Under the pieces are notes generated by a model. The model searched no databases, had not been told where the DNA came from, and saw only the letters and a program-made list of their open reading frames with translations. DNA of 64,000 nucleotides, taken from NCBI RefSeq assembly GCF_030813595.1, contig NZ_JAUSUH010000003.1:434001-498000 (forward strand), written 5' to 3'. Source of the stretch: Ancylobacter vacuolatus. Lineage in GTDB: Bacteria; Pseudomonadota; Alphaproteobacteria; Rhizobiales; Xanthobacteraceae. A program made the position numbers and the translations under genes. Shown piece by piece: positions 1-64,000 of the stretch (position 1 is the first letter of the stretch; each line of letters begins with the position of its first letter).

Positions 1-287
1 CCATCCTGCTGCTCGCCGACCATCAGACCATTGGCGGCTATGCCAAGATTGCCACCGTCATTTCCGCCGATCTGCCCCTCGCCGGCGGGCTCATGCCGGG
101 GGCTCTCATTCGCTTCCGGGCGGTCACGGTTGCCGAGGGCGAAGAGGCCCGCCGCGCGCGGCAAGCGGAAATCGTCCGGCTGATCGCCTCGCTGGCGTCG
201 GTACGCGAGGGCGCTCGCATCGACGAGGCGGCGCTCTACCAGGCGAATCTGATCTCGGGCGTTGTCACGGCGTTGGAAAGCAGCTAA
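1..287 (+). CDS. Biotin-dependent carboxyltransferase family (KipA/PxpC-like), C-terminal fragment
   Basis: The reading frame is open from base 3 to the TAA at 285-287, so only the last ~94 residues are present and the start lies outside the window. The run LLLADHQTIGGYAKIATVIS followed by ADLPLAGGLMPGALIRFRAV is the characteristic C-terminal part of the KipA/PxpC family, the C subunit of the ATP-dependent 5-oxoprolinase and relative of urea carboxylase. The family acts in the cytoplasm on 5-oxoproline or related amides. Partner subunits, if any, are upstream of the window. Family membership is fairly sure; substrate is unknown. Confidence 0.75.
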   Translation, partial: ILLLADHQTIGGYAKIATVISADLPLAGGLMPGALIRFRAVTVAEGEEARRARQAEIVRLIASLASVREGARIDEAALYQANLISGVVTALESS

Positions 288-394
288 CCCGCCCGGCGAA
301 TAGGATTACATGATACCGAAGATAGAACGACGTCACCGATTCTGCCCTGACGACAGGCCGCCGCCCGAGGCGGCACGATCGGACCGATACGCCC

Positions 395-1147
395 ATGCTC
401 AAGGATTCTCCCGCCGCGACGGTTAATCCCGATTACCGCCGCAGCCCCGTGCCGCGCTATCTGCAGATCGCCGGCGTCATTCGCCGCCGCATCGAGGACG
501 GCGTATGGGGCCCCAACGAGAAGATCTCGACGCTGCAGGAACTCGAAGCCGAGTTTCAGGTGGCGCGCGTCACCGTGCGCCAGGCGGTGGAAGTGCTGCA
601 GGGCGAGGGGCTGGTGCGCCGGATCCAGGGCAAGGGCACCTTCGTCTCCGCCTCGGTCGAGGACAAGCGCTGGCTCAAGCTCGACCTGAAATGGCACTCG
701 CTTGCCGGGACAATCGGCGCCAATATTCCGCGCTTCCTCCCCGTGGCGACGCCTCCCGCCCCGCCGACGATCCGGCCGGAAGACGGCACCCCGGCGGCGC
801 GCTACCGCTACCTGGAAAGCGTGCAGTCCCGGCGCGGCCAGCCTTATTCCTTCGCCCGGGTGCATTTCGACGCCGCGCTGTATGAGCTCGCCCCTGCCCG
901 GTTCGACCGAGAACCCACCATCGCCGTGGTGGCCTCGCTGGAGGGGCTGAAGGTGAAGCGCGCCCGGCAGTCCTTCATCGTCGGGACGGTGGAGCCCCGC
1001 GTGGCGAACCTGCTCGCCACCGGGATCGGCTTTCCCACCGTGGAGGCCCATCTGGTCATCACCGATGAGAACGATGTGGTGATCTATGTCGCCGATATCG
1101 TCTATCGCGGCGATTGCGTGCAGCTCGACATCGACCTGCTGGGCTGA
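395..1147 (+). CDS. GntR-family transcriptional regulator with UTRA domain
   Basis: This 250-residue protein has an N-terminal winged helix (about residues 20-88, with YLQIAGVIRRRIEDG and VARVTVRQAVEVLQGEGLVRR) and a C-terminal UTRA/chorismate-lyase-like ligand domain (about 95-250). That is the HutC/FarR subfamily architecture and its normal length. It probably binds DNA as a dimer and responds to a small metabolite. It sits between the KipA-like gene and the convergent molybdenum hydroxylase operon and may control either; nothing in the sequence proves which. The 107 bases before it hold no recognised operator. Confidence 0.88.
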   Translation: MLKDSPAATVNPDYRRSPVPRYLQIAGVIRRRIEDGVWGPNEKISTLQELEAEFQVARVTVRQAVEVLQGEGLVRRIQGKGTFVSASVEDKRWLKLDLKWHSLAGTIGANIPRFLPVATPPAPPTIRPEDGTPAARYRYLESVQSRRGQPYSFARVHFDAALYELAPARFDREPTIAVVASLEGLKVKRARQSFIVGTVEPRVANLLATGIGFPTVEAHLVITDENDVVIYVADIVYRGDCVQLDIDLLG

Positions 1148-1177
1148 ATATCGATAGGCGAGTCGGCCCTCCTGCCT

Positions 1178-2368
1178 TCAGGCCCGCCGAAACAGGCGCC
1201 TGAGCCAGTCCTTCACCAGCGAGAACAGCAGCGACCCGGCATCAAGCGGGGCAGGCTGCGCTGGGACGGCATCGCCCCGCAGCAGGCCGGCAAGGTTGGT
1301 CGCGAACGCCGCTGTCAGGCGCTCGGCCAGCTCGCGGGCGAGCGCTCCACGGCTCATCTGGGCGAGCGGGCCCTGCAGCACATAGGCGACCTCCACCCGG
1401 ACGCGGGTCGCTGTCGCCCCCGGCAATTCGTCGAGGCCATAGACCAGCCGCGCCTGAACCCGCGTCGCGCTGCGCCGATCGACACCACCGCCTTCGATCG
1501 TCCCGGTCCAGTTCGCCGGATCAGCGGCGATCACCCCTGTGCCGCCGAAGGCGGCCTGGATCGGCCCGAGCTTGACCGCCATCTCGGCATTCACCGAGTG
1601 TCCGTCGCTGGGTGCGGTCAGCCGCGCGCCCGGCAGGCAGCCGATCACCCGCCCCGGGTCCTGGAACAGCGCCCAGACCTTTGCCCGCAGCGCCGGCACC
1701 TCGAACTCCTGCACCAACTCCACCGGGTTGCACAGCTTCTCCGGCACGAAGGCGGCGCTGGCGGCCGGCACGTCCTCGCCTCGGCCGGGGCGCTCATCCC
1801 CCGAGGTTGAAAGCCGCGTCGGTGTCACCGGCAGGGTTAGCGGCGAGACGTGGAGCGGGGGAGCGACCGCCCCGCCGCGCGTCACCACGGGCGCTTCGCC
1901 GGCCGCACCGCGCTCGGCAGCCACCGCCCGGATGGCGCGGAGAATGCCGATATAGCCGGTGCAGCGACACAGATTGCCCGCCAATTCGTGGCGGATCACG
2001 GCATCATCCGCGCCGGGCAGCCGCAGCACGATATCCCGCGCCATGATGAGCATGCCGGGCGTGCAGAAGCCGCACTGCAGCCCGTGCTCCCCCATGAAGG
2101 CCTCGCGCAGGCGCGCCGTAACGGGATCGTCCGCCAGCCCTTCCACCGTGGTGATGACGGCACCGTCGAGCGCGACGGGAAAGGCGATGCAGGCACGCGC
2201 CGGCGCGCCGTCGATCAGCACGGTGCAGGCCCCGCACACGCCGTGCTCGCAGCCCAGATGCGTGCCGGTGAGCAGCAGTTCCTCGCGCACGAAATCAGCA
2301 AGGTGCTGGCGCGGCTCGACCTCTGCCTCAATGTCGCGGCCGTTGACGGAAAGACGGATCGGCTTCAT
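1178..2368 (-). CDS. 2Fe-2S subunit of molybdenum hydroxylase fused to a CoxG-like SRPBCC domain
   Basis: The 396-residue product starts at MKPIRLSVNG, whose ATG overlaps the stop of the FAD subunit gene (ATGA); an upstream in-frame extension is not credible. Residues 1-150 are a CoxS-type small subunit: plant-type ferredoxin cysteines C40, C45, C48 and C60 and second-cluster cysteines C99, C102, C134 and C136. After a proline/alanine-rich linker (about 150-215), residues 218-365 resemble CoxG (EFEVPALRAKVWALFQDPGR, then CLPGA), a START/SRPBCC fold linked to maturation of CO-dehydrogenase-type enzymes. Separate genes are usual, so the fusion is notable. It passes electrons from the molybdenum site to FAD in the complex encoded by the next two genes. 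Confidence 0.88.
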   Translation of the reverse strand: MKPIRLSVNGRDIEAEVEPRQHLADFVREELLLTGTHLGCEHGVCGACTVLIDGAPARACIAFPVALDGAVITTVEGLADDPVTARLREAFMGEHGLQCGFCTPGMLIMARDIVLRLPGADDAVIRHELAGNLCRCTGYIGILRAIRAVAAERGAAGEAPVVTRGGAVAPPLHVSPLTLPVTPTRLSTSGDERPGRGEDVPAASAAFVPEKLCNPVELVQEFEVPALRAKVWALFQDPGRVIGCLPGARLTAPSDGHSVNAEMAVKLGPIQAAFGGTGVIAADPANWTGTIEGGGVDRRSATRVQARLVYGLDELPGATATRVRVEVAYVLQGPLAQMSRGALARELAERLTAAFATNLAGLLRGDAVPAQPAPLDAGSLLFSLVKDWLRRLFRRA

Positions 2369-3180
2369 GCCGGCTGACCTTCGGTTGCCAGCGCGGCAAT
2401 GGCTTGCCGGACGACCTCGCGGCGGAGGCGGAACGCGGCTGGATCGGCGGCAAGGCCGGCCGCGCGCAGGATGTCGTCGATGATCTCGGGGGAATCGATG
2501 GCAGCGCCGGCCTCGGCGATCACCAGTTGCCGTGCCTCCGTGGCACCGATGGCGAGGCGGTGAACCTTGCTTTGCCGGTCGACCAGCACGGCACACATCG
2601 CTTCGGCGAACTCTCCGACCTTGCGGCAGGACTTGCGATAACCGAAGCGCGCCTGCGCCGAGCGGCGCGGCACAACAACCCCGGTTATGATCTCGCCAGG
2701 CGCCAATGCCGTCTCGAAGGCGCCGAGGATGAACGCTTCGACAGCCAATTCCCGCGTCCCGGCGGGCCCGACCAGATGCACACGGGCGCCGAGCGCCGCC
2801 AGCGCCGTCGGCCAGTCGGCGGCGGGGTCGGCATGGGCAAGGCTGCCGCCGATCGTACCGCGATTACGCACGGCGCGATAGGCGATGCCGCGCGCCACAC
2901 GGGCAAGAAAGCCCGGCGTCGGGTCCGGCACCGCGCCGTCCTCGAACTCGGCATGGGTAAGCGCGGCACCATAGAGGATGCCGCCCGGCCGCGCCTCGAC
3001 GCGCCGCAGGTCAGGCAGGCGGGAAATGTCGACTACGCATTCCGGCCGGGCGAGGCGCAAATTTAGCATTGGGCCGAGGCTCTGCCCGCCGGACATTGGC
3101 CGGGCGCGGCCCTCCGCCAGCGCGGCAGTGGCGCCGGCGAGATCGTCCAGTCGCAAATAGTCGAAACGCGCGGCCTTCAC
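2365..3180 (-). CDS. FAD-binding subunit of molybdenum hydroxylase (CoxM-like)
   Basis: 271 residues, the normal length for the medium subunit. MSGGQSLGPMLNLRLARP near residue 30 and GGSLAHADPAAD near residue 110 are the two FAD-contact motifs of the vanillyl-alcohol-oxidase/CO-dehydrogenase flavoprotein fold (usual form GGQSLLP and GGNLAHADP). The C-terminal third is the CO-dehydrogenase flavoprotein C domain. It overlaps the upstream large-subunit gene and the downstream small-subunit gene by four bases each, so the three form a translationally coupled operon in the order large-medium-small. It is cytoplasmic and receives electrons from the 2Fe-2S subunit. The final acceptor is unknown. Confidence 0.9.
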   Translation of the reverse strand: MKAARFDYLRLDDLAGATAALAEGRARPMSGGQSLGPMLNLRLARPECVVDISRLPDLRRVEARPGGILYGAALTHAEFEDGAVPDPTPGFLARVARGIAYRAVRNRGTIGGSLAHADPAADWPTALAALGARVHLVGPAGTRELAVEAFILGAFETALAPGEIITGVVVPRRSAQARFGYRKSCRKVGEFAEAMCAVLVDRQSKVHRLAIGATEARQLVIAEAGAAIDSPEIIDDILRAAGLAADPAAFRLRREVVRQAIAALATEGQPA

Positions 3181-5582
3181 GACGCAAGCCTTTGCGCAGA
3201 TGACTTCTGTCGCGCCGCCTCGACCGCCTCGCGCACCCGACGCGGCGTCATTGGCGAAACCGTCATCTCGACGCCGAGCCCGGCCAGCGCGTCGTTGATG
3301 GCGTTGCCGATCGCCGCCGGCGGGGCAATGGCGCCACCCTCGCCTATGCCCTTCTGGCCGAAGCGCGTATTGGGCGAGGGCGTCTCCATATGGGCGATGC
3401 GTACATCCGGCATCTCGCCGGCGCCGGGCAGGAGATAATCGGCCAGGGTCGAGGCCAGTGGCTGCCCGTGCTCGTCATAGGCCATCTCTTCATAAAGAGC
3501 GGTGCCGATGCCCTGCGCCGTGCCGCCATAGATCTGGCCGTCCACGACCATCGGGTTGAGCAGTACGCCGCCATCCTCGACGATGACGTAGTCGAGGATC
3601 TCCACCTCCCCGGTTTCCGGCGCCACCGCCACCACGCAGGCATGGGCGGCATAGGAGAAGGTGCCGGTGTCGACGGTCGGCCGATAGCCGGCGACGAGGT
3701 CCAGCCCGTCCGGGTCGATGTCGGCGGGAAGGTTCTGCGGCGCGAGATACCAGGTCGCCGCAACCTCCTTGAAGCTCACCGAGCCCTGCGGGCCGACCAC
3801 CTGTGCGTCACGCACCGATACGGCCTCCAGCGGCGCCTGCAGCAGATGCGCGCCGATCCGGGCGATCCGCCCGGCGAGCCGCTCGCAGGCACTCGCCACC
3901 GCGCCGCCGGCCATAACAGCCGATCGCGAGCCCCAGGTGCCGGTGGAATAGGGCGTCATGGCGGTGTCGCCATGGACCACGTTCACCAGTTCCGGGTCGA
4001 TGCCCAGCACCTCGCAGGCGACCTGCGCCAGCGTCGTCTCCATCGACTGGCCATGGCTCTGGCTGCCGATCCGGACTTCCAGCGTGCCGTCCGGGGTCAG
4101 CCGGGCGCCGCAGGACTCAATGCCCGGCACCATCGGAATGCCCCAACCGTGATAGACCGAGGTGCCGTGTGCGCCCTGCTCGCAATAGACGGCATAGCCA
4201 AGGCCGATGCGCCGGCCGTCCGATTCTCCGGCCTTCTGGCGGGCCCGCACATTCTCATGGTCGACCATCGCGAAAGCCCGTCGCAGGCTCTCGGGATAGT
4301 CGCCCATGTCGAAATCCTTGCCGGTGATCGAGGTGAACGGCATCTGATCCGGGCGCACCAGATTGCGCTGGCGCACCTCATAGGGCTCCAGCTCGGCGGC
4401 GCGCGCCACCGCGTCGATCATCAGTTCCATCGCCGTGCAGACGCCGGTGCGGGCGACGCCGCGATAGGGCACGATGGGCGGCTTGTTGGAGCAGACGGAA
4501 TAGGTGCGGCAGCGATAGGCCGGCAGGTTGTAGGGACCCGGCAGGTTGGACACCACCTGCGCACCCTCGAGGCAGGCGGAGAACGGGTAGACCGAATAGG
4601 CGCCGGCATCGACATGCGCCTGCGCCTCCAGCCCGAGCAGGCGGCCGTCTTCGTCCGCATAAGCGGTCATCACATAATGATGCTCCCGGCAATTGGCGGC
4701 AGCGACCAGATGCTCGCGCCGGTCCTCCAGCCATTTCACCGGGCGATCCAGCTTCAGCGATGCCCAGGCGCAGCAGACTTCCTCGGGCTGAAGCAGGCCC
4801 TTCCAGCCGAAGCCGCCGCCGACATCGGGCGCCACCACACGGATCTTGCGGGTGTCGAGCCCCAGGCACTCCGCAAGGCCCGAGCGGACGATGTGCGGCA
4901 TCTGGGTCGAGGTCCACAGGGTGAGTTGCTCGACGGTGCGATCGAACAGGGCGATGCAGCCCTTGCCCTCCAGCGGCGCCATGCATTGCCGGCTGGTCCG
5001 CACCTCGCGGGTCACCTGAATGGGTGCGTTCTTCACGCTGTCGTCGAAGTTTTTCTCGGTCGCGGAGACCAGGAACACGTTTTCCGGCCAGTCCTCATGG
5101 ATCAGCGCGGCGCCTTCCTTAGCCGAGCGCAGCATGTCGACATTGGCGGGAAGCTCTTCGTACTCGACCTCGATCTCCTCGCAGAGATCCTCGGCGAGCG
5201 CCCGGGTTTCCGCCAGCACCATCACCACCGGCTCGCCGACAAAACGCACCTTGCCGCTCGCCAGCGAAGGCTGGGCGGAGACGCGAAAGCTCGGCAGGCC
5301 GGTCTTCGCCAGAATGTCCTTCACTCCCGCCATGTCGGCATGGACGAAGGCGCGCCCGTGCAGATGCGCCGGAATATGTATTGCCTTGATCCGCGCATGG
5401 GCCAGCGAGGAGCGCAGGAAAGCCGCTTCCAGCTGGCCCGGAAATCGCATGTCGCCGATGAACCGCCCGCGCCCGGCAAGCAGGCGGGCGTCCTCCTTGC
5501 GGCGAACCGAGGCGCCGACGCCTTTATGCGCCTTCACATCGCCAGCGCGCTCGCCATCGTGCCCAAGGGCGCCCATTGACAA
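3177..5582 (-). CDS. Molybdopterin-binding large subunit, xanthine dehydrogenase/CoxL superfamily
   Basis: 801 residues with the aldehyde oxidase a/b hammerhead domain (about 20-150) and the molybdopterin domains (about 160-770). Visible landmarks are GVGASVRRKEDARLLAGRGR at the start, [27 protein letters not shown], and the catalytic glutamate region GQKGIGEGGAI with Glu near residue 748. The segment PYRGVARTGV occupies the place where form I CO dehydrogenase has AYRCSFR, so CO is not the expected substrate; a hydroxylated N-heterocycle or aldehyde is more likely. It is the first gene of the operon and diverges from the second large subunit at 5741 across a 158-base AT-rich spacer. Confidence 0.9.
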   Translation of the reverse strand: MSMGALGHDGERAGDVKAHKGVGASVRRKEDARLLAGRGRFIGDMRFPGQLEAAFLRSSLAHARIKAIHIPAHLHGRAFVHADMAGVKDILAKTGLPSFRVSAQPSLASGKVRFVGEPVVMVLAETRALAEDLCEEIEVEYEELPANVDMLRSAKEGAALIHEDWPENVFLVSATEKNFDDSVKNAPIQVTREVRTSRQCMAPLEGKGCIALFDRTVEQLTLWTSTQMPHIVRSGLAECLGLDTRKIRVVAPDVGGGFGWKGLLQPEEVCCAWASLKLDRPVKWLEDRREHLVAAANCREHHYVMTAYADEDGRLLGLEAQAHVDAGAYSVYPFSACLEGAQVVSNLPGPYNLPAYRCRTYSVCSNKPPIVPYRGVARTGVCTAMELMIDAVARAAELEPYEVRQRNLVRPDQMPFTSITGKDFDMGDYPESLRRAFAMVDHENVRARQKAGESDGRRIGLGYAVYCEQGAHGTSVYHGWGIPMVPGIESCGARLTPDGTLEVRIGSQSHGQSMETTLAQVACEVLGIDPELVNVVHGDTAMTPYSTGTWGSRSAVMAGGAVASACERLAGRIARIGAHLLQAPLEAVSVRDAQVVGPQGSVSFKEVAATWYLAPQNLPADIDPDGLDLVAGYRPTVDTGTFSYAAHACVVAVAPETGEVEILDYVIVEDGGVLLNPMVVDGQIYGGTAQGIGTALYEEMAYDEHGQPLASTLADYLLPGAGEMPDVRIAHMETPSPNTRFGQKGIGEGGAIAPPAAIGNAINDALAGLGVEMTVSPMTPRRVREAVEAARQKSSAQRLAS

Positions 5583-5622
5583 CTCCCGCGGGCTCAGCCC
5601 GCATCCGACTATCTCGTTTGAT

Positions 5623-5665
5623 TATCGACATTATCGCTCGATATGTGCTTATCTTTACATAGATA
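5623..5665. promoter_or_regulatory. Two inverted repeats in the divergent molybdenum hydroxylase promoter
   Basis: In the 158-base spacer between the two large-subunit genes, AT content rises sharply. TATCGA at 5623-5628 pairs with TCGATA at 5638-5643 (9-base spacer). TATCT at 5650-5654 pairs with AGATA at 5661-5665 (6-base spacer). Either could be an operator for the GntR protein at 395 or an unseen regulator. The arms are short, so chance cannot be excluded. Confidence 0.35.
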
Positions 5666-5740
5666 GAATGATTAGAAAAGATGCAGTTGCGAGACTGCTG
5701 CGTTGCGCGCCACTCTGATGGGAAGCTGAAGGGGAAAGCC

Positions 5741-8035
5741 ATGAAATTCGGGGTTGGCCAGCCATTCCGCCGGGTCGAGGATCTGCGCTTCATCACCGGC
5801 ACCGGCCGCTTCACCGACGATTACCGCTTCGAGGGAGAAACCTTCGCCTGCGTGGTGCGCTCACCCCTCGCCCATGGGGTGATCAACGGTGTGGACGCGG
5901 CGGCCGCCTGCGCGATGCCCGGCGTGCTGGCGGTCTACACCGCCATCGATCTTGCCGCCGACGGGATCGGCGCGCTGCCAGTGGTCATCGTGCTGGACCA
6001 CGCGGAAGGTGGGCCCATGCCGCAGCCTCCGCACACGCTGCTGGCCGTGGACAAGGTGCGCTATGTTGGCGAGCCGGTGGCCTTTGTCGTGGCGGAAACG
6101 GCGCGTGCCGCGCTTGAGGCCGCCGAGGCGGTGGAACTCGACATTGCCGACCTGCCAGCTGTGGTCGAGCCGGCAGCGGCGCTGGCGGACGACGCCCCGC
6201 TGCTGTTTGACGAAGCCCCCGGCAATCTCGCTTTGCACTGGCAGCTCGGCGACATCGCCGCAGTGGACGCTGCTCTCCAAGCCTCCACCCGTTTGGTTGA
6301 GCTGGAGCTGGTCAACAACCGCATCGTCGTCGCCTCGATGGAGCCGCGCAACGCCATCGGCCTTTATGACCGGGAGAGCGGGCAGTTCACCCTCGTCAGC
6401 GGCAGTCAGGGCAGCCACATGATCCGAGACTTCATGTTCGAGGGTGTGTTCGGCCTGCCGCCGTCGCAGCTGCGCGTCATCACCCCGGATGTCGGTGGCG
6501 GATTTGGTATGAAGGCTATTCCCTATCCCGAGCAGGCGCTCGTGCTTTACGCCGCGCGCAAGCTCGGCCGCCCGGTGCGCTGGCAGTCGAGCCGTGCCGA
6601 GGCCTTTCTTTCCGACACGCAGGGGCGCGACAATTTTTCTCGCGCCACGCTGGGGCTGGATGACGGTTCCCGCTTTACCGCCTTGAAGGTGGAGACGCTG
6701 GCGAGCGCCGGCGGCGCACTTTCCGCCTTCGGCGTCTACTGCCCCACGCTCTCCGGCCCGCCCATGGCGCCCGGTGTTTATGTCATCCCGTCCGTCGCCA
6801 CCGATGTGCGCATCGCCTACACCAACAATGCGCCGATGGACGCCTATCGCGGCGCCGGCCGCCCGGAGGCCGCCTATCTCATCGAGCGTCTGGTGGACAA
6901 GGCGGCGCGGGAGATCGGCCTGAGCCCGATAGCGCTGCGCGAGATCAACATGATCGCGCCCGAGGAAATGCCCCACCGCACCGCGACGGGCGTCGTCTAC
7001 GATTCCGGCGACTTCGCCGGGGTGATGAAGGCGGGGCTGCTGGCGGCGGATTGGGACGGATTCGCCGCCCGGCGCGAGAAAGGCGACGGCCTGCTGCGCG
7101 GCATCGGCCTCGGTTATTATATCGAGCGCACCGGCGTGCCCGGAAAAGAGGGTGCCGTGGTGCAGATCGGCACTGATGGCACTGTCGTGGTCCATGTCGG
7201 CACCCAGTCGACCGGACAGGGTCACGAGACCACCTATGTGCAAATGACCGCCGAAGCGCTGGGCATTGACCCCTCGCGCATCGCGGTGAAGACCGGCGAC
7301 ACCGACCAGCCGCTGCCCTCCGCCGGCGGCACGGTAGCCTCGCGCTCCATGGTGCATGGCGGCGGCGCCCTGCGCCTCGCGACCGGAGCGGTCCTGGGCA
7401 AGGCGAGCCGGGAAGCCGCGCACCTCCTCGCCGTCGACGAACGCGAGCTGGACTTCGATGCCGGCATCTTCCGCGTGCCGGGCACCAACCGCCATGTCGG
7501 GCTGCTGGAGATCGCGGCGCAAGTCGGCGGGCTGGAAGGTGTCGGCGATTTCGAGCAACTGGCCGGTACCTTCCCGAACGGGGCCCATGTCTGCGAGGTC
7601 GCCGTCGATCCGGAGACCGGGCACATCATCGTGGAACGCTATACGGTGGTCGATGATTTCGGACGGACGCTCAACCCGCTGGTGCTGAGCGGGCAGGTGC
7701 ATGGCGGCATCGCCCAGGGGATCGGCCAGGCGATGATGGAGCGCGCGGTCTACGACCCCGACAGCGGTCAGCTTCTTTCCGGCAGCTTCATGGATTACGG
7801 CCTGCCGCGGGCGGACGACCTGCCCTTCTTTTATGTCTCCACCCACAACGTGCCCTGTACGACTAACCCGCTCGGCATCAAGGGCGCGGGGGAAGCCGGC
7901 GCCATCGGCGCGCCGCCGGCCTTCGTCAATGCGGTGGTGGACGCGCTGGCGCCGCTCGGCATCACCCATCTCGACATGCCGCTCACCCCCGGGCGGGTGT
8001 GGCAGGCGATACGAGAGGCGCAGGGCGAGGGCTGA
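5741..8035 (+). CDS. Second molybdopterin-binding large subunit, xanthine dehydrogenase superfamily
   Basis: The start at [17 protein letters not shown] is set by family alignment and a purine-rich AAGGGGAAAG upstream; the frame is open further 5' without sense. The 764-residue protein has the hammerhead domain (about 10-130) and molybdopterin domains. Motifs are [45 protein letters not shown] and catalytic GAGEAGAIG with Glu near residue 718. These are typical of xanthine/aldehyde-type enzymes. No FAD or 2Fe-2S genes accompany it on this strand, so it may borrow those encoded on the opposite strand, giving two enzymes with shared redox subunits, or work with subunits elsewhere. Substrate unknown. 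Confidence 0.9.
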
Positions 8036-8041
8036 TGAGGT

Positions 8042-8761
8042 TCAGGGTACGTCCGGCATGGTCGCGTCGACCGGCCACCAGCCATCCGCGCGCTGGGTGA
8101 ACAGCGGGCAGCCATAGGCAGCGCGCACCTGCGGGGGAGCCAGCACGCCCTCGATCGCCGCGGCCCAGCGACTGGTCTGCTTCATCGCCACCACCATGCC
8201 GGCGAGCCTCGCCCCGGCACGCTCCAGCAGCCGGCAGGCGGCGAGCGCGGTCGCCCCGGTCGAGATCGCATCGTCCACCAGCAGCACGCGGCGCGCCTCG
8301 ACCAGCGGCAGGAGGTTGGGATCGAGCCGCAGCCGCTTGCCGGCCTCGGGACTGGTGATCGAGGACACCGGCTCGGAGAGGTCGTCGCGGTACCAGAACT
8401 TTTTGGAGTAGCCGAGCGGAACGTAGCGCGGCTGCCCCAGCCGCTCCGCCACTAGGGCGGCGAAGGAGAGGCCGAGCGTCGGCAGGCCGACGACGCAGTC
8501 CGCCTGGAACCGCTGCGCCTCGTCCGCCATCGCGTCGGCGAGAGAGCCCACCACCGCATGCGAGGCCTGGTTGGCGATCAGCGAGGCGGCGGCATGAACG
8601 CCATCCGGCAGGCGGCGCAGCGGCAGCACCAGAACCTGCCCGTCGGCCAGCCGCACCGGATAGCCATGATGGTGCGGCGGCGTGAAGGAGAAGCGCGCAG
8701 GCGGCTCGCGGGTCAGCTCCTGCCAGTAGGCCAGCGTCGGTTCGGTGAAGTCCTCGCTCAC
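8042..8761 (-). CDS. Phosphoribosyltransferase-like protein
   Basis: 239 residues with a type I PRTase fold signature: the PRPP loop [14 protein letters not shown] lies at about residues 159-172, two acidic residues followed by Thr-Gly, and an upstream core [20 protein letters not shown]. It most resembles adenine/orotate-type PRTases of the annotation class phosphoribosyltransferase. Its ATG overlaps the stop of the GMC oxidoreductase gene, so it is the last gene of the large ABC-transport operon (16515 to 8042). It would transfer phosphoribose to a base or act as a salvage or regulatory protein. Its link to the operon's oxidoreductase is unexplained. Confidence 0.82.
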
Positions 8762-10320
8762 AGCGCGCCGGCCGCCATCTGGCCCGCCATGAAATCGGCC
8801 TGCCGTATCGCCAGCGCGACGATGGTCAGTGTCGGGTTGCAGGCGCCGCCGGTGGCGAAGGCACTGCCGTCAGCGATGAACAGGTTCGGCACCTCATGCG
8901 CGCGGCCATGGCCGTCGAGCACACCGTCCTCGGCCCGAGCGCTCATGCGGTTGGAGCCGAGATTGTGGCTGGCGGGATAGGCCGGCGCCTCGATGGAGCG
9001 CTTCGCCCCCGCCGCCTGATGGATGGCGACCATGCTCTTGTAGCCGTGGCTGCGCATCTTCAGATCGTTGGGGTGCTCGTCATAATGGATGTTGGCGACC
9101 GGCACGCCGAAGGCGTCGAGCTCATCGGTCAGCGTGATGCAGTTCCCGGCCTGCGGCATGTCCTCACCGGAGAGCAGCATGCCGGCTATGTGGGCGTAAC
9201 GCTCGATGACGCCGGCGAAATCGCGCCCCCACCAGCCTGGATCAAGGAAGGCGGCGGTGGTCGGCAGCCCCATGGAGTTCAGCTCGACATAATAGCCGCC
9301 GGCAAAGCCGCGCGCGGGGTCATGGCGGACGAAATCATTGACGACGCCGGTCATGATCTCGCCGCGGTGCATGTTCACCGGCTTGTCGAACACCGACCAG
9401 ACAGTCTGGATGATGTGGCGCAGATAATAGCGCCCGACATTGCCATGGCCGTTGGCGAGGCCTTGCGGAAACAGGCCGCTGGCGGAATGCAGCAGCAGGC
9501 GGGAGCTCTCCACGCAATTGCCCGCCAGCACCACCGCCCGCGCCTTCTGCCGGTGGCGCGTGCCGGCCGCGTCCACATAGACCACGCCCGACGCCTTGCC
9601 GGCCTGGTCGTGCTCGATGAGGACGGCGCGGCTTTGCGGTCGCAGTTCCAGCTTGCCTGTGGCCAGCGCACGCGGGATCTCGACATTCAGCGTCGACCAG
9701 CGCGAACCGACCTTGTCGCCGGTGACGGTGAAGCCGTCCTGAATCGTTGCCGGCCGCCCATCATAGGGGATGGGGTTGATCGCCTGCCGGCCTGTGGAGG
9801 CATGAAGTCCCAAGGCCGACGCCCCGGCATACATCACCTTGAAGTTGTTGTTCGCCGGCAGGCCGGGCAGGCCATTGGTGCGGGTCACGCCCATCTTGGC
9901 CTCGGCGAGGTCGTAATAGGGCTCCAGCTCGTCCAGCGTGATCGGCCAGTCGATCAGGCTGGCGCCGGGAATGTCGCCATAAACGGTGCGCGCCCGCATC
10001 TCGTCCGCGATCAGCCGATAGCAGCAGCCGGACCAGTGCGTGGTGGTTCCACCCACCACCTGGCAGCTCCAGCTCGGCGTCGCCGGATGGTCGCGGGCGA
10101 CGCGCCAGTCGCCCGATGCCGTGCGCTTGTCGAGCCAGGACAGCATCTCGTAGCCGCCCCACTCGTCATTGACGAAGTCCTCGGCGGTCAGGTGCTTGCC
10201 GGCTTCCAGCAACACCACATCGACGCCGCGTCGCGTCAACTCATGGGCGAGCGTGCCGCCGCCCGCACCCGAACCGATGATGACGACGACGCCGGCATCG
10301 TCGAGTTCATACTGTGTCAT
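8758..10320 (-). CDS. GMC-type FAD oxidoreductase (gluconate dehydrogenase large subunit-like)
   Basis: The start at MTQYELDD is chosen because the Rossmann strand VVVIIGSGAGGG follows at residues 11-22; the upstream open frame is noise. 520 residues. A gluconate-dehydrogenase-type pattern is seen near the C-terminus: HNLGSNRMS, LFIADGSAFATGGACNPTLT and VALAIRQADF. It oxidises an alcohol or sugar hydroxyl with FAD. No Tat or Sec signal precedes the Rossmann fold and no cytochrome c subunit gene is adjacent, unlike the membrane-bound gluconate dehydrogenase complexes. The preceding gene encodes the likely partner, a subunit 3-like protein. Substrate is presumably what the upstream ABC system imports. 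Confidence 0.87.
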   Translation of the reverse strand: MTQYELDDAGVVVIIGSGAGGGTLAHELTRRGVDVVLLEAGKHLTAEDFVNDEWGGYEMLSWLDKRTASGDWRVARDHPATPSWSCQVVGGTTTHWSGCCYRLIADEMRARTVYGDIPGASLIDWPITLDELEPYYDLAEAKMGVTRTNGLPGLPANNNFKVMYAGASALGLHASTGRQAINPIPYDGRPATIQDGFTVTGDKVGSRWSTLNVEIPRALATGKLELRPQSRAVLIEHDQAGKASGVVYVDAAGTRHRQKARAVVLAGNCVESSRLLLHSASGLFPQGLANGHGNVGRYYLRHIIQTVWSVFDKPVNMHRGEIMTGVVNDFVRHDPARGFAGGYYVELNSMGLPTTAAFLDPGWWGRDFAGVIERYAHIAGMLLSGEDMPQAGNCITLTDELDAFGVPVANIHYDEHPNDLKMRSHGYKSMVAIHQAAGAKRSIEAPAYPASHNLGSNRMSARAEDGVLDGHGRAHEVPNLFIADGSAFATGGACNPTLTIVALAIRQADFMAGQMAAGAL

Positions 10321-10345
10321 CGTTGGACCCTTGATGTGAGCAGAG

Positions 10346-10852
10346 TCAGATGCCGGCCGGGGGGTCCGGCAGCCAGTCGAGATCGTTGAAGCCGCGCGTC
10401 GCATAGCCGCCGAGATGCACCGAGGCGCCCTCATAGCCGAAGGCCTGCCAGACCTCGACATCGTCATAGAGGAAGCGGACGGTGGAGCGCTGGACCAGCC
10501 GGAAGGCCGCGCTGGTCTCCATGCCCTTCAGCACCGCCACCCGGTAGCTCTCTGACAGTTCGCGGAAGGGTAGCGGCATGGCCGCGTCCACTCGGTCGAC
10601 GAATTCAGCGAAGGACTGGGCGGCGGCGGGGGAGTGCGCCGCCATGCGGTCGAAATGAAGAACAACCCGGCGATAGACCCGCTCGGGCAGACCGTCATGG
10701 GGGTAGAGGGTGCGGGCGGCGGCGAGGAGCGTATGCGCCACGTCGCGGTCGAGGAGTGTCAGCGCCTCCACCCATTCCGGTCCTTCCGCGACCTCGATCG
10801 GTGGCGGCAGTTTCGGGTCCTTGTGAGCCTTGATCCCTTCCATTCCCATCAT
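10346..10852 (-). CDS. Gluconate 2-dehydrogenase subunit 3 family protein
   Basis: 168 residues from the ATG that overlaps the stop of the permease gene (ATGA). The long frame seen further upstream belongs to the permease in another register. The sequence ALTLLDRDVAHTLLAAARTLYPHDGL is typical of the small gamma subunit that accompanies GMC dehydrogenases. That subunit normally carries a Tat signal to drag the complex to the periplasm; here residues 1-20 (MMGMEGIKAHKDPKLPPPIE) lack the twin-arginine and hydrophobic stretch, so the pair is probably cytoplasmic. It sits 25 bases upstream of the GMC gene. Confidence 0.8.
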   Translation of the reverse strand: MMGMEGIKAHKDPKLPPPIEVAEGPEWVEALTLLDRDVAHTLLAAARTLYPHDGLPERVYRRVVLHFDRMAAHSPAAAQSFAEFVDRVDAAMPLPFRELSESYRVAVLKGMETSAAFRLVQRSTVRFLYDDVEVWQAFGYEGASVHLGGYATRGFNDLDWLPDPPAGI

Positions 10853-11685
10853 CCCTTCACCGCGCCGAGGGTGAGGCCGCGCACGATGTGACGCTGCAAA
10901 ACGAAGACCACGGCGAGGACGGGCAGCAGCGCGGTCATACCGACCACCGCCATCTCGCCCCAGCGCACGCCCTGCGAGGTGATGAGTTTGGGGATGGAGA
11001 CCGGCAGCGTCTGCACCGCCCGCCCGCCGAGCATGAAGGCGAACAGGAACTCGTTCCAGGCAAAGATGAAGCACAGCACGGCGGTGGCGACGATGCCGTT
11101 GCGCAGCAGAGGAAACACCACGCGGCGGAAGATCTGCGGCTTCGACCAGCCTTCCAGCGCCGCCGCCTCCTCCAACTCGACCGGCAAATCGCGGCAGAAG
11201 GAGCGCAGTACCCAGATGTAGAAAGATAGGTTGAATGTCATATAGGCCAGCGTTAGGCCCAGGAAGGTGTCGAGCAGCCCGACCTTGGCAAAGATCAGGT
11301 AGAACGGGATGACGAGACACACGGGCGGGGCCATGCGCGAGGCGAGGATGAATAGGAACAGGTCATCCTTCGCCCGCATCTCGAAGCGGGCAAAGGCATA
11401 GGCCGCCGGCGTGCCGATGATGACCACCAGCGCCGTCGACACGGTGCACAGCAGGAACGAGGTCAACAGGTACCAGTGGAAGCCATGCTCAAGCACGTAG
11501 CTGAAATGCTCCAGCGTCGGCATGAACAGAAACTGGGTCGGCCGGGCGAACATGGCGTCGTTCGGCTTCACCATCATCGACGCCATCCAAAAGATGGGGA
11601 ACAGCATGATCGCGGCATAGACGACAGTGACGCTGGTCCAGAGCAGAGCCTTGGAGCCTTCGGGGCGGCTTTGTGCTTCGGCCAT
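10849..11685 (-). CDS. Carbohydrate ABC transporter permease (MalG type)
   Basis: 278 residues starting at MAEAQSRPEGSKALL, 11 bases downstream of the first permease gene. Six hydrophobic segments are visible, the first at about residues 15-37. The EAA loop is EEAAALEGWSKPQIFRRVVFPLL, the contact site for the ATPases. It forms the inner-membrane channel with the product of the preceding gene. The gene order ATPase-ATPase-binding protein-permease-permease resembles alphaproteobacterial polyol/glycerol-type importers, but the substrate cannot be read from the permease. Confidence 0.9.
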   Translation of the reverse strand: MAEAQSRPEGSKALLWTSVTVVYAAIMLFPIFWMASMMVKPNDAMFARPTQFLFMPTLEHFSYVLEHGFHWYLLTSFLLCTVSTALVVIIGTPAAYAFARFEMRAKDDLFLFILASRMAPPVCLVIPFYLIFAKVGLLDTFLGLTLAYMTFNLSFYIWVLRSFCRDLPVELEEAAALEGWSKPQIFRRVVFPLLRNGIVATAVLCFIFAWNEFLFAFMLGGRAVQTLPVSIPKLITSQGVRWGEMAVVGMTALLPVLAVVFVLQRHIVRGLTLGAVKG

Positions 11686-11696
11686 GGCGAGTTTCC

Positions 11697-12620
11697 TCAG
11701 AAGGCGTTCAGGCGCTTCTTGGCGACCTGGTAGAAGACGTTGCAGAAGGCGAAGAAGGCAAGCCACACCAGCACCGCGAGCGCCGAGGCCTCGCCGATGT
11801 TCCAGAATTCGAAGGTCATCTTGTTGGCGAGGATGGAGGGCGTCTCGGTGGCGATGCCGGGCCCGCCCCCGGTGAGGATGTAGATGGTGTCGAACACCTT
11901 GAAGGCATCGATGAAGCGCAGCAGGCCGATGACCGCCAGCAGCGGCGTCATCATCGGCAGGGTGATATGGAAGAACATCTGCAGCGGGTTCGCTCCATCC
12001 ACCGCCGCCGCGCGATAGGGCCCCATGGGCAGCGCCTGCAGGCCGGCAAAGAAGGCCAGCATCATGAAGGGCGTCCATTGCCAGATATCGACGAAGATCA
12101 GCGCGTAGAGAGCGAACTCCGGTGAGGCGAAGACCGACGTGCCCTCAAGCAGATTGAAGCGCTCCAGCACGTTGTAGGACAAGAACCCCCACGAGCCGGC
12201 CAGCATGATCTTCCACAGCAGCCCGACGACGATCGGCGCCATCATGGTCGGCATGAACAGCAGCGGCACGAGGATGGAACGCCCGCGCACATTCTGGTTC
12301 AACACCAGCGCGCCGGCCAGCCCGAGCATGAATTCCACCGGCACCGCGATCAGCACGAAAGTGGCGGCGACGCCGATGGAGTTCCAGAAGCGGGGATCGG
12401 TGAGCAGCACCGCGTAATTTTCGAAGCCGATGAAGTCGGTCACGCGACCGAACTTGGCGGCGTGGAAGCTCAGATAGATCGTGTAGAGGAACGGCACGAG
12501 CGAGACCACGACCAGCATGATCATCGACGGCGCGATGAGAAGGTACGGGTACCAGAGCCGCTCGCGCGGCAGCGGAGCCAGCGCATCCGTGGCCGTGATG
12601 GTGTCGCCGGCGATCGCCAT
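11697..12620 (-). CDS. Sugar ABC transporter permease (MalF type)
   Basis: 307 residues from MAIAGDTITATDALA; hydrophobic segments begin at about residue 30 (YLLIAPSMIMLVVVSLVPFL) and total six. The EAA motif region is YRAAAVDGANPLQMFFHITLPMM. It pairs with the MalG-type permease downstream. The 229 bases upstream contain a palindromic extragenic repeat (12709-12811) that separates this gene from the binding-protein gene. The frame is open upstream through that repeat but the extension is not protein-like. Confidence 0.9.
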   Translation of the reverse strand: MAIAGDTITATDALAPLPRERLWYPYLLIAPSMIMLVVVSLVPFLYTIYLSFHAAKFGRVTDFIGFENYAVLLTDPRFWNSIGVAATFVLIAVPVEFMLGLAGALVLNQNVRGRSILVPLLFMPTMMAPIVVGLLWKIMLAGSWGFLSYNVLERFNLLEGTSVFASPEFALYALIFVDIWQWTPFMMLAFFAGLQALPMGPYRAAAVDGANPLQMFFHITLPMMTPLLAVIGLLRFIDAFKVFDTIYILTGGGPGIATETPSILANKMTFEFWNIGEASALAVLVWLAFFAFCNVFYQVAKKRLNAF

Positions 12621-12708
12621 GGTGGTCCTCGTGGTCGTCCGAAGGGGAAAGGCGCCCCCGCCGCTTTGCGGGAGAGACGGAGTTTCTGGGCGATGTGGGC
12701 GGGATAAC

Positions 12709-12811
12709 CATCCTGAGGTGCCCGGCTTCTGCCGGGCCTTGAAGGAAGGTCGTCCGGGTGCGCCCGGAACCTCCATCCGTCGAGGCGCGCTGAAGCGCGC
12801 ACCTCAGGATG
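12709..12811. repeat. Extragenic palindromic repeat with 13-base perfect ends
   Basis: CATCCTGAGGTGC at 12709-12721 is the exact reverse complement of GCACCTCAGGATG at 12799-12811. Inside lie smaller hairpins (for example CCCGGCTTCTGCCGGG at 12721-12736 and GGCGCGCTGAAGCGCGC near 12784-12800), so the RNA would fold as a branched structure. It lies between the binding-protein and first permease genes of the operon and resembles the repeat block at 28844-29208. Confidence 0.85.
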
Positions 12812-12849
12812 ACGGGAACCCCGTCACAACAGGCGTCAGAGCCGGCGCG

Positions 12850-14250
12850 TCACAGCAGGCACTTGGTGCAGAGCTTGAGGAGTTCCGCCTGACCTTTCTT
12901 GGCGCCCTCTTCCGGGGTGATCCGGCCGAGGCCAACTTCCTGCGCGACGCCGCTCATCACGTCGTAGATCTCGTAGAATTTCGGCATCTTCGGCTTGGCC
13001 TCGGCTACGTCGAGGGTCGCCTTCATCGCGACATAGAGCGTCTTGTTGGCCGAGCCGGTGATTGCCGGCAGCGCCCACGACGACTCACGGATCGGCACGC
13101 CGCCGGCGCCGAGCGCGATCAACTTGTCCTGCTGCTTCTTGTCGGCGAGCCACTGCAGGAAGATGAAAGTGGCCTCGGGGCTCTTGGAGGCGGCGCTGAT
13201 GACGGTGACCGACGGTTCGGCCTCGGCATAGCGCTCCTTTGAGCCGGCCTTGATCGGGATCGGGCCGTAGACGAATTTGCCGGCGAGCGGCGAAACGCCG
13301 GGCTTGTCAATGCCGAGCACGAAGTCCGACCAGGCGATGGACTGCGCCGCAATGCCGTTGCCCATCACCGTCGGCACGTCAACCAGCGAGTATTCGGCGA
13401 TGCCGGGCGGGGCGAATGTCCACAATTCATGCCACATCTTCAGCGCGGCAACGGTCTGCGGGCTGTCGAAGTCCGGCTTGCCGGCGGCATCGATCAGGTT
13501 GCCGCCGTAATTCTTGACGAAGTTGTTCCATAGCGTCGGGAAGGTAGAACCACCCTTGATGCCCTCAAGCACGATCCCGTAAAAATCGCTCTCCAGCGGC
13601 TTGCCGGCGAGCATCGCACCCTTCTTGCGGGTGAAGAATTCCGCGATGTCGCGCATCTGCTCGATGGTGGCGGCCGGTGCCAGCTCATAGCCATATTTGG
13701 CCTTGAACGCTTCCTTCTCACCGGGGTCGTTCAGCAGGTCGGCGCGCGCCCAATAGATCTGGTTATAGTTCCAGTTGATGAAGGAATACTGCTTGTCGCC
13801 GACAAAAGCCGCCGTCTTGAACGGGTTCTGGATGAAGTCCGCCGAATTCAGGTTCGGGTTGGCGAGCTTCGGATTGGTGACGAAATCGTTGAGCTCGCGG
13901 ATCACCCCGGCCGAGATCATCGGGCCGAGCTGGAAGCCGTGCAGCATGATGGCATCATAATAGCCGCGGCCAGACAACATGTCGGCCTGGCCCTTGTTGA
14001 TGACCTCAAAGTGGTTGAGCAGTTCCCACTCCACCTTGATGCCGGTCTCCTTCTGGAAGTCCGGCACGATCTTGGACAGGGTCTCCTGCAACGGCGTGAT
14101 CTCGTCGAGCACGCGGATCGTGCTGCCCTTATAGGGTTTGGCCGCCTCGGCGTAGAAGGACGTGTCGTCCGCCTGCACCTTTGCCACCGGTGCCATCAGC
14201 ACGGTCGAGGCCGCCAAGGCGGCGGCGAAACACCAGAACCTGCTCTTCAT
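12850..14250 (-). CDS. Extracellular solute-binding protein of carbohydrate ABC importer
   Basis: 466 residues with a Sec signal peptide (basic MKSR, hydrophobic core, cleavage near AKVQA-DD at residue 27). The mature part is a family 1 periplasmic binding protein: STIRVLDEITPLQETLSKIV, then the hinge region with FDSPQTVAALKMWHELW. It delivers a sugar or polyol to the two permeases encoded downstream. It lies 31 bases after the second ATPase gene. The C-terminus ends in an unusual CTKC pair (LLKLCTKCLL), a possible disulfide. Confidence 0.9.
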   Translation of the reverse strand: MKSRFWCFAAALAASTVLMAPVAKVQADDTSFYAEAAKPYKGSTIRVLDEITPLQETLSKIVPDFQKETGIKVEWELLNHFEVINKGQADMLSGRGYYDAIMLHGFQLGPMISAGVIRELNDFVTNPKLANPNLNSADFIQNPFKTAAFVGDKQYSFINWNYNQIYWARADLLNDPGEKEAFKAKYGYELAPAATIEQMRDIAEFFTRKKGAMLAGKPLESDFYGIVLEGIKGGSTFPTLWNNFVKNYGGNLIDAAGKPDFDSPQTVAALKMWHELWTFAPPGIAEYSLVDVPTVMGNGIAAQSIAWSDFVLGIDKPGVSPLAGKFVYGPIPIKAGSKERYAEAEPSVTVISAASKSPEATFIFLQWLADKKQQDKLIALGAGGVPIRESSWALPAITGSANKTLYVAMKATLDVAEAKPKMPKFYEIYDVMSGVAQEVGLGRITPEEGAKKGQAELLKLCTKCLL

Positions 14251-14281
14251 CGCTCTTTCCCTCTGTTTATGGTAAGCGGCT

Positions 14282-15418
14282 TCAAGTGCCGGGCAGCGCG
14301 CGGCCCGTCGTCCCGTCGAAAAGCGCGAGCCCCTCCTTCGGGAACATCAGTCCCACCGGCCGGCCGATGCCATCGCCCCAGCCGTCCCCGAGCGAGGCGG
14401 CAATGGCCATACTCGTCTTCGCCTTGGCGAGCATGGCGCCGAGATCGAGGGTGACGATGGCGTGCTTTCCGAACGGCTCGTTGGAATAGACTTCGGCGCC
14501 CACTGCGCCGGTTGTGTCTGGTGCGGCGAAAGCAATGTCATCCGGCCGTATGCCGAGACTGACCGCATCGCTGCCCGCCTGAACGGCCGCCCGGGCGAGG
14601 GCCGGCGGTAGGGCGAGGCGCAGCTCCCGGCGGGTGAAGAACAGCGTGCCGTTCTCCCGCTTCAGCTGCCCCTCGATCAGGTTCATCGGCGGGTCGCCGA
14701 GCAGCCGGGCCACCCGTGTGCTCGCCGGCCGTAGCCAGATGTCCTCCGGGGTGCCGACCTGCTCAACACGCCCGCCATCGATCACCACCACACGGTCGCC
14801 GACCGAGAGAGCTTCCATGCCGTCCGGCGTCGACCAGAGGGTCGGCACCTGCTGGCCGGCGAGGCGGCGGCGGATTTCGCCGCGCAGCTTGTGGCGCAGC
14901 TTGGCGTCGAGATGGGAGATCGGCTCGTCGAGAATGTAGAGGTCCGGCGCCTGCACCAAGGTGCGGGCGAGCGCCACCCGCTGCTTCTGCCCGCCCGAGA
15001 GCGCGCCTGGAAGCCGATCGCCGAGATGGTGTATTTCCAGCAGTTCCAGCACCTCGTCGACGCGCGCGGCGGCCGCTGCAGGATCGAGCCGGCCGCTTGG
15101 GGCCTGCAGCGGGGAGAGTGCATTGCCGCGCACGGTGAGGTGCGGATAGAGCGCATAGGATTCAAACATCAGCGCGACACGCCGCTGCTGCGGCGGCACG
15201 CGTGCGAGATCCAGGCCACCCAGCGCCACGCTGCCGGCATCGGGCCGCTCCAGCCCGGCGAGAATGCGGCAGAAGGTGGTTTTGCCGGCACCTGAGGGCC
15301 CGGTAAGGGCGACCAGTTCGCCCGGCGCGATGTCGATGCCGATGTCGTGCAAGACCTGATGGGCGAAGCTCTTGCAGATGCCGAGCGCGGCAAGCCCGGT
15401 CGGGACCGAAGCACTCAT
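14282..15418 (-). CDS. ABC transporter ATP-binding protein, degenerate H-loop
   Basis: 378 residues; start at MSASVPTGLAALG, overlapping the preceding ATPase gene (ATGA). Walker A GPSGAGKTT is at 40-48, signature ALSGGQKQR at 139-147, Walker B YILDEP at 161-166, and a C-terminal TOBE-like domain follows from about 235. The switch histidine is missing: the usual VTHD reads STPD (Pro198). The Q-loop glutamine is Glu86 (FESYALYP). The other ATPase of the operon keeps its histidine, so the two probably form an asymmetric heterodimer with one full catalytic site. Domain call is sure; the functional reading is inference. Confidence 0.92.
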   Translation of the reverse strand: MSASVPTGLAALGICKSFAHQVLHDIGIDIAPGELVALTGPSGAGKTTFCRILAGLERPDAGSVALGGLDLARVPPQQRRVALMFESYALYPHLTVRGNALSPLQAPSGRLDPAAAAARVDEVLELLEIHHLGDRLPGALSGGQKQRVALARTLVQAPDLYILDEPISHLDAKLRHKLRGEIRRRLAGQQVPTLWSTPDGMEALSVGDRVVVIDGGRVEQVGTPEDIWLRPASTRVARLLGDPPMNLIEGQLKRENGTLFFTRRELRLALPPALARAAVQAGSDAVSLGIRPDDIAFAAPDTTGAVGAEVYSNEPFGKHAIVTLDLGAMLAKAKTSMAIAASLGDGWGDGIGRPVGLMFPKEGLALFDGTTGRALPGT

Positions 15419-16515
15419 GGCACAACCTCCCGGTTTCGCCCGCTCACGGCGTCGAAGACCAGCAGCCGCGCCTCGTCGATGCCCAGCGTCACCCGGTCGC
15501 CCGTCCGCCAGGGCGCGGGACCGGGGATTTCCGCAATCAGCTTCACCGCCGCTTCGCCCGTGGAGTCGAGGGCGACGGTGAGAATGTCGGCATCGCCGCG
15601 CGGCTCGCGATAGACGATGGTGCCGCGCGCCTCTCCCGCCGCGTCTGGCCCACGCACCGCGATGTTCTCCGGACGGATGCCGGCGATGATGACGCTGGCG
15701 CCCGCCGGCAGCGTGCCGAGGCGCGCCGAGCCGAGCCGCGTGCTCCACCCCGCGCCGACCACGCGGCCTCCCTCGGCAAGGGTGGCTTCCATCAGGTTCA
15801 TCGGCGGCTCGCCGATGAAATTTGCGACAAAGAGATTTGCCGGATGCTCATAGAGGTCCTGCGGCGCGCCCACCTGCTGGAGCACGCCATGGTTCATCAC
15901 CGCCACCCGGTCCGCCATGGCGATGGCCTCGGTCTGGTCATGGGTGACGAGGATGGACGTGACCTGCCGCAGCTTCTGCAGCCGTTTGATCTCGGCACGC
16001 AGCTGCACCTTCTGGTCGGCATCGAGATGGGAGAGAGGCTCATCGAACAGGATCACGTCGGGATCGCGCACCAGCGCCCGGCCGATCGCCACCCGCTGCT
16101 GGGCGCCGCCGGAAAGGCCGCGCACATCCTGCTCCGCCATCTGCCGCAGCCCGAGCAGCTGCAGCACCTCGCCGATGCGCTGCGCCGCCGGCTGGCCGGT
16201 AATGCCGCGCACCTTCAGCGGGAAGGCGACGTTTTCCCACACGGTCATGCGGGGATAGAGGGCGTAGTCCTCGAACACCATGGCGATGTTGCGCGCCCCG
16301 GGCGCAAGATGGGACACCGGCCGCTCGCCGAAATAGATCTCGCCCGAGGAGACGGCCTCGATGCCCGCCGCCATCTTCAGCGTCGTGCTCTTGCCGCAGC
16401 CCGAGGGACCGAGCAGCGCCAGCATTTCTCCCGACGCGCAGGCGAGGTCGAGCTGGCTGACCGCATTAACCTCGCCGTAGCGCTTGGAAACGGAGACAAA
16501 GGCGATGGATGACAT
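15415..16515 (-). CDS. ABC transporter ATP-binding protein (UgpC/MalK type), first gene of the operon
   Basis: 366 residues with Walker A GPSGCGKST, signature LSGGAQQR, Walker B VILFDEP, intact H-loop LVTHDQTEA and a C-terminal TOBE domain of regulatory type. As in the partner ATPase, the Q-loop position is Glu (VFEDYALYP). It energises import through the two permeases. It is the promoter-proximal gene. The 147 bases before it (16516-16662) separate it from cofC and must hold the promoter; an AT-rich patch lies near 16560-16600 but no clear operator was seen. Confidence 0.93.
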   Translation of the reverse strand: MSSIAFVSVSKRYGEVNAVSQLDLACASGEMLALLGPSGCGKSTTLKMAAGIEAVSSGEIYFGERPVSHLAPGARNIAMVFEDYALYPRMTVWENVAFPLKVRGITGQPAAQRIGEVLQLLGLRQMAEQDVRGLSGGAQQRVAIGRALVRDPDVILFDEPLSHLDADQKVQLRAEIKRLQKLRQVTSILVTHDQTEAIAMADRVAVMNHGVLQQVGAPQDLYEHPANLFVANFIGEPPMNLMEATLAEGGRVVGAGWSTRLGSARLGTLPAGASVIIAGIRPENIAVRGPDAAGEARGTIVYREPRGDADILTVALDSTGEAAVKLIAEIPGPAPWRTGDRVTLGIDEARLLVFDAVSGRNREVVP

Positions 16516-16662
16516 CCGGCACTCCAGGGCTATGCCGATGATCCATCCAAGTTCTGTGCCAAAATGTGCTGGTTTATAGAAACTCAGGATAACTTAAGCT
16601 CGCGCGGGTCGATCACGCCGCGCCTGCACAAAACGACGCCTCGTGCGCGCAGGCTGCACCGA

Positions 16663-17328
16663 TTATGAGCAGCGCACGGAGGCGAGCAGCCGGCCGGTGC
16701 TTGACGAAGGCGGAAGGCCCCTCAGCCGGCGCACTGCTTGCGGCGTGTCGATGTCGCGCGCGAACCCGGGAAAGCGCTCAGGCTCATGCAGCTGCGGCAC
16801 AATGCCGAGCGCCCGCGCGCCCTCCCGGTGCCGCGCAAAGCTCCCCGGGCCGAAGGCAAAGTCCAGCGCCGCCGGCGGCGTGACCAGCAGGCCATTGGTG
16901 CCCTGCCGGTCCTCTGCCGGAATCAGGCTGACCGCCCGGCCCGGCCCATGGCTGGCAATGAACCCGTCAATCTCCGTCGCCGTCACGGCCGGCAGGTCGC
17001 CGGGCAGCACCAGCGCCGCCGCGCACCCTTCCGCGGCGAGGACGGCGGCCGCCTCGGTCGCTGCGGCATTGAGGCCGCGAACCTCGCGCTCGATCAACCA
17101 ATGGCCGCCATGGTCCCGCGCCAGCCGGCCCGCCTGCAGATCGGCGGTGATCACAGCAAAGCCGGCCAGCGCCCGCGCCTCCCGCAGCGCCGCCAGCACG
17201 TCGCACAGCATGGCCTGCGCCAGTTCCTGGCGGAAAAGGGGAGTGAACGCGCCGGCGAGGCGCTGCTTGGCGAGGGTGAACGGCTTCACTGGCACGACCG
17301 CCCAGATGCCACCCGTCTTTGCGTTCAT
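16663..17328 (-). CDS. cofC: 2-phospho-L-lactate guanylyltransferase (coenzyme F420 biosynthesis)
   Basis: 221 residues, typical CofC/FbiD length. The nucleotidyltransferase start WAVVPVKPFTLAKQRLAGAF matches the family pattern of a conserved Lys-x-x-Lys-x-Arg. LVLPGDLPAVTATEID is the metal-binding aspartate motif, and PAEDRQGTNGLLVTPP and FGPGSFARH are characteristic. It activates 2-phospholactate (or phosphoenolpyruvate or phosphoglycerate in other lineages) with GTP. It overlaps cofD by four bases and ends the F420 operon. The C-terminal ~15 residues are a low-complexity tail. Confidence 0.92.
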   Translation of the reverse strand: MNAKTGGIWAVVPVKPFTLAKQRLAGAFTPLFRQELAQAMLCDVLAALREARALAGFAVITADLQAGRLARDHGGHWLIEREVRGLNAAATEAAAVLAAEGCAAALVLPGDLPAVTATEIDGFIASHGPGRAVSLIPAEDRQGTNGLLVTPPAALDFAFGPGSFARHREGARALGIVPQLHEPERFPGFARDIDTPQAVRRLRGLPPSSSTGRLLASVRCS

Positions 17329-18260
17329 GCAAGTCGCGCCGCCAGGCCGAGCACGAAACGGGCGAGGCGTTGCTTGTCGGCGAGGCTGCGCATCAGGGTC
17401 GGGGTGGCGGCAATTTGCATTCCCGCGATCGCAAGGCCGGCATCAGCTTCGTCGACCACGAAGGCGTCGATCAGCCCTTCATAATGGCGCGCCACCGTTT
17501 CCGCGCTTGGCTCCAGCCCGAGCTCGGCCATCATCTTCGCCGTCGGCCCCTTCACCGCCTGCCCGGCGATGATCGGCGAGACGGCGATGACAGGCGCGGC
17601 GCACCCGGCCAGCGCCGCCCGCATCCCGGGCACGGCGAGAATAGGATCGACGCTGAGATAGGGGTTGGACGGGCACAGGATCACCGCCCGCAGGGCCGGA
17701 TCGGCAAAGGCCGCCGCCACCTCCGGCGCCATCCGCGCCTCACCGGCGCCAGCGAAATCGAGCCCGACCACGCGCGGCTCGCAGCGCCGGCGGACGAAAT
17801 AATGCTGGAAATCCAGCCATCCCTCGTCGGTGTGCACGCGGGTGGCGACCGGCTCGTCGCTCATCGGCACGATCCGCGCGCCGATGCCGAGCCGGCGCCG
17901 CAGCGCCTCCGTCACCTGCGAGAGCGTCTCGCCCGCCGCCAGGCGCCGCGTGCGCTCGACATGGATGGCGAGATCGCCATCGCCGAGCTGGAACCAGGCC
18001 TCGCCGCCCAGTTCCGCCAGCGCGCGCGTGAAGGTCCACGTCTCGTCACGCCGTCCCCAGCCCTTCACCGGGTCGTCGAGCCCGGCCAGCGTGTAGAGCA
18101 GCGTGTCGATGTCGGGCGAGATGTGCAGGCCGAGATGGCGGAAATCGTCGCCGGTGTTGGCGATGATGGTCAGCTCCCCCGGCGCCAGCACGCGGTCGAG
18201 GCCCAGCGCCAGCTTGGCGCCGCCGATACCGCCGGAAAGCGCGATCACCTGCCCGCTCAT
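17325..18260 (-). CDS. cofD: 2-phospho-L-lactate transferase (F420 biosynthesis)
   Basis: 311 residues. ALSGGIGGAKLALGLDRVL at the N-terminus and NTGDDFRHLGLHISPDID near residue 35 are the hallmark motifs of CofD/FbiA, which joins the activated phospholactate to Fo to give F420-0. ILCPSNPYLSVDPILAVPG further on fits the same family (usual form PSNPxxSIxPIL). Overlaps of four bases with cofE and cofC make this a coupled operon. The Fo synthase genes (cofG/cofH or fbiC) needed to make its acceptor are not in the window. Confidence 0.95.
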   Translation of the reverse strand: MSGQVIALSGGIGGAKLALGLDRVLAPGELTIIANTGDDFRHLGLHISPDIDTLLYTLAGLDDPVKGWGRRDETWTFTRALAELGGEAWFQLGDGDLAIHVERTRRLAAGETLSQVTEALRRRLGIGARIVPMSDEPVATRVHTDEGWLDFQHYFVRRRCEPRVVGLDFAGAGEARMAPEVAAAFADPALRAVILCPSNPYLSVDPILAVPGMRAALAGCAAPVIAVSPIIAGQAVKGPTAKMMAELGLEPSAETVARHYEGLIDAFVVDEADAGLAIAGMQIAATPTLMRSLADKQRLARFVLGLAARLA

Positions 18261-19030
18261 CGGAACAAATCCTCGGTTTCGGGGCGCAGGAGTTCAGCCG
18301 CCGGGTTCGGCGGCGCGCGCCAGGTGAGGCCGCGCATGAGAACAACCGGCCGCCCCTCATCCGCCGGCCCCATCAGCAGCGAGGCCGACGCGGCAATTTC
18401 ATCAGCGAAGCCAATCATCGTGACCTGAAGGGCCCGGCCGAACAAATCCGGGTCGCCGCGCCGGTCGATCAGCGCCGGCAGGCCGGCCGCGCCGATGGCG
18501 ATTCCCATCGTGCCGCGCCGCCAGGGCCGGCCAAAACTGTCATTGATTACCACGCCGACCGCCGCCCCGCTCGCCGCATGGAGCCGCGCCCGCAGACTTT
18601 CCGCGCTGGCGTCCGGGTTGTCAGGCAGCAGCAGCGCCACGTCACGCCCGTCTGAATCGACATTGGACTGGTCGATGCCGGCATTGGCCATGATCAGCCC
18701 GAGCCGGTGCTCGACGATCAGCACATGCGGCCGGGCGCGCACCACCCGGCGGCTTTCGCGCAGCACCAGTTCGACCAGGCGCGGGTCCTTAAGCACCTGA
18801 CTGGCCAGCGTTTTCGCCTCCGCAGAAGGCTCGATGGCGGCAAGGTCGACGAGCCTGCCCTCGGCCTTGGAGACGATCTTCTGCGCCAGCACGACCACAT
18901 CGCCATCCTGCAGTGGCACGCCCGCCCGCGCCACACCTTCGACGACCAAGCGGGAGAGATCATCTCCCTGGTTCACAAAGGGAAAATCCGGCAGCGCGAT
19001 GAGTTCGAGGCGGGCGGGGGTCGCGGGCAT
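18257..19030 (-). CDS. cofE: Coenzyme F420-0:L-glutamate ligase
   Basis: 257 residues, the archaeal-type single-domain length; mycobacterial FbiB has an extra nitroreductase domain that is absent here. Motifs are VVVLAQKIVSKAEGRLVDL, MANAGIDQSNVD and VVINDSFGRPWRRGTMGIAIG, all typical of CofE. It adds gamma-linked glutamates to F420-0 with GTP. It starts three bases after the stop of the F420-dependent dehydrogenase gene and overlaps cofD by four bases. Confidence 0.95.
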   Translation of the reverse strand: MPATPARLELIALPDFPFVNQGDDLSRLVVEGVARAGVPLQDGDVVVLAQKIVSKAEGRLVDLAAIEPSAEAKTLASQVLKDPRLVELVLRESRRVVRARPHVLIVEHRLGLIMANAGIDQSNVDSDGRDVALLLPDNPDASAESLRARLHAASGAAVGVVINDSFGRPWRRGTMGIAIGAAGLPALIDRRGDPDLFGRALQVTMIGFADEIAASASLLMGPADEGRPVVLMRGLTWRAPPNPAAELLRPETEDLFR

Positions 19031-19033
19031 GGC

Positions 19034-20035
19034 TCAGCCCAAGGCCGCGCGCAGCTTGGGCAGCACGGCGCTGGAATAGAGGCGCAGGAACCGCTCCTGG
19101 TCCTCGCCGGGGGCGTGGAACACCAGATGGCGGAAGCCGAGGTCGACATAGGGGCGGATGCGCTCGACATGCTCGTCGGCGTCGTCGGAGACGATCCAGC
19201 GGCTGGCCGCCCGCTCGGCCGGCAGCGCATCGGCGAGGCGCTCCATCTCCAGCGGGTCCTCGACCGAGTGCTTCTCCTCCGGCGACAGCGCCAGCGCCGC
19301 CCAGTGGCGCGTGTCGGCCAGCGCGCGGGCCTTGTCGGTGTCGAAAGAGACCTTCATTTCGATCATCCGGTCGTAATCCCCGGCCCGGCCGGCCTCCTCC
19401 AGCCCGGCGGCGACGTTGGGAAGCAGCGTGTCACGGTACAAATCCCAGGATTTTCCGCTGGTGCAGATGAAGCCATCACCGGCGCGCCCGGCAAATTTCG
19501 CCACCATCGGCCCGGCACCGGCGATGTAGATCGGCACGGGTTCTTCCGGTCGATCATAGATGGTGGCGCGCTCGGTCCGGTAAAACGCTCCCTCGAAGCT
19601 TACGCGCTCCTCGCTCCAGAGCTGGCGGATCAGACGCACGGCCTCGCGCAGGCGGGCGAAACGTTCCTTCATCTCCGGCCACGGCGCGCCGGTGGCGGGG
19701 ACTTCATTGAGCGATTCACCGGAACCGACACCGAGAATGACGCGCCCGGGGTAAAGCTGCCCCAGCGTTCCGAAGGCCTGGGCGACCATGGAGGGGTGGT
19801 GGCGGAAGGTGGGGGTGAGGACGCTCGTGCCCATTACGATGCGCGAGGTCGAGGCGCCCAATGCGCCGAGCCAGGCGAGGGCGGAGGGGGCGTGCCCGCC
19901 CGTGTGGCGCCAGGGCTGGAAATGATCGCTGACGAAGACGGAATCGAAGCCGCAGCGCTCCGCCAGAACGGCGTAGTCGAGCAGCCTGCGCGCGTCGAAC
20001 TGTTCCGCCGACGCCTTGTAGCCGAGCCTGAGCAT
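19034..20035 (-). CDS. fgd: F420-dependent glucose-6-phosphate dehydrogenase-like enzyme
   Basis: 333 residues, start preceded by AGGAGG at 5-base spacing. It follows mycobacterial FGD1 almost residue by residue from [10 protein letters not shown] and [16 protein letters not shown] to [13 protein letters not shown]. By comparison with FGD1 as remembered, the catalytic Asp-His (here D37, H38), W42 and E107 are present, as are the three phosphate-binding residues K195, K255 and R279. This supports reduction of F420 with glucose-6-phosphate rather than a generic luciferase-like monooxygenase. First gene of the fgd-cofE-cofD-cofC operon. A related sugar-6-phosphate is the main alternative substrate. 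Confidence 0.88.
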
Positions 20036-20129
20036 GATCCCTCCTGCCGTCGAGAGGGAGGATCATAGAGTCATATCGTCGTGCAGCACAATATGATAAA
20101 TTATCTTTCTAAAACAATGAACTGACTTT

Positions 20130-20582
20130 TCATTTCCGTCGTATATGCGCGATCAGCGCCTCCACCGCGACGCCGTAGCCGGAGGGCCCCAGCCCGATGA
20201 TGCAGCCCATCACCGCCGCCGCCAGAGGGGCGTGGTGGCGGAATTTCTCGCGCTGGAACACGTTGCTCACATGCACCTGGATCGCCGGCTTTGCCACGGC
20301 CGCGAGGGCGTCGAGCAGGGCGATCGAGGTATAGGACAGGCTGCCGGCATTGATGACGATGCCGTCCGCCCCCATTTGTGCCTCCTGAATCCAGTCGACC
20401 AGCACGCCCTCATGGTTGGACTGGCGGAAATCCACCGTTGCGCCAAGGGCTTGCGCCCGCGCCCGGCAGTCCTGCGCGATATCCTCAAGGGTCAGCGAAC
20501 CATAGGGGCCGGTGGGGTCGAGGCCATAGAGATTGGTGTTGGCACCGCTGAGGACGAACAGGCGGACGGGCGACAGGCTCAT
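20130..20582 (-). CDS. Type II dehydroquinase-like protein with altered active site
   Basis: 150 residues, normal length for AroQ. It keeps N15 and Y27 of the N-terminal loop, N78, H104 (VHVSN) and R111. Against the M. tuberculosis enzyme it has lost the lid arginine (GLDPTGPYG instead of an R-x-P-x-x-Y loop), has Tyr84 for the active-site histidine (SLSYTS for GLTHTS) and Gln102 for the glutamate before HxSN. It is therefore probably not the housekeeping shikimate enzyme but a (de)hydratase with another substrate. It is the distal gene of the HpaB-type operon, 26 bases after the GST gene. Confidence 0.82.
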   Translation of the reverse strand: MSLSPVRLFVLSGANTNLYGLDPTGPYGSLTLEDIAQDCRARAQALGATVDFRQSNHEGVLVDWIQEAQMGADGIVINAGSLSYTSIALLDALAAVAKPAIQVHVSNVFQREKFRHHAPLAAAVMGCIIGLGPSGYGVAVEALIAHIRRK

Positions 20583-20608
20583 GATATCTAACGCTTTTCC
20601 GGGACGGG

Positions 20609-21235
20609 TCAGGCAACGCGCTCATGCGGGCGGGTGGCGGCCATGGAAGGGCGCGCATCGAAGGCGGCGAACCATGCCGCCGCCGCCGGCCGGCCCTGCC
20701 GCCATTGCAAATCCGCATAGCGGAAGTCGAGATAGCCGAGCGCGCAGCCAAGCGTAATCAGGCCGATGTGGTGGAGTGTCGGTGCAATGAGGCCAGTGTG
20801 TGCAGCCTGCTCGATCACATCGAGCCCGCCCGCGATCTTGGCCATCTGCCCCTGTGACCAGTCCGGCCAGCGCAGCGGCTCCGGGCGCATCACGCTCTCA
20901 TAGCGCAGGCCGACGGCGGCATCGAGGAGGCCGTCGCCAAGCGCCTGCAGGGTCAGCGCCGGCCAGCGCGCCGGGCCGGTGGGGAAGAGCGCGGTGTCGC
21001 CGGCGAGGTCGGCGAGATATTCGCAGATGACGGCGCTGTCATAGAGCGCGGTGCCGTCATCCAGCAGCAGCGCCGGGATCTTGCCGAGCGGGTTCAGCGC
21101 CGTCAGCGCCGGGTCGCGCTCGAGCGGGCTGGCGGCGTTGAAGACGATCTCGATCCGCTCCGTGAGGCCGGTCTCCCGCGCGACGACCATGACCTTGCGC
21201 ACAAAAGGCGATGTGGGGGCGTGCAGCAGCTTCAC
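20609..21235 (-). CDS. Glutathione S-transferase family protein
   Basis: 208 residues. The N-terminal thioredoxin-like domain begins MKLLHAPTSPFVRKVMVVAR, with the catalytic Ser/Cys region at SPF and the cis-proline region IPALLLDDGTALYDSAVICEYLADL. A helical C-terminal domain follows. It overlaps the GlcG-like gene by four bases. In a catabolic operon it may isomerise, open or detoxify an electrophilic intermediate with glutathione (inference). Confidence 0.9.
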   Translation of the reverse strand: MKLLHAPTSPFVRKVMVVARETGLTERIEIVFNAASPLERDPALTALNPLGKIPALLLDDGTALYDSAVICEYLADLAGDTALFPTGPARWPALTLQALGDGLLDAAVGLRYESVMRPEPLRWPDWSQGQMAKIAGGLDVIEQAAHTGLIAPTLHHIGLITLGCALGYLDFRYADLQWRQGRPAAAAWFAAFDARPSMAATRPHERVA

Positions 21236-21657
21236 GGGATCTGGTCCTCCGCCCCGATGGCGGCCAGCGCGGCGCGCGCCACTTCGACATCCTCCGCCCC
21301 CTTGCCCGAGCCCACCCCGATGCCGCCGACGCAGACGCCGTCGATGATGATCGGCAGGCCGCCTTCCAGATTGGTCAGCCGCTGGCCGGCGGCGAGCGAG
21401 AGCTTGATCTCGTCGGCCGGGTTCAGCCGGGAGCTCGGCTGGCGGTGCGAGGCGGCGGTGATCGCCTTCGACAGCGAGGTCTCGCGCGAGAGCAGCTTGG
21501 CGCCGTCCATCCGCACGAAGGCGAGGAGATTGCCGCCCTCATCAACGATGTTGATGTTCTGAGGCACCCCCATCGCGCTCGCCTTGGCGACGGCGGCGGC
21601 AAGCATTTTCAGCGCCCCCTCATGGGTGAGCTTCAGGGCCGGGCGGGTGACGGACAT
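21232..21657 (-). CDS. GlcG/HbpS-family protein
   Basis: 141 residues from MSVTRPALKLTHEGALKML. The sequence has the family pattern: ALKLTHEGALKMLAAAV, VDEGGNLLAFVRMDGA, SLSKAITAA, and GGLPIIIDGVCVGGIGVGSG. Members bind haem, cobalamin-like ligands or small molecules and are often found in dicarboxylate, glycolate or aromatic catabolic operons without a settled role. The upstream open frame reads through the gap to DUF1028 but is not protein-like. It overlaps the GST gene by four bases. Confidence 0.88.
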   Translation of the reverse strand: MSVTRPALKLTHEGALKMLAAAVAKASAMGVPQNINIVDEGGNLLAFVRMDGAKLLSRETSLSKAITAASHRQPSSRLNPADEIKLSLAAGQRLTNLEGGLPIIIDGVCVGGIGVGSGKGAEDVEVARAALAAIGAEDQIP

Positions 21658-21718
21658 GGGGCCTCGCGGGGCTGGCGGGAGGGGGCAGGCGGAGAGGGAT
21701 GCGTGCTTCGAGGCGCGC

Positions 21719-22393
21719 TCACTCATCCCCCGGCACGCCATAGGACGGCGCGGTGGAGGGGTCGAGGGCGCGGGTGACATAGGCCTCCATCTGCGGCTTC
21801 CACAGCTCCCACAGAGCGGCCAGCGCGCCGATCGGGTCGCTCTCATGCCAGTCGACGCGCAGATCGGCCACCGGCCACGCCACCTTGTCGACGATGAGCA
21901 TGCCGACCGAATGCACCGGGCCCTCCTCGCCGCCGGCCAGCAGCGCGGCGTTCATGGCAGCGATCAGGCGATCGCCGAGGGGTCCATGCGCGTCCGCGAA
22001 GGCCTCGATCATGGCCTGCGGCACATGCGGCGAGGAGAGGAGGTTGCCGGCCGCCACCACGCCCTCGCCTTCGGCGATGTGATGGGTGCCGAGCGTCCTG
22101 GCGCCGGAGAAGCCGGCGGTGCGGCCCTGCGCATCGACCAGCGCGACCTGGCGATAGTCGATATGCGAACCTTCGGCCCGCAGCCGGGCCAGCGCTTCCG
22201 GCGCCGACAGGCCGGACGCCATCAAATCCAGCCCCTTGGGCCCCAGGGTGGGGTCGGTGATGTTCTGCGTCGCCACCGCCCCCACCCCGGCGCGGGCATG
22301 GGCGCAGCGCGCCGCCACGCAGGGCGAGGAGGAGGACACCGCGATGCCGAACTGGCCGGTGCGCGGGCAGCGGGCGGAAATGGAGAAGGTCAT
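21719..22393 (-). CDS. DUF1028 family protein (Ntn-hydrolase-like)
   Basis: 224 residues starting MTFSISARCPRTGQFGIAVS, the diagnostic DUF1028 opening, followed by CVAARCAHARAGVGAVATQ and NLLSSPHVPQAMIEAF. The family is thought to adopt an Ntn-hydrolase fold and is repeatedly found beside Rid proteins and peptide or amide catabolism. Here it lies directly after the Rid gene (10 bases), so an amide or imine hydrolysis step is plausible. The exact reaction is unknown. Confidence 0.88.
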   Translation of the reverse strand: MTFSISARCPRTGQFGIAVSSSSPCVAARCAHARAGVGAVATQNITDPTLGPKGLDLMASGLSAPEALARLRAEGSHIDYRQVALVDAQGRTAGFSGARTLGTHHIAEGEGVVAAGNLLSSPHVPQAMIEAFADAHGPLGDRLIAAMNAALLAGGEEGPVHSVGMLIVDKVAWPVADLRVDWHESDPIGALAALWELWKPQMEAYVTRALDPSTAPSYGVPGDE

Positions 22394-22403
22394 GCCCGCG
22401 CCC

Positions 22404-22826
22404 TCACGCGGGATCGGGAATGACAGCGGTGATCTCGATTTCCACCACCCATTCCGGCCGCGCCAGAGCGGGCACCACAAGGCCGGTGGAACAGGGGAAC
22501 ACGCCGGCCAGCCACTTGCCCATTTCCTGATACACCGCCTCGCGGTAGCGGATATCGGTGAGGTAGACGACGATGCGGCAGATATGGCTCATCTCGCTGC
22601 CCGCTTCTTCCAGCAGCATCTTGATATTGGCCATCGCCTTGGCGGTCTGCGCGCCGGCATCGCCGACATGGAGGCTCTCACGCGTGTCGAGGTCCTGCGA
22701 CACCTGCCCGCGCAGGAACACCATGGTCCCGCGCGCCACCACGCCCTGCGAGAGGTCGTTGTTCAGCTTCTGCTCGGGGTAGGTTTCCTTGGTGTTGAAG
22801 GGGCGGATGCGCGTGTGCGTCGGCAT
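22404..22826 (-). CDS. Rid-family (RidA/YjgF) deaminase-like protein
   Basis: 140 residues from MPTHTRIRPFNTKETYPEQK. LRGQVSQDLDTRESLHVGDAGAQ is the Rid motif region, MANIKMLLEEAGSEMSHICRIVVYLTDI the central helix and strand, and CSTGLVVPALARPEWVVEIEITAV the C-terminal signature. The usual catalytic arginine site (R before xALxxP) is replaced by a CSTGLVVPAL segment, as in several non-RidA subgroups. Rid proteins hydrolyse reactive enamines or imines; beside a flavin monooxygenase this mirrors the Rut pyrimidine pathway (inference). Confidence 0.9.
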   Translation of the reverse strand: MPTHTRIRPFNTKETYPEQKLNNDLSQGVVARGTMVFLRGQVSQDLDTRESLHVGDAGAQTAKAMANIKMLLEEAGSEMSHICRIVVYLTDIRYREAVYQEMGKWLAGVFPCSTGLVVPALARPEWVVEIEITAVIPDPA

Positions 22827-22869
22827 GAAGGGGCTCTTTGCTGGAGAATGAAGAGACAGGGGACGGCGC

Positions 22870-23361
22870 TCACGCCACTTCGAGCCGGCGGTAGCTGCGG
22901 TTGGAATAGACCAGCGGGTGTTCGGCATGGGTTTCGATCGCCACCACGTCGCCGGTGATGATGCGGTGGGTGCCGTAGTCGAACACCTCAGCCAGACGGC
23001 AGTCAAAGCGACACAAGGCCCCCTGCAGCAGCGGCGCGCCGGTGGTGAGGCCGTCCCATTGCCCGGCGCCGAAGCGGTCCTCGCGCAGTTCCGGCACCAG
23101 CCCGGCGAAGCTATCCGCCACGCGCTGCTGGCCCTGCGCCAAGATGTTCGCCGCGAACACGCCATTGGCGAGCAGCACCGGCAGGCAGCGGCTGTCGCGG
23201 TGCAGGCAGAACAGCAGCGAGGGCGGCTCCAACGACAGCGAGGACAGGCTGGATACGGTGACGCCGACACGGCCATGCGCCCCGTCGCTCGTCACCACGG
23301 TCACGCCGGCCGCGGTGCGGCCCATGGCGTGGCGGAAGGCGGCGGGGTCGATGGCGTGCAT
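22870..23361 (-). CDS. Flavin reductase (HpaC/RutF type)
   Basis: 163 residues. FRHAMGRTAAGVTVVTSDG, GVTVSSLSSLSLEPPSLLFC and AANILAQGQQRVADSFAG are the standard flavin-reductase-like FMN-binding signatures. It would supply reduced FAD/FMN to the HpaB-type monooxygenase whose gene ends 12 bases upstream. Length and gene order (monooxygenase then reductase) match two-component flavin monooxygenases. It is cytosolic and uses NAD(P)H. Confidence 0.92.
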   Translation of the reverse strand: MHAIDPAAFRHAMGRTAAGVTVVTSDGAHGRVGVTVSSLSSLSLEPPSLLFCLHRDSRCLPVLLANGVFAANILAQGQQRVADSFAGLVPELREDRFGAGQWDGLTTGAPLLQGALCRFDCRLAEVFDYGTHRIITGDVVAIETHAEHPLVYSNRSYRRLEVA

Positions 23362-23373
23362 AGGCGGGGGTCC

Positions 23374-24837
23374 CTAGTTGGTGCCAGTGACTTTGCCCAC
23401 CACCTTGTCCGACAGCCCGGCCGCCTTGCGGACGAAATCGAGCGGGCCGGAGAAGTCGAAGGCGTTGTAGACGGCGTTCAGATGATTGAAGTGCGGCGCC
23501 TGCGCGAACTGCACGAAGGTGAGCCGGTGGCCGGCATAGTCGGAGTTCAGGAGGTCGCGGGCGAAGGCCAGCAGCTTGCGGCGGTCTTCCGATTCCCACT
23601 GCTTGTTCAGCGTGTAGAACTTCTTCAGCCAGTCGCCCGAGCCGGCATTGTGGAAGGCGGCGGCGTTCGGGGTGACGCAGATCTGCCCGCCGCACAATTC
23701 GCGGGCAATGTGCATCATCGCCGGCAGGTTGGCGCAGCCATGCACGCGGCCGGCATAGAGCATCGACTGGTTGGGCATCAGCAGCCCGCCCGGGCTCTTC
23801 TCCGCCAGCGCGATCGAGGCGGTGAGATGGGCGTTGATGCCCTCGCGATAGACCACCAGATCGGCCAGCTTCTCCCGCACCGACTGCAGCTTGTCGAGGC
23901 CGGTCTGCTTGGCGTTCCACATCGCCGCTCCGATCATCATGTCGGCGACATAGAGCAGGCGGTGGACGTAAGGAAACGCCGAGTAACGGTGCAGCGTGGC
24001 GCGGATGTACTGCGCCGCCTTGGTGTGGCGGTAGAAGAACACGTTCTCCCACGGGATCAGCACATTGTCGAAGATGACGAGGGATTCGACCTCGTCGAAC
24101 TTGTTGGCCAGCGGGTAGTCCTGCGGGTCGGTGCGGCCGGCGAAGGAGGAGCGGCAGATCTGCTTCACCCCCGGCGCGCTCATCGAGATGATGCCACCCA
24201 CGGCATAGTCGGACAGCGTCTCATTGGTCCAGGCGCCGACGGTGGGCTTGAGGAAGGCCTGGTCGGCATAGGCGGCGGCGGTCTCGTACTTCGCGCCGCG
24301 AATGACGATGCCGGCATCGGTCTCCTTGACCACGTGCACCATCATGTCGGGGTCCTGCTCCTGCGGCGGCAGGGAGCGGTCGCCCTTGGGATCGGTGTTG
24401 GCCGAGATGTGGAAGATGTCGTTGTCGAAGATGTTCTGCACATGCTTGTCGACATTGTCGGCAAAGCGCGGGTCATATTCGGCCAGCACGTCGCGCCCGT
24501 CGATCAGCGACCAGACTTCGCCGATGGTCTCGTCGCCGACGCGGGTGACGACGCCGCCAATGTCCTTCATGACGAGATCGACGGCCTCGACCTTGTCGTT
24601 CCAGTCCTTGGTCTCGCGCGGCGGCTTGTAGAAGATGGTGTTGCGCTTGTTCTCTTCGACATAGGTGAGGCGGTCCTGATAGGTCGCCTCATGCGCCATG
24701 TCGTACATGCGCGCGCGCACGTCGACGATCGGCTTGAAGGCGGGGTGGGTGGTGACATCCTTCACCCGCTCGCCGTCCATCCAGACTTCGCGACCGTCCT
24801 GAAGCCCCTGCCGATAGTCCTGCCCTGTGCGGATCAT
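23374..24837 (-). CDS. HpaB-family FADH2-dependent monooxygenase, oxygenase component
   Basis: 487 residues, normal for 4-hydroxyphenylacetate 3-monooxygenase large components. N-terminal helices start MIRTGQDYRQGLQDGREVWMD; later NTDPKGDRS and the middle IPWENVFFYRH are typical, as is LCGGQICVTPNAAAF near the C-terminal helix bundle. It hydroxylates a phenol or N-heteroaromatic ring with reduced flavin from the next gene. The neighbours (Rid, DUF1028, AroQ-like, GST, GlcG-like) are not those of the 4-hydroxyphenylacetate meta pathway, so the substrate is probably different. It is the first gene of the minus-strand arm. A palindrome ending in AGGAAA lies 11 bases before its ATG and overlaps the ribosome-binding region. 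Confidence 0.9.
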   Translation of the reverse strand: MIRTGQDYRQGLQDGREVWMDGERVKDVTTHPAFKPIVDVRARMYDMAHEATYQDRLTYVEENKRNTIFYKPPRETKDWNDKVEAVDLVMKDIGGVVTRVGDETIGEVWSLIDGRDVLAEYDPRFADNVDKHVQNIFDNDIFHISANTDPKGDRSLPPQEQDPDMMVHVVKETDAGIVIRGAKYETAAAYADQAFLKPTVGAWTNETLSDYAVGGIISMSAPGVKQICRSSFAGRTDPQDYPLANKFDEVESLVIFDNVLIPWENVFFYRHTKAAQYIRATLHRYSAFPYVHRLLYVADMMIGAAMWNAKQTGLDKLQSVREKLADLVVYREGINAHLTASIALAEKSPGGLLMPNQSMLYAGRVHGCANLPAMMHIARELCGGQICVTPNAAAFHNAGSGDWLKKFYTLNKQWESEDRRKLLAFARDLLNSDYAGHRLTFVQFAQAPHFNHLNAVYNAFDFSGPLDFVRKAAGLSDKVVGKVTGTN

Positions 24838-24847
24838 TGAAGCATCC

Positions 24848-24898
24848 TTTTCCTGTCAGGAAATATTGCGTTGGGCCGATAGATCGGTAAAATATTTT
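24848..24898 (-). promoter_or_regulatory. Promoter/operator element 1 with palindrome TTTCCTGTCAGGAAA
   Basis: A 15-base palindrome (24849-24863, seven-base arms, one-base centre) contains a T-N11-A LysR-type box. About 26 bases upstream in the hpaB direction lies the self-complementary AAAATATTTT (24889-24898). The same two parts in the same order and orientation recur at 26607-26658, in front of the opposite arm. The palindrome touches the hpaB ribosome-binding region, so binding could also block transcription or translation. Confidence 0.65.
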
Positions 24899-24926
24899 GA
24901 TTCATTCCTCGACATAGAAAATCCTG

Positions 24927-25871
24927 ATGAACATCTCGCTGCGCGCCCTGCGCTACGTCGTGGCCACCGCCGATTTCGGCAATCTGACCGAGGCGGCGCG
25001 GCATCTGAACGTCTCGCAGCCCTCGATCTCGGCGGCCATCGCCCAGTTCGAGGCGGAGTACGGCGTGCAGGTCTTCGTGCGGCACCATGCAAAAGGCGTG
25101 ACGACCACCATCGCCGGCACCCGCATCGTCAATGAGGCGCGCCTGCTGCTGAACCATGCCCGCGATTTCGGCCAGAACGCCCGCGCCATGGCCGACGAGG
25201 TGCGCGGCGAGATCGCGGTCGGCTGCTTCTGGACCATCGCCACCCATTTCATGCCTGGCCTGCTCTCGGCCTTCGCCGGCTCGCATCCCGGCATCACGGT
25301 GAGCCTCGACGAGGGCGACCAGCAGCAGATTCTCGACGCGGTGGTGTCTGGCCGCACCGAGATGGCGCTGTCCTATGAATTCGCCCGGCCGGAGGAAGTG
25401 ATGGCCGAGCCGCTGGCCGAATTGCCGCCCTATGCGGTGCTGCACCCGGACCACCCGCTGGCGCAGCGCGAGCGGATCAGCCTCGCGGATCTGCGCGACG
25501 AGCCGTTCATCCTGCTCGACCTGCCGCATTCGCGCGACTATTTCATGGGGCTGTTCCGCTCGGTCGGGGTGGAACCGCAGATCGCCTTCCGCTCGCGGGC
25601 CTATGAGCTGACGCGCGGCCTGGTCGGCCATGGGCGCGGCTACACGATCCAGAACGTGCTGCCGCGCACCCAGATCACCCATGATGGCGGGCGCGTCGCC
25701 TCGGTGCCGCTGACCGACACGCTGCCGCCCGTGCGGCTGGTGAGCCTGCGCCTGCGCCGGCAGGCGCCGCGCCCGGCGGTGGAAGTGTTCGCCCGCCACC
25801 TCAAGGCGGCCTTCGCGCCCGGCGGCATTTTCGAGCCCGGCACGCTCTCGCCGCGCGCGACGGTGCGCTAG
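24927..25871 (+). CDS. LysR-family transcriptional regulator
   Basis: 314 residues. The N-terminal winged helix (1-60) includes NLTEAARHLNVSQPSISAAI, the usual LysR recognition helix. The C-terminal effector domain begins near residue 92 (GEIAVGCFWTIATHFMPGLL) and is of the type that binds small acids. It is divergent from the hpaB-type gene over an 89-base spacer with a palindromic box. The same box precedes the 2-hydroxyacid dehydrogenase gene, so this protein is the best candidate for the regulator of both arms. The ligand is unknown. Confidence 0.92.
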   Translation: MNISLRALRYVVATADFGNLTEAARHLNVSQPSISAAIAQFEAEYGVQVFVRHHAKGVTTTIAGTRIVNEARLLLNHARDFGQNARAMADEVRGEIAVGCFWTIATHFMPGLLSAFAGSHPGITVSLDEGDQQQILDAVVSGRTEMALSYEFARPEEVMAEPLAELPPYAVLHPDHPLAQRERISLADLRDEPFILLDLPHSRDYFMGLFRSVGVEPQIAFRSRAYELTRGLVGHGRGYTIQNVLPRTQITHDGGRVASVPLTDTLPPVRLVSLRLRRQAPRPAVEVFARHLKAAFAPGGIFEPGTLSPRATVR

Positions 25872-25978
25872 CGATAGGCCGCGCCTATCCAGTGCATCCG
25901 CAAACTGTTTCCCGCAGCGATTGCCTCAAGGGCCGGCGGCTCTCTAGACCGGGACAGGATGAGCAGGGGCGAGGGGCA

Positions 25979-26581
25979 ATGAGCGCGTTGCGGGTGATCG
26001 GGCCGTCGGACTACAAGCGCGTGCCGTGGAAGAATGGCGGCGGCGTCACGCAGGATGTGCTGCTGCTGCCCGACGGCGCCACGCATGAGGATTTCGACAT
26101 CCGCATCAGCCTGGCGCCCATTGTCGAGGAAGGCCCCTTCTCCTCCTTCCCCGGCATTGACCGCCACATCACCAGGCTGAGCCGGGCGCCGCTCAGCCTC
26201 GCCTTCGCGCAGGAGACGCGGCCGCTGGCGCGGCTCGAACCGCTCTATTTCGACAGCGTGCTGCAGCCGCGCTCGGTGCTGACCGAGGGGCCGGCCGAGG
26301 TGATCAATGTGATGACCCGGCGCGGGCGCTGGCACGCGCAGGTGATGCCCGCCGCCGCCGGCCACGGCCCGCTGCTCGCCGCGCCCGAAGGCGGGCTGGT
26401 GGTGCTGCACGCGGTGACGGGCACCTGGCAGGTCGGCGATGCGGCGGGTTCGGCGCTGGTGCGCCCCGGCGAGACGCTGCTGGCCGGCGACGCGCAGACG
26501 CTGCGGATCAGCTGCGACCCCACCGGCGAGGCGCTCGTCGCCTTTCTCACCCCGACCGGCGCGCGCGGCGACGCTGCATAA
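25979..26581 (+). CDS. hutD: HutD/Ves family cupin protein
   Basis: 200 residues from MSALRVIGPSDYKRVPWKNG, chosen because this is the family N-terminus and GAGGGGC precedes it; the frame is open further upstream. WKNGGGVTQDV and the two cupin halves (FSSFPGIDRHITRLS, then NVMTRRGRWHAQVMP) identify HutD/Ves. HutD is associated with histidine utilisation but its biochemical role is not settled. No other hut gene is nearby, so here it probably serves the surrounding unit. It lies 107 bases after the LysR gene. Confidence 0.85.
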   Translation: MSALRVIGPSDYKRVPWKNGGGVTQDVLLLPDGATHEDFDIRISLAPIVEEGPFSSFPGIDRHITRLSRAPLSLAFAQETRPLARLEPLYFDSVLQPRSVLTEGPAEVINVMTRRGRWHAQVMPAAAGHGPLLAAPEGGLVVLHAVTGTWQVGDAAGSALVRPGETLLAGDAQTLRISCDPTGEALVAFLTPTGARGDAA

Positions 26582-26606
26582 GAACTGCCTATGTTATGTA
26601 ACGGGT

Positions 26607-26658
26607 AAAAGTATTTTCCGATCCAATCTCCGCAGCGCACCATTTCCTGACAGGAAAA
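26607..26658 (+). promoter_or_regulatory. Promoter/operator element 2 with palindrome TTTCCTGACAGGAAA
   Basis: The palindrome (26643-26657) is the same sequence as element 1 read on the other strand, and the preceding bases (AAAAGTATTTT, CCGATC) match as well: by hand alignment about 43 of 53 positions agree. It precedes the small frame at 26686 and the 2-hydroxyacid dehydrogenase gene, in the same orientation to its genes as element 1 is to hpaB. Confidence 0.65.
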
Positions 26659-26685
26659 ATAACAAAGCCTTCGGAGACGGGATTG

Positions 26686-26766
26686 ATGAAGCGGGAACAT
26701 GCCCGGCGGCATGGGCCGGCCGCGCGTGGCCATGGCGTCGCGACGTTGCGTCAGGCGCGCCTATGA
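26686..26766 (+). CDS. Possible 26-residue leader peptide coupled to the dehydrogenase gene
   Basis: ATG at 26686 is preceded by GGAGACGGGATTG (GGAG at about 10 bases). The frame encodes 26 residues rich in Arg and His (starts MKREHARRHG) and ends in a TGA that overlaps the ATG of the 2-hydroxyacid dehydrogenase (ATGA at 26763-26766). The position between operator element 2 and the dehydrogenase suggests translational coupling or a leader role. No similarity is recognised and chance is possible. Confidence 0.35.
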   Translation: MKREHARRHGPAARGHGVATLRQARL

Positions 26767-27698
26767 GCCGCGATGCACTGGTGTTCACCAGCCCGGTGGA
26801 CGATGCGCGCGCCTGGCGCGACGCATTGGCCGCCGAATTGCCGGATCTCGACTTCCGCGTCGACCCCGAGATCGGCGATCCGGCTGACATCCGCTATGCG
26901 CTGGCCTGGCTGCCGCCGCAGGGCTTTTTCGCCCGCTTTCCCAACCTCCAGCTCGTCACCAATCTCGGTGCCGGCGTCGATGCGCTGGTGCGGCGCGACG
27001 ATCTGGTGCCGGTGAAGTTCTCCCGCCTGTCCGACCCCGGCATGGTGGCGATGATGACGAGCTATATCGTCTTCGCCGTCACCCGCTATGCCCGCGACAT
27101 CCCGGTGTTCGAGCGCGCCAAGGCGCGCGGCGCATGGGACTATGTGCACCCGCGCGCGCTGTCGCAGATCAAGGTGGCGGTGCTGGGCCTCGGCGAGCTT
27201 GGCGGGCCGGCGGCGCGCATGCTGGCGACGATGGGCTTCACGGTGAGCGGCTGGTCGCGCTCGCCCAAGGACATTGCCGGCGTCGCCTCCCATACCGGGC
27301 GCGCGGGGCTGGAACGTGTGCTGGCTGAGAACGAGATCATCGTCAGCCTGCTGCCCCTCACCCCCTCTTCGCGCGGCCTGCTGGGGGAGGCCGAATTCGC
27401 CCTGATGCCGACGGGCGCGAAATTCATCAACGCCTCGCGCGGCGCGGTGGTGGTTGAAGCCGCGCTGATCGCGGCGCTGCGCTCGGGGCAGGTGGGCGAG
27501 GCCACGCTCGACGTGTTCGACACCGAGCCGCTGCCGCAGGGCCACCCGCTGTGGAGCCTCGATAACGTTCTGATCACCCCGCACATGGCCAGCATCACCG
27601 TGCCGGCCCTGGCGGCGCGGGATGTCGCCGAGAGCATCCGCCGCGTGCGGGCCGGGTTGCCGCCGCTGCACGAGGTCGATCCCGGCCGCGGCTACTGA
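26763..27698 (+). CDS. D-2-hydroxyacid dehydrogenase (GhrA-like glyoxylate/hydroxypyruvate reductase)
   Basis: 311 residues from MSRDALVFTS; the frame is open upstream but this is the family start. The Rossmann motif VAVLGLGELGG is near residue 139. The catalytic Arg lies in NASRGAVVV, the Glu in DVFDTEPLP and the His in TPHMAS, all present. It would interconvert a 2-keto acid and a D-2-hydroxy acid with NAD(P)H. Its start overlaps the small leader frame and it carries the operator shared with the hpaB arm, so it likely processes a 2-keto acid made by that pathway (inference). Confidence 0.9.
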   Translation: MSRDALVFTSPVDDARAWRDALAAELPDLDFRVDPEIGDPADIRYALAWLPPQGFFARFPNLQLVTNLGAGVDALVRRDDLVPVKFSRLSDPGMVAMMTSYIVFAVTRYARDIPVFERAKARGAWDYVHPRALSQIKVAVLGLGELGGPAARMLATMGFTVSGWSRSPKDIAGVASHTGRAGLERVLAENEIIVSLLPLTPSSRGLLGEAEFALMPTGAKFINASRGAVVVEAALIAALRSGQVGEATLDVFDTEPLPQGHPLWSLDNVLITPHMASITVPALAARDVAESIRRVRAGLPPLHEVDPGRGY

Positions 27699-27811
27699 AC
27701 ACGCCCTTCGCGCCCGAGGGCGCGACGGCACGACCTGCGCAAAGCGCGCCCGCCTGAAGGCGCGCGGCCAGACTATCGGGCGGTCCGCCGCCCCAATCAC
27801 AGAGGTGGAAC

Positions 27812-28843
27812 ATGAAGAAGCTGTGCATTGCACTGGGTGCCCTGGCCGTCATGGCCGCCGGCGCCGCCCTTCCCGCTTCGGCGCAGGAAAAGCTGGTCAT
27901 CAGCACCTGGGGCGGCAATTGGAAGGCCGGCGTCGAGATCGTCGGCAAGGAATTCACCAAGCGTACCGGCGTCGAGGTGGAGTACATCACCGGCGGCACG
28001 CTGGACCGGCTCGCCAAGGCGAAGGTGGCGCGCGACAACCCGGAATCCGACCTGATCAACACCACCGCCCATGTCGGCTATCTCTATTATTCCGACGGGC
28101 TGATGGAAAAGCTCGACTGGTCGAAGATCCCGAACGCCGCCAAGCTCTACCCGATGGCCAAGCGCTCGGACTATACGGTGGCGGACTATGTCTATGTCTA
28201 CACCCCTGCCTTCCGCACCGACCTGATGCCGAAGGGCTTCAAGATTTCGAGCTGGGAAGATCTGTGGAGCCCTGAGGTCGCCGGCAAGCTCGGCCTGCCC
28301 GATTTCGACCCCAGCCACATCATCATCGCCGCCACCCGCCTCGCCGGCGTGAAGCCGGAAGAATGGGACAAGGTGAAGCCCAAGCTCATCGAGCTGAAGA
28401 AGAACATCAAGGCGTTCTACCAGTCGGACGCCACCAGCCAGAACCTGATGCGCACCGGCGAAACCCCGGTGCAGGTGCTGCTGAACATCAATGGCTACCA
28501 TCTCGAAAAGCTCGGCATGCCGGTGGAGATCGACGTGCCGAAGGAAGGCGCGGTCGCCGGCACCGATGTGTGGGGCATCAATGCCGGCTCGAAGAAGAAG
28601 GAACTGGCGCTGCAGTTCCTCAACATCGCGCTGGAGCCGGCCATGCTGGCGCAGCTGTGCAATTTCCACAAATGCTCGCCGATGACCGCCGAGGCCAAGC
28701 TCGACCCCGCCATCGCCAGCCTGCCCGGCATCTTCACCAGCCAGGAGGCGATCGAGAAGGGCACCATCGTGCTTGAGGACAAGACCTACGCCACTCTGCT
28801 GCCGCAGTGGAAGGCGTGGTTCACCGAGAACATGATGCATTGA
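27812..28843 (+). CDS. Periplasmic binding protein of polyamine/iron-type ABC importer
   Basis: 343 residues. The signal peptide is MKKLCIALGALAVMAAGAAL with cleavage after PASAQ near residue 25. The mature start KLVISTWGGNWKAGVEIVGK is typical of the PotD-like family 1 binding proteins used for polyamines, opines and N-containing organic acids. The ribosome-binding site is AGAGGTGGAAC. Two permeases and an ATPase follow in the same direction, after a 365-base repeat block. The 113 bases before it contain only GC-rich hairpins. Substrate is presumably the compound attacked by the HpaB-type enzyme. Confidence 0.9.
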   Translation: MKKLCIALGALAVMAAGAALPASAQEKLVISTWGGNWKAGVEIVGKEFTKRTGVEVEYITGGTLDRLAKAKVARDNPESDLINTTAHVGYLYYSDGLMEKLDWSKIPNAAKLYPMAKRSDYTVADYVYVYTPAFRTDLMPKGFKISSWEDLWSPEVAGKLGLPDFDPSHIIIAATRLAGVKPEEWDKVKPKLIELKKNIKAFYQSDATSQNLMRTGETPVQVLLNINGYHLEKLGMPVEIDVPKEGAVAGTDVWGINAGSKKKELALQFLNIALEPAMLAQLCNFHKCSPMTAEAKLDPAIASLPGIFTSQEAIEKGTIVLEDKTYATLLPQWKAWFTENMMH

Positions 28844-29208
28844 GGGGTGGGGCGACCCGATAGGCGATGCCCCCACAGCGTCATCCCGGCCGGAGGTGTA
28901 GCCGAAGAGCCGGGATCGCCCTCAAAGCCGGGCGGCCCCGGACGTCGCTGCGATCCCGGATCGGCCTCCGGCCGTCCGGGATGACGCCATCTGGTGGGGC
29001 GGGCCGGGCCTGCGTCCCTCAAAGCCCGGCTGCGCCGGGCACCTCGGGATGATGTGGGCCTCATGTCGGGGCCCTGATGACGGGGGCTGAACGGCCTTCG
29101 TCGCTCTCGCGGCCCCCGCACCCTCGTCATGCTGAGGAGCGGGGCGCCGCCCCGCGTCTCGAAGCACGCACGACACCGCCACCTCTGCCTTCAATCGTTC
29201 GGGCCCCC
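28844..29208. repeat. Extragenic palindromic repeat block between binding protein and permease
   Basis: This 365-base stretch holds no credible gene. GCGTCATCCCGG (28878-28889) pairs exactly with CCGGGATGACGC (28976-28987) around smaller hairpins. A second unit contains AAGCCCGGCTGCGCCGGGC near 29022-29040, and a third has GCGGGGCGCCGCCCCGC at 29139-29155. The words TCATCCCGG, CTGAGG and TCGAAGCACGC are typical of alphaproteobacterial intergenic repeats. The strong stems follow the binding-protein gene and may protect or attenuate the transcript. Confidence 0.85.
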
Positions 29209-30066
29209 ATGATCCAGCGCCGCCCCTTCTTCCTCACCTTTCTCGCCCCTGCCGTCGTGACGGCGGTGATATTGGCGGCGGCGCTGTTCGAGGTGCTGCA
29301 GTACAGCGTGCGGGAATTCGTGCCCGGCTCGCTGAATGTCGGCGGCTTCACGCTGGAGAATTTCACCCGCATCAACCGGCCGATCTACTGGTGGGTACTG
29401 CTGGACACCTTCTACATCAGCCTGCTCACCGCGATCTTCTCGCTGCTGCTGAGCTATCCCGTCGCCTTCGCGCTGGTGCGGGCGAAGCGCGACTGGGTGC
29501 GCTCGCTGCTGGTCTCGCTCTCGATCACCCCGCTGTTCACCGGCGAGATCGTGCGGACCTTTTCCTGGATGCTGATGCTGGGCTCGGACGGCTTCATCAA
29601 CTCGCTGCTGCGCAAGCTCTCGCTGATCGATCTGCCGCTGCTGATCATGTACACGCGGCTCGGCGTCGTGGTGGCGCTGGTGCAGTTCTCCATGCCGGTC
29701 ATGATCATCCTGCTCGCCACCGCGATCAGCCATGTCGACCGCGACTGCGAGAAGGCCGCCGCCAATCTCGGCGCCAGCCCCGGCGCGGTGTTCTGGCGCA
29801 TCACCCTGCCGCTCACCTTGCCGGGCATGCTGTCGGGCATCGTCGTGGTGTTCGCCTGGACGATGAGCGCCTTTTCCACCCCGCAGCTGATCGGCGGCGG
29901 CAAGGTGCTGATGATCTCCAACCTCGTCTATCTCCAGGGCTTCTCGGTGCTGAACCTGCCCTTCGCCGCGACGCTGAGCCTGATCGCGCTGATCGCCGCG
30001 CTCGGCAGCCTCGTGCTGATGAAAGCGCTGACCGGCCGCTTGGAAAAGCGGCTGGCGGTGCGCTGA
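29209..30066 (+). CDS. ABC transporter permease (PotB type)
   Basis: 285 residues from MIQRRPFFLTFLAPAVVTAV; the open frame upstream runs through repeat sequence and is not coding. Six hydrophobic segments are seen. The EAA-like loop is EKAAANLGASPGAVFWRITLPL. It forms the channel with the product of the next gene, 11 bases downstream. PotB/PotC-type permeases usually serve polyamines, opines, or phosphonate- and thiamine-like solutes. Confidence 0.9.
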   Translation: MIQRRPFFLTFLAPAVVTAVILAAALFEVLQYSVREFVPGSLNVGGFTLENFTRINRPIYWWVLLDTFYISLLTAIFSLLLSYPVAFALVRAKRDWVRSLLVSLSITPLFTGEIVRTFSWMLMLGSDGFINSLLRKLSLIDLPLLIMYTRLGVVVALVQFSMPVMIILLATAISHVDRDCEKAAANLGASPGAVFWRITLPLTLPGMLSGIVVVFAWTMSAFSTPQLIGGGKVLMISNLVYLQGFSVLNLPFAATLSLIALIAALGSLVLMKALTGRLEKRLAVR

Positions 30067-30077
30067 GGGAGAACGCC

Positions 30078-30884
30078 ATGACCTTTGCCCGCCTGCGCTC
30101 CCTCGGCTTCTGGAGCCTCGTCGTCGCCATCCTCACCTATATGACGCTGCCGACCCTGGTGGTGCTGATGACCTCGGTGAACCCGACCGAGATCCTCGCC
30201 TTCCCGCCCGAGGGCGTGTCGTTCCAGTGGTACGAGAAGGCGCTGACCTACCCGGACTTCCAGCGCGCGTTCAAGAACGGGTTGATCGTCACCTCACTCG
30301 CCTCGACGCTGGCGCTGATCGTCGGCTCGGCCTTCGCCTGGCTGGTCTATCGCTACAGCTTTCGCGGGCGCGGCGTGCTGGAGGCGGTGCTGTGGTCGCC
30401 GCTCATCATCCCGCATTTCACCCTCGGCTTCGGCTTCCTGCTGCTCGGCGGGGCGTTCAAGCTGCAGCAGGGCTATGGGATGATCGTGCTGGCGCACATG
30501 GTGCTGGTGATGCCGTTCGTCACCCGCGCGGTCTATGTCAGCCTCGCCACCATCGACCCCAACCTCGCCCGCGCCGCCGCCAATCTCGGCGCCTCGCCCT
30601 TCCATGTGCTCACCCGGATCGAATTGCCGCTGGTGCTGCCGGGCATGGCGGGCGGCTGGCTGATCGCCGCCGTGCTCTCGCTCACCGAGTTCACGGCCTC
30701 GCTCTATGTCACGGGGAGCCGGACCCAGACCCTGCCGGTCGCGATGTACAACTACATCCGCGAATATGCCGACCCGACCGTGTCGGCGGTGTCGGCGATG
30801 CTGATCATCACCACCACCCTCATCATGTTCATCGCCGACCGGGCCTTCGGCCTGCGCCGGGTGCTGGCGATCGACACCCACTGA
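30078..30884 (+). CDS. ABC transporter permease (PotC type)
   Basis: 268 residues; start preceded by GAGGGAGAACGCC. Six transmembrane stretches begin at about residue 10 (FWSLVVAILTYMTLPTLVVL). The EAA-like loop reads ARAAANLGASPFHVLTRIELPL. It pairs with the PotB-type permease. The ATPase gene follows after 38 bases. Confidence 0.9.
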   Translation: MTFARLRSLGFWSLVVAILTYMTLPTLVVLMTSVNPTEILAFPPEGVSFQWYEKALTYPDFQRAFKNGLIVTSLASTLALIVGSAFAWLVYRYSFRGRGVLEAVLWSPLIIPHFTLGFGFLLLGGAFKLQQGYGMIVLAHMVLVMPFVTRAVYVSLATIDPNLARAAANLGASPFHVLTRIELPLVLPGMAGGWLIAAVLSLTEFTASLYVTGSRTQTLPVAMYNYIREYADPTVSAVSAMLIITTTLIMFIADRAFGLRRVLAIDTH

Positions 30885-30922
30885 CTGCACGCACTGACCG
30901 CACTGCCGGAGAGCCGACGCCT

Positions 30923-32023
30923 ATGACCGCCACCAGCCAAGCCCCCGCCGCCGTCGAGCTTGTCCGCGTCCGCAAGGAATTCGGCAGCGCGGTCGGCGTC
31001 GCCGATGTGTCGCTGAAGATCGGCCAGGGCGAGTTCCTCACCCTGCTCGGCCCTTCCGGCTGCGGCAAGTCGACTTTGCTCGGCATGATCGCCGGCTTCC
31101 TCACTCCCACCGCCGGCAAGATCGTGGTGGACGGCGTCGACATCACCGATGTGGAGCCCTACCGGCGCGACATCGGCATGGTGTTCCAGTCCTATGCGCT
31201 GTTCCCGCATATGAATGTGTTCGACAACATCGCCTTCGGCCTGCGCATGCGCAAATTGCCCAAGGCGGAGATCGCGGCCGAGGTGCGCCGGGCGATCGAG
31301 ATGATGAAGCTGGACGGTTTCGCCGAGCGGCGGGTGAGCCAGCTTTCCGGCGGCCAGCAGCAGCGGGTGGCGCTGGCGCGCGCCGTGGTGATCCGCCCCA
31401 AGGTGCTGCTGCTCGACGAGCCGCTCTCGGCGCTCGACAAGAATCTGCGGGCGCAGATGCAGGTCGAACTGTCCGAGCTGCACCGCAAGACCGGGCTCAC
31501 CACCATCTTCGTCACTCATGACCAGGGCGAGGCGCTGAGCCTTTCCGACCGCATCGTGGTGATGAACCGGGGCGAGGTGCAGCAGGTGGCCAGCCCGATC
31601 GAGCTCTACCGCACCCCGGCGAACGGCTTCGTCGCCTCCTTCATCGGCGAGATCAACGCCCTCCCCGTGGCGCGCTATGAGCGCACGGGGAACGAGGCCG
31701 CGCTGGTGCTGCCGGGTGTCGGCCGGCTGGCGGCACCGGCGCGGGACAGCGGCCTGATCCATGGCAGCGCGGTGCGGGCCTTCCTGCGCCCTGAACATGT
31801 GCGCCCGGCCCTGCCTGACGAGGCCGGCCCCAACACCGTGAGCGGCGTGGTGGCGGCGCATATCTACCAGGGCTCGCACACCATCACCCGGGTGGAGGTG
31901 GACGGGCTCGGCCTGATCGAGACCCGCGTGACCGGCGCCGATATCGTCTCCGCGCACCCGGTGGGGGCGCCGATCGCGCTGATGCTGGACCTCGGCGAGG
32001 CGGTGCTGCTGGCCGCGCATTGA
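30923..32023 (+). CDS. ABC transporter ATP-binding protein (PotA type)
   Basis: 366 residues from MTATSQAPAAVELVRVRKEF. Walker A GPSGCGKST, Q-loop FQSYALFPHM, signature QLSGGQQQR, Walker B LLLDEP and H-loop VTHDQGEA are all intact. The C-terminal TOBE2-like domain includes FLRPEHVRP. Single ATPase of this importer, so it acts as a homodimer. The larger open frame around it begins in the permease gene in another register and is not coding. Confidence 0.92.
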   Translation: MTATSQAPAAVELVRVRKEFGSAVGVADVSLKIGQGEFLTLLGPSGCGKSTLLGMIAGFLTPTAGKIVVDGVDITDVEPYRRDIGMVFQSYALFPHMNVFDNIAFGLRMRKLPKAEIAAEVRRAIEMMKLDGFAERRVSQLSGGQQQRVALARAVVIRPKVLLLDEPLSALDKNLRAQMQVELSELHRKTGLTTIFVTHDQGEALSLSDRIVVMNRGEVQQVASPIELYRTPANGFVASFIGEINALPVARYERTGNEAALVLPGVGRLAAPARDSGLIHGSAVRAFLRPEHVRPALPDEAGPNTVSGVVAAHIYQGSHTITRVEVDGLGLIETRVTGADIVSAHPVGAPIALMLDLGEAVLLAAH

Positions 32024-32160
32024 ACCGGGCTTACCCTTCCCTGCCCCGCGCGGGCGTGCGGGAGGACGCCGCGCCGGCGTGCCTCGCCGGGCCGAGGCTT
32101 GCCTCGCCGGGGTATTGGATTATGCCCTGCCGGGTGCGTTCCTTCCGGCGGGGTTTCCCG

Positions 32161-32850
32161 ATGAAATATGTTCTGCCCGGCCTGCTCTGCTTCAATGCCG
32201 GCTTTGTCGACACGGCCGGCTTCGTGACGCTGCACGGCCTGTTCACCGCCCATGTCACCGGCAATCTCGTCACCTTCGCCGCCGCCATCGCCGAGGGCCA
32301 CATGCCCTCGCTCTCCAAGATCATCGCGGTGCCGGTGTTCTGCTTCGTCGTCGTCGCCGCGCGGCTGGTCAGCCGCTGGCTGGTGACGCGCGGCTACGAC
32401 GATTTCCGCATCCTGATGGCGGCCAAGCTGATCCTGCTCGCCCATGCCGCGCTGGTGGCGATCCAGTTCGGTGCGCCGCTGGCGGCCGATACGCCCAACG
32501 CCATTATGATGGGCATGACGCTGGTGAGCGCCATGGCGCTGCAGAACGCGCTGCACCGCACCCATCTCACCGACGCGCCACCCTCCACCGTGATGACGGG
32601 CACCATCACCCAGCTGCTGCTCGACCTCACCCATGTGTGGAAGCCGCATCCCGGCGCGGAGCCGGGACAGGTGCGCGAGCGGCTGCGGCGCTTCGGCGTG
32701 TTCCTCGCCAGCTTCGCCGCCGGCTGCGCCATGGCGGCGCTGCTCTATCTGCTGGCCGGCATGTGGTGCTTCCTGCTGCCACCGCTGGTGGCGCTGATGG
32801 AGATCTATGTGCTGCCGGTGACGCCGGAGCCGGCCAAGGGCAAGGGTTAA
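32161..32850 (+). CDS. YoaK/DUF1275 family membrane protein
   Basis: 229 residues from MKYVLPGLLCFNAGFVDTAG; an alternative in-frame ATG at 32122 would add 13 basic residues and cannot be excluded. GFVTLHGLFTAHVTGNLVTFA is the hallmark of the DUF1275 family, and about six hydrophobic stretches follow. Function in bacteria is unknown. Its TAA overlaps the stop of the convergent PstS-ArsR-ArsC frame (32847-32850). Confidence 0.88.
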   Translation: MKYVLPGLLCFNAGFVDTAGFVTLHGLFTAHVTGNLVTFAAAIAEGHMPSLSKIIAVPVFCFVVVAARLVSRWLVTRGYDDFRILMAAKLILLAHAALVAIQFGAPLAADTPNAIMMGMTLVSAMALQNALHRTHLTDAPPSTVMTGTITQLLLDLTHVWKPHPGAEPGQVRERLRRFGVFLASFAAGCAMAALLYLLAGMWCFLLPPLVALMEIYVLPVTPEPAKGKG

Positions 32851-34805
32851 GCGGCGGCGCGGGCGGCGAGCGTCATCTCGGTGGCGCCGTCCATGATGGC
32901 GATGGCGCCGAGCCGGGCCTTGAGGCTGGCAAGGTCGAGCGATTCCAGCGGCAGGTTGACGAAGGCGGACATGCGCGCGGCGATCTGCCGGTAGCTGCGG
33001 ACAAACGCCGCCCGCAGCTCCGCCTCGGTGCCGGCGCCGGCGGCGGGATCGGCAAGACCCCAATGCGCGCTCAGCGGGTGGCCGGGGAAAACCGGGCAGC
33101 TCTCGCCGGCGGCGGCATCGCAGACGGTGATGACGAAATCCATCGGCTCGGCGGCGCGGCCGGCGAACTCGTCCCAGCTCTTGGAGCGCAGATCGTCGGT
33201 GGTGTAGCCGAGGTTGCGCAGCAGTTCGAGCGCCAGCTTGTGCGGCGCGCCGCGCGGCACGCTGCCGGCGGAGAAAGCGTGGAAACGCCCGCCGCCCTCG
33301 CGGTTCAGCACCGCCTCGGCCATGATCGAGCGGGCGGAATTATGCGAGCAGACGAGCAGCACATTATAGCGGCGCTCCGCCGCCTCGCCCGGCCGCAGGC
33401 GCGGAAAGGCGGCGCCGGCATCGGCCAGCGCCGGCAGTTCGCCCAGCAGCAGTTCCATCACCTCTGCCGCCTTCCCCGCCGTGGCGGTGTAGATGATCGA
33501 GCGGCCCTCGCGGCGCGAGGCGACCAGGCCCGCCCGTTCCAGATGCGCCAGATGGGTCGACATGGTGTTGTGCGGCACCGCCAGCAGCCGGGCGACATCG
33601 CCGGCGTTCAGCCCGAAGGGGGCGTAGCGCAGCAGCAGGCGGAAGGCATCGAAGCGGGTCGGCTGGGCGAGGGCATCGAACATCGCCACCGCGTCATCCG
33701 ACAGAAGACGCCGCACACCGCCAGCCTGCCCGAGAATCGCCTGCCCGAGATTCGCCTGACCCTGCATCGCCGCCCTCCTGTTCGCCGCTCCGCTTCCGCT
33801 CTTGAACGTCGCCGCCCAATAGGTCCGCACCTGCTGCACCAGCGGCGCCGGCAGCGGGACATAGCCGAGCTGTGAGGCATAGTCGCTGCCCTCGCCGAGC
33901 GCAAAGTCGAAGAAGTCCAGCGCCGTCCGGTTGGCCGCGCCATCCGCCGGCGCCTTGTACAGCAGGACAAAGGTGGTGGCGGCGATCGGGTAGGCCTCGG
34001 GAACGGCGGAATCATTGATGGTGGCGTAGAAATCGCGGGTCTGCGCCCAGTCCACCCCCAGCGCCGCCGCCTGGAACGAGGCCGCGCTCGGGGCGATGAA
34101 GCGGCCGGCGCGGTTCTGCACCAGGCCATAGGTGAGGCCGGCCTGCGTCACATAGGTGAACTCGACATAGCCGATGGCGTTGGGCGTGCGCTTCACCTCC
34201 AGCGCGACGCCCTCATTGCCGCGTGCGCCGCTGCCGACCGGCCAGGCGACGGAACTGCCCTCGCCCAGTTCGCGCTTCCAGTCCGCGCTGGCCTTGGCGA
34301 GATAGGACACCCAGTTGAAGGTGGTGCCCGAGCCGTCCGAGCGGTGGATGACGGCGATCAGCGTGTCCGGCAGGTCGAGGTCCGGGTTCAGCGCCTTCAG
34401 CGCGGGATCGGACCAGCGGGTGATCTTGCCCATATAGATGTCCGCCAGCACCGCGCCGGTGAAGCGCATCGTGCCCGGCGCCACGCCGGCGAGGTTCACC
34501 ACCGGAACGACGCCGCCGAACACGATGGGAAACTGGCCGAGGCCGAGGCGATCGAGATCCTCGGGCTTCAGCGGCTTGTCGGAGGCACCGAAATCCACCG
34601 TTTTCGCGCGGATGCGGTTCACGCCGGCGGAAGAGCCGACCGACTGGTAGGCCACGTCGGTGCCGGTGGCGGCGCGGAAGGCCTCCGACCATTTCCAGAT
34701 GATCGGGTAGGCGAAGGTGGAGCCGGCGCCGGTGAGGTCGTCGGCGCGGGCGCCCGGCGCCAGGACCAGCAGGACGGCGGCGATCAGGAGAAGCGAGCGG
34801 CGCAT
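32847..34805 (-). CDS. PstS phosphate/arsenate-binding protein joined in frame to ArsR and LMW-PTP arsenate reductase
   Basis: One frame of 652 codons holds three modules. Residues 1-335 are a PstS-type periplasmic binding protein with a signal peptide (MRRSLLLIAAVLLVLAPGAR) and motifs GAGSTFAYPI, IHRSDGSGTTFNWVSYL and SGARGNEGVA. Residues 370-455 are an ArsR winged helix (PHNTMSTHLAHLERAGLV). Residues 478-625 are a low-molecular-weight phosphatase-type arsenate reductase with CSHNSAR (C486, R492). A periplasmic module joined to cytoplasmic ones makes no topological sense. An internal ATG at 33767 with AGGAGG six bases upstream could start the ArsR-ArsC part alone, so the usual pstS stop seems to have been lost. 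There are no pstCAB genes nearby. Confidence 0.85.
   Translation of the reverse strand: MRRSLLLIAAVLLVLAPGARADDLTGAGSTFAYPIIWKWSEAFRAATGTDVAYQSVGSSAGVNRIRAKTVDFGASDKPLKPEDLDRLGLGQFPIVFGGVVPVVNLAGVAPGTMRFTGAVLADIYMGKITRWSDPALKALNPDLDLPDTLIAVIHRSDGSGTTFNWVSYLAKASADWKRELGEGSSVAWPVGSGARGNEGVALEVKRTPNAIGYVEFTYVTQAGLTYGLVQNRAGRFIAPSAASFQAAALGVDWAQTRDFYATINDSAVPEAYPIAATTFVLLYKAPADGAANRTALDFFDFALGEGSDYASQLGYVPLPAPLVQQVRTYWAATFKSGSGAANRRAAMQGQANLGQAILGQAGGVRRLLSDDAVAMFDALAQPTRFDAFRLLLRYAPFGLNAGDVARLLAVPHNTMSTHLAHLERAGLVASRREGRSIIYTATAGKAAEVMELLLGELPALADAGAAFPRLRPGEAAERRYNVLLVCSHNSARSIMAEAVLNREGGGRFHAFSAGSVPRGAPHKLALELLRNLGYTTDDLRSKSWDEFAGRAAEPMDFVITVCDAAAGESCPVFPGHPLSAHWGLADPAAGAGTEAELRAAFVRSYRQIAARMSAFVNLPLESLDLASLKARLGAIAIMDGATEMTLAARAAA
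33774..33779 (-). promoter_or_regulatory. Shine-Dalgarno AGGAGG inside the PstS-ArsR-ArsC frame
   Basis: On the minus strand AGGAGG is followed after six bases by ATG (33767-33765) in frame with the ArsR-ArsC modules. This site would give a separate 306-residue ArsR-ArsC protein (32847-33767). Just upstream the codons read AGC GGA AGC GGA (33800-33789); a TGA to GGA change at either would explain loss of the pstS stop. Confidence 0.6.
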
Positions 34806-34822
34806 GGGATCACCTTTGTATC

Positions 34823-34848
34823 AATATGTCGGGACGGATCGACGTATT
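34823..34848. promoter_or_regulatory. Candidate ArsR operator in front of pstS-arsR-arsC
   Basis: AATATGTCG (34823-34831) and CGACGTATT (34840-34848) form a dyad with one mismatch around GGACGGAT, 18 bases before the ATG at 34805. The core TCGGGACGGATCGAC recurs exactly at 52877-52891 before the GAPDH-arsJ genes, and a looser copy is at 58728-58749 before the second arsR. Confidence 0.6.
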
Positions 34849-35073
34849 ACGTGATGAGATATACCGCAGCCGGGCGGCGGGGGAAATGTTTTCTTTGCGC
34901 GCGACCGGGCGGCGCCGGGGGCAGAGCGCGATGGGGCGGTACAGCCGAACCGCCCGCCCGGCCGCCACTTCCCCCGGCTGCCGCCGCCCCGCAGCCGGGC
35001 CCGCCTCGTAAACCCGCTTATTGCGGCCTGAGAACTGCGGGAACGGCGCGCGCGGCGGCTTGTCTCGATGGGT

Positions 35074-35086
35074 CAACTGGTATAAT
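35074..35086 (+). promoter_or_regulatory. Extended -10 promoter CAACTGGTATAAT of the oiaX operon
   Basis: TGGTATAAT is a perfect extended -10 element (TATAAT at 35081-35086), and GGTA-N7-TACC (35079-35093) forms a small dyad that a FadR-type regulator could use. The identical 13 bases occur, same orientation to its genes, before the ABC operon at 49392-49404. The 400-base spacer 34806-35205 otherwise holds the ars operator and GC-rich sequence without a gene. Confidence 0.65.
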
Positions 35087-35205
35087 CACTACCTCAAGAT
35101 ATGAGTGAGCGCAGACTCACCGTAAGAGGAAACGCATGGAAGGCTGAGGCGGCGGCGCGGAAACGCGCGGCGGAGCGGCTTTGCGTGCCGAGCCAGGAGT
35201 GCCGC

Positions 35206-36465
35206 ATGCCCGCGCCCCACCGCATTGAAGCCGACTATCTGATCGAGACCGCCTATGATCCGCGCCGCGCCGCCGAGGCGATGGCGGGCGAGCAGTCGAG
35301 CGGCACCTTTGTCGCCATTCCCGGCGAGACGCCGGAACTGAAGGAGCGCTCCGCCGCCCGTATCGAGGCGCTGGAGCTGCTGGGAACGGTCGACGAGCCC
35401 TCCCTCCCCGGCGCCGGCCATCCCCAGGGCGGGGTAATCCAGCGCGCCCGCGTCACCCTTTCCTGGCCGCTGGACAATCTCGGCCCCTCACTGCCCAATC
35501 TGCTCGCGACCGTCGCCGGCAATCTGTTCGAGCTGAAGCAGTTCTCCGGCCTGCGCCTTCTCGACATCCGCCTGCCGCAGGCGTTCGCGCAGGCCTATGG
35601 CGGGCCGAAATTCGGCATTGAAGGCACCCGCCGCCTCGCCGGCATCGAGGGCCGTCCGATCATCGGCACCATCGTCAAGCCCAGCGTCGGCTTCGGGCCG
35701 ACTGAGACGGCGGAGCTGGTGAAGCTGCTCGCCGAAGCGGGGATCGACTTCATCAAGGATGACGAGCTGCAGTCCGACGGGCCGCAATGCCCGTTCGAGG
35801 ACCGCGCCCGCGCGGTGATGCGCGTCATCAACGACCATGCCGACCGCACCGGCAAGAAGGTGATGTTCGCCTTCAACATCACCGGCGAAATCGACCAGAT
35901 GCGCCGCCGCCACGATCTCGTGCAGGAGCTGGGCGGCACCTGCGTCATGGCCAGCCTCAACTCGGTCGGCCTTGTCGGCATGATCGAGCTGGGCCGCTTC
36001 ACGCAGCTGCCGCTGCACGCCCACCGCAATGGCTGGGGCTATCTCTCGCGCGCGCCGATGCTCGGCTGGTCCTATGTCGCCTGGCAGAAGATCTGGCGGC
36101 TGGCCGGTGCCGACCACATGCATGTCAACGGCCTCTCCAACAAGTTCTCCGAGGCCGATGACAGCGTGATCGCCTCCGCCCGCGAATGCCTCACGCCGCT
36201 GTTCGACGACAAGCCCTGCATCGCCATGCCGGTGTTCTCCTCCGGCCAGTCGGCCAAGCAGGCGCCCGGCACCTATGCCGCGCTCGGCACGGCGGACCTG
36301 ATCTTCGCCGCCGGCGGCGGCATCATGGCCCACCCGGACGGCCCGGCCGCCGGTGTCGCCTCGCTGCGGCAGGCCTGGGAAGCGGCGATCACCGATGTGC
36401 CGCTGGCCGACTATGCCCGCGACCATTCCGCGCTCGCCCGCGCGCTGGAGACCTACGCGGCATGA
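35206..36465 (+). CDS. oiaX: RuBisCO-like protein, 3-oxo-isoapionate-4-phosphate transcarboxylase/hydrolase type
   Basis: 419 residues from MPAPHRIEADYLIETAYDP, with AGGAG six bases before the ATG at 35206. It has the RuBisCO large-subunit fold: GTIVKPSVGFGPTE carries the catalytic lysine (K158), and DFIKDDELQ carries the carbamylatable lysine and metal ligands (K184, D186, E187). The second lysine of the usual KPK motif is Ser160 and loop 6 is NGLSNKFSE, so it is a RuBisCO-like protein, not a CO2-fixing enzyme. With OiaK, ApnO and ApnL genes around it, the role is conversion of 3-oxo-isoapionate-4-phosphate to 3-phosphoglycerate and glycolate. It overlaps oiaK (ATGA). Confidence 0.88.
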   Translation: MPAPHRIEADYLIETAYDPRRAAEAMAGEQSSGTFVAIPGETPELKERSAARIEALELLGTVDEPSLPGAGHPQGGVIQRARVTLSWPLDNLGPSLPNLLATVAGNLFELKQFSGLRLLDIRLPQAFAQAYGGPKFGIEGTRRLAGIEGRPIIGTIVKPSVGFGPTETAELVKLLAEAGIDFIKDDELQSDGPQCPFEDRARAVMRVINDHADRTGKKVMFAFNITGEIDQMRRRHDLVQELGGTCVMASLNSVGLVGMIELGRFTQLPLHAHRNGWGYLSRAPMLGWSYVAWQKIWRLAGADHMHVNGLSNKFSEADDSVIASARECLTPLFDDKPCIAMPVFSSGQSAKQAPGTYAALGTADLIFAAGGGIMAHPDGPAAGVASLRQAWEAAITDVPLADYARDHSALARALETYAA

Positions 36466-37850
36466 GCCCCTCCCCGCGCGCTTCCGCCCCGCGGTTGCCG
36501 GGCGGCCCGCTCATTGCCTTCTATGGTGACGACTACACCGGCTCGTCGGCGGTGATGGAGGTGCTGAGCTTTGCCGGCCTGCCGACCGTGCTGTTCCTCG
36601 GCCCGCCGACATCAGCGCAGCTCGCCCGATTCAATGACATGCGCGCCATCGGCATTGCTGGCGTCGCCCGCTCGCAGCCGCCGGAATGGATGGACGCGCA
36701 GCTGCCGCCGATCTTTGAACAGCTCGCCCGGCTGAAGGCGCCGATCAACCACTACAAGGTCTGCTCCACCTTCGATTCCGCCCCGCATGTCGGCTCGATC
36801 GGCCGCGCCGCCGAAATCGGCGAGCGCCTTCTTGGCGGGGCCTGGCATCCGCTTATTGTCGGCGCGCCGGCCATTGCCCGCTACCAGGCCTTCGGCAACC
36901 TGTTCGCCTGTATTGACGGCACCGGCTACCGGCTCGACCGCCACCCGGTCATGGCGCGCCATCCGGTGACGCCGATGAACGAGGCGGATGTGCGCCTGCA
37001 CCTGTCGCGGCAGACCGACATGCCGGTCGGGCTTGTCGATTTCGTCGCCATGAAGACCGGCCGGGCCGAGCAGCAGCTCGCGGCCGAGCGGGCGGCGGGC
37101 GCCCGCCTCCTGGCGCTCGACGTGCTCGACGACGAGACGCTGGCCGAAGCCGGACGGCTGGTGTGGGAACATCGCGGCGCGCGGCTGTTCGCCCTCGGCT
37201 CGCAGGGGCTGGAATATGCGCTGGTCGCCTATTGGCGCCGCGCCGGCCTGCTGGCGGCGGAAGTGCCGACGCCGGCCCCCGCCCGCACGGAACGTATCGC
37301 CGTGGTCTCCGGCTCCTGCTCGCCGATCACGGCGGCGCAGATCCGCCACGCGCTGGACCATGGCTTTGGCGGCGTCCGCCTCGACGCCACCCGCGCGGTG
37401 GAGGCGGGCGCGTGGGCGGCCGAGGTCACGCGCGGGGCGGCGGCGGCGCTCAACGTGCTGGAGGCCGGGCAGGACCCGCTGGTGTTCACCGCCAGCGGCC
37501 CGGACGACCCGGCCGTGCCGGCGCTGGGGCAGGCGATCGACGCGGCGGGCGTCGCGCCGTCGCTCGTCAATGCGCGCATCGGCGACGGGCTGGGGCGCGT
37601 GCTTGACGAGGTGGTGCGCCGGGCGGGGCTGACGCGCGCCATCATTTCCGGCGGCGACACGTCAGGCCATGCCGGCATGGCGCTGGGCATCTATGCGGTG
37701 ACCGCGCTGGCGCCGCTGGCGCCCGGCTCGCCGCTCTGCCGCGCTTATGCCGAAGGCGCCCATGACGGGCTCGAAATCGCGTTCAAGGGCGGCCAGATGG
37801 GCCGGCCGGACTTCTTCAGCGCCGCGAAGGGCGGCGCCACCAACCACTGA
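36462..37850 (+). CDS. oiaK: Four-carbon acid sugar kinase family, 3-oxo-isoapionate kinase
   Basis: 462 residues from the ATG that overlaps the oiaX stop. N-terminal LIAFYGDDYTGSSAVMEVL is the DUF1537 sugar-binding motif. C-terminal ISGGDTSGHAGMALGIYAV is its nucleotide-binding motif. The family phosphorylates acid sugars such as erythronate and 3-oxo-isoapionate. Coupling to an OiaX-type RuBisCO-like protein fits 3-oxo-isoapionate kinase, which makes the OiaX substrate. Family is certain, substrate is from gene context. Confidence 0.87.
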   Translation: MSPSPRASAPRLPGGPLIAFYGDDYTGSSAVMEVLSFAGLPTVLFLGPPTSAQLARFNDMRAIGIAGVARSQPPEWMDAQLPPIFEQLARLKAPINHYKVCSTFDSAPHVGSIGRAAEIGERLLGGAWHPLIVGAPAIARYQAFGNLFACIDGTGYRLDRHPVMARHPVTPMNEADVRLHLSRQTDMPVGLVDFVAMKTGRAEQQLAAERAAGARLLALDVLDDETLAEAGRLVWEHRGARLFALGSQGLEYALVAYWRRAGLLAAEVPTPAPARTERIAVVSGSCSPITAAQIRHALDHGFGGVRLDATRAVEAGAWAAEVTRGAAAALNVLEAGQDPLVFTASGPDDPAVPALGQAIDAAGVAPSLVNARIGDGLGRVLDEVVRRAGLTRAIISGGDTSGHAGMALGIYAVTALAPLAPGSPLCRAYAEGAHDGLEIAFKGGQMGRPDFFSAAKGGATNH

Positions 37851-37869
37851 TCAAGGGAGAGGACCTCAG

Positions 37870-38721
37870 ATGAAAAAGATCGCCTTGCTGGGCGCCGGCG
37901 GAAAGATGGGCGTCCGGCTCGCCACCAATCTCCAGGGCTCGCCCTATGAGGTGATGCATGTCGAGCCGACCGAGGCCGGCCGTGCCCGCCTGAAGGAAAA
38001 GACCGGGCTCGACTGCGTCGACGGCGACAACGCGCTGGCCGATGCCGATGCTGTGCTCATGGCCGTGCCGGACCGGCTGATCGGCAAGATCGCCCACACC
38101 TTCATCGAGAAGGTGAAGCCCGGCACCGCGATCATCATGCTGGACGCCGCCGCCCCGCATGCGGGCGAACTGCCCAAGCGCGACGACGTCACCTATTTCG
38201 TCACCCATCCCTGCCACCCGCCGATCTTCAACGACGAAGTGACGGCGGAAGCCAAGAGCGACTTCTTCGGCGGGGTGCATGCCAAGCAGCACATTGTCTG
38301 CGCGCTGATGCAGGGCCCGGACGAGCATTATGCCCAATGCGAGCAGATCGCCCGCACCATCTACAAGCCCGTCATGCGGGCGCATCGCTGCACGGTCGAA
38401 CAGATCGCCATCATGGAGCCGGCGCTGGCCGAGACCATCGGCGCCACGCTGTGCCTCGCCTTGCGCGAAGCCACCGAGGAGGCGGTGCGCCGCGGCGTGC
38501 CGCGCCAGGCGGCCACCGACTTCCTGCTCGGCCACCTCACCATCGAGCTGGCGATCGCCTTCGAGATCTTCCCCGAAGGCAAGTTCTCCGACGGCGCGCT
38601 TTATGCCATCGACCAGGCCCGGCCGCAGATTTTCCGCGAGGGCTGGCTGGAGCGCATCTTCGATCCCAAGGCCGTGCAGCGCTCGGTCGAGGAAATCTGC
38701 AACCCGCCCAAGGCCGCCTGA
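37870..38721 (+). CDS. apnO: D-apionate oxidoisomerase (phosphogluconate-dehydrogenase-like)
   Basis: 283 residues, starting MKKIALLGAGGKMGVRLATN with the Rossmann GxGGxMG motif. Downstream are MAVPDRLIGKIAHTFIEK, FVTHPCHPPIFNDE, which includes likely substrate and metal residues, and a helical C-terminal domain. It resembles the phosphogluconate dehydrogenase-like proteins assigned as D-apionate oxidoisomerase (oxidation plus acyl shift to 3-oxo-isoapionate). It starts 19 bases after oiaK. The assignment rests on fold and on the complete set of pathway neighbours. Confidence 0.83.
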   Translation: MKKIALLGAGGKMGVRLATNLQGSPYEVMHVEPTEAGRARLKEKTGLDCVDGDNALADADAVLMAVPDRLIGKIAHTFIEKVKPGTAIIMLDAAAPHAGELPKRDDVTYFVTHPCHPPIFNDEVTAEAKSDFFGGVHAKQHIVCALMQGPDEHYAQCEQIARTIYKPVMRAHRCTVEQIAIMEPALAETIGATLCLALREATEEAVRRGVPRQAATDFLLGHLTIELAIAFEIFPEGKFSDGALYAIDQARPQIFREGWLERIFDPKAVQRSVEEICNPPKAA

Positions 38722-38750
38722 GGCAGCCACCGGGCCTAACCGCCCGGCTC

Positions 38751-38776
38751 GTCCGGGGCCCTCGACGGCCCCGGAC
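38751..38776 (+). terminator. Strong hairpin between apnO and dctP
   Basis: GTCCGGGGCC (38751-38760) and GGCCCCGGAC (38767-38776) form a perfect 10-base stem with a 6-base loop. No T run follows, so it is not a standard intrinsic terminator; it may attenuate transcription or shield the dctP transcript from 5' decay. Confidence 0.5.
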
Positions 38777-38805
38777 GCATCAAATCCAACAGGGACAGGA
38801 ACGCC

Positions 38806-39783
38806 ATGAACCGGATCATCGCCCTCGCGGCCGCCGCCGCGCTCAGCCTCGCCGCCGTGCCCTTCGCCACGCCGGCGCTCGCCACCACCATCATCAAGGC
38901 CGGCCACGGCACGCAGACCGCGCACCCCACCCATATCGCCCTGCAGAAATTCGCTGAAATCGTCGCCGAGAAGAGCAAGGGCGACCTGAAGATCGAGATC
39001 TATCCCGACCGGCAGCTCGGCGAAGAGCGCGAGATGGTCGAGGGCCTGCAGCTGGGCACGGTCGACATGGCGGTGGTCTCCACCGGCCCGCTCGTCGCCT
39101 TCGTGCCCGCGCTCGGCACGGTGGACCTGCCCTTCCTGTTCAAGAGCTCGGAGCATGCCTACAAGGTGCTGGACGGCGAGGTCGGGCAGGACCTGCTCGC
39201 CAAGTTCCAGGACCGCGGCATTGTCGGCCTCGCCTGGTGGGAGAATGGCTGGCGCAGCCTGACCAGCAAGAAGGAGGTCAAGTCGCCGGCCGACCTCAAG
39301 GGCATGAAGCTGCGCACCATGCAGAACCCGGTGCACATCGCCGCCTTCAAGGAGCTGGGCGCCTCGCCGATACCCATGGTGTGGGGCGAAGTGTTCACCA
39401 GCCTCAGCCAGGGGGTGATCGACGCGCAGGAGAACCCGGTCACCATCGTCTACAGCAACTCGCTGTGGGAGGTGCAGAAGTACATGACGCTGACGCGCCA
39501 CGTCTATGGCCCGCACCTCGTGCTGTTCAGCCAGCAGGTGTGGGACCGCCTGACCCCGGCGCAGCAGACCATCCTGAAGGAAGCCCTGATCGAGGCGACG
39601 ACCTTCCAGCGCCAGACTTCGGCCCGGCTGGAAACCGAGCAGCTGAAGCTGCTGGCCGACAAGGGCATGATCGTCGAGCAGGTCGACATCACCCCGTTCC
39701 AGGAAGCCACGGCCAACACCGCCTCGGCGTTCAAGAACATCGATCCCGCTGTCGTGGCCAAGATCAAGGCCGCCGCGAACTGA
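38806..39783 (+). CDS. TRAP transporter substrate-binding protein (DctP family)
   Basis: 325 residues with a signal peptide (MNRIIALAAAAALSLAAVPF, cleavage near ATPALA at about residue 26). The DctP fold is shown by IKAGHGTQTAHPTHIALQKF, DRQLGEEREMVEGLQLGTVD and LKLRTMQNPVHIAAFKELGA-type segments, the last holding the carboxylate-binding arginine. It captures an acid sugar in the periplasm for the DctQM permease. D-apionate or a related aldonate is the obvious candidate from context. It is flanked by hairpins on both sides. Confidence 0.92.
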   Translation: MNRIIALAAAAALSLAAVPFATPALATTIIKAGHGTQTAHPTHIALQKFAEIVAEKSKGDLKIEIYPDRQLGEEREMVEGLQLGTVDMAVVSTGPLVAFVPALGTVDLPFLFKSSEHAYKVLDGEVGQDLLAKFQDRGIVGLAWWENGWRSLTSKKEVKSPADLKGMKLRTMQNPVHIAAFKELGASPIPMVWGEVFTSLSQGVIDAQENPVTIVYSNSLWEVQKYMTLTRHVYGPHLVLFSQQVWDRLTPAQQTILKEALIEATTFQRQTSARLETEQLKLLADKGMIVEQVDITPFQEATANTASAFKNIDPAVVAKIKAAAN

Positions 39784-39796
39784 GCCGCGCGCGCCG

Positions 39797-40006
39797 GCCG
39801 CAGCCCTCACGGCTGCGGCCGGTTCGTAAGCCAGGATTGCCGCAGCCCTCACGGCTGCGGCCGGTTCGTAAGCCAGGATTGCCGCAGCCCTCACGGCTGC
39901 GGCCGGTTCACAAGCCAGGATTGCCGCAGCCCTGACGGCTGCGGCCGGTTCGCAAGCCAAAATTGCCGCAGCCCTCACAGCTGCGGCCGGTTCGTCAGCC
40001 AAAATT
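39797..40006 (+). repeat. Five tandem 42-base units, each with a 9-base-stem hairpin
   Basis: Units start at 39797, 39839, 39881, 39923 and 39965. Each begins with the stem GCCGCAGCC, loop CTCAC (CTGAC in unit 4), stem GGCTGCGGC, followed by a 19-base linker CGGTTCGTAAGCCAGGATT with small changes. Unit 5 has a weakened stem and linkers 4 and 5 read AAAATT. The block fills the 308-base gap between dctP and dctQ. The period is a multiple of three and open on both strands, but the repeats look structural rather than coding. Confidence 0.93.
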
Positions 40007-40091
40007 GCCGCTCCCTCGCGGGGGGGCGGCCCGTGTGCAAGCCAACGCAGCCGCAGCCCGGAGGCCCCCGCCTCCACGGGAGAGGTGTGAC

Positions 40092-40580
40092 ATGCTCTTG
40101 AAGTTCTGGACCTCCGTAGAATGGCTGGCGCGCGGCCTGCTCTGCGCCCTGCTGAGCGCCATGGTGCTCGTGTGCCTCGGCCAGGTGATCTCCCGCTACG
40201 TCTTCAACGATCCGCTGACATGGTCGGAGGAGCTGGCGCGCTACCTCTTTGTCTGGGTCGGCTATCTCTCGGCCTGGTTCGCCTGGACCAAGCGGGCGCA
40301 TATCGCGCTCGACGCGGTGACCTATCTGCGCCTTCCGGGGCTGGAGCGGGCCTGCGGCCGGATCGTCGAGGCGCTGGTCCTCGTCTATTGCGGCTGGACG
40401 CTTTACGCCTGCCTCGGCTTCCTCCGCCTCACCAGCAACCAGCCCTCCGCCGTGCTCGACGTGCCGATGAGCACCGTCTATGCCGGCTATGCGGCCATGT
40501 GCGTCCTCATCATCGGCGACATCCTGATCGGCTGGGCCTATGGCGCCCGCCCGCCCTCGCCGGCTGTTCCCCAGGAGTAA
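40092..40580 (+). CDS. TRAP transporter small permease (DctQ family)
   Basis: 162 residues from MLLKFWTSVEWLARGLLCAL, preceded by GAGAGGTG. Four hydrophobic helices are visible, with VISRYVFNDPLTWSEELARY, the hallmark of DctQ. It assembles with the large permease encoded five bases downstream. The upstream part of the open frame is the tandem repeat and is not coding. Confidence 0.92.
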   Translation: MLLKFWTSVEWLARGLLCALLSAMVLVCLGQVISRYVFNDPLTWSEELARYLFVWVGYLSAWFAWTKRAHIALDAVTYLRLPGLERACGRIVEALVLVYCGWTLYACLGFLRLTSNQPSAVLDVPMSTVYAGYAAMCVLIIGDILIGWAYGARPPSPAVPQE

Positions 40581-40585
40581 GATCC

Positions 40586-41866
40586 ATGGCCACGGTTCTC
40601 TTCGTCGCCTTTGCCGCGCTGCTCATCCTGAACATGCCGGTTTCCTTCGCCCTCGCCGTGGCGTCGGTGATGGCGCTGCTCTATGGCGGCCTGCCGCTGG
40701 CGCTGGTGGTGCAGAAAATGACGGCCGCCATGGACAGCTTCGTGCTGCTGGCGGTGCCGTTCTTCCTGCTCGCCGGGCATCTGATGGCCCGCAGCGGCAT
40801 TGCCCGCGACATCATCGACTTCGCCGACACGCTGGTCGGCTGGATGCGCGGCGGGCTGGCGCACGCCAATATCGGCGCCGGCATGCTGATGGGCGGGATG
40901 ACGGGTTCGGCGGTGGCGGAAGCCTCCTCCACCGGCGGCGCGCTGATCCCTCCCATGCTGAAGAAAGGCTATGGCGCGCCCTTCACCGCCGCCGTGACGG
41001 CGGCGGCCTCGACCATTTCCGTGGTCATTCCCCCCTCGATCCCGATGATCGTGTTCGCCGTCGTCACCGGCGTCTCGGTGAGCGACCTGTTTATCGCCGG
41101 CATCGTGCCGGGCATTCTGATGACGGTGGCGCTGATGGTCACCGCCTGGCTGATCGCGGTGCGGCAGGGCTATCAGCGCGGCCCGCGCCCGACGCTGGGC
41201 TCCATCGCCCGCGCCACCCGCGCCAGCGTGTGGGGCCTGCTGATGCCGGTCGTCATCATCGGCTCGATCCGCTACGGCATCGCCACGCCGACCGAAGCCT
41301 CGGTGGTCGCCGTCGTCTATGGCATGCTGGTCGGGCGCTATGTCTACCGCACCATCGCCTGGCGCGACCTGCCGGGCATCATTCTCGACAGCGCCGTCAC
41401 GACAGGCATCGTGATGCTGATGATCGCCGCCGCCTCGGTGTATGGGCTGATCGTCACCCGCGAACAGATTCCGCAGGCGGCGGCGCAGTTCATCCTGGAG
41501 CTGACCAACAACCCGCAGCTGGTGCTGCTGCTGATCCTGTGCGTCTATCTCATCGCCGGCATGCTGCTGGACCTCGCCGCCAACATCATCATCCTGGTGC
41601 CGGTGCTGTGGCCGCTGGTGAAGCGGCTCGACATCGATCCCGTCCAGTTCGGCGTCGTCACCGTGATCGGCCTCGCCATCGGCTTGATCACGCCGCCGGT
41701 CGGCGCCTGCCTGTTCGTCACCTGCGGCATCGCCAAGACCGACCTGCTGCGCGGCAGCAAGGCGGCGGCGCCGTTCATCCTGGCGCTGATCGTCGTGGTG
41801 CTGCTCATCATCGCCGTGCCGGGCATCGCCACCTGGCTGCCCTACAGCGCCAAGGCGATGCAGTGA
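40586..41866 (+). CDS. TRAP transporter large permease (DctM family)
   Basis: 426 residues with about twelve hydrophobic segments; AGGAG precedes the ATG at 40586. LAVPFFLLAGHLMARSGIA and the loop GGMTGSAVAEASSTGGALIP, followed by TAAASTISVVIPPSIPMIVF, are standard DctM motifs. It drives sodium- or proton-coupled uptake of the substrate delivered by DctP. Last gene of the oiaX operon. Confidence 0.93.
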   Translation: MATVLFVAFAALLILNMPVSFALAVASVMALLYGGLPLALVVQKMTAAMDSFVLLAVPFFLLAGHLMARSGIARDIIDFADTLVGWMRGGLAHANIGAGMLMGGMTGSAVAEASSTGGALIPPMLKKGYGAPFTAAVTAAASTISVVIPPSIPMIVFAVVTGVSVSDLFIAGIVPGILMTVALMVTAWLIAVRQGYQRGPRPTLGSIARATRASVWGLLMPVVIIGSIRYGIATPTEASVVAVVYGMLVGRYVYRTIAWRDLPGIILDSAVTTGIVMLMIAAASVYGLIVTREQIPQAAAQFILELTNNPQLVLLLILCVYLIAGMLLDLAANIIILVPVLWPLVKRLDIDPVQFGVVTVIGLAIGLITPPVGACLFVTCGIAKTDLLRGSKAAAPFILALIVVVLLIIAVPGIATWLPYSAKAMQ

Positions 41867-41911
41867 GGCCGGGAGAGCGGGCACAACGCTTGCTGGCCCG
41901 CGGAAGACGCC

Positions 41912-41928
41912 ACTGGTATGCTCAACAT
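41912..41928 (+). promoter_or_regulatory. Third copy of the ACTGGTAT box before the FadR-type gene
   Basis: ACTGGTATGCT at 41912-41922 shares ACTGGTAT with the two CAACTGGTATAAT promoters and sits 45 to 60 bases before the regulator gene. GGTATG-N5-CATGCC (41915-41931) is an imperfect dyad. It would allow autoregulation by the FadR-type protein. Confidence 0.4.
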
Positions 41929-41972
41929 GCCGATCCGAGGCGAGACGGCCCAGACCTGGCAGGAGCGTGTGA

Positions 41973-42683
41973 ATGGCTGATGTTTCCGACACCATAGTGC
42001 GACGAAAACTGTCCCATGAGGTGTTCGACCGCCTGAAGACGCTGATCACCTCGGGCGAGCTGGGCCCGGGCGACGCCCTGCCTTCCGAGCGCGACCTGAT
42101 GGAGCGCTTCGGCGTCGGCCGCCCCGCCATCCGCGAGGCGATGCAGGCGCTGGCCAATATCGGCCTCATCGCCATCACCCATGGCGAGCGGGCGCGGGTG
42201 CAGCAGCTCTCGGCGCGCTCGCTGTTCCAGCAGGTGGACCTCACGGCGCAGATCCTGCTCTCCGCCTCGCCGGACAGCCTCGAACATCTCAAGCAGGCCC
42301 GCCGCTTTTTCGAGCGCGGCATGGCCCGCGAGGCGGCGCAGCGCGCCACCGCCGAGGATGTGGCGCGGCTGCGCGGCATTCTCGACCAGCAGGCCAAGGC
42401 GGTGAGCGAGCCCAAGCAGTTCATCGCCTATGACATGCGCTTCCATACCCAGATCGCGGCGATCTCCGGCAATACGATCTTCGAGGCGGTGAGCGAGGCG
42501 ATGCTGTCCTGGCTGCGCCAATATTATACGGAAATGCTCACCTGGTCCGGCCGCGAAAACGTCACCCTGGTCGAGCATGCAGAGATCATCGACCACATCG
42601 CCCGCCACGATGCCGACGGCGCCGAGGCGCTGATGGTCAAGCATCTCGACCGCTCCAGCGCGCTGTTCACCCGGCAGGGCTAA
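41973..42683 (+). CDS. GntR/FadR-family regulator with FCD domain
   Basis: 236 residues. The winged helix (about 10-75) shows LSHEVFDRLKTLITSGELGP and SERDLMERFGVGRPAIREAM. The FCD domain (about 95-225) keeps the metal-site histidine pattern seen in DMRFHTQIAAISGN and in the later His residues near HAEIIDHIARHD. It lies between the oiaX operon and the convergent apnL operon and is the likely local regulator of apionate catabolism, with an acid sugar as ligand (inference). Confidence 0.9.
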   Translation: MADVSDTIVRRKLSHEVFDRLKTLITSGELGPGDALPSERDLMERFGVGRPAIREAMQALANIGLIAITHGERARVQQLSARSLFQQVDLTAQILLSASPDSLEHLKQARRFFERGMAREAAQRATAEDVARLRGILDQQAKAVSEPKQFIAYDMRFHTQIAAISGNTIFEAVSEAMLSWLRQYYTEMLTWSGRENVTLVEHAEIIDHIARHDADGAEALMVKHLDRSSALFTRQG

Positions 42684-42684
42684 A

Positions 42685-42783
42685 GTGTTTTCGAGCGAAG
42701 TGGGTACCGGTTCGCGTGAAGAAAACGCGGCAAAACAAAGAATTAGATCATTTCGCCGTTTCCGTGAAACAGTGAAATGATCT
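42685..42783. repeat. RIME-like intergenic element, copy 1
   Basis: The head GTTTTCGAGCGAAGTGGGTA followed by CCGGTTCGCGTGAAGAAAAC closely matches the element at 57797-57900. It is followed by AGATCATTTC (42745-42754) pairing with GAAATGATCT (42774-42783). It fills the gap between the convergent FadR-type and apnL genes and may act as a bidirectional terminator. Confidence 0.75.
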
Positions 42784-42788
42784 GAGGC

Positions 42789-44702
42789 TCAGCCCTCGAC
42801 CCGCAGCACGGCATAGGGCGGCAGGGTGACGGTCTTGCCCGTCGCCTGCACCGGGCGCGGGCCTTCGCCGGCATGCACGCTCGTCTCATCCAGCAGCAGG
42901 GCGCGGCCACCAAAGGGCAGAGCCAGGGCCTGCTCGCGTGGCGTCAGGTTCGCGGCCAGCAGTACCCGGTCGCCGGCTCGCGTCGCGCCGGCCAGCGCCA
43001 GCACCCGTGACGGATCGGCGGAAGCCATGGCGATCGCCGGCGCGCCACCGATCGCCGCCAGCCACCGCGCGGCATGGAAGACGGGGCGGCGCCCGCCCTC
43101 CCCCGGCCCGGCCAGCAGGCCGAACGGGCCGGTGAGGGCCGCGCCGGTGAAGCTCTCCACCCCCGCCTCGGCGAGGCGCGCGGCGGTGCCGACCATCCAG
43201 GCGGCAGCGAACAGGCCGTCCTGCCGTGGGTCGATCTGCGCCATCGGCACCCGCCGGCGCTCGGGGTTCGGCATCACCCGCGCGCCATAGGGGTTCTGCC
43301 GCATGCCGAGGGTCGAGGGGCCGATGCGGTAGGGCGTGCGCGCGCCGATGATGGCCCGCGCCGAGCGCAGGATGAAGGGCAGCGCCTCCAGCGTCTGCAT
43401 CACCGAGCGATCATCGGCGTCATGCACGATCGGGCAGGTGCAGTGGGTGACATAATCCAGCAGCGCCACCGGCGGGCGCTTGCGGTTCAGCTCGGTGAAA
43501 TAGCTGAACATGCCGCCGCCGAGCCGCAGCGCGGGGAAGGCGCGGCGGGCGGCGGCATAGACCTCCTCCAGCGGCGGACAGGGCGGCCAGGCGCTGCCGG
43601 GCGGGGTCGAGCGACGGTCGACCGAGGGGCTGACGGCGATGGCGTCGAGCCGCAGCCCGGCCGCCGCCACCTGCCCGGCGAGGTCGCCGAACTCCTCGTC
43701 CAGCGGCCGCGCGCACGGGACCACATATTCCAGCACGCACTCCCCGCCCTGCGCGGCCGCGAGCTTGGCGAAGGCCGCGAGTTCCGCCGGCCCGTGCCCG
43801 GCGGTGGGGTCGAAATGAAACAGCAGGCTTTGCGGCGCGATGTGAGCCAGCTCATCGCCGGCGCCCCGCGTCGCGGCGGCCTCCTCGGGGGCGATCACCA
43901 GCCCGAAGATCGGCAGCCGCCCCCGCGTCGCGCCTGATGTGAGCGCCACCGGCGCGTCGCCGGATGGTGGCAGCGTGGCGGCGGCTTCCGCGACGATGGC
44001 GAGCGTCACGCGCTGCCGCACCGGCACGCCGGCCGGCAGGACATAGGGCCAGGGCAAGGCCAGCGGGCGGACATAGGTTTTGTAGGAGGCATCGGACCAG
44101 TTGCGCTGGTCCTCCATCTCGAAGGCGTCGCCCTCCATATGGCAGGTCGCCCGCACCCCCGGCGCGACATTGTGGGTGATCGCCCGCATGTCCTTGAAGG
44201 GTTGCGCCGGGTCGATCAGCTCAGGCAGGCGCGCCGGCACGCGGCGCCCGTCGACATGCTCCACCTCCACCTCGGTGCCGGCGAGGCCGACCACGGGGTG
44301 AAGGACGGTGAAGCCGCAGCGATTGGTGAGGAAGTCGCCCTCCGGCACCGCCTCGCCCTCGAAGACGAGGCCGGTGTGGCGGCCCTCGATGCGGCCCCGA
44401 TAGACCAGCGTCTCGCCGCCGGCCCCGACGCAGGCGGCGCGGTAGCGGACCTGAAAGCGGTCCGCCCCCTCCTCGATGACGAGATCATGGAGCACGGGCG
44501 CATAGGTGCCCCAGTCCTTGTCCCGCACCACGAAGGAAATCGCCCGCAGCACCTCGACGCCGTGGAAGCGGATATTGCGCAGATTGCCGTCGATCAGTTC
44601 GGCGCTCAGCGCTCCGGCCTTGAGCAGGTGAGCCTGCGGCTCCGGCTCTTCTGTGCCGAACAGCGCCAGAAGGCGCGCCTCGGGAGAAACGGCGGCGGTC
44701 AT
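42789..44702 (-). CDS. apnL: D-apionate lactonase-like protein
   Basis: 637 residues from MTAAVSPEARLLALFGTEEP; the ATG overlaps the stop of the upstream permease gene. N-terminal half: beta-rich region with IRFHGVEVLRAISFVVRDKDWG. C-terminal half: barrel-like region with LRLGGGMFSYFTELNRKRPP and YRIGPSTLGMRQNPYG. The overall pattern and length fit the large D-apionolactone hydrolase ApnL that opens D-apionolactone to D-apionate. Presence with apnO, oiaK and oiaX supports it. Cytoplasmic (no signal peptide). Glycoside-hydrolase-like alternatives are less likely. Confidence 0.78.
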   Translation of the reverse strand: MTAAVSPEARLLALFGTEEPEPQAHLLKAGALSAELIDGNLRNIRFHGVEVLRAISFVVRDKDWGTYAPVLHDLVIEEGADRFQVRYRAACVGAGGETLVYRGRIEGRHTGLVFEGEAVPEGDFLTNRCGFTVLHPVVGLAGTEVEVEHVDGRRVPARLPELIDPAQPFKDMRAITHNVAPGVRATCHMEGDAFEMEDQRNWSDASYKTYVRPLALPWPYVLPAGVPVRQRVTLAIVAEAAATLPPSGDAPVALTSGATRGRLPIFGLVIAPEEAAATRGAGDELAHIAPQSLLFHFDPTAGHGPAELAAFAKLAAAQGGECVLEYVVPCARPLDEEFGDLAGQVAAAGLRLDAIAVSPSVDRRSTPPGSAWPPCPPLEEVYAAARRAFPALRLGGGMFSYFTELNRKRPPVALLDYVTHCTCPIVHDADDRSVMQTLEALPFILRSARAIIGARTPYRIGPSTLGMRQNPYGARVMPNPERRRVPMAQIDPRQDGLFAAAWMVGTAARLAEAGVESFTGAALTGPFGLLAGPGEGGRRPVFHAARWLAAIGGAPAIAMASADPSRVLALAGATRAGDRVLLAANLTPREQALALPFGGRALLLDETSVHAGEGPRPVQATGKTVTLPPYAVLRVEG

Positions 44703-45685
44703 GGCGCCACAGCCTCCGGCTTGGGGGCGGCGCGGCGGCGGCGCACCGCGCGCCCGCCCGCCAGCGCCAGCACGGCGATGACGACGAGCCCCTGCACGAT
44801 GTCCTGCGTCCCCGCCGGCAGGCCGGCGATCTGCATGGTGGTGACGATGAGGATGAGCAGGAAGCTGCCGCACAGCGTGCCGAGCGCGGTGGAGGAACCA
44901 CCGAAGATCAGCGATCCGCCGAGCACCACCGCGCCGAGCGACTGCAGCAGATAGGGCTGGCCCATCTCCAGAAAGGCGCCGCCGACATAGGCGCCGAGCA
45001 GCATGCCGGTGAGCGCCGCCAGCAGGGCGGAGGCGAGGAAGGCGCCGGTGACGACGCGGCCGGTGCGGATGCCGGCCAGCGCCGCCGCGCGCTCATTCTG
45101 CCCGACAGCGGAGAGCCGGCGCCCATAGACGGTGCGGCCCAGCAGCAGGCCGGCGAGCGCCACCGCGATCAGCGCGATGACCAGCATCAGCGGCACGCCC
45201 TCGACCCGGCCGGCGGCCAGCGTCTTCAGGAAGGGGCTCATCGAGAAGCCCGCCGCCCAGCGATTGGCGATCAGCGTGGCGGTGGCGAGAATATAGCCGG
45301 TCGCCAACGTGGCGATGATGGCGGGGATGCGCAGCACGACGACCAGCAGCGCATTGGCGAGCCCCGTCACCAGGCCGATGCCGAGCACCGCCGCCAGCGC
45401 CAGCGGCAGGCGGGCGTCCGATCCGGCGGCCACCACGATGCTGGCATAGGCGCTCAGCGTCAGCACGCTGGCGATCGACAGGTCGATATTGCCGCGCCCT
45501 GTGGTGACAACAAGCATCTGGCCGAGGGCGACGAGGGTGAGAAAGCTCGCCGAGATCGCCACCCCGGACAGCGAATGCAGGCTGAAGCGCCCGGTGGTGA
45601 TCGCCAGCACCGCCCAGAGCAGCAGCACGCCAAGCGCCGACCAGACCCACCGGTGGCGCTCCAGCCGTTCCATCAGCGCGGTCAT
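44699..45685 (-). CDS. Sugar ABC transporter permease (RbsC type)
   Basis: 328 residues, about nine to ten hydrophobic segments, with LVALGQMLVVTTGRGNIDLS, VLRIPAIIATLATGYI and SLGAVVLGGSLIFGGSSTAL, typical of the ribose/autoinducer permease family. It overlaps the fused ATPase-permease gene upstream and apnL downstream by four bases each. With the permease half of the fused protein it likely forms a heterodimeric channel for a branched pentose such as D-apiose or its lactone. Confidence 0.92.
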   Translation of the reverse strand: MTALMERLERHRWVWSALGVLLLWAVLAITTGRFSLHSLSGVAISASFLTLVALGQMLVVTTGRGNIDLSIASVLTLSAYASIVVAAGSDARLPLALAAVLGIGLVTGLANALLVVVLRIPAIIATLATGYILATATLIANRWAAGFSMSPFLKTLAAGRVEGVPLMLVIALIAVALAGLLLGRTVYGRRLSAVGQNERAAALAGIRTGRVVTGAFLASALLAALTGMLLGAYVGGAFLEMGQPYLLQSLGAVVLGGSLIFGGSSTALGTLCGSFLLILIVTTMQIAGLPAGTQDIVQGLVVIAVLALAGGRAVRRRRAAPKPEAVAP

Positions 45686-48207
45686 CGGCGAGCCTCCCGG
45701 CGATCGGCGAGCGCGCGCAGCGCCAGCATGGACAGCAGCAGGCAGCCCTGCACGGCGGCGTTATAGTCTGTGGAGACGCCGAGCGCGCCGAGCAGCGCCC
45801 CCACCAAAGCGAGGGTGAGCGCGCCCGCGACCACGCCGAGCGGCGAGATCATCCCGCCGATCAGCGCGCAGCCGCCCATGACCACGGCGGCGACGCTGAT
45901 GAGGGTGAACGGGCCGCCGGCATTGATGTCGCTGGCGGTGTTGATGGCGGTGAGCGACAGGCCCGCCGCCAGCGCGAACAGGCTCGCCAGCATGTAGCGC
46001 AGGATGGCGTAGCGCAGCGGCGACCAGCCGCCCAGCGTCATCGCCTGCGCGTTATTGCCGAAGCCGCGCAGCACGACGCCGAACGGCGAGCGGTCGATCG
46101 CCAGGGCGATGATGGCCGCCACGGCGATGAGGATGAGCGTCGCCGGCACATCGGCCAGCGTCCAGGCGAAGGCCGCCGACAGCCATTCCGGCGCGGCGCC
46201 GCCGGGGGTGGGCTGCAGCGTGTAGCCAAGGCCGAGCCAGATGAAGGACGCCCCCAGAGTGACGACGATGGCGGGGATGCGCCGCAGCTGGATCGTCGCG
46301 CCGATCAGCCCATAGGCGAGGACGCTGGCGAGGAGCGCCGCCACGCCGAGCCAGGGCGTGTCGAACAGCAGCGTGGCGCTCAGCACATTGACGAGGCCGG
46401 CAAAGGCGCCGACGCCGAGGTCGATCTCGCTGCCGCCGACGACGAACATCTGCGCCAGCGCCACCAGCACCAGCGCGATCGCCGGGCCCAGCAGCAATTC
46501 GAGCCCGAACATCGAGACGGTGAGCGGGTTCACCCAGGCCATCAGCGCGAAGACGGCGGCGAGGCTGGCAAAGGGGGCGAGATCGACCAGCCGGTCCAGC
46601 GGCCCGCGCGCGCCGGCGGTGGCGTCGCGCTCCAAAGCGCCGGTGCCGGCGAAGGACGCATCGACGATCGCCTTCTCGGTGATCGCGGTGCCCACCAGCT
46701 CGCGCACGATGCGCCCGCCTGAGAACACCAGCACCCGGTCGCACTCCAGGAACTCGATATCTTCCGTCGAGTGCCAGATGACGAGGCGCCCGGCCCGTGC
46801 CACCGAGCCGATGAGCGCGTAGAAATCCTCCTTGGCCGCGACATCGACGCCGCGCGTGGGATCATCGAACAGGATCGTCTCGGCCTCGCCCACCAGCGCC
46901 CGGGCGACCAGCGCCTTCTGCTGGTTGCCGCCGGACAGGTCGAGAATGGGGGAATCGAACCGGGCGGGATCGAGCTTCAGCTTTTCGGCGGCGGCGCGGG
47001 CGGCGTCACGCTCCTGCCCGTCATCGACCCGCCCCAGCGGCGCCCGGCTTTCCAGCCGGCCGAGGGCGATGTTGGCGAGCACGCTCCAGAGCGGGAAGAC
47101 GCCTTCCTTCTGCCGGTCGCCGGAGACGAAGCTCGCCTTGCCGGCGCGGGAGATGCCCGAGCCGGGCCGTCCATGCAGCGCGTGCAGCAGGTCGCGCTGG
47201 CCCGAGCCCTCCAGCCCGGCAAGGCCGACCACTTCGCCGGCGCGCAGCACCACATCGCGCCCGAGCGGGGCAATGAGGGCGCCGCTCAGGCGGACCCTTT
47301 CGCGCGCCCCCTCGCCGATGGCGGGGCGGGCGGCGCGGCGGCTCAGCATCACCCCCTCAGCCGGGCCGCCCATCGCCTGCACCAGCGCTTCCACGCTCGC
47401 CTCCACGGCCGGCCCGGACCAGACGGAACGGCCATTGCGCAGCACCAGAACGCGGTGGGCGATGTCCACCACCTCCTGCAGCTTGTGGCTGATGAAGATG
47501 AAGGCGAGCCCCTCTCTGGTGCGGGCCTTGATGAAGGCGCGCAGCTGGCGGCTGCGCTCCAGCCCGAGCGAGGAGGTCGGCTCGTCGAGAATGACGAGCC
47601 GCACCTGTGGGGTGGCGACGGCGCGGGCGATCTCCACCATCTGCCGCTGGCCTATGGCGAGATGGGCGACGCGGGCGTCGACCGAAATCCCGTGATCGGG
47701 AAACACCTCGTCCAGCGCGGCGCGGGCGCGGGCGCGAAAGATGCGGCGCCAGCCGGGCAGCGCCCGCGCCGCCTCCGGCGCTTCCAGAAAGAAATTCTCG
47801 GCCACCGAGAGATTGTCGCACAGCGACAGCTCCTGATGGACGATGCGGATGCCGCCGGCCTGCGCCAGCGCGGTGTCATAGAGGTCGGGGGCGATGTCGA
47901 CGCCGCGGATCTGCAGGCTGCCGGCATCGGCGCGGGTGACGCCGCACAGCACGCGCATCAGCGTTGACTTGCCGGCGCCATTGCCGCCGACGAGGCCCAG
48001 CACCTCGCCGGGCGCGACCATAAGGTCGATGCCGTCATTGGCCCGGGTGGGGCCGAACGCCTTGCAGATGCCGGACAGACGCACGACCGGCGGGTGGGGG
48101 GCGCCAGGGTCCATCCCGGTGGCGGGGGGCGAGCGGCGAAGCGGCGCCGACACCCCGGCCCTGGCGGCCGGGGTGTCCTGCGCGGCAGGAAAGACTGCCG
48201 TCATCAT
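45682..48207 (-). CDS. Fused sugar ABC importer: tandem ATPase (RbsA) plus permease (RbsC)
   Basis: 841 residues. Residues about 40-290 form ABC domain 1 (Walker A GGNGAGKST, ILDEPTSSLG). Residues about 300-540 form domain 2 with a degenerate P-loop (GLEGSGQRDLL) but a good signature LSGGNQQK and FDDPTRGVDV. Residues about 555-841 form an RbsC-type permease (LVALAQMFVVGGSEIDLGVG). RbsA and RbsC are usually separate, so this is a domain fusion, with the second permease in the next gene. No separate stop or start with a ribosome site is visible at the junction. It starts 41 bases after the binding-protein gene. Confidence 0.9.
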   Translation of the reverse strand: MMTAVFPAAQDTPAARAGVSAPLRRSPPATGMDPGAPHPPVVRLSGICKAFGPTRANDGIDLMVAPGEVLGLVGGNGAGKSTLMRVLCGVTRADAGSLQIRGVDIAPDLYDTALAQAGGIRIVHQELSLCDNLSVAENFFLEAPEAARALPGWRRIFRARARAALDEVFPDHGISVDARVAHLAIGQRQMVEIARAVATPQVRLVILDEPTSSLGLERSRQLRAFIKARTREGLAFIFISHKLQEVVDIAHRVLVLRNGRSVWSGPAVEASVEALVQAMGGPAEGVMLSRRAARPAIGEGARERVRLSGALIAPLGRDVVLRAGEVVGLAGLEGSGQRDLLHALHGRPGSGISRAGKASFVSGDRQKEGVFPLWSVLANIALGRLESRAPLGRVDDGQERDAARAAAEKLKLDPARFDSPILDLSGGNQQKALVARALVGEAETILFDDPTRGVDVAAKEDFYALIGSVARAGRLVIWHSTEDIEFLECDRVLVFSGGRIVRELVGTAITEKAIVDASFAGTGALERDATAGARGPLDRLVDLAPFASLAAVFALMAWVNPLTVSMFGLELLLGPAIALVLVALAQMFVVGGSEIDLGVGAFAGLVNVLSATLLFDTPWLGVAALLASVLAYGLIGATIQLRRIPAIVVTLGASFIWLGLGYTLQPTPGGAAPEWLSAAFAWTLADVPATLILIAVAAIIALAIDRSPFGVVLRGFGNNAQAMTLGGWSPLRYAILRYMLASLFALAAGLSLTAINTASDINAGGPFTLISVAAVVMGGCALIGGMISPLGVVAGALTLALVGALLGALGVSTDYNAAVQGCLLLSMLALRALADRREARR

Positions 48208-48248
48208 CAGGTTCCGTGGTCTGCCTCGGGAAGCGATCGGCCGGCGGG

Positions 48249-49298
48249 TCAGTTACCCGCCTTCGCCTTGAGCAGATTGTCCTGCACCCATTGCTGGGAA
48301 TAGGACGGGCTGACGATAACGCCGGCCGGAAGGCTCTGATAGTCCTTGAGGTTGTCGTCGGTGACGGTGGCGACCGGCATGATCATCAGCTTGGGCGGGT
48401 TGGCACCCTTGACCAGCTCATAGGCCAGCCAGAAGGCGGCGCCGCCAATGCCGGGGGTGGTGTTCATCGAGATGGTGGAATAGCCGTTGGCGTCCTTCTG
48501 CTTCGCCCACCACTGGATGAAGTTGGAGGAACCGCCGCCCTCGATCACCGGCATCTTCTTGGCGTACTCGCCGCCATACTGGTCGAAGGCCTGGGCGATG
48601 CCGGTGTCGTCCGAGCCGCCCTGGCCGAGCACCGCGTCGACATGCGGCAGGCTGGGCAGCGCATTGGCCACTGCCGACTGGGCGACGGAGGCGGTGGCCT
48701 GGCCATAGACGGTCGCCACCACCTTCACGTCGGGGTAGTTCTTCAGCACGGCTTCCTGCGCGCCATACATGTCGGCATCCGGCGCCGAGCCCTTCACGCC
48801 GCGCACGACGATGACATTGCCCTTGCCGCCGATCTTCTTCAGCACCCACTCGGCCTGGTCGCGCTTATAGCCCTTGAAGTCGAAATTGAGCTGCCAGTTG
48901 CACGGGGCGGAGGCGATGGAGTCAAACGACACCACCTTGATCCCGGCCTTGCAGGCTTTCTCGATGATGCCGTTCACCGCCGTCTCGGAGGCGGCGTCGA
49001 CGGCGATGGCGTCGACCTTCTTCAGGATCAGCTCGGCGATCTGGCTGTTCTGCTGGGCGACGGTGCCGTCGCCATTCAGGATGATGTAGTCGGCGATCCT
49101 GCCATCGGCCTTGGCCTTCTCGGCGGCTTCCTTGAAGGCGTCGACCATCTGGTGGCGCCAGCTATTGCCGAAATAGGCGTTGGCGAGCGCGATCACCGGC
49201 TTATCAGGCGTGGCCAGCGCCGGCAGGGCGCCGGCGGCAACGAGGGCAAAGGTCGCGCAGGCTGTCGCACAGGCGCGCGAAAGGGTTTTCAGGCGCAT
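48249..49298 (-). CDS. Periplasmic sugar-binding protein (RbsB type)
   Basis: 349 residues from MRLKTLSRACATACATFALV; signal peptide with cleavage near ALPALA at residue 29. The mature start KPVIALANAYFGNSWRHQMV is a type I periplasmic binding protein fold, with later GNVIVVRGVKGSAPDADMYG. GGGAGG-like GGGAGGAACGAT precedes the ATG. First gene of the ABC-apnL operon. The shared CAACTGGTATAAT promoter lies 94 to 106 bases upstream. D-apiose or apionolactone is the inferred ligand. Confidence 0.9.
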   Translation of the reverse strand: MRLKTLSRACATACATFALVAAGALPALATPDKPVIALANAYFGNSWRHQMVDAFKEAAEKAKADGRIADYIILNGDGTVAQQNSQIAELILKKVDAIAVDAASETAVNGIIEKACKAGIKVVSFDSIASAPCNWQLNFDFKGYKRDQAEWVLKKIGGKGNVIVVRGVKGSAPDADMYGAQEAVLKNYPDVKVVATVYGQATASVAQSAVANALPSLPHVDAVLGQGGSDDTGIAQAFDQYGGEYAKKMPVIEGGGSSNFIQWWAKQKDANGYSTISMNTTPGIGGAAFWLAYELVKGANPPKLMIMPVATVTDDNLKDYQSLPAGVIVSPSYSQQWVQDNLLKAKAGN

Positions 49299-49391
49299 AT
49301 CGTTCCTCCCATTGGCCCCGTTGTTGGGGCTCTTGATGGATTTCCCAGGCATCGGCGGTCTTCTGCCGCTCGATGGTAGCAAGAGTATCTC

Positions 49392-49404
49392 ATTATACCA
49401 GTTG
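49392..49404 (-). promoter_or_regulatory. Extended -10 promoter CAACTGGTATAAT of the ABC-apnL operon
   Basis: Read on the minus strand the 13 bases are identical to those before oiaX (35074-35086), with the perfect TATAAT and the TGG extension. It also reads towards the binding-protein gene. No -35 match is obvious, as expected for an extended -10 promoter, and the overlap with a repeated box suggests control by the FadR-type regulator. Confidence 0.65.
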
Positions 49405-49478
49405 CGCAAGCCCGTCGGCCGGGTTCCTCTGTCTCCGGCATGCCGCAGGCTCTCCCCATCTCCACCGAGGCTACCCCG

Positions 49479-50405
49479 ATGCTTGATGTCTTCGAGATCA
49501 TCGATCCCCGCTTCCGCGACCTCGTCCTCCCCATCGCCTGGCTGGAGCGCCTGCATTCGGGGATGCGCTGGTGCGAGGGGCCGGTCTATTTCGCCGACCA
49601 GCGCTGCCTGATCTGGAGCGACATTCCCAATAACCGGCTGATGCGCTGGTGCGAGGACACGCAGGCCGTCGGCGTGTTCCGGGCCGATTCCAACTTCGCC
49701 AATGGCAATACGCGCGACCGGCAGGGGCGGCTTGTGACCTGCGAGCACCGCACCCGTCGCCTCACCCGCACCGAGCCGGACGGCACGCTCACCGTTCTGG
49801 CCGACCGCTACCGGGGGCGGCGGCTCAATTCACCGAACGACGTGGTGGTGAAGTCGGACGGCACGATCTGGTTCACCGATCCGACCTATGGCATCGCCTC
49901 GGATTATGAGGGCGGCCGGGCGGAGCCCGAGCAGGAGGGGCGCTATGTGTTCCGCCTCGACCCGCGCGCGGGCACGCTGGCCGTGGTGGCCGACGATTTC
50001 GACCAGCCCAATGGCCTTGCCTTCTCACCCGATGAACGCGTGCTCTATATCGCCGATTCCGGCGGCATCGGCCGCGAGGCCGGCAACCGCCATATCCGCG
50101 CCTTCACCGTCCGCGCCGACAACACGCTGGAGAATGGCCGGGTCGTCACCGAGGTGACGCCCCATGCCCCGGACGGGTTTCGCGTCGACGAGGCCGGGCG
50201 ACTGTGGTCGAGTGCCGGCGACGGGGTGCACTGCTACACGCCGGAAGGGCAACTCCTCGGCAAGATCCGCGTGCCCGAGCGCGTCGGCAACCTCGCCTTT
50301 GGCGGCGCGGCCGGCAACCGGCTGTTCATCTGCGGCCACACCTCGCTCTACGCCATCTTCGTCAACACGCGCGGCGCAGCCGCTGCGCCAGCCCTCCTCG
50401 CCTAG
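49479..50405 (+). CDS. SMP-30/gluconolactonase family protein
   Basis: 308 residues from MLDVFEIIDPRFRDLVLPIA, with GAGG eight bases before the ATG at 49479; an ATG at 49440 lacks a ribosome site. The six-bladed propeller metal ligands are visible: Glu in RWCEGPVYF, Asn in RLNSPNDVVV and Asp in LYIADSGG. It hydrolyses an aldonolactone. It is divergent from the ABC-apnL operon and probably a second lactonase of the same pathway or for related aldose lactones. Confidence 0.88.
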   Translation: MLDVFEIIDPRFRDLVLPIAWLERLHSGMRWCEGPVYFADQRCLIWSDIPNNRLMRWCEDTQAVGVFRADSNFANGNTRDRQGRLVTCEHRTRRLTRTEPDGTLTVLADRYRGRRLNSPNDVVVKSDGTIWFTDPTYGIASDYEGGRAEPEQEGRYVFRLDPRAGTLAVVADDFDQPNGLAFSPDERVLYIADSGGIGREAGNRHIRAFTVRADNTLENGRVVTEVTPHAPDGFRVDEAGRLWSSAGDGVHCYTPEGQLLGKIRVPERVGNLAFGGAAGNRLFICGHTSLYAIFVNTRGAAAAPALLA

Positions 50406-50412
50406 GCGCGCG

Positions 50413-51687
50413 TCACCGGACGGGACGAACGGTCGATGTCGGCGCGTCCGCCTGGGTCGGCAGCGCCAGCGTCACCAGCCAGCAGACGAACAACATCACC
50501 GCCGAGCCGAGGAGGCAGGCGGTGATACCGCCGAGCTGGTAGAGGAAGCCGGAGGCGAGAATGCCGAGGAAGCGCCCGGCGGCGTTGGCAGCATAGTAGA
50601 AGCCGACATCCTCCGCCGCCTTCTCCGAGCCCGCATAGGCGAGCACGAGATAGGAATGCACCGAGGAATTCACCGCAAAGGCGACGCCGAACACGGCAAG
50701 ACCGACGACCAGCACCAGTGTCGGGTCGGGTGGGGTGAGCGCCAGCGCGGCGGCGATCAGCACCGGCACGAGGGCGAGCCCCAGCGACCACATACGCGCC
50801 GCCGGCACCTCGCGCGACAGGCCATCGCGGCTGCGCGCCACCAGCGAGGGTGCCGCCGCCTGCACCAGTCCATAGCCGATGGTCCACAGCGCCAGAAACG
50901 CGCCGACCATGGTGAAGGTCCAGCCATTGGCATAGAGAAACACCGGCACGCCGACCACGAACCACACGTCGCGCGCGCCGAACAGAGCAACGCGTGCGGC
51001 CGCCAGCAGGTTGATGCCCTTCGACTTGGCGAAGAGTTCGCGGGCGCTGGCGCTGGCCTTGGCCTTGCCCATCATGGCGGGGAGCGAGAACACCACGCCG
51101 AGCATGACGAGGAACAGCGCCCCCGCCATCAGCCACAGCCCGTAGCGGAAGCCGACCAGCTGCAGCAGCAGGCCGCCGAGGAAGAAGCCGACACCCTTCA
51201 TCGCGTTCTTCGAGCCGGTGAACCAGGCCACCCATTTGAACAGCCGGCCCTCCGCCTGCCCGCCCGCCTGCGACTCGGTGATCTTGATCGCCGATTTCGA
51301 GGCGGTCTTGGTCAGGTCCTTGGCGACGCCGCACACGCCCTGCGCCAGCAGCACCCAGGTGACCAGCAGCGTGCTGCCCCATTCCGGCGACACCGCCGAC
51401 AGCAGCAGGAAGCCGGCGATCTGCGTCACCAGCCCCACCGTGAGCATGCGGGTGATGCCGTAGCGCGCCGCCAGCCAGCCACCGATGAAATTGGCGCCGA
51501 TGCCCGCCGCCTCATAGAGCAGGAACAGGAAGGCGAGCGTGAAGGGCGAATAGCCGAGCTGGAAGAAGGTGAACAGCACCAGCATGCGCAGGGCGCCATC
51601 GGTGAGGGTGAAGCCCCAATAGGCCGCCGTCACGATGGCGTAGTTGCGCAGCCCGCTGCCGGAGGAACCCACTGAGGAAACGGTCAT
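50413..51687 (-). CDS. arsJ: Major facilitator ArsJ, 1-arseno-3-phosphoglycerate efflux
   Basis: 424 residues with about twelve hydrophobic segments. RNYAIVTAAYWGFTLTDGAL and VAKDLTKTASKSAIK are typical of ArsJ, which exports the unstable arseno-phosphoglycerate made by the partner GAPDH and so removes arsenate. It follows the GAPDH gene by two bases. The pair is the known arsJ-gapdh module. It is the last gene of the minus-strand ars group. Confidence 0.92.
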   Translation of the reverse strand: MTVSSVGSSGSGLRNYAIVTAAYWGFTLTDGALRMLVLFTFFQLGYSPFTLAFLFLLYEAAGIGANFIGGWLAARYGITRMLTVGLVTQIAGFLLLSAVSPEWGSTLLVTWVLLAQGVCGVAKDLTKTASKSAIKITESQAGGQAEGRLFKWVAWFTGSKNAMKGVGFFLGGLLLQLVGFRYGLWLMAGALFLVMLGVVFSLPAMMGKAKASASARELFAKSKGINLLAAARVALFGARDVWFVVGVPVFLYANGWTFTMVGAFLALWTIGYGLVQAAAPSLVARSRDGLSREVPAARMWSLGLALVPVLIAAALALTPPDPTLVLVVGLAVFGVAFAVNSSVHSYLVLAYAGSEKAAEDVGFYYAANAAGRFLGILASGFLYQLGGITACLLGSAVMLFVCWLVTLALPTQADAPTSTVRPVR

Positions 51688-51689
51688 CG

Positions 51690-52733
51690 TCAGATCCCGA
51701 CCTCGCGCATGTGGCAGGCGAGATCGACCATGCGGCAGGCATAGCCCATCTCATTGTCGTACCAGGCATAGACCTTGAGCAGCGTCTCATCGGTGACCAT
51801 GGTCGACAGCCCGTCGACGATGGAGGAACGGGTGTCGCGGGCATAGTCGACTGACACCAGCGCGCGCGGCTCATAGCCGAGAATGCCGTTGAGCGGGCCC
51901 TGCGCGGCGGCGCGGAACAGCTCGTTCACTTCCTCGACGCTGGTCGGGCGCTGCATCTCGAACACCGCATCGGTGAGCGAGGCGTTGAGAACAGGCGCGC
52001 GCACCGCATGACCGTTCAGCTTGCCCTTCAGCTCCGGGTAGATCAGCGCGATGGCGGTGGCGCTGCCGGTCGTGGTCGGCTGCAGCGACAGCAGGGCGGA
52101 ACGGGCGCGGCGCAGATCCTTGTGCGGGGCGTCGACCACCATATTGGTGTTGGTCGGGTTGTGGATGGTGGTGATCTGGCCGTGGCGGATGCCGATCGCC
52201 TCATGCACCACCTTCACGACAGGGGCGAGGCAGTTGGTGGTGCAGGACGCCGCCGTGACGATGGGGTGCCTCGCCGGCTCATAAAGCTGCTCGTTGACGC
52301 CGACGACGACATTGAGCACCGAGGGGTCCTTAACAGGCGCGGCGACGATGACGCGCCTGGCGCCCCGGTCCAGATGCCCCTGCAGCGCGGCCGGGGTGAG
52401 GAACTTGCCGGTGCATTCCAGCACCACATCGACGCCGAGATCGCCCCACGGGATATCGGCCGGCGCGGCTTGGGCGGAGAAGGAAAGGCGGGTGCCTTCA
52501 ATGGTGATGGCCTCCTCGCCCGACGCCTCGATCTGTGCCCGCCAGCGGCCCTGCACACTGTCGAATTCGATGAGATGCGCGGTGGCCGCTGCGCCGCCCT
52601 TGATCTCGTTGAGATGAACGATGTCGAGCCGGTTGCCGGCGCGCGGATCGCTTGCCTGCCGCTCGGCGGCCCCCATCGCCGCCCGCAGCGCCAGCCGCCC
52701 GATCCGCCCCATGCCGTTGATGCCGACTCTCAT
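51690..52733 (-). CDS. ArsJ-associated glyceraldehyde-3-phosphate dehydrogenase
   Basis: 347 residues. [18 protein letters not shown] is the NAD-binding start, [19 protein letters not shown] contains the catalytic cysteine, and the His partner and phosphate-binding residues follow ([20 protein letters not shown] differs from the housekeeping form). In this context it uses arsenate in place of phosphate to form 1-arseno-3-phosphoglycerate for ArsJ. It has its own upstream operator (52872-52895), 175 bases from arsH, so it may be separately induced. Confidence 0.92.
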
Positions 52734-52871
52734 GCCCGGTTTCCTCTCGGCTGGCTGACGCGCGCGATCTCTCGCGGCTCGCTGCGCCGTAGCAGCCCGG
52801 GATGACAGTTCCGTGACAGTGTCAGCGCCTCTGGAGCGCGAAATGGCGGATAAGCGCTGTTTCTATCGGCT

Positions 52872-52895
52872 TTATTTCGGGACGGATCGACATAA
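52872..52895. promoter_or_regulatory. Candidate ArsR operator in front of GAPDH-arsJ
   Basis: TTATTTCG (52872-52879) and CGACATAA (52888-52895) form a dyad with one mismatch around GGACGGAT. The centre TCGGGACGGATCGAC is identical to the site before pstS-arsR-arsC. It lies in the 175-base gap between arsH and GAPDH, about 140 bases before the GAPDH start. Confidence 0.6.
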
Positions 52896-52908
52896 TCAGC
52901 CGCCGTTG

Positions 52909-53661
52909 TCACCGCGACGGGGCCGTCCCGGTCATGGCGATGGTGGAAAGATCCGCCTCCGCCGCCACCGCCGCCTTGAGCGCGGCCTCGCGGCGCTCGC
53001 TGTAGCGGCTGGTGAAATAGTCCCGGCGGTCGCGGGTGAGCAGAGTGAACTTCATCAGTTCCTCCATCACGTCGACCACCCGGTCATAATAGGGCGACGG
53101 CTTCATCCGCCCGGCCTCATCGAATTCCTCGAACGCCTTGGCGACCGAAGACTGGTTGGGGATGGTGATCATCCGCATCCAGCGGCCGAGCACGCGCAGC
53201 GTGTTCACCGCGTTGAAGGATTGCGAGCCGCCCGACACCTGCATCACCGCCAGCGTGCGCCCCTGCGTCGGGCGGATGCCGCGATATTCCAGCGGCAGCC
53301 AGTCGATCTGGCACTTGAACACGCCTGTGAGGGTGCCGTGCCGCTCCGGGCTGCACCAGACCTGGCCTTCCGACCATTCCGACAGGCTGCGCAGCTCCTG
53401 CACCTTGGGATGCTCCGCCGGCACGCTGTCCGGCAGCGGCAGGCCGTGCGGATCGAAGATGCGCGTTTCCGCCCCCATGGCGGTGAGCAGGCGCGCGGCC
53501 TCCTCGACCAGTAGCCGGCTATAGGACCGCTCCCGCAGCGAACCATACAGCAGCAGGATGCGCGGGGGATGCGTCAGCGGGCTAGCGGGCGCCAGCTTGT
53601 CCGCGTCCGGCCGGTCGAAATGGGCGGGGTCGAGCGCGTCGGTGAAATCGTCTGTGGTCAT
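52909..53661 (-). CDS. arsH: ArsH, NADPH-dependent FMN reductase / organoarsenical oxidase
   Basis: 250 residues, the usual ArsH length. [20 protein letters not shown] is the flavodoxin-like FMN phosphate loop (GSLRxRSYSR), and [20 protein letters not shown] with [17 protein letters not shown] are ArsH signatures. It oxidises trivalent methylarsenicals with oxygen and NADPH. Its ATG overlaps the stop of the MFS gene. Confidence 0.94.
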
Positions 53662-54917
53662 CGGGCAGCCTCGGATGATGCGCGGCGCGACAGGAAGGCG
53701 GCCAGCCAGAAGCCGACGGCGAGCAGCAGGGTCAGGACGATGATGGCAAGGAGCACGCCGTCATAGGAGCCGGACATCGACCAGATCAGCGCCGCCGCCA
53801 GCGGGGCCACCGCGCGCGAGATCGTGCTCGGCGCCGACATCGCGCCGTTCACCGCGCCATAGGCCTCGCGGGTGAGCATTTCCGGCACGGAGAGCCCGCG
53901 CACGATGGTGGTGATGCCGTTGGCCGCGCCATAGAACAAAGCGACGAGCGCGATCAGCAGGAAGCTCGGCGGCAGCACATCGAGCGCCACCAGCGCCAGC
54001 GGGAACACCGCCACAGTGACCGAGCCGATCAGCCGCACCGGCGCGCGCGGCGCGAACACCCAGATGGCAACGCGCCCCGCCACCTGCGCCGGGCCGATCA
54101 GCGTCATCGCCGCGACCACGGCGGAGACCTCGAACCCCTTCTCCACCAACATCGGGTAGAGATGGAAGGTGAAGGCCGAGAAGGCGGCGGAATAGGCAGT
54201 GAAGGCCACCGCCAGCGCCCAGAACACCGGCTGGCGCGCCGCCCAGGCCACCGCCGCCCGGCCGCTGAGCGGGGCCGGCGAGGAAGAGGAGCGGTGCGTC
54301 GGCGCGTCGGCGGCGGGGTCGATCACCGACCAGTAGCAGCCGGCGCAGACGAGGATGTTGATCGCCGCCAGCACCATGAGCGCCTCGCGCCAGCCCACCG
54401 TATCGAGCAGCAGCTGCACCAGCGGGATGAACACGGTGGAGGCAAAGCCGCCCCACAGGGTCAGCGCCGTGATCCCCGCCCGCGCATGCGAGGGGCCGGA
54501 GCGGCGGGCGATGACGGCGAAGGCGGGATCGTACAGCGTCGCCGCCTGCAGCGCGCCGATGCCGGCCACCGCGACATAGAACAGAACGAGGCTCTCAACC
54601 TGCGACCACAGCACCAGCAGCAGCCCGGCCAGAACCGAGCCTGTGGTCATGATCAGCCGGCCATGGCCCCGGTCGATGGCGGCGCCGATGGGGTAGGCCG
54701 CAAGCCCCGCGAAGGCGAGCCCCAGCGTCGCCGCGCCATAGAGCGCGCTTTTCGACCAGCCGAGCTCATGGCCCATCGCCTCGGCGATCAGCGGGAAACT
54801 GTAATAGAGCGAGCCCCAGGAGCAGACCTGCCCGATGCCGAGCCCGGTGACGAACAGGCTGCGGGCGCCGGGCGGGCGATGCTCGCCGGCACCGGCGACA
54901 AGAACATTCTCGCTCAC
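53658..54917 (-). CDS. MFS transporter of the ars operon
   Basis: 419 residues from a GTG that overlaps the arsO stop (GTGA); an in-frame ATG further upstream lies inside arsO. About twelve hydrophobic segments are seen, with [20 protein letters not shown] and [14 protein letters not shown] between helices 2 and 3. It resembles the monocarboxylate-porter branch of MFS. Position between arsO and arsH suggests export of an arsenical, possibly an ArsK-like role, but no specific subgroup was recognised. Confidence 0.85.
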
Positions 54918-56260
54918 GCCGGCACTCCACAGCAGGCCGTGGAGGCGGCGGGCATCGTCGGCGTGGGAGGCGCGCAACAGGCGGCGCCGGTTTCACGCGG
55001 GGCGGTGCTACACACGCCGGTCTCGGGCAGCACCAGCTGCACGTCACGCGCCGCCGCGTGATCGCCGGCGATCGCGGCGATGACGGAGCGGACCTGTTCG
55101 TAACCCGTCATCATCAGAAAGGTCGGCGCCCGTCCGTAGGATTTCGAGCCGACAATGTAGAAGCCGGGTTCCGGATGCGCCAGCTCCGTCGCGCCATGTG
55201 GCGGCACGGTCCCGCAGGAATGCAGATTGGGGTCGATCAGCGGCGCGAGCGCCAGCGGGGCCTCGACGACCGGATCGAGTGCGGCCCGCACTTCACGGCA
55301 CAGCGACAGGTCGGGCCGCGAGCCGGTGGCGATGATGAGGCGGTCAATGGTGAGGCTGCGCGGGTCGCCGTCCACCCGCGCTGTCAGGGCCAGCGCCTCG
55401 CCCGCCCGCTCCAGCCGCTCGGTCGTGAAGGGAGAGAGCACGGCGAGCCGGCCCGTCTCGACCGCCCGCCGCGCCGCGAGCCCAAGCGCCCCGCGCTCCG
55501 CCAGCTTGTCATCGAGACCGCCGCCCAGCGCCTTTTGCAGCCCGTTGCGGCGCAGCGCCCAGAGGATGCGGGTCTCCGGCGCCTCCTCCTGCAGGCGTAG
55601 CAGGTCGAGCACCGCATTGATGGCGGAATGCCCGCTGCCGACGACCAGCACGCGACGACCGGCATAGTCGGCGCGGGCAGACCCCAGAATGTCAGGAATG
55701 CCATAGGCGATGAGGTCCTGCGCCTCGCGCTCGCCGGGAACAGGCAGCCCATCGACGCCAAGCGGGTTCGGCTGGTGCCAGGTGCCTGATGCGTCCAGCA
55801 CGGCGCGCACCTCGGTGCGCTGCTCGGCCCCTTCCGGCCCATGCCAGATGACCTGGAACGGCGCCTTCTCCCGGCCGGCGGTGGTGAGCTTGTCGAGGCC
55901 GACGCGGGCGATGGCGCGCACCTGCGCAGCGCAGCGCAGATGCGGCGCGAGGGCGGGATGACGCGCCAACGGCTCCAGATAGTCGCGGATGATGTCGGCA
56001 CCGGTGGGCAAGGCGTCGGGATCGGGCGCCTGCCAGCCCCGCTCCAGCAGCAGCTCCCGGGCGGCGGCGTCCACATTGTATCGCCACGGCGTGAACACAC
56101 GCACATGCGCCCAGCTGCGCAGCGCGGTGGCTATGCTGGGGCCGCGCTCGAAGATCAGCGGCGTCAAGCCGCGCCGCACGGCGTGGGCGGCAGCGGCCAG
56201 CCCCACAGGGCCGGCGCCGATGATGGCGACCGGAAGGTCGGGCTTCGATGCGGGGTCCAT
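54914..56260 (-). CDS. arsO: ArsO-type flavin-dependent monooxygenase
   Basis: 448 residues. VAIIGAGPVGLAAAAHAVRR is the FAD Rossmann motif; RRVLVVGSGHSAINAVLDLL is the NADPH-binding GxGxS motif. The protein aligns in pattern with the putative flavin monooxygenases named ArsO in ars operons. The substrate is not established, possibly an organoarsenical or a thiol-linked arsenical. The C-terminus carries several cysteines (CSTAPRETGAACCAPP and CCGVP), a possible metalloid-binding tail. It lies 41 bases after arsR. Confidence 0.85.
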   Translation of the reverse strand: MDPASKPDLPVAIIGAGPVGLAAAAHAVRRGLTPLIFERGPSIATALRSWAHVRVFTPWRYNVDAAARELLLERGWQAPDPDALPTGADIIRDYLEPLARHPALAPHLRCAAQVRAIARVGLDKLTTAGREKAPFQVIWHGPEGAEQRTEVRAVLDASGTWHQPNPLGVDGLPVPGEREAQDLIAYGIPDILGSARADYAGRRVLVVGSGHSAINAVLDLLRLQEEAPETRILWALRRNGLQKALGGGLDDKLAERGALGLAARRAVETGRLAVLSPFTTERLERAGEALALTARVDGDPRSLTIDRLIIATGSRPDLSLCREVRAALDPVVEAPLALAPLIDPNLHSCGTVPPHGATELAHPEPGFYIVGSKSYGRAPTFLMMTGYEQVRSVIAAIAGDHAAARDVQLVLPETGVCSTAPRETGAACCAPPTPTMPAASTACCGVPA

Positions 56261-56301
56261 TTTCTATCCTTCCGGCATCTTGGAAATACAGGCCCAGAGA
56301 G

Positions 56302-56619
56302 TCAGCTCGCCGCGGCTTCGGAGGCGACGCAGCCGGCATCGGCGCAGCATTCGTCGGCGAGATAGCCGATCAGCGCGTCCATGGCGGGATAATGCGCGCG
56401 GCAGATCAGCGTCGTGGCGTGGCGCTCCTGCGTCACCAGCCCGGTGTCGACGAGGCGCTTCAGATGATGCGACAGCGTGGAGGCGGCGATTCCGATCCGC
56501 TCCTGCAGGCCACCGACCGGCAGGCCGGCATGACCCGCCCGCACCAGCGTCCGGTAGATCTGCAGGCGGGTCGGATTGCCCAGGGATTCAAGTTGGCGTG
56601 CGGCTTGTTCGAGATTCAT
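56302..56619 (-). CDS. arsR: ArsR-family arsenite-responsive repressor 1
   Basis: 105 residues. The winged helix spans about 10-75 (LGNPTRLQIYRTLV; STLSHHLKRLVDTGLV). Cysteines at 73, 91, 92 and 97 include a C-terminal CC pair suited to As(III) binding. First gene of the arsR-arsO-MFS-arsH group. An 18-base perfect palindrome 43 bases upstream is the likely operator. Confidence 0.92.
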   Translation of the reverse strand: MNLEQAARQLESLGNPTRLQIYRTLVRAGHAGLPVGGLQERIGIAASTLSHHLKRLVDTGLVTQERHATTLICRAHYPAMDALIGYLADECCADAGCVASEAAAS

Positions 56620-56661
56620 GGAAATAAGCTAGGCGCCGTCGCCATCGCCGGTCAAGCTCTG

Positions 56662-56679
56662 TTTCGACAATTGTCGAAA
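56662..56679. promoter_or_regulatory. Perfect 18-base palindrome TTTCGACAATTGTCGAAA
   Basis: The palindrome lies in the 76-base gap between the first arsR and the end of acr3, 43 bases upstream of the arsR start. It is a strong candidate operator for ArsR 1. It differs from the TATNTCG-N8-CGACRYR sites associated with the other ArsR modules. Confidence 0.7.
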
Positions 56680-56695
56680 TATCAGCCGGCGCCCC

Positions 56696-57775
56696 TCAGG
56701 CGTCGGGCGCTGTCCGTGGAAACCACCTTCTGCCGAGCCGCAGCGCGACATGCACGAGGAGGATCAGCACCGGCACCTCGACCAGCGGCCCGATGACGGC
56801 GGCAAACGCCACGGGCGAGGCAAGGCCGAAGGCGGCGATGGCGACCGCGATCGCCAGCTCGAAATTATTGCCGGCGGCGGTGAAGGCGATGGCCGTGGTG
56901 CGCGGATAATCCGCCTCGATCAGTCGGCCCATCGCGAAGCTGATGAGGAACTGGACGATGAAGTAGATGGTCAGCGGGATGGCGATGATCACCGCGTCCA
57001 TCGGCAGGCGCACCAGATCGCCGCCCTTCAGGCTGAACATGGCGACGATGGTGAACAAGAGCGCGCCGAGCGTGATCGGGCTGATCCTGGGCAGGAACAC
57101 GTTGGCGTACCAGTCCGGCCCCTTGCGGGCGATCAGCAGCCGGCGGGTGAGGAACCCGGCCAGAAACGGAATGCCGAGATAGATCAGCACCGCCTCGGTG
57201 ATGGTCCAGAAGCTGACATCCACCACGCTGCCCTCCAGCCCGAACAAGGGCGGCAGCACGGTGAGGAACAGCCAGGCATAGGTGGAGAAGAACAGGATCT
57301 GGAAGATCGAGTTGAACGCCACCAGGCCGGCGACATATTGGTTGTCGCCCTTGGCGAGCTGGTTCCACACCAGCACCATGGCGATGCAGCGGGCGAGCCC
57401 GATGAGGATCAGCCCGGTCATGTATTCCGGGTAGTCGCGCAGGAAGATCACCGCCAGGGCGAACATCAGCGTCGGGCCGATCAGCCAGTTCTGCACCAGC
57501 GAGAGCACCAGCACCCGCTTGTCGGCAAACACAAGGTGCAACTCCTCGTAGCGCACCTTGGCCAGCGGCGGGTACATCATCAGGATCAGCCCGATCGCGA
57601 TCGGAATGTTGGTGGAGCCGACCGAGAGCGTGTTCAGCGCCTCCGGCAGGCCGGTGAACACCGTGCCGAGAGCGACGCCGAGCGCCATCGCCGCGAAGAT
57701 CCACACGGTGAGGTAGCGGTCGAGAAAGGACAGCCGCGCGGCGGGCCGGGGCGTGAGCGCCAGGGTCTGGGACAT
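56696..57775 (-). CDS. acr3: Arsenite efflux permease ACR3
   Basis: 359 residues from [20 protein letters not shown]; ten hydrophobic segments. [20 protein letters not shown] contains the essential cysteine of ACR3 (helix 4), and ACR3-type [15 protein letters not shown] is also present. It extrudes As(III). It lies downstream of arsC and arsR 2 on the same strand but separated from arsC by a 120-base RIME-like element that may end or attenuate their common transcript. Confidence 0.94.
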
Positions 57776-57796
57776 CGGGGGTTCCGGTTCGGGTTC

Positions 57797-57900
57797 AGAG
57801 CGTTTTCGAGCGAAGTGGATACCGGTTCGCGTCAAGAAAACGCGTGGATTCAATAGCCTAGAGCACTTCCCCGATACAATGAATCGGGGAAGTGCTCTAG
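57797..57900. repeat. RIME-like intergenic element, copy 2, with 18-base perfect inverted repeat
   Basis: The head from 57797 contains GCGTTTTC (57800-57807) pairing with GAAAACGC (57836-57843) and CGAGCGAAGTGGATACCGG, as in copy 1. The tail CTAGAGCACTTCCCCGAT (57858-57875) pairs perfectly with 57883-57900 around a 7-base loop. The tail overlaps the arsC stop codon. Both copies share the head but differ in the tail, as in mosaic elements of the Hyphomicrobiales. Confidence 0.8.
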
Positions 57901-58334
57901 GCGGCGCGGTTGCCGTTGATGTCGATGACCAGCTGGCCGTCCTCCTTGCGAAACTCGCCGCGCTGGGGCGCGTCGAGAAGGTCGAGCACGCTCTCCGACG
58001 GCCGGCACAGCTTGACGCCGCGCGGGGTGACGACAATCGGCCGGTTGATGAGGATGGGATGGGCCATCATCGCGTCGAGCAGCGCCTCGTCACTCAGGGC
58101 AGGGTCGTCGAGGCCGAGCGCGGCATAGGGCGTGCCCTTCTCGCGCAGCACGGCGCGGACCGGAATGCCCATGCGGGCGATGAGCGAAACCAGTTCGGAG
58201 CGAGTTGGCGGTGTCTTGAGATATTCGATGATCACAGGCGTGATCCCGGCATTGCGGATCAGCCCCAGCACGTTGCGCGAGGTGCCGCAGGCGGGGTTGT
58301 GAAAGATCGTGACGTCGGCACTGTCAGGCGACAT
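57897..58334 (-). CDS. arsC: Glutaredoxin-coupled arsenate reductase
   Basis: 145 residues from [20 protein letters not shown] with AGGAGG six bases before the ATG. The active-site Cys is C16 in [30 protein letters not shown] carries the conserved arginines of the ArsC/Spx fold. It reduces arsenate with glutathione and glutaredoxin. It overlaps arsR 2 by 11 bases. This is a second reductase type beside the phosphatase-type one at 32847, so the strain has two routes for As(V). The stop codon lies within the inverted repeat of the RIME-like element. Confidence 0.93.
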
Positions 58335-58728
58335 CGCAGGCCTCCTTAGTGGAGTTTCCTTGGGCGTCATAGGCGTCGGCCGGATGCGCCCCGGCGGGGC
58401 AGCAGGGCTGAAGATCGGCGATGAGCGGGGCGCAGATCTCCGGCTTGCCGCCGCAACACTCCTTCAGGAGGAAGGAAGCCAGATGACGCACCGCCTCCAG
58501 CTGGGCGCGGTAGATGATGAGCCGGCTCTGGCGCTCCGCCGCGACCAGCCCGGCGCGGGCGAGAATGCCAAAATGGGTGGAGAGCGTGTTGTGCGGCACA
58601 TCGAGCCGGCGCGCCACCTCGCCCGCCGCCAGCCCTTCCGGCTCATGGGCGACGAGCAGCCGGAAGACATCGAGCCGGGTCGGCTGCGACAGCGCGGCGA
58701 AGGCGGAAAGAGCTTGATCCGTGTCCAT
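58324..58728 (-). CDS. arsR: ArsR-family repressor 2 with cysteine-rich tail
   Basis: 134 residues from MDTDQALSAFAALSQPTRLD; an in-frame ATG at 58758 would add ten residues. The winged helix (about 5-75) has VPHNTLSTHFGILARAGLV, nearly the same recognition helix as the ArsR module of the PstS fusion (VPHNTMSTHLAHLERAGLV). Cysteines at 91, 92, 99, 109, 110 and 131 are candidate As(III) ligands. A TATGTCG-N8-CGACACG dyad lies directly at the start codon, so the message may be leaderless or start at 58758. It precedes arsC and acr3. Confidence 0.9.
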   Translation of the reverse strand: MDTDQALSAFAALSQPTRLDVFRLLVAHEPEGLAAGEVARRLDVPHNTLSTHFGILARAGLVAAERQSRLIIYRAQLEAVRHLASFLLKECCGGKPEICAPLIADLQPCCPAGAHPADAYDAQGNSTKEACDVA

Positions 58729-58749
58729 ATGTCGACGATAACCGACACG
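58728..58749. promoter_or_regulatory. Candidate ArsR operator at the start of arsR 2
   Basis: TATGTCG (58728-58734) and CGACACG (58743-58749) are separated by eight bases, the same arm type and spacing as the sites at 34823 and 52872, though the centre differs. It touches the ATG, implying autoregulation with a very short leader. Confidence 0.5.
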
Positions 58750-58810
58750 TGGACGCAAGACAAGCGTTCTGTTCGCGCGCCTTTAAGATGTTCGACTGTC
58801 GCGTGGCGGC

Positions 58811-59956
58811 CTAGGGCGGCTGTTGCAACGAGGTCCAGTAGGTGCCTTCCAGCGGGAAGGGCTGGAAGCGTTGGTGCAGCCGGTGCAGCAGGCCTTCCGG
58901 GTCGAGATCGGCGAACAGCTCGGGGTGGAGCCACTTCGCGAACGCCTGCAGCGCCGCGACATTGAACGGCGAATTGTAGAAATGGTGCCACACGGCGAAC
59001 GCCCGGCCGGCTTTCACCGCCGGCAGTTCGGCGATGCCGACGCGCCTTGTGGCGCGGGCGAGGCTCTCGGCCGCCTGCTGGGCCGCGACATCCGGCCCAA
59101 GCGCGATCCACGGACTGTCGGGCGGGCTTGATGCGCTGCCGATAGCGGTGCCGATATAGATGTCCGGCGGGTTGACCAGCAGATATTCGAGACTGACCGT
59201 GCCGGCATCGGCCGGGATGACGCCGGCGGCGAGGTTGGTGCCGCCCGCCGCGGTGACGAAATCGCCCATCATGCCGCGCACCATGGTCTCGCAGCAGGGC
59301 ATGAGGCCCACCCGGCTCTCAATGAAGACGCGCGGTGCCGGCGGGCGGTGCCGCGCCAGCCGATCGCGCACGACGTCATAGGCGGCGCGCCACTCGGCGA
59401 CGAACGACGCCGCCTCACGCTCGCGGCCCAGCACGGCCCCGAGCACCTCGATGCTTTTGGGCGTGTTGACCAGCGGATCGGTGCGGAAATCGATGAAGAC
59501 GAGGACGATGCCGGCCTGTTCGAGCACCTCGATCACCCGCGCATTGCTCGCGCCCGGCCCGTGCCCGTCGAGCCCGAAAATGGCGACCTGCGGGCGCAGC
59601 GCCAAAGCCCGCTCCACGCTGAAACTGTCCGGCGAGGCGCGGCCGAAGCGGGGAATGTCGGCGATGGCGGGGAAGCGCGCGCGGAAGCGGGCATAGGTCG
59701 CCGGATCGACCTGCTCATAGTCGCCCATCATGCCGACGACGCGGCCGATGGGCTCGTCGCGGTCGAGAATGGCAAGGGCCGGGATATAGCGGCCCTCGCC
59801 GATGATGAGGCGCTCCACTTTGTCGGGCACGGTGACCGTGCGGCCGGCGAGGTCGACGATCTCCCGCGCGGCCGCCGCCGCCGGCCAGAGCGCCACCAGC
59901 CCGGCGGCGAGCAGGGCGACAAGCGCGGCGGCGTGCGCGGCAGAACGAGGCGTCAT
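58811..59956 (-). CDS. Iron-siderophore/haem-type ABC substrate-binding protein
   Basis: 381 residues from MTPRSAAHAAALVALLAAGL; signal peptide with cleavage near AAAA-REIVDL at about residue 31. The class III binding-protein fold is visible: RTVTVPDKVERLIIGEGRYI and LRPQVAIFGLDGHGPG. It binds a siderophore or similar chelate in the periplasm. It starts seven bases after the TonB-dependent receptor gene. The ABC permease and ATPase genes expected to accompany it are not in the window on this side. Confidence 0.87.
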   Translation of the reverse strand: MTPRSAAHAAALVALLAAGLVALWPAAAAAREIVDLAGRTVTVPDKVERLIIGEGRYIPALAILDRDEPIGRVVGMMGDYEQVDPATYARFRARFPAIADIPRFGRASPDSFSVERALALRPQVAIFGLDGHGPGASNARVIEVLEQAGIVLVFIDFRTDPLVNTPKSIEVLGAVLGREREAASFVAEWRAAYDVVRDRLARHRPPAPRVFIESRVGLMPCCETMVRGMMGDFVTAAGGTNLAAGVIPADAGTVSLEYLLVNPPDIYIGTAIGSASSPPDSPWIALGPDVAAQQAAESLARATRRVGIAELPAVKAGRAFAVWHHFYNSPFNVAALQAFAKWLHPELFADLDPEGLLHRLHQRFQPFPLEGTYWTSLQQPP

Positions 59957-59963
59957 CGGCGGC

Positions 59964-62297
59964 TCAGAACTTCGCCGAGGCGGTGACGATGAAGGAGCGC
60001 CCCGGCTGGTAGAGCGGCACGACATCGGCAATGTCCTGGCCATAGGTGCCGCGGCTGGCATAGGTCTCGTCGAACAGATTGTTGATGTCGAGCCGCAGCA
60101 TCAGGTGCGGCGCGGTGACCGGCCGGTACTCGGCATAGACATTGACGACGGTGTAGCCGGGTATGGTCGTCGTCAGCGTCTCGCCATCCGGCAGCAGCGC
60201 CGGCACGTCGTCCATCTCCAGCGCCACCTCGATGTTGCCGCCGATGGTGAGGCCCCATTCGGGAATACTGTGGGCGGCGACGAAGGTAATCATCTGGCCG
60301 ACCGGCGTGGCGAGGTAGTTGCCGGTGTCCGAATCCGCCGCCTCGCCGTCGATGGTGACGTCGATATCGGCGTATTTCACCCTGATGAAGCCGGTGTCCC
60401 ATTCATAGCCGGCGGCCAGCTCGAAGCCGCGCGATTCGATGTCGCGGGCGCGGATCGCACCCAGGACGCGGTTGCTGTAGGTGACGACGCGGGCATTGTA
60501 GATGTCGGTGCGGAAGACGCTCCCCTCCAGGGTGAAGCCCTGATAGGTCGCCTTCAGCCCCGCCATGGCGTTGTTCGAGGTCACCGGCTCAGCGCCGCCG
60601 TCATAGTCCCAGGCCGGGTTCATGTAGAAATTCTCGGCCAGCGGAATGCCGGCCCAAACATGGGAATAGCCGGCGCGCGCGGTCAGGAAGTTCTCGACCA
60701 CGTCGTACTCGCCCGACACATTGCCGCTCAGCCCGGCATTGTCCCAGGACTCGCCTGTCGTGCCGGTGAACCACTGGTTATCGGCGCGGCCGCCAAAGGA
60801 CAGGCGGGTGCGCTCCCACGGCTCCAGCCGCGCCTGCGCGTAGAGGCCGACATTGGTCGCCTTTTCGGTGGCGGCGTCATAGGGATCGTAGAGCTGGGCG
60901 GTGTCGTCATAGAAGTCGATGCCGGCGATGACATCGCCGATGCCGAAGGCGAACTTGTTCTCGAACTTGCCGTTGAAGCTGTCGGTCTTGCCGGAGGCCG
61001 TATAGGGCGAGGGCAGGCCGGAACGGGGGTTAAGATAGGTGAGCTTCGAGATTTCGGTCGAGCTGTAGGCGAGCACCAGCTTGGGGTCCCACCAGCCCTC
61101 GGGGGTGGAGTCGGTGTAGGTGAACACCGTGTTCTGGCGCTGGATATCGTAAGGCGTCAGCTCCGGGTCCCATGGCCGCGCGCCGGGAAAGTCCGAGCCA
61201 TTGGCGCGGTAGGGGCGCGGGGCGTCGTCGCTGACGCTCTCATAGCTGAGGCTGAAGCGGTCGCCGGTGGGGGCCTCATAGGAGACCTTGCCGATGCCGT
61301 TGAGGAGGTTGGTGCTGGTGCCCATCACCACATCGCCATTGCCGGCGGTGAACTCGTTGCCCTGGCCGACATTGAAATAGCCCAGCGTCTCGAAGCCGCC
61401 CTGGCGGGCATAGCCGGTGATGTTGGCGAGCGAGGTGTCGCCGTTGAAGTTGAACGAGTATTTGCCGATGCCGCCGAAGCCGTCGGCCTCGAGGAAGTCG
61501 CGCGCGTCCTTGGTCTCATAGGCGATGGTGCCGGCCAGCGCGCCGGGGCCGGCATCGGCCGGGGCGACGCCCGCATCGACGCGCACGGCCTTCAGCACGC
61601 CGGGATCGATCAGGTTGGTGCCCATATGGTGGAACACCTTGTTGTTCTGCCGGCTGCCGTCGATGGTCACGGCGAGGTTGGTCTCCTCGATGCCGTGGAC
61701 ATAGACCTTCTGCGACATCGGCACCGAGCTGCCGACCTCGATGCCGGGCTGCTCGCGGAACACGTCGGCGAGGTTCTGCGGGTTGAGCCGCTCCAGCGCC
61801 TGCGGGCCGATCACCGTCTCGGCCACGCCGCCCCGGCTGATGCCGTCGCCGGCGACCGAGATGACATCCAGCAGCTCGCCCTCGACCGCGCCATCGGCAT
61901 GGCTTTCCACCGGCGCGCTCTGGCCGACCACGGCGGTGCCTTCGCCTGTTATGCGGAAGGCGATGCCGGTGCCTTCCAGCATGCGGGCAAGGGCCTGGTG
62001 CGGCGTGAGGCTGCCCTGCACCGGCCGCGAGGTGACGCCGCGCGAGGTCGCGGAGGCCAGCGTCACCTGCAGGCCGGACTGGCGCCCGAAAGCATTCAGC
62101 GCGCTGGCGAGCGGCTGGGCGGGAATGTTGAACGGGCGGGCCGCGCTGGTGGCGACCGGCGCCGCCGTCTGGGCGAGGCCGTCCGTCACGCCGGCGAGGC
62201 AGATGAAGGCGGTGGTCGCCATCAGGCGCAGCGCGCGGCGGTTCGGTGTGGACGGCGCCGCAACAGTGTCGGCGGGGCGCATCGGCGCGCTCATCAA
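59964..62297 (-). CDS. TonB-dependent outer-membrane receptor with STN signalling domain
   Basis: 777 residues. Signal peptide is about 1-42. The STN domain (about 50-130: FNIPAQPLASALNAFGRQSG) is the part that signals to FecR. The plug (about 145-270) has NPQNLADVFREQPGIEVGSS and a 22-strand barrel ends in the aromatic residue F (VTASAKF). Segments such as YEVD-like motifs cannot fix the ligand; haem or a ferric chelate is likely. It follows fecR by 96 bases, forming a cell-surface signalling system with fecI and fecR. Confidence 0.92.
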   Translation of the reverse strand: MMSAPMRPADTVAAPSTPNRRALRLMATTAFICLAGVTDGLAQTAAPVATSAARPFNIPAQPLASALNAFGRQSGLQVTLASATSRGVTSRPVQGSLTPHQALARMLEGTGIAFRITGEGTAVVGQSAPVESHADGAVEGELLDVISVAGDGISRGGVAETVIGPQALERLNPQNLADVFREQPGIEVGSSVPMSQKVYVHGIEETNLAVTIDGSRQNNKVFHHMGTNLIDPGVLKAVRVDAGVAPADAGPGALAGTIAYETKDARDFLEADGFGGIGKYSFNFNGDTSLANITGYARQGGFETLGYFNVGQGNEFTAGNGDVVMGTSTNLLNGIGKVSYEAPTGDRFSLSYESVSDDAPRPYRANGSDFPGARPWDPELTPYDIQRQNTVFTYTDSTPEGWWDPKLVLAYSSTEISKLTYLNPRSGLPSPYTASGKTDSFNGKFENKFAFGIGDVIAGIDFYDDTAQLYDPYDAATEKATNVGLYAQARLEPWERTRLSFGGRADNQWFTGTTGESWDNAGLSGNVSGEYDVVENFLTARAGYSHVWAGIPLAENFYMNPAWDYDGGAEPVTSNNAMAGLKATYQGFTLEGSVFRTDIYNARVVTYSNRVLGAIRARDIESRGFELAAGYEWDTGFIRVKYADIDVTIDGEAADSDTGNYLATPVGQMITFVAAHSIPEWGLTIGGNIEVALEMDDVPALLPDGETLTTTIPGYTVVNVYAEYRPVTAPHLMLRLDINNLFDETYASRGTYGQDIADVVPLYQPGRSFIVTASAKF

Positions 62298-62347
62298 GTC
62301 GTCTCCCCAGATCGTTCCGTGCGTTCAGCGAACGCATCCCGGGAGTC

Positions 62348-62378
62348 AGACGATCGAGCCCGCGCGGTTTTTCATCCC
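62348..62378 (-). promoter_or_regulatory. Possible iron-starvation sigma promoter before the TonB receptor
   Basis: On the minus strand GGATGAAAAACC (62378-62367) is followed after 14 bases by CGTCT (62352-62348), which resembles the -35 and -10 (CGTCT) of FecI/PvdS-class promoters. It lies 51 bases before the receptor ATG. The match was made by eye. Confidence 0.35.
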
Positions 62379-62393
62379 GCCGCGCAAAATCTC

Positions 62394-63374
62394 CTAGAAG
62401 CGCGAGAGAACCCGCATATAGGGCGAGATTTCCCGCATCCGGCCGCCATGCGGCTCCACCAGCGCGCGCAAAGCGCGGTCGGGATCGGTGAGATCGTAAA
62501 GGCCGGTGACGCGCTGCTGCGCCAGGGCGCCGTCCGGCACGGTGATCCAGGCGCGGTGGTAGCGCTGCAGCTGCTCGACCACGGCGGCGATCGTCGCGTC
62601 CTGGACGAACAGCCGGCCCTCGCGCCACACGGCGATGTCGTCCACCGCGATCTCGCCTTTGACCAGCGCGCCGGTGCGCAGGTCGACACGCGCGCTCTCC
62701 CCCGGCGCCAGCCGGGCATGCGCCTGCCCATGGCCGGGATAGTCCAGGCTCACCGCCCCCTCTGCCAGCTCGACGCCGGCATCGGTGGAGGTGAGCCGCA
62801 CATTGAAGCGGGTGCCGAGCACGGTGACGTCAACACCACCGGCATCGACCACGAAGGGCCGCGCCGGATCGGGGCGCACCTCGAAGAAGGCTTCGCCCGC
62901 CAGCAGGCGGACGAGGCGCGTGGTGCCGTTGAGGTCCACCGCCACCGCGCTGTCGGCGCCGAGTTCGATCCGGCTGCCATCGTCGAGCGCAAGCGCCTGC
63001 CGCGCGCCCGTGCCGGTGCGGTAATCGGCCTCCAACAGCAGAAGCAGCGCGGGAAAAGCGAGAAAAGCCGCCAGGCCGGCGGCCAGCGCCGCGGCTATGC
63101 CGAGCGGACGCCACAGCCGTCGCGGGAAGGACATGACGCGGGAATGGGGAGCTTCCTGCCGCTCATCGGCAAGCGGCGAGGCAGCGGCCGGCGCCAGCGC
63201 GGCCATGAGCTGCCAGGAGCGCTCGACGCTGGCATAGGCCCGGCGATGCTCGTCCCGCTCCTCCAGCCATTGCGCGAGAGCGCGCGCCAGCGCGGCATCG
63301 CCGGGCGCCTCCCGCACCCGCATCAGCCAGTCCGCCGCCACCTCGTGGAGCGACAATGTTGCATCGTCAGTCAA
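62394..63374 (-). CDS. fecR: FecR-type anti-sigma/sigma regulator
   Basis: 326 residues. An N-terminal cytoplasmic DUF4880-type domain (WLMRVREAPGDAALARALAQ; HRRAYASVERSWQLMAAL), one transmembrane helix (about 90-115, LGIAAALAAGLAAFLAFPAL) and a periplasmic FecR domain (GARQALALDDGSRIELGADS; GEAFFEVRPDPARPFVV) are in the normal order. It receives the signal from the STN domain of the receptor and controls FecI. It lies 101 bases after fecI. Confidence 0.93.
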   Translation of the reverse strand: MTDDATLSLHEVAADWLMRVREAPGDAALARALAQWLEERDEHRRAYASVERSWQLMAALAPAAASPLADERQEAPHSRVMSFPRRLWRPLGIAAALAAGLAAFLAFPALLLLLEADYRTGTGARQALALDDGSRIELGADSAVAVDLNGTTRLVRLLAGEAFFEVRPDPARPFVVDAGGVDVTVLGTRFNVRLTSTDAGVELAEGAVSLDYPGHGQAHARLAPGESARVDLRTGALVKGEIAVDDIAVWREGRLFVQDATIAAVVEQLQRYHRAWITVPDGALAQQRVTGLYDLTDPDRALRALVEPHGGRMREISPYMRVLSRF

Positions 63375-63475
63375 GGCGCGTCATCGCCGCTCATTCGCGC
63401 TTCTCAGGAAGCGGCACCGTTACCATGCAGAAGACGATCTGCTGCGCGCTAGTTTTCATGTCCACATCGCGATTG

Positions 63476-63976
63476 TCACCCGCCCGCCCGGTCGAGCTCC
63501 TGCGCCAGTCGCGCCAGCGCCGCGCGCACATGCCGATGGGCGGTTGCCACCGAAATGCCCAGCCGGGCGGCGACCTCCTCCAGCGTGCAGCCGGCGAAAC
63601 GGTACATTTCCAGCGCTTTGCGCTGCTCGGGCGGCAGTTCGCTCACCAGCCGCGCGACCCGCCGGACCTCGTCCCGGTCAATGAGCTGCCGCTCGGGCGA
63701 GGCTTCCGGCGCCGGCTGCGCCCAGTCGGGAAGCGCGTCCGATTGCGTACGGGATTCGAGCCTGCGCCGCTTCAAGCTGTCGAAGGCAAGGTTGCGAACG
63801 ATGCGGTAGAGATAGCCGATGCCGCGCTCGGCCTCGTCATTCGCGGGCGGGAATTTGAGGAAGGCGTCATGCACCACGTCCTCGGCCGCCTCGCGCGAGC
63901 CAAGGATCGGCGTCGCATAGGCGACCAGCGCCGAGCGATGCGAGGCGTAGAGGCCCGACCAGTCATTTCGTCCCAT
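63476..63976 (-). CDS. fecI: ECF sigma factor, FecI type
   Basis: 166 residues, complete. Region 2 (SREAAEDVVHDAFLKFPPAN; IGYLYRIVRNLAFDSLKRRR) and region 4 (LPPEQRKALEMYRFAGCTLEEVA; LGISVATAHRHVRAALARL) are clear. It directs polymerase to the receptor promoter when iron chelate is sensed. Only 24 bases upstream are in the window. Confidence 0.94.
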   Translation of the reverse strand: MGRNDWSGLYASHRSALVAYATPILGSREAAEDVVHDAFLKFPPANDEAERGIGYLYRIVRNLAFDSLKRRRLESRTQSDALPDWAQPAPEASPERQLIDRDEVRRVARLVSELPPEQRKALEMYRFAGCTLEEVAARLGISVATAHRHVRAALARLAQELDRAGG

Positions 63977-64000
63977 GCCGACAACATTGACCCAGGGTCA

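Follow-up and report, generated by a model that had tools for sequence, protein, structure and literature searches.

INTRODUCTION

Fusions of ArsR, Acr3 and AqpS with the arsenate reductase ArsC are on record (PMC6205960, PMC6514093). The locus described here resembles the ArsR-ArsC proteins of those two sources in its second half, where an ArsR-type domain is followed by an LMW-type ArsC, but differs in that this copy continues the frame of an exported PstS, and in that its ArsR part lacks the cysteine triad. With Acr3-ArsC and AqpS-ArsC (PMC6205960) it shares an ArsC placed C-terminal to another arsenic-related protein; the partner there is a membrane transporter or channel, whereas here it is an exported protein. 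PMC6683785 and PMC6333641 have arsRC... operons, not fusions, as their subject. Links between pstS and arsenic genes are also reported. PMC3834237 covers 21 arsenic islands, including those of Xanthobacter autotrophicus Py2 and Starkeya novella, and states, citing Kang et al. 2012, that pstS1 of Agrobacterium is regulated by ArsR. As in the islands of that paper, a second PstS stands here beside arsenic genes, but this pstS has no stop codon and no pstCAB was identified alongside. Halomonas GFAJ-1 carries pstBACS and gapdh-arsJ-type genes in one island (PMC5930303). No description of a PstS-ArsR-ArsC fusion was found by title or start of abstract among the openly licensed papers listed.

The E. 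coli genes cheA, clpB and infB each give a long and a short product from nested in-frame starts with an internal ribosome-binding site. The present locus would be like them, having a long and a short form in one frame, if both are made. Those are established pairs, whereas this one would have come from one mutation and would join an exported to a cytoplasmic protein. The sequence feature of such a two-product gene that is seen here is an intact AGGAGG-N6-ATG.

RESULTS AND DISCUSSION

An open frame joining PstS to ArsR-ArsC

The window, meaning the whole 64-kb stretch of DNA that was analysed, carries on its minus strand (34805 to 32847) an exported-type PstS in frame with an ArsR-ArsC protein, as judged from the open reading frame and its profile matches. 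The coordinates are collected in Table 1. The original prediction, that a PstS with a signal-peptide-like start reads into ArsR-ArsC without a stop, is borne out by the 652-residue frame and by profile matches to all of its domains. The junction reads AGC GGA AGC GGA GCG GCG AAC AGG AGG GCG GCG ATG, so that the AGGAGG and the following in-frame ATG at 33767, which had also been predicted, are both present. Folding of the junction RNA gave no signal above that of shuffled sequences.

Table 1. Features of the pstS-arsRC locus and its surroundings, in window coordinates.
Feature	Position	Strand	Basis or remark
Fused open frame, PstS - linker - ArsR - ArsC	32847..34805	-	652 codons, ATG to TAA
pstS part, 338 codons	33792..34805	-	gene end in relatives falls here
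Signal-peptide-like first 21 residues	34743..34805	-	Sec-like by eye
GGA codon, a stop in 16/16 distinct relative junctions	33789..33791	-	alignment, among the matches listed
AGGAGG, ribosome-binding site of arsRC	33774..33779	-	6 bases before ATG; identical in 501b
arsRC, 306 codons and stop, own ATG	32847..33767	-	sequence
ArsR-type helix-turn-helix, fusion residues 373-449	33459..33689	-	NF033788
LMW phosphatase/arsenate reductase domain	32961..33362	-	C-X5-R and later cysteine pair
ArsR-type palindrome AATACGTCG-N8-CGACATATT	34823..34848	.	8/9 arm pairs; -43 to -18 from pstS ATG
Main ars cluster	50413..58758	-	ArsJ, ArsJ-type GAPDH, ArsH, MFS transporter, ArsR, Acr3, Grx-type ArsC, ArsR; context only

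The PstS part matches the profile TIGR00975 over residues 24-332 with 361.5 bits (cut-off 205) and narrowly misses the PRK10918 model (336 against 339). Alignment to solved PstS chains places in it the stretches STF, SDKP and RSDGSGTTF, which we take to be the binding residues of PstS. In the second half the ArsR and ArsC domains follow one another in a single frame. The match to NF033788 (ArsR/SmtB regulators) is narrow, 55.3 bits against a cut-off of 55, and PF01451 matches fusion residues 482-615 with 51.2 bits (cut-off 23.2). The score for TIGR02691, the thioredoxin-type ArsC of the pI258 family, stays below its cut-off (52.8 against 174.3 bits). The ArsC part has three cysteines, and its alignment with solved arsenate reductases shows a pI258-type C-X5-R loop (VCSHNSAR) and two further cysteines (VCDAAAGESC). 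The fusion is not a chance juxtaposition: each half is a conserved protein of full length, and the window shows synteny with the genome of Xanthobacteraceae bacterium 501b.

Two small features were observed at the ends of arsRC. The TTAA at 32847-32850 holds the stop codons of both arsRC and a convergent DUF1275 gene, and the start of arsRC contains a 15-base tandem repeat (2.3 copies, 33724-33758) coding GQANL-like units, which is present in 501b and absent from the other relatives aligned.

The pstS stop codon in relatives

Among the matches listed, 17 distinct pstS-arsRC junctions, the window's included, were obtained from the window's genus, Xanthobacter and Aquabacter. Their sources were a search of 30 genomes of the genus, a family search, a named collection (best 80 of 123 loci) and fetched regions. 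In all 16 others a pstS stop (12 TGA, 3 TAG, 1 TAA) stands where the window has GGA (33791-33789), directly after a common F(K/R)xG(S/A/V)-type ending, and the window is the only one of the 17 without it. In the genus search pstS was immediately followed by arsRC in 8 genomes besides the window's own, again among the matches listed; in these 8, when aligned, pstS ends at codon 33791-33789 (7 TGA, 1 TAA). Named carriers of the pair, within the best 80 of 123 loci, include Xanthobacteraceae bacterium 501b, Ancylobacter polymorphus, A. dichloromethanicus and species of Xanthobacter and Aquabacter.

Both GGA codons of the junction had been proposed as one base from a TGA, with a TGA at either place to be sought in relatives. 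The second (33791-33789) is indeed the ancestral stop, as the 16 of 16 junctions among the matches listed show, but at the first (33797) the 8 genus relatives aligned have GGA or GGC. The nearest relative is 501b, with 95.6% DNA identity over the gene. It has TGA at the codon in question, and its arsRC, whose ATG lies 21 bases past that TGA, already shares the frame of pstS without any intervening stop, so that a single T-to-G change suffices for fusion. The history originally proposed, loss of the pstS stop, thus has strong support in the stop kept in every other junction among the matches listed and in this relative one substitution away and in frame. The two genes share one frame in 3 of the 16 relatives (L144, L036, L038), in one of them (L038) with extra stops between. 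As the AGCGGA-AGCGGA of the window is a perfect repeat where two aligned relatives and the remnant in genome G016 have AGCGGA-AGCTGA, copying of the neighbouring AGCGGA unit may possibly have caused the change.

A 652-residue form conserved in relatives, named in advance as the outcome that would speak against this history, was looked for and none was found among the matches listed. Nor did any other match run stop-free across the junction among those listed for 30 genus, 149 family and 397 order genomes, which are overlapping sets; since only the best 8 candidates per genome were scored in the family search and the best 3 in the order search, with thresholds of 1e-100 and 1e-110, a distant fused protein could be missed. 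ArsRC alone was searched in 385 genomes of the class at 1e-60. Some part of the gene is matched by 434 of 72,556 plasmid records, none with 80% coverage of the fused gene at a single place. With no other fused copy among the matches listed, the fusion is taken to be mainly a private loss of a stop codon.

One match in G016 (query 334-650, without a stop) was considered as a second fusion and rejected, its pstS remnant ending in TGA and its arsRC lying in another frame. At this locus (L147, about 6220-6290 and 6595-6671) a short 3' remnant of pstS ends FKSGS-stop, the rest is deleted, arsRC is kept and a tRNA-Arg gene is nearby.

Probable origin and predicted consequences of the fused frame

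The frame is fused in the window, the genes are separate in the relatives, one base lies between the two states and the start signals of arsRC are unchanged. We consider it likely, with a probability of roughly 65%, that a two-gene arsenic operon, pstS-arsRC, lost its pstS stop by one T-to-G change in this lineage only, giving a 652-residue read-through protein and probably free ArsRC as well. Ribosomes finishing pstS would run on into arsRC, which begins 21 bases further along that frame and is not preceded by a stop, and would produce a 652-residue precursor that starts with a signal peptide. Some free 306-residue ArsRC probably continues to be produced alongside it by internal initiation, since neither the AGGAGG nor the ATG at 33767 has changed. 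We infer from the sequence that the cell makes both forms, that the long one either is exported or stalls on the way out, and that internal initiation may supply enough ArsRC for function. The long form is thus predicted either to carry ArsRC to the periplasm or to jam export. Low dN/dS in both halves, amino-acid rates without significant excess on the window branch, the absence of indels and the stop in 16 of 16 relatives among the matches listed favour this explanation. A longer window branch and one high nucleotide rate comparison count against it, and a one-base error would give the same picture.

Such an error in sequencing or consensus, with the pstS stop still present and the genes separate, is one alternative: the entire case hangs on one base of a draft genome in 29 contigs, and the fused state is seen in none of the 16 relative junctions among the matches listed. 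The assembly itself, with completeness of 100% and contamination of 0.23%, argues against it. Over 61,703 aligned bases the window and 501b differ at 6.1% of sites, and 306 of the 3775 differences are G/T, so that changes of this kind are common between the two. The fused gene and its 501b counterpart differ at 92 of 1959 bases without an indel. Four of the 92 fall in the 24 bases from stop codon to ATG; since three of these lie in the spacer besides the substitution itself, the latter is not a single odd base amid an identical stretch. We also compared 40 non-overlapping ORFs of at least 100 codons and at least 93% identity with 501b. The fusion is the only long C-terminal difference among them (314 residues), and the other 39 show no comparable change: the remaining C-terminal differences are of 4 residues (23374-24837), about 30 (42826-43290, a doubtful ORF), 16 (56302-56619) and 1 (56696-58036). 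Several N-terminal differences are an artefact of choosing the first possible start. An error is on this evidence unlikely.

It also seems improbable, to much the same degree, that arsRC, or the pair of genes, was inactivated by the fusion and that the locus is being lost while a full ars cluster serves elsewhere. A complete ars cluster that includes a Grx-type ArsC does lie 16-24 kb away, an intact pstSCAB-phoU set is on another contig and pstS of G016 is already mostly deleted. Against 501b, dN/dS is 0.066 for pstS, 0.157 for arsRC, 0.24 for the ArsR part and 0.055 for the ArsC part, values that mostly reflect the time before the fusion. The ArsR-part value, which would fit decay, is raised because 14 differences are clustered in 60 bases (33426-33485), perhaps through local recombination, whereas the low ArsC-part value speaks against it. 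The fused gene has no further stop or frameshift, the start signals of arsRC are intact and the gene retained in G016 is arsRC. In relative-rate comparisons with four outgroups none of 8 at the amino-acid level exceeded a chi-square of 3.84, giving no significant excess on the window branch; at the nucleotide level one of 8 did (window arsRC with outgroup L156, 21 against 9, chi-square 4.8). In the ArsRC tree the window has the longer branch, 0.028, compared with 0.0091 for 501b. Less probable still is a selected fusion whose long form serves a separate purpose, such as that of an arsenate-binding reductase that is exported or held in the membrane. The frame is intact throughout, and arsenate reductase fusions with other arsenic proteins are reported (PMC6205960, PMC6514093), but the fused form is in none of the 16 relative junctions among the matches listed. 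An exported ArsRC would, moreover, have its DNA-binding domain and its thiol-dependent reductase on the wrong side of the membrane.

On the preferred reading of a stop loss, this is a clean gene fusion by one stop-codon change that joins proteins meant for two sides of a membrane, and it could therefore show how a cell copes with such a product, by an internal start, by export or by degradation. The private fusion is in itself modest, and the conserved pstS-arsRC pair merits more attention.

An ArsR-ArsC clade without the cysteine triad

The ArsR part of the window protein (33459-33767) contains no cysteine and thus lacks the As(III)-sensing triad. Among 35 distinct ArsR-ArsC matches the CC-x5-C triad is absent from all 19 ArsRC of the window's clade (62-100% identity); in 17 of these the ArsR part is free of cysteine, and in two (L156, L038) it has a single one. 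The triad is present in the 16 more distant matches (at most 51% identity), four of which have a stop between the ArsR and ArsC parts. In the tree a branch with 100/100 support sets the 19 proteins without the triad apart. The match between pstS linkage and triad loss is not complete, as two ArsRC that are encoded beside pstS but fall outside the clade (L044, L045) carry the triad.

A palindrome upstream of pstS

The pattern [CT]GTCG-N8-CGAC[AG] was scanned over 200 to 320 bases before the start of mature PstS, with linkage to arsRC computed from the sequence; L157, L144, L156, L045 and L044 were counted as arsRC-linked loci. It occurs before 13 of 20 arsRC-linked pstS genes and before none of 109 others, some of which may have arsRC further off, many fetched loci having a flank of only 1500 bases. 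All 10 arsRC-linked pstS genes of the window's genus, the window included, carry it, against none of 7 that share this gene order but come from Xanthobacter, Aquabacter and other genera. In the remaining three carriers (G162, G053, G114) arsRC is on the other side of pstS. The stricter AYGTCG-N8-CGACRT has four sites in the genome, three of them outside the window. With one mismatch allowed the window holds six matches where 0.72 are expected. One of these lies before gapdh-arsJ (52874-52893) and one near the 5' end of an arsR frame (58729-58748), while at least two others are inside coding frames.

These findings raise the speculative possibility, to which we give rather low odds, that the pstS-linked ArsRC clade without As(III)-binding cysteines uses its ArsC domain to sense arsenate or phosphate and controls its own operon at GTCG-N8-CGAC, the arsenic-induced PstS aiding phosphate uptake amid arsenate. 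If so, the stop loss in one genome ties that regulator to an exported PstS and is a natural experiment on the circuit. The pairing of PstS with a cysteine-less ArsR-ArsC, under an ArsR-type palindrome in the window's genus, makes two ideas testable: a dedicated phosphate-binding protein induced by arsenic, and the sensing of a signal other than As(III) by a cysteine-less ArsR domain.

Genomic surroundings

In the window pstS-arsRC stands apart, with RuBisCO-like and sugar-kinase-like genes (35101-37850) on one side and the convergent DUF1275 gene on the other. The MFS transporter of the main ars cluster scores below the ArsK cut-off. The genome also has one other LMW-phosphatase match, two PF03960 matches, of which one belongs to the ars cluster, and a phoR-like gene that accompanies the separate pstSCAB and phoU. 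One of two copies in genome G021 directly precedes an ArsR-type gene, an LMW-type arsC, a PF03960 arsC and an SBF-family transporter, and the second is followed by a phosphonate-type ABC transporter. The pair is followed by acr3 in a Xanthobacter (L064) and by an SBF transporter, GAPDH and an MFS transporter in an Aquabacter (L073). A 42-base tandem repeat (5.1 copies, 94% matches) was also observed in the window at 39797-40011, just after the ORF at 38806-39783.
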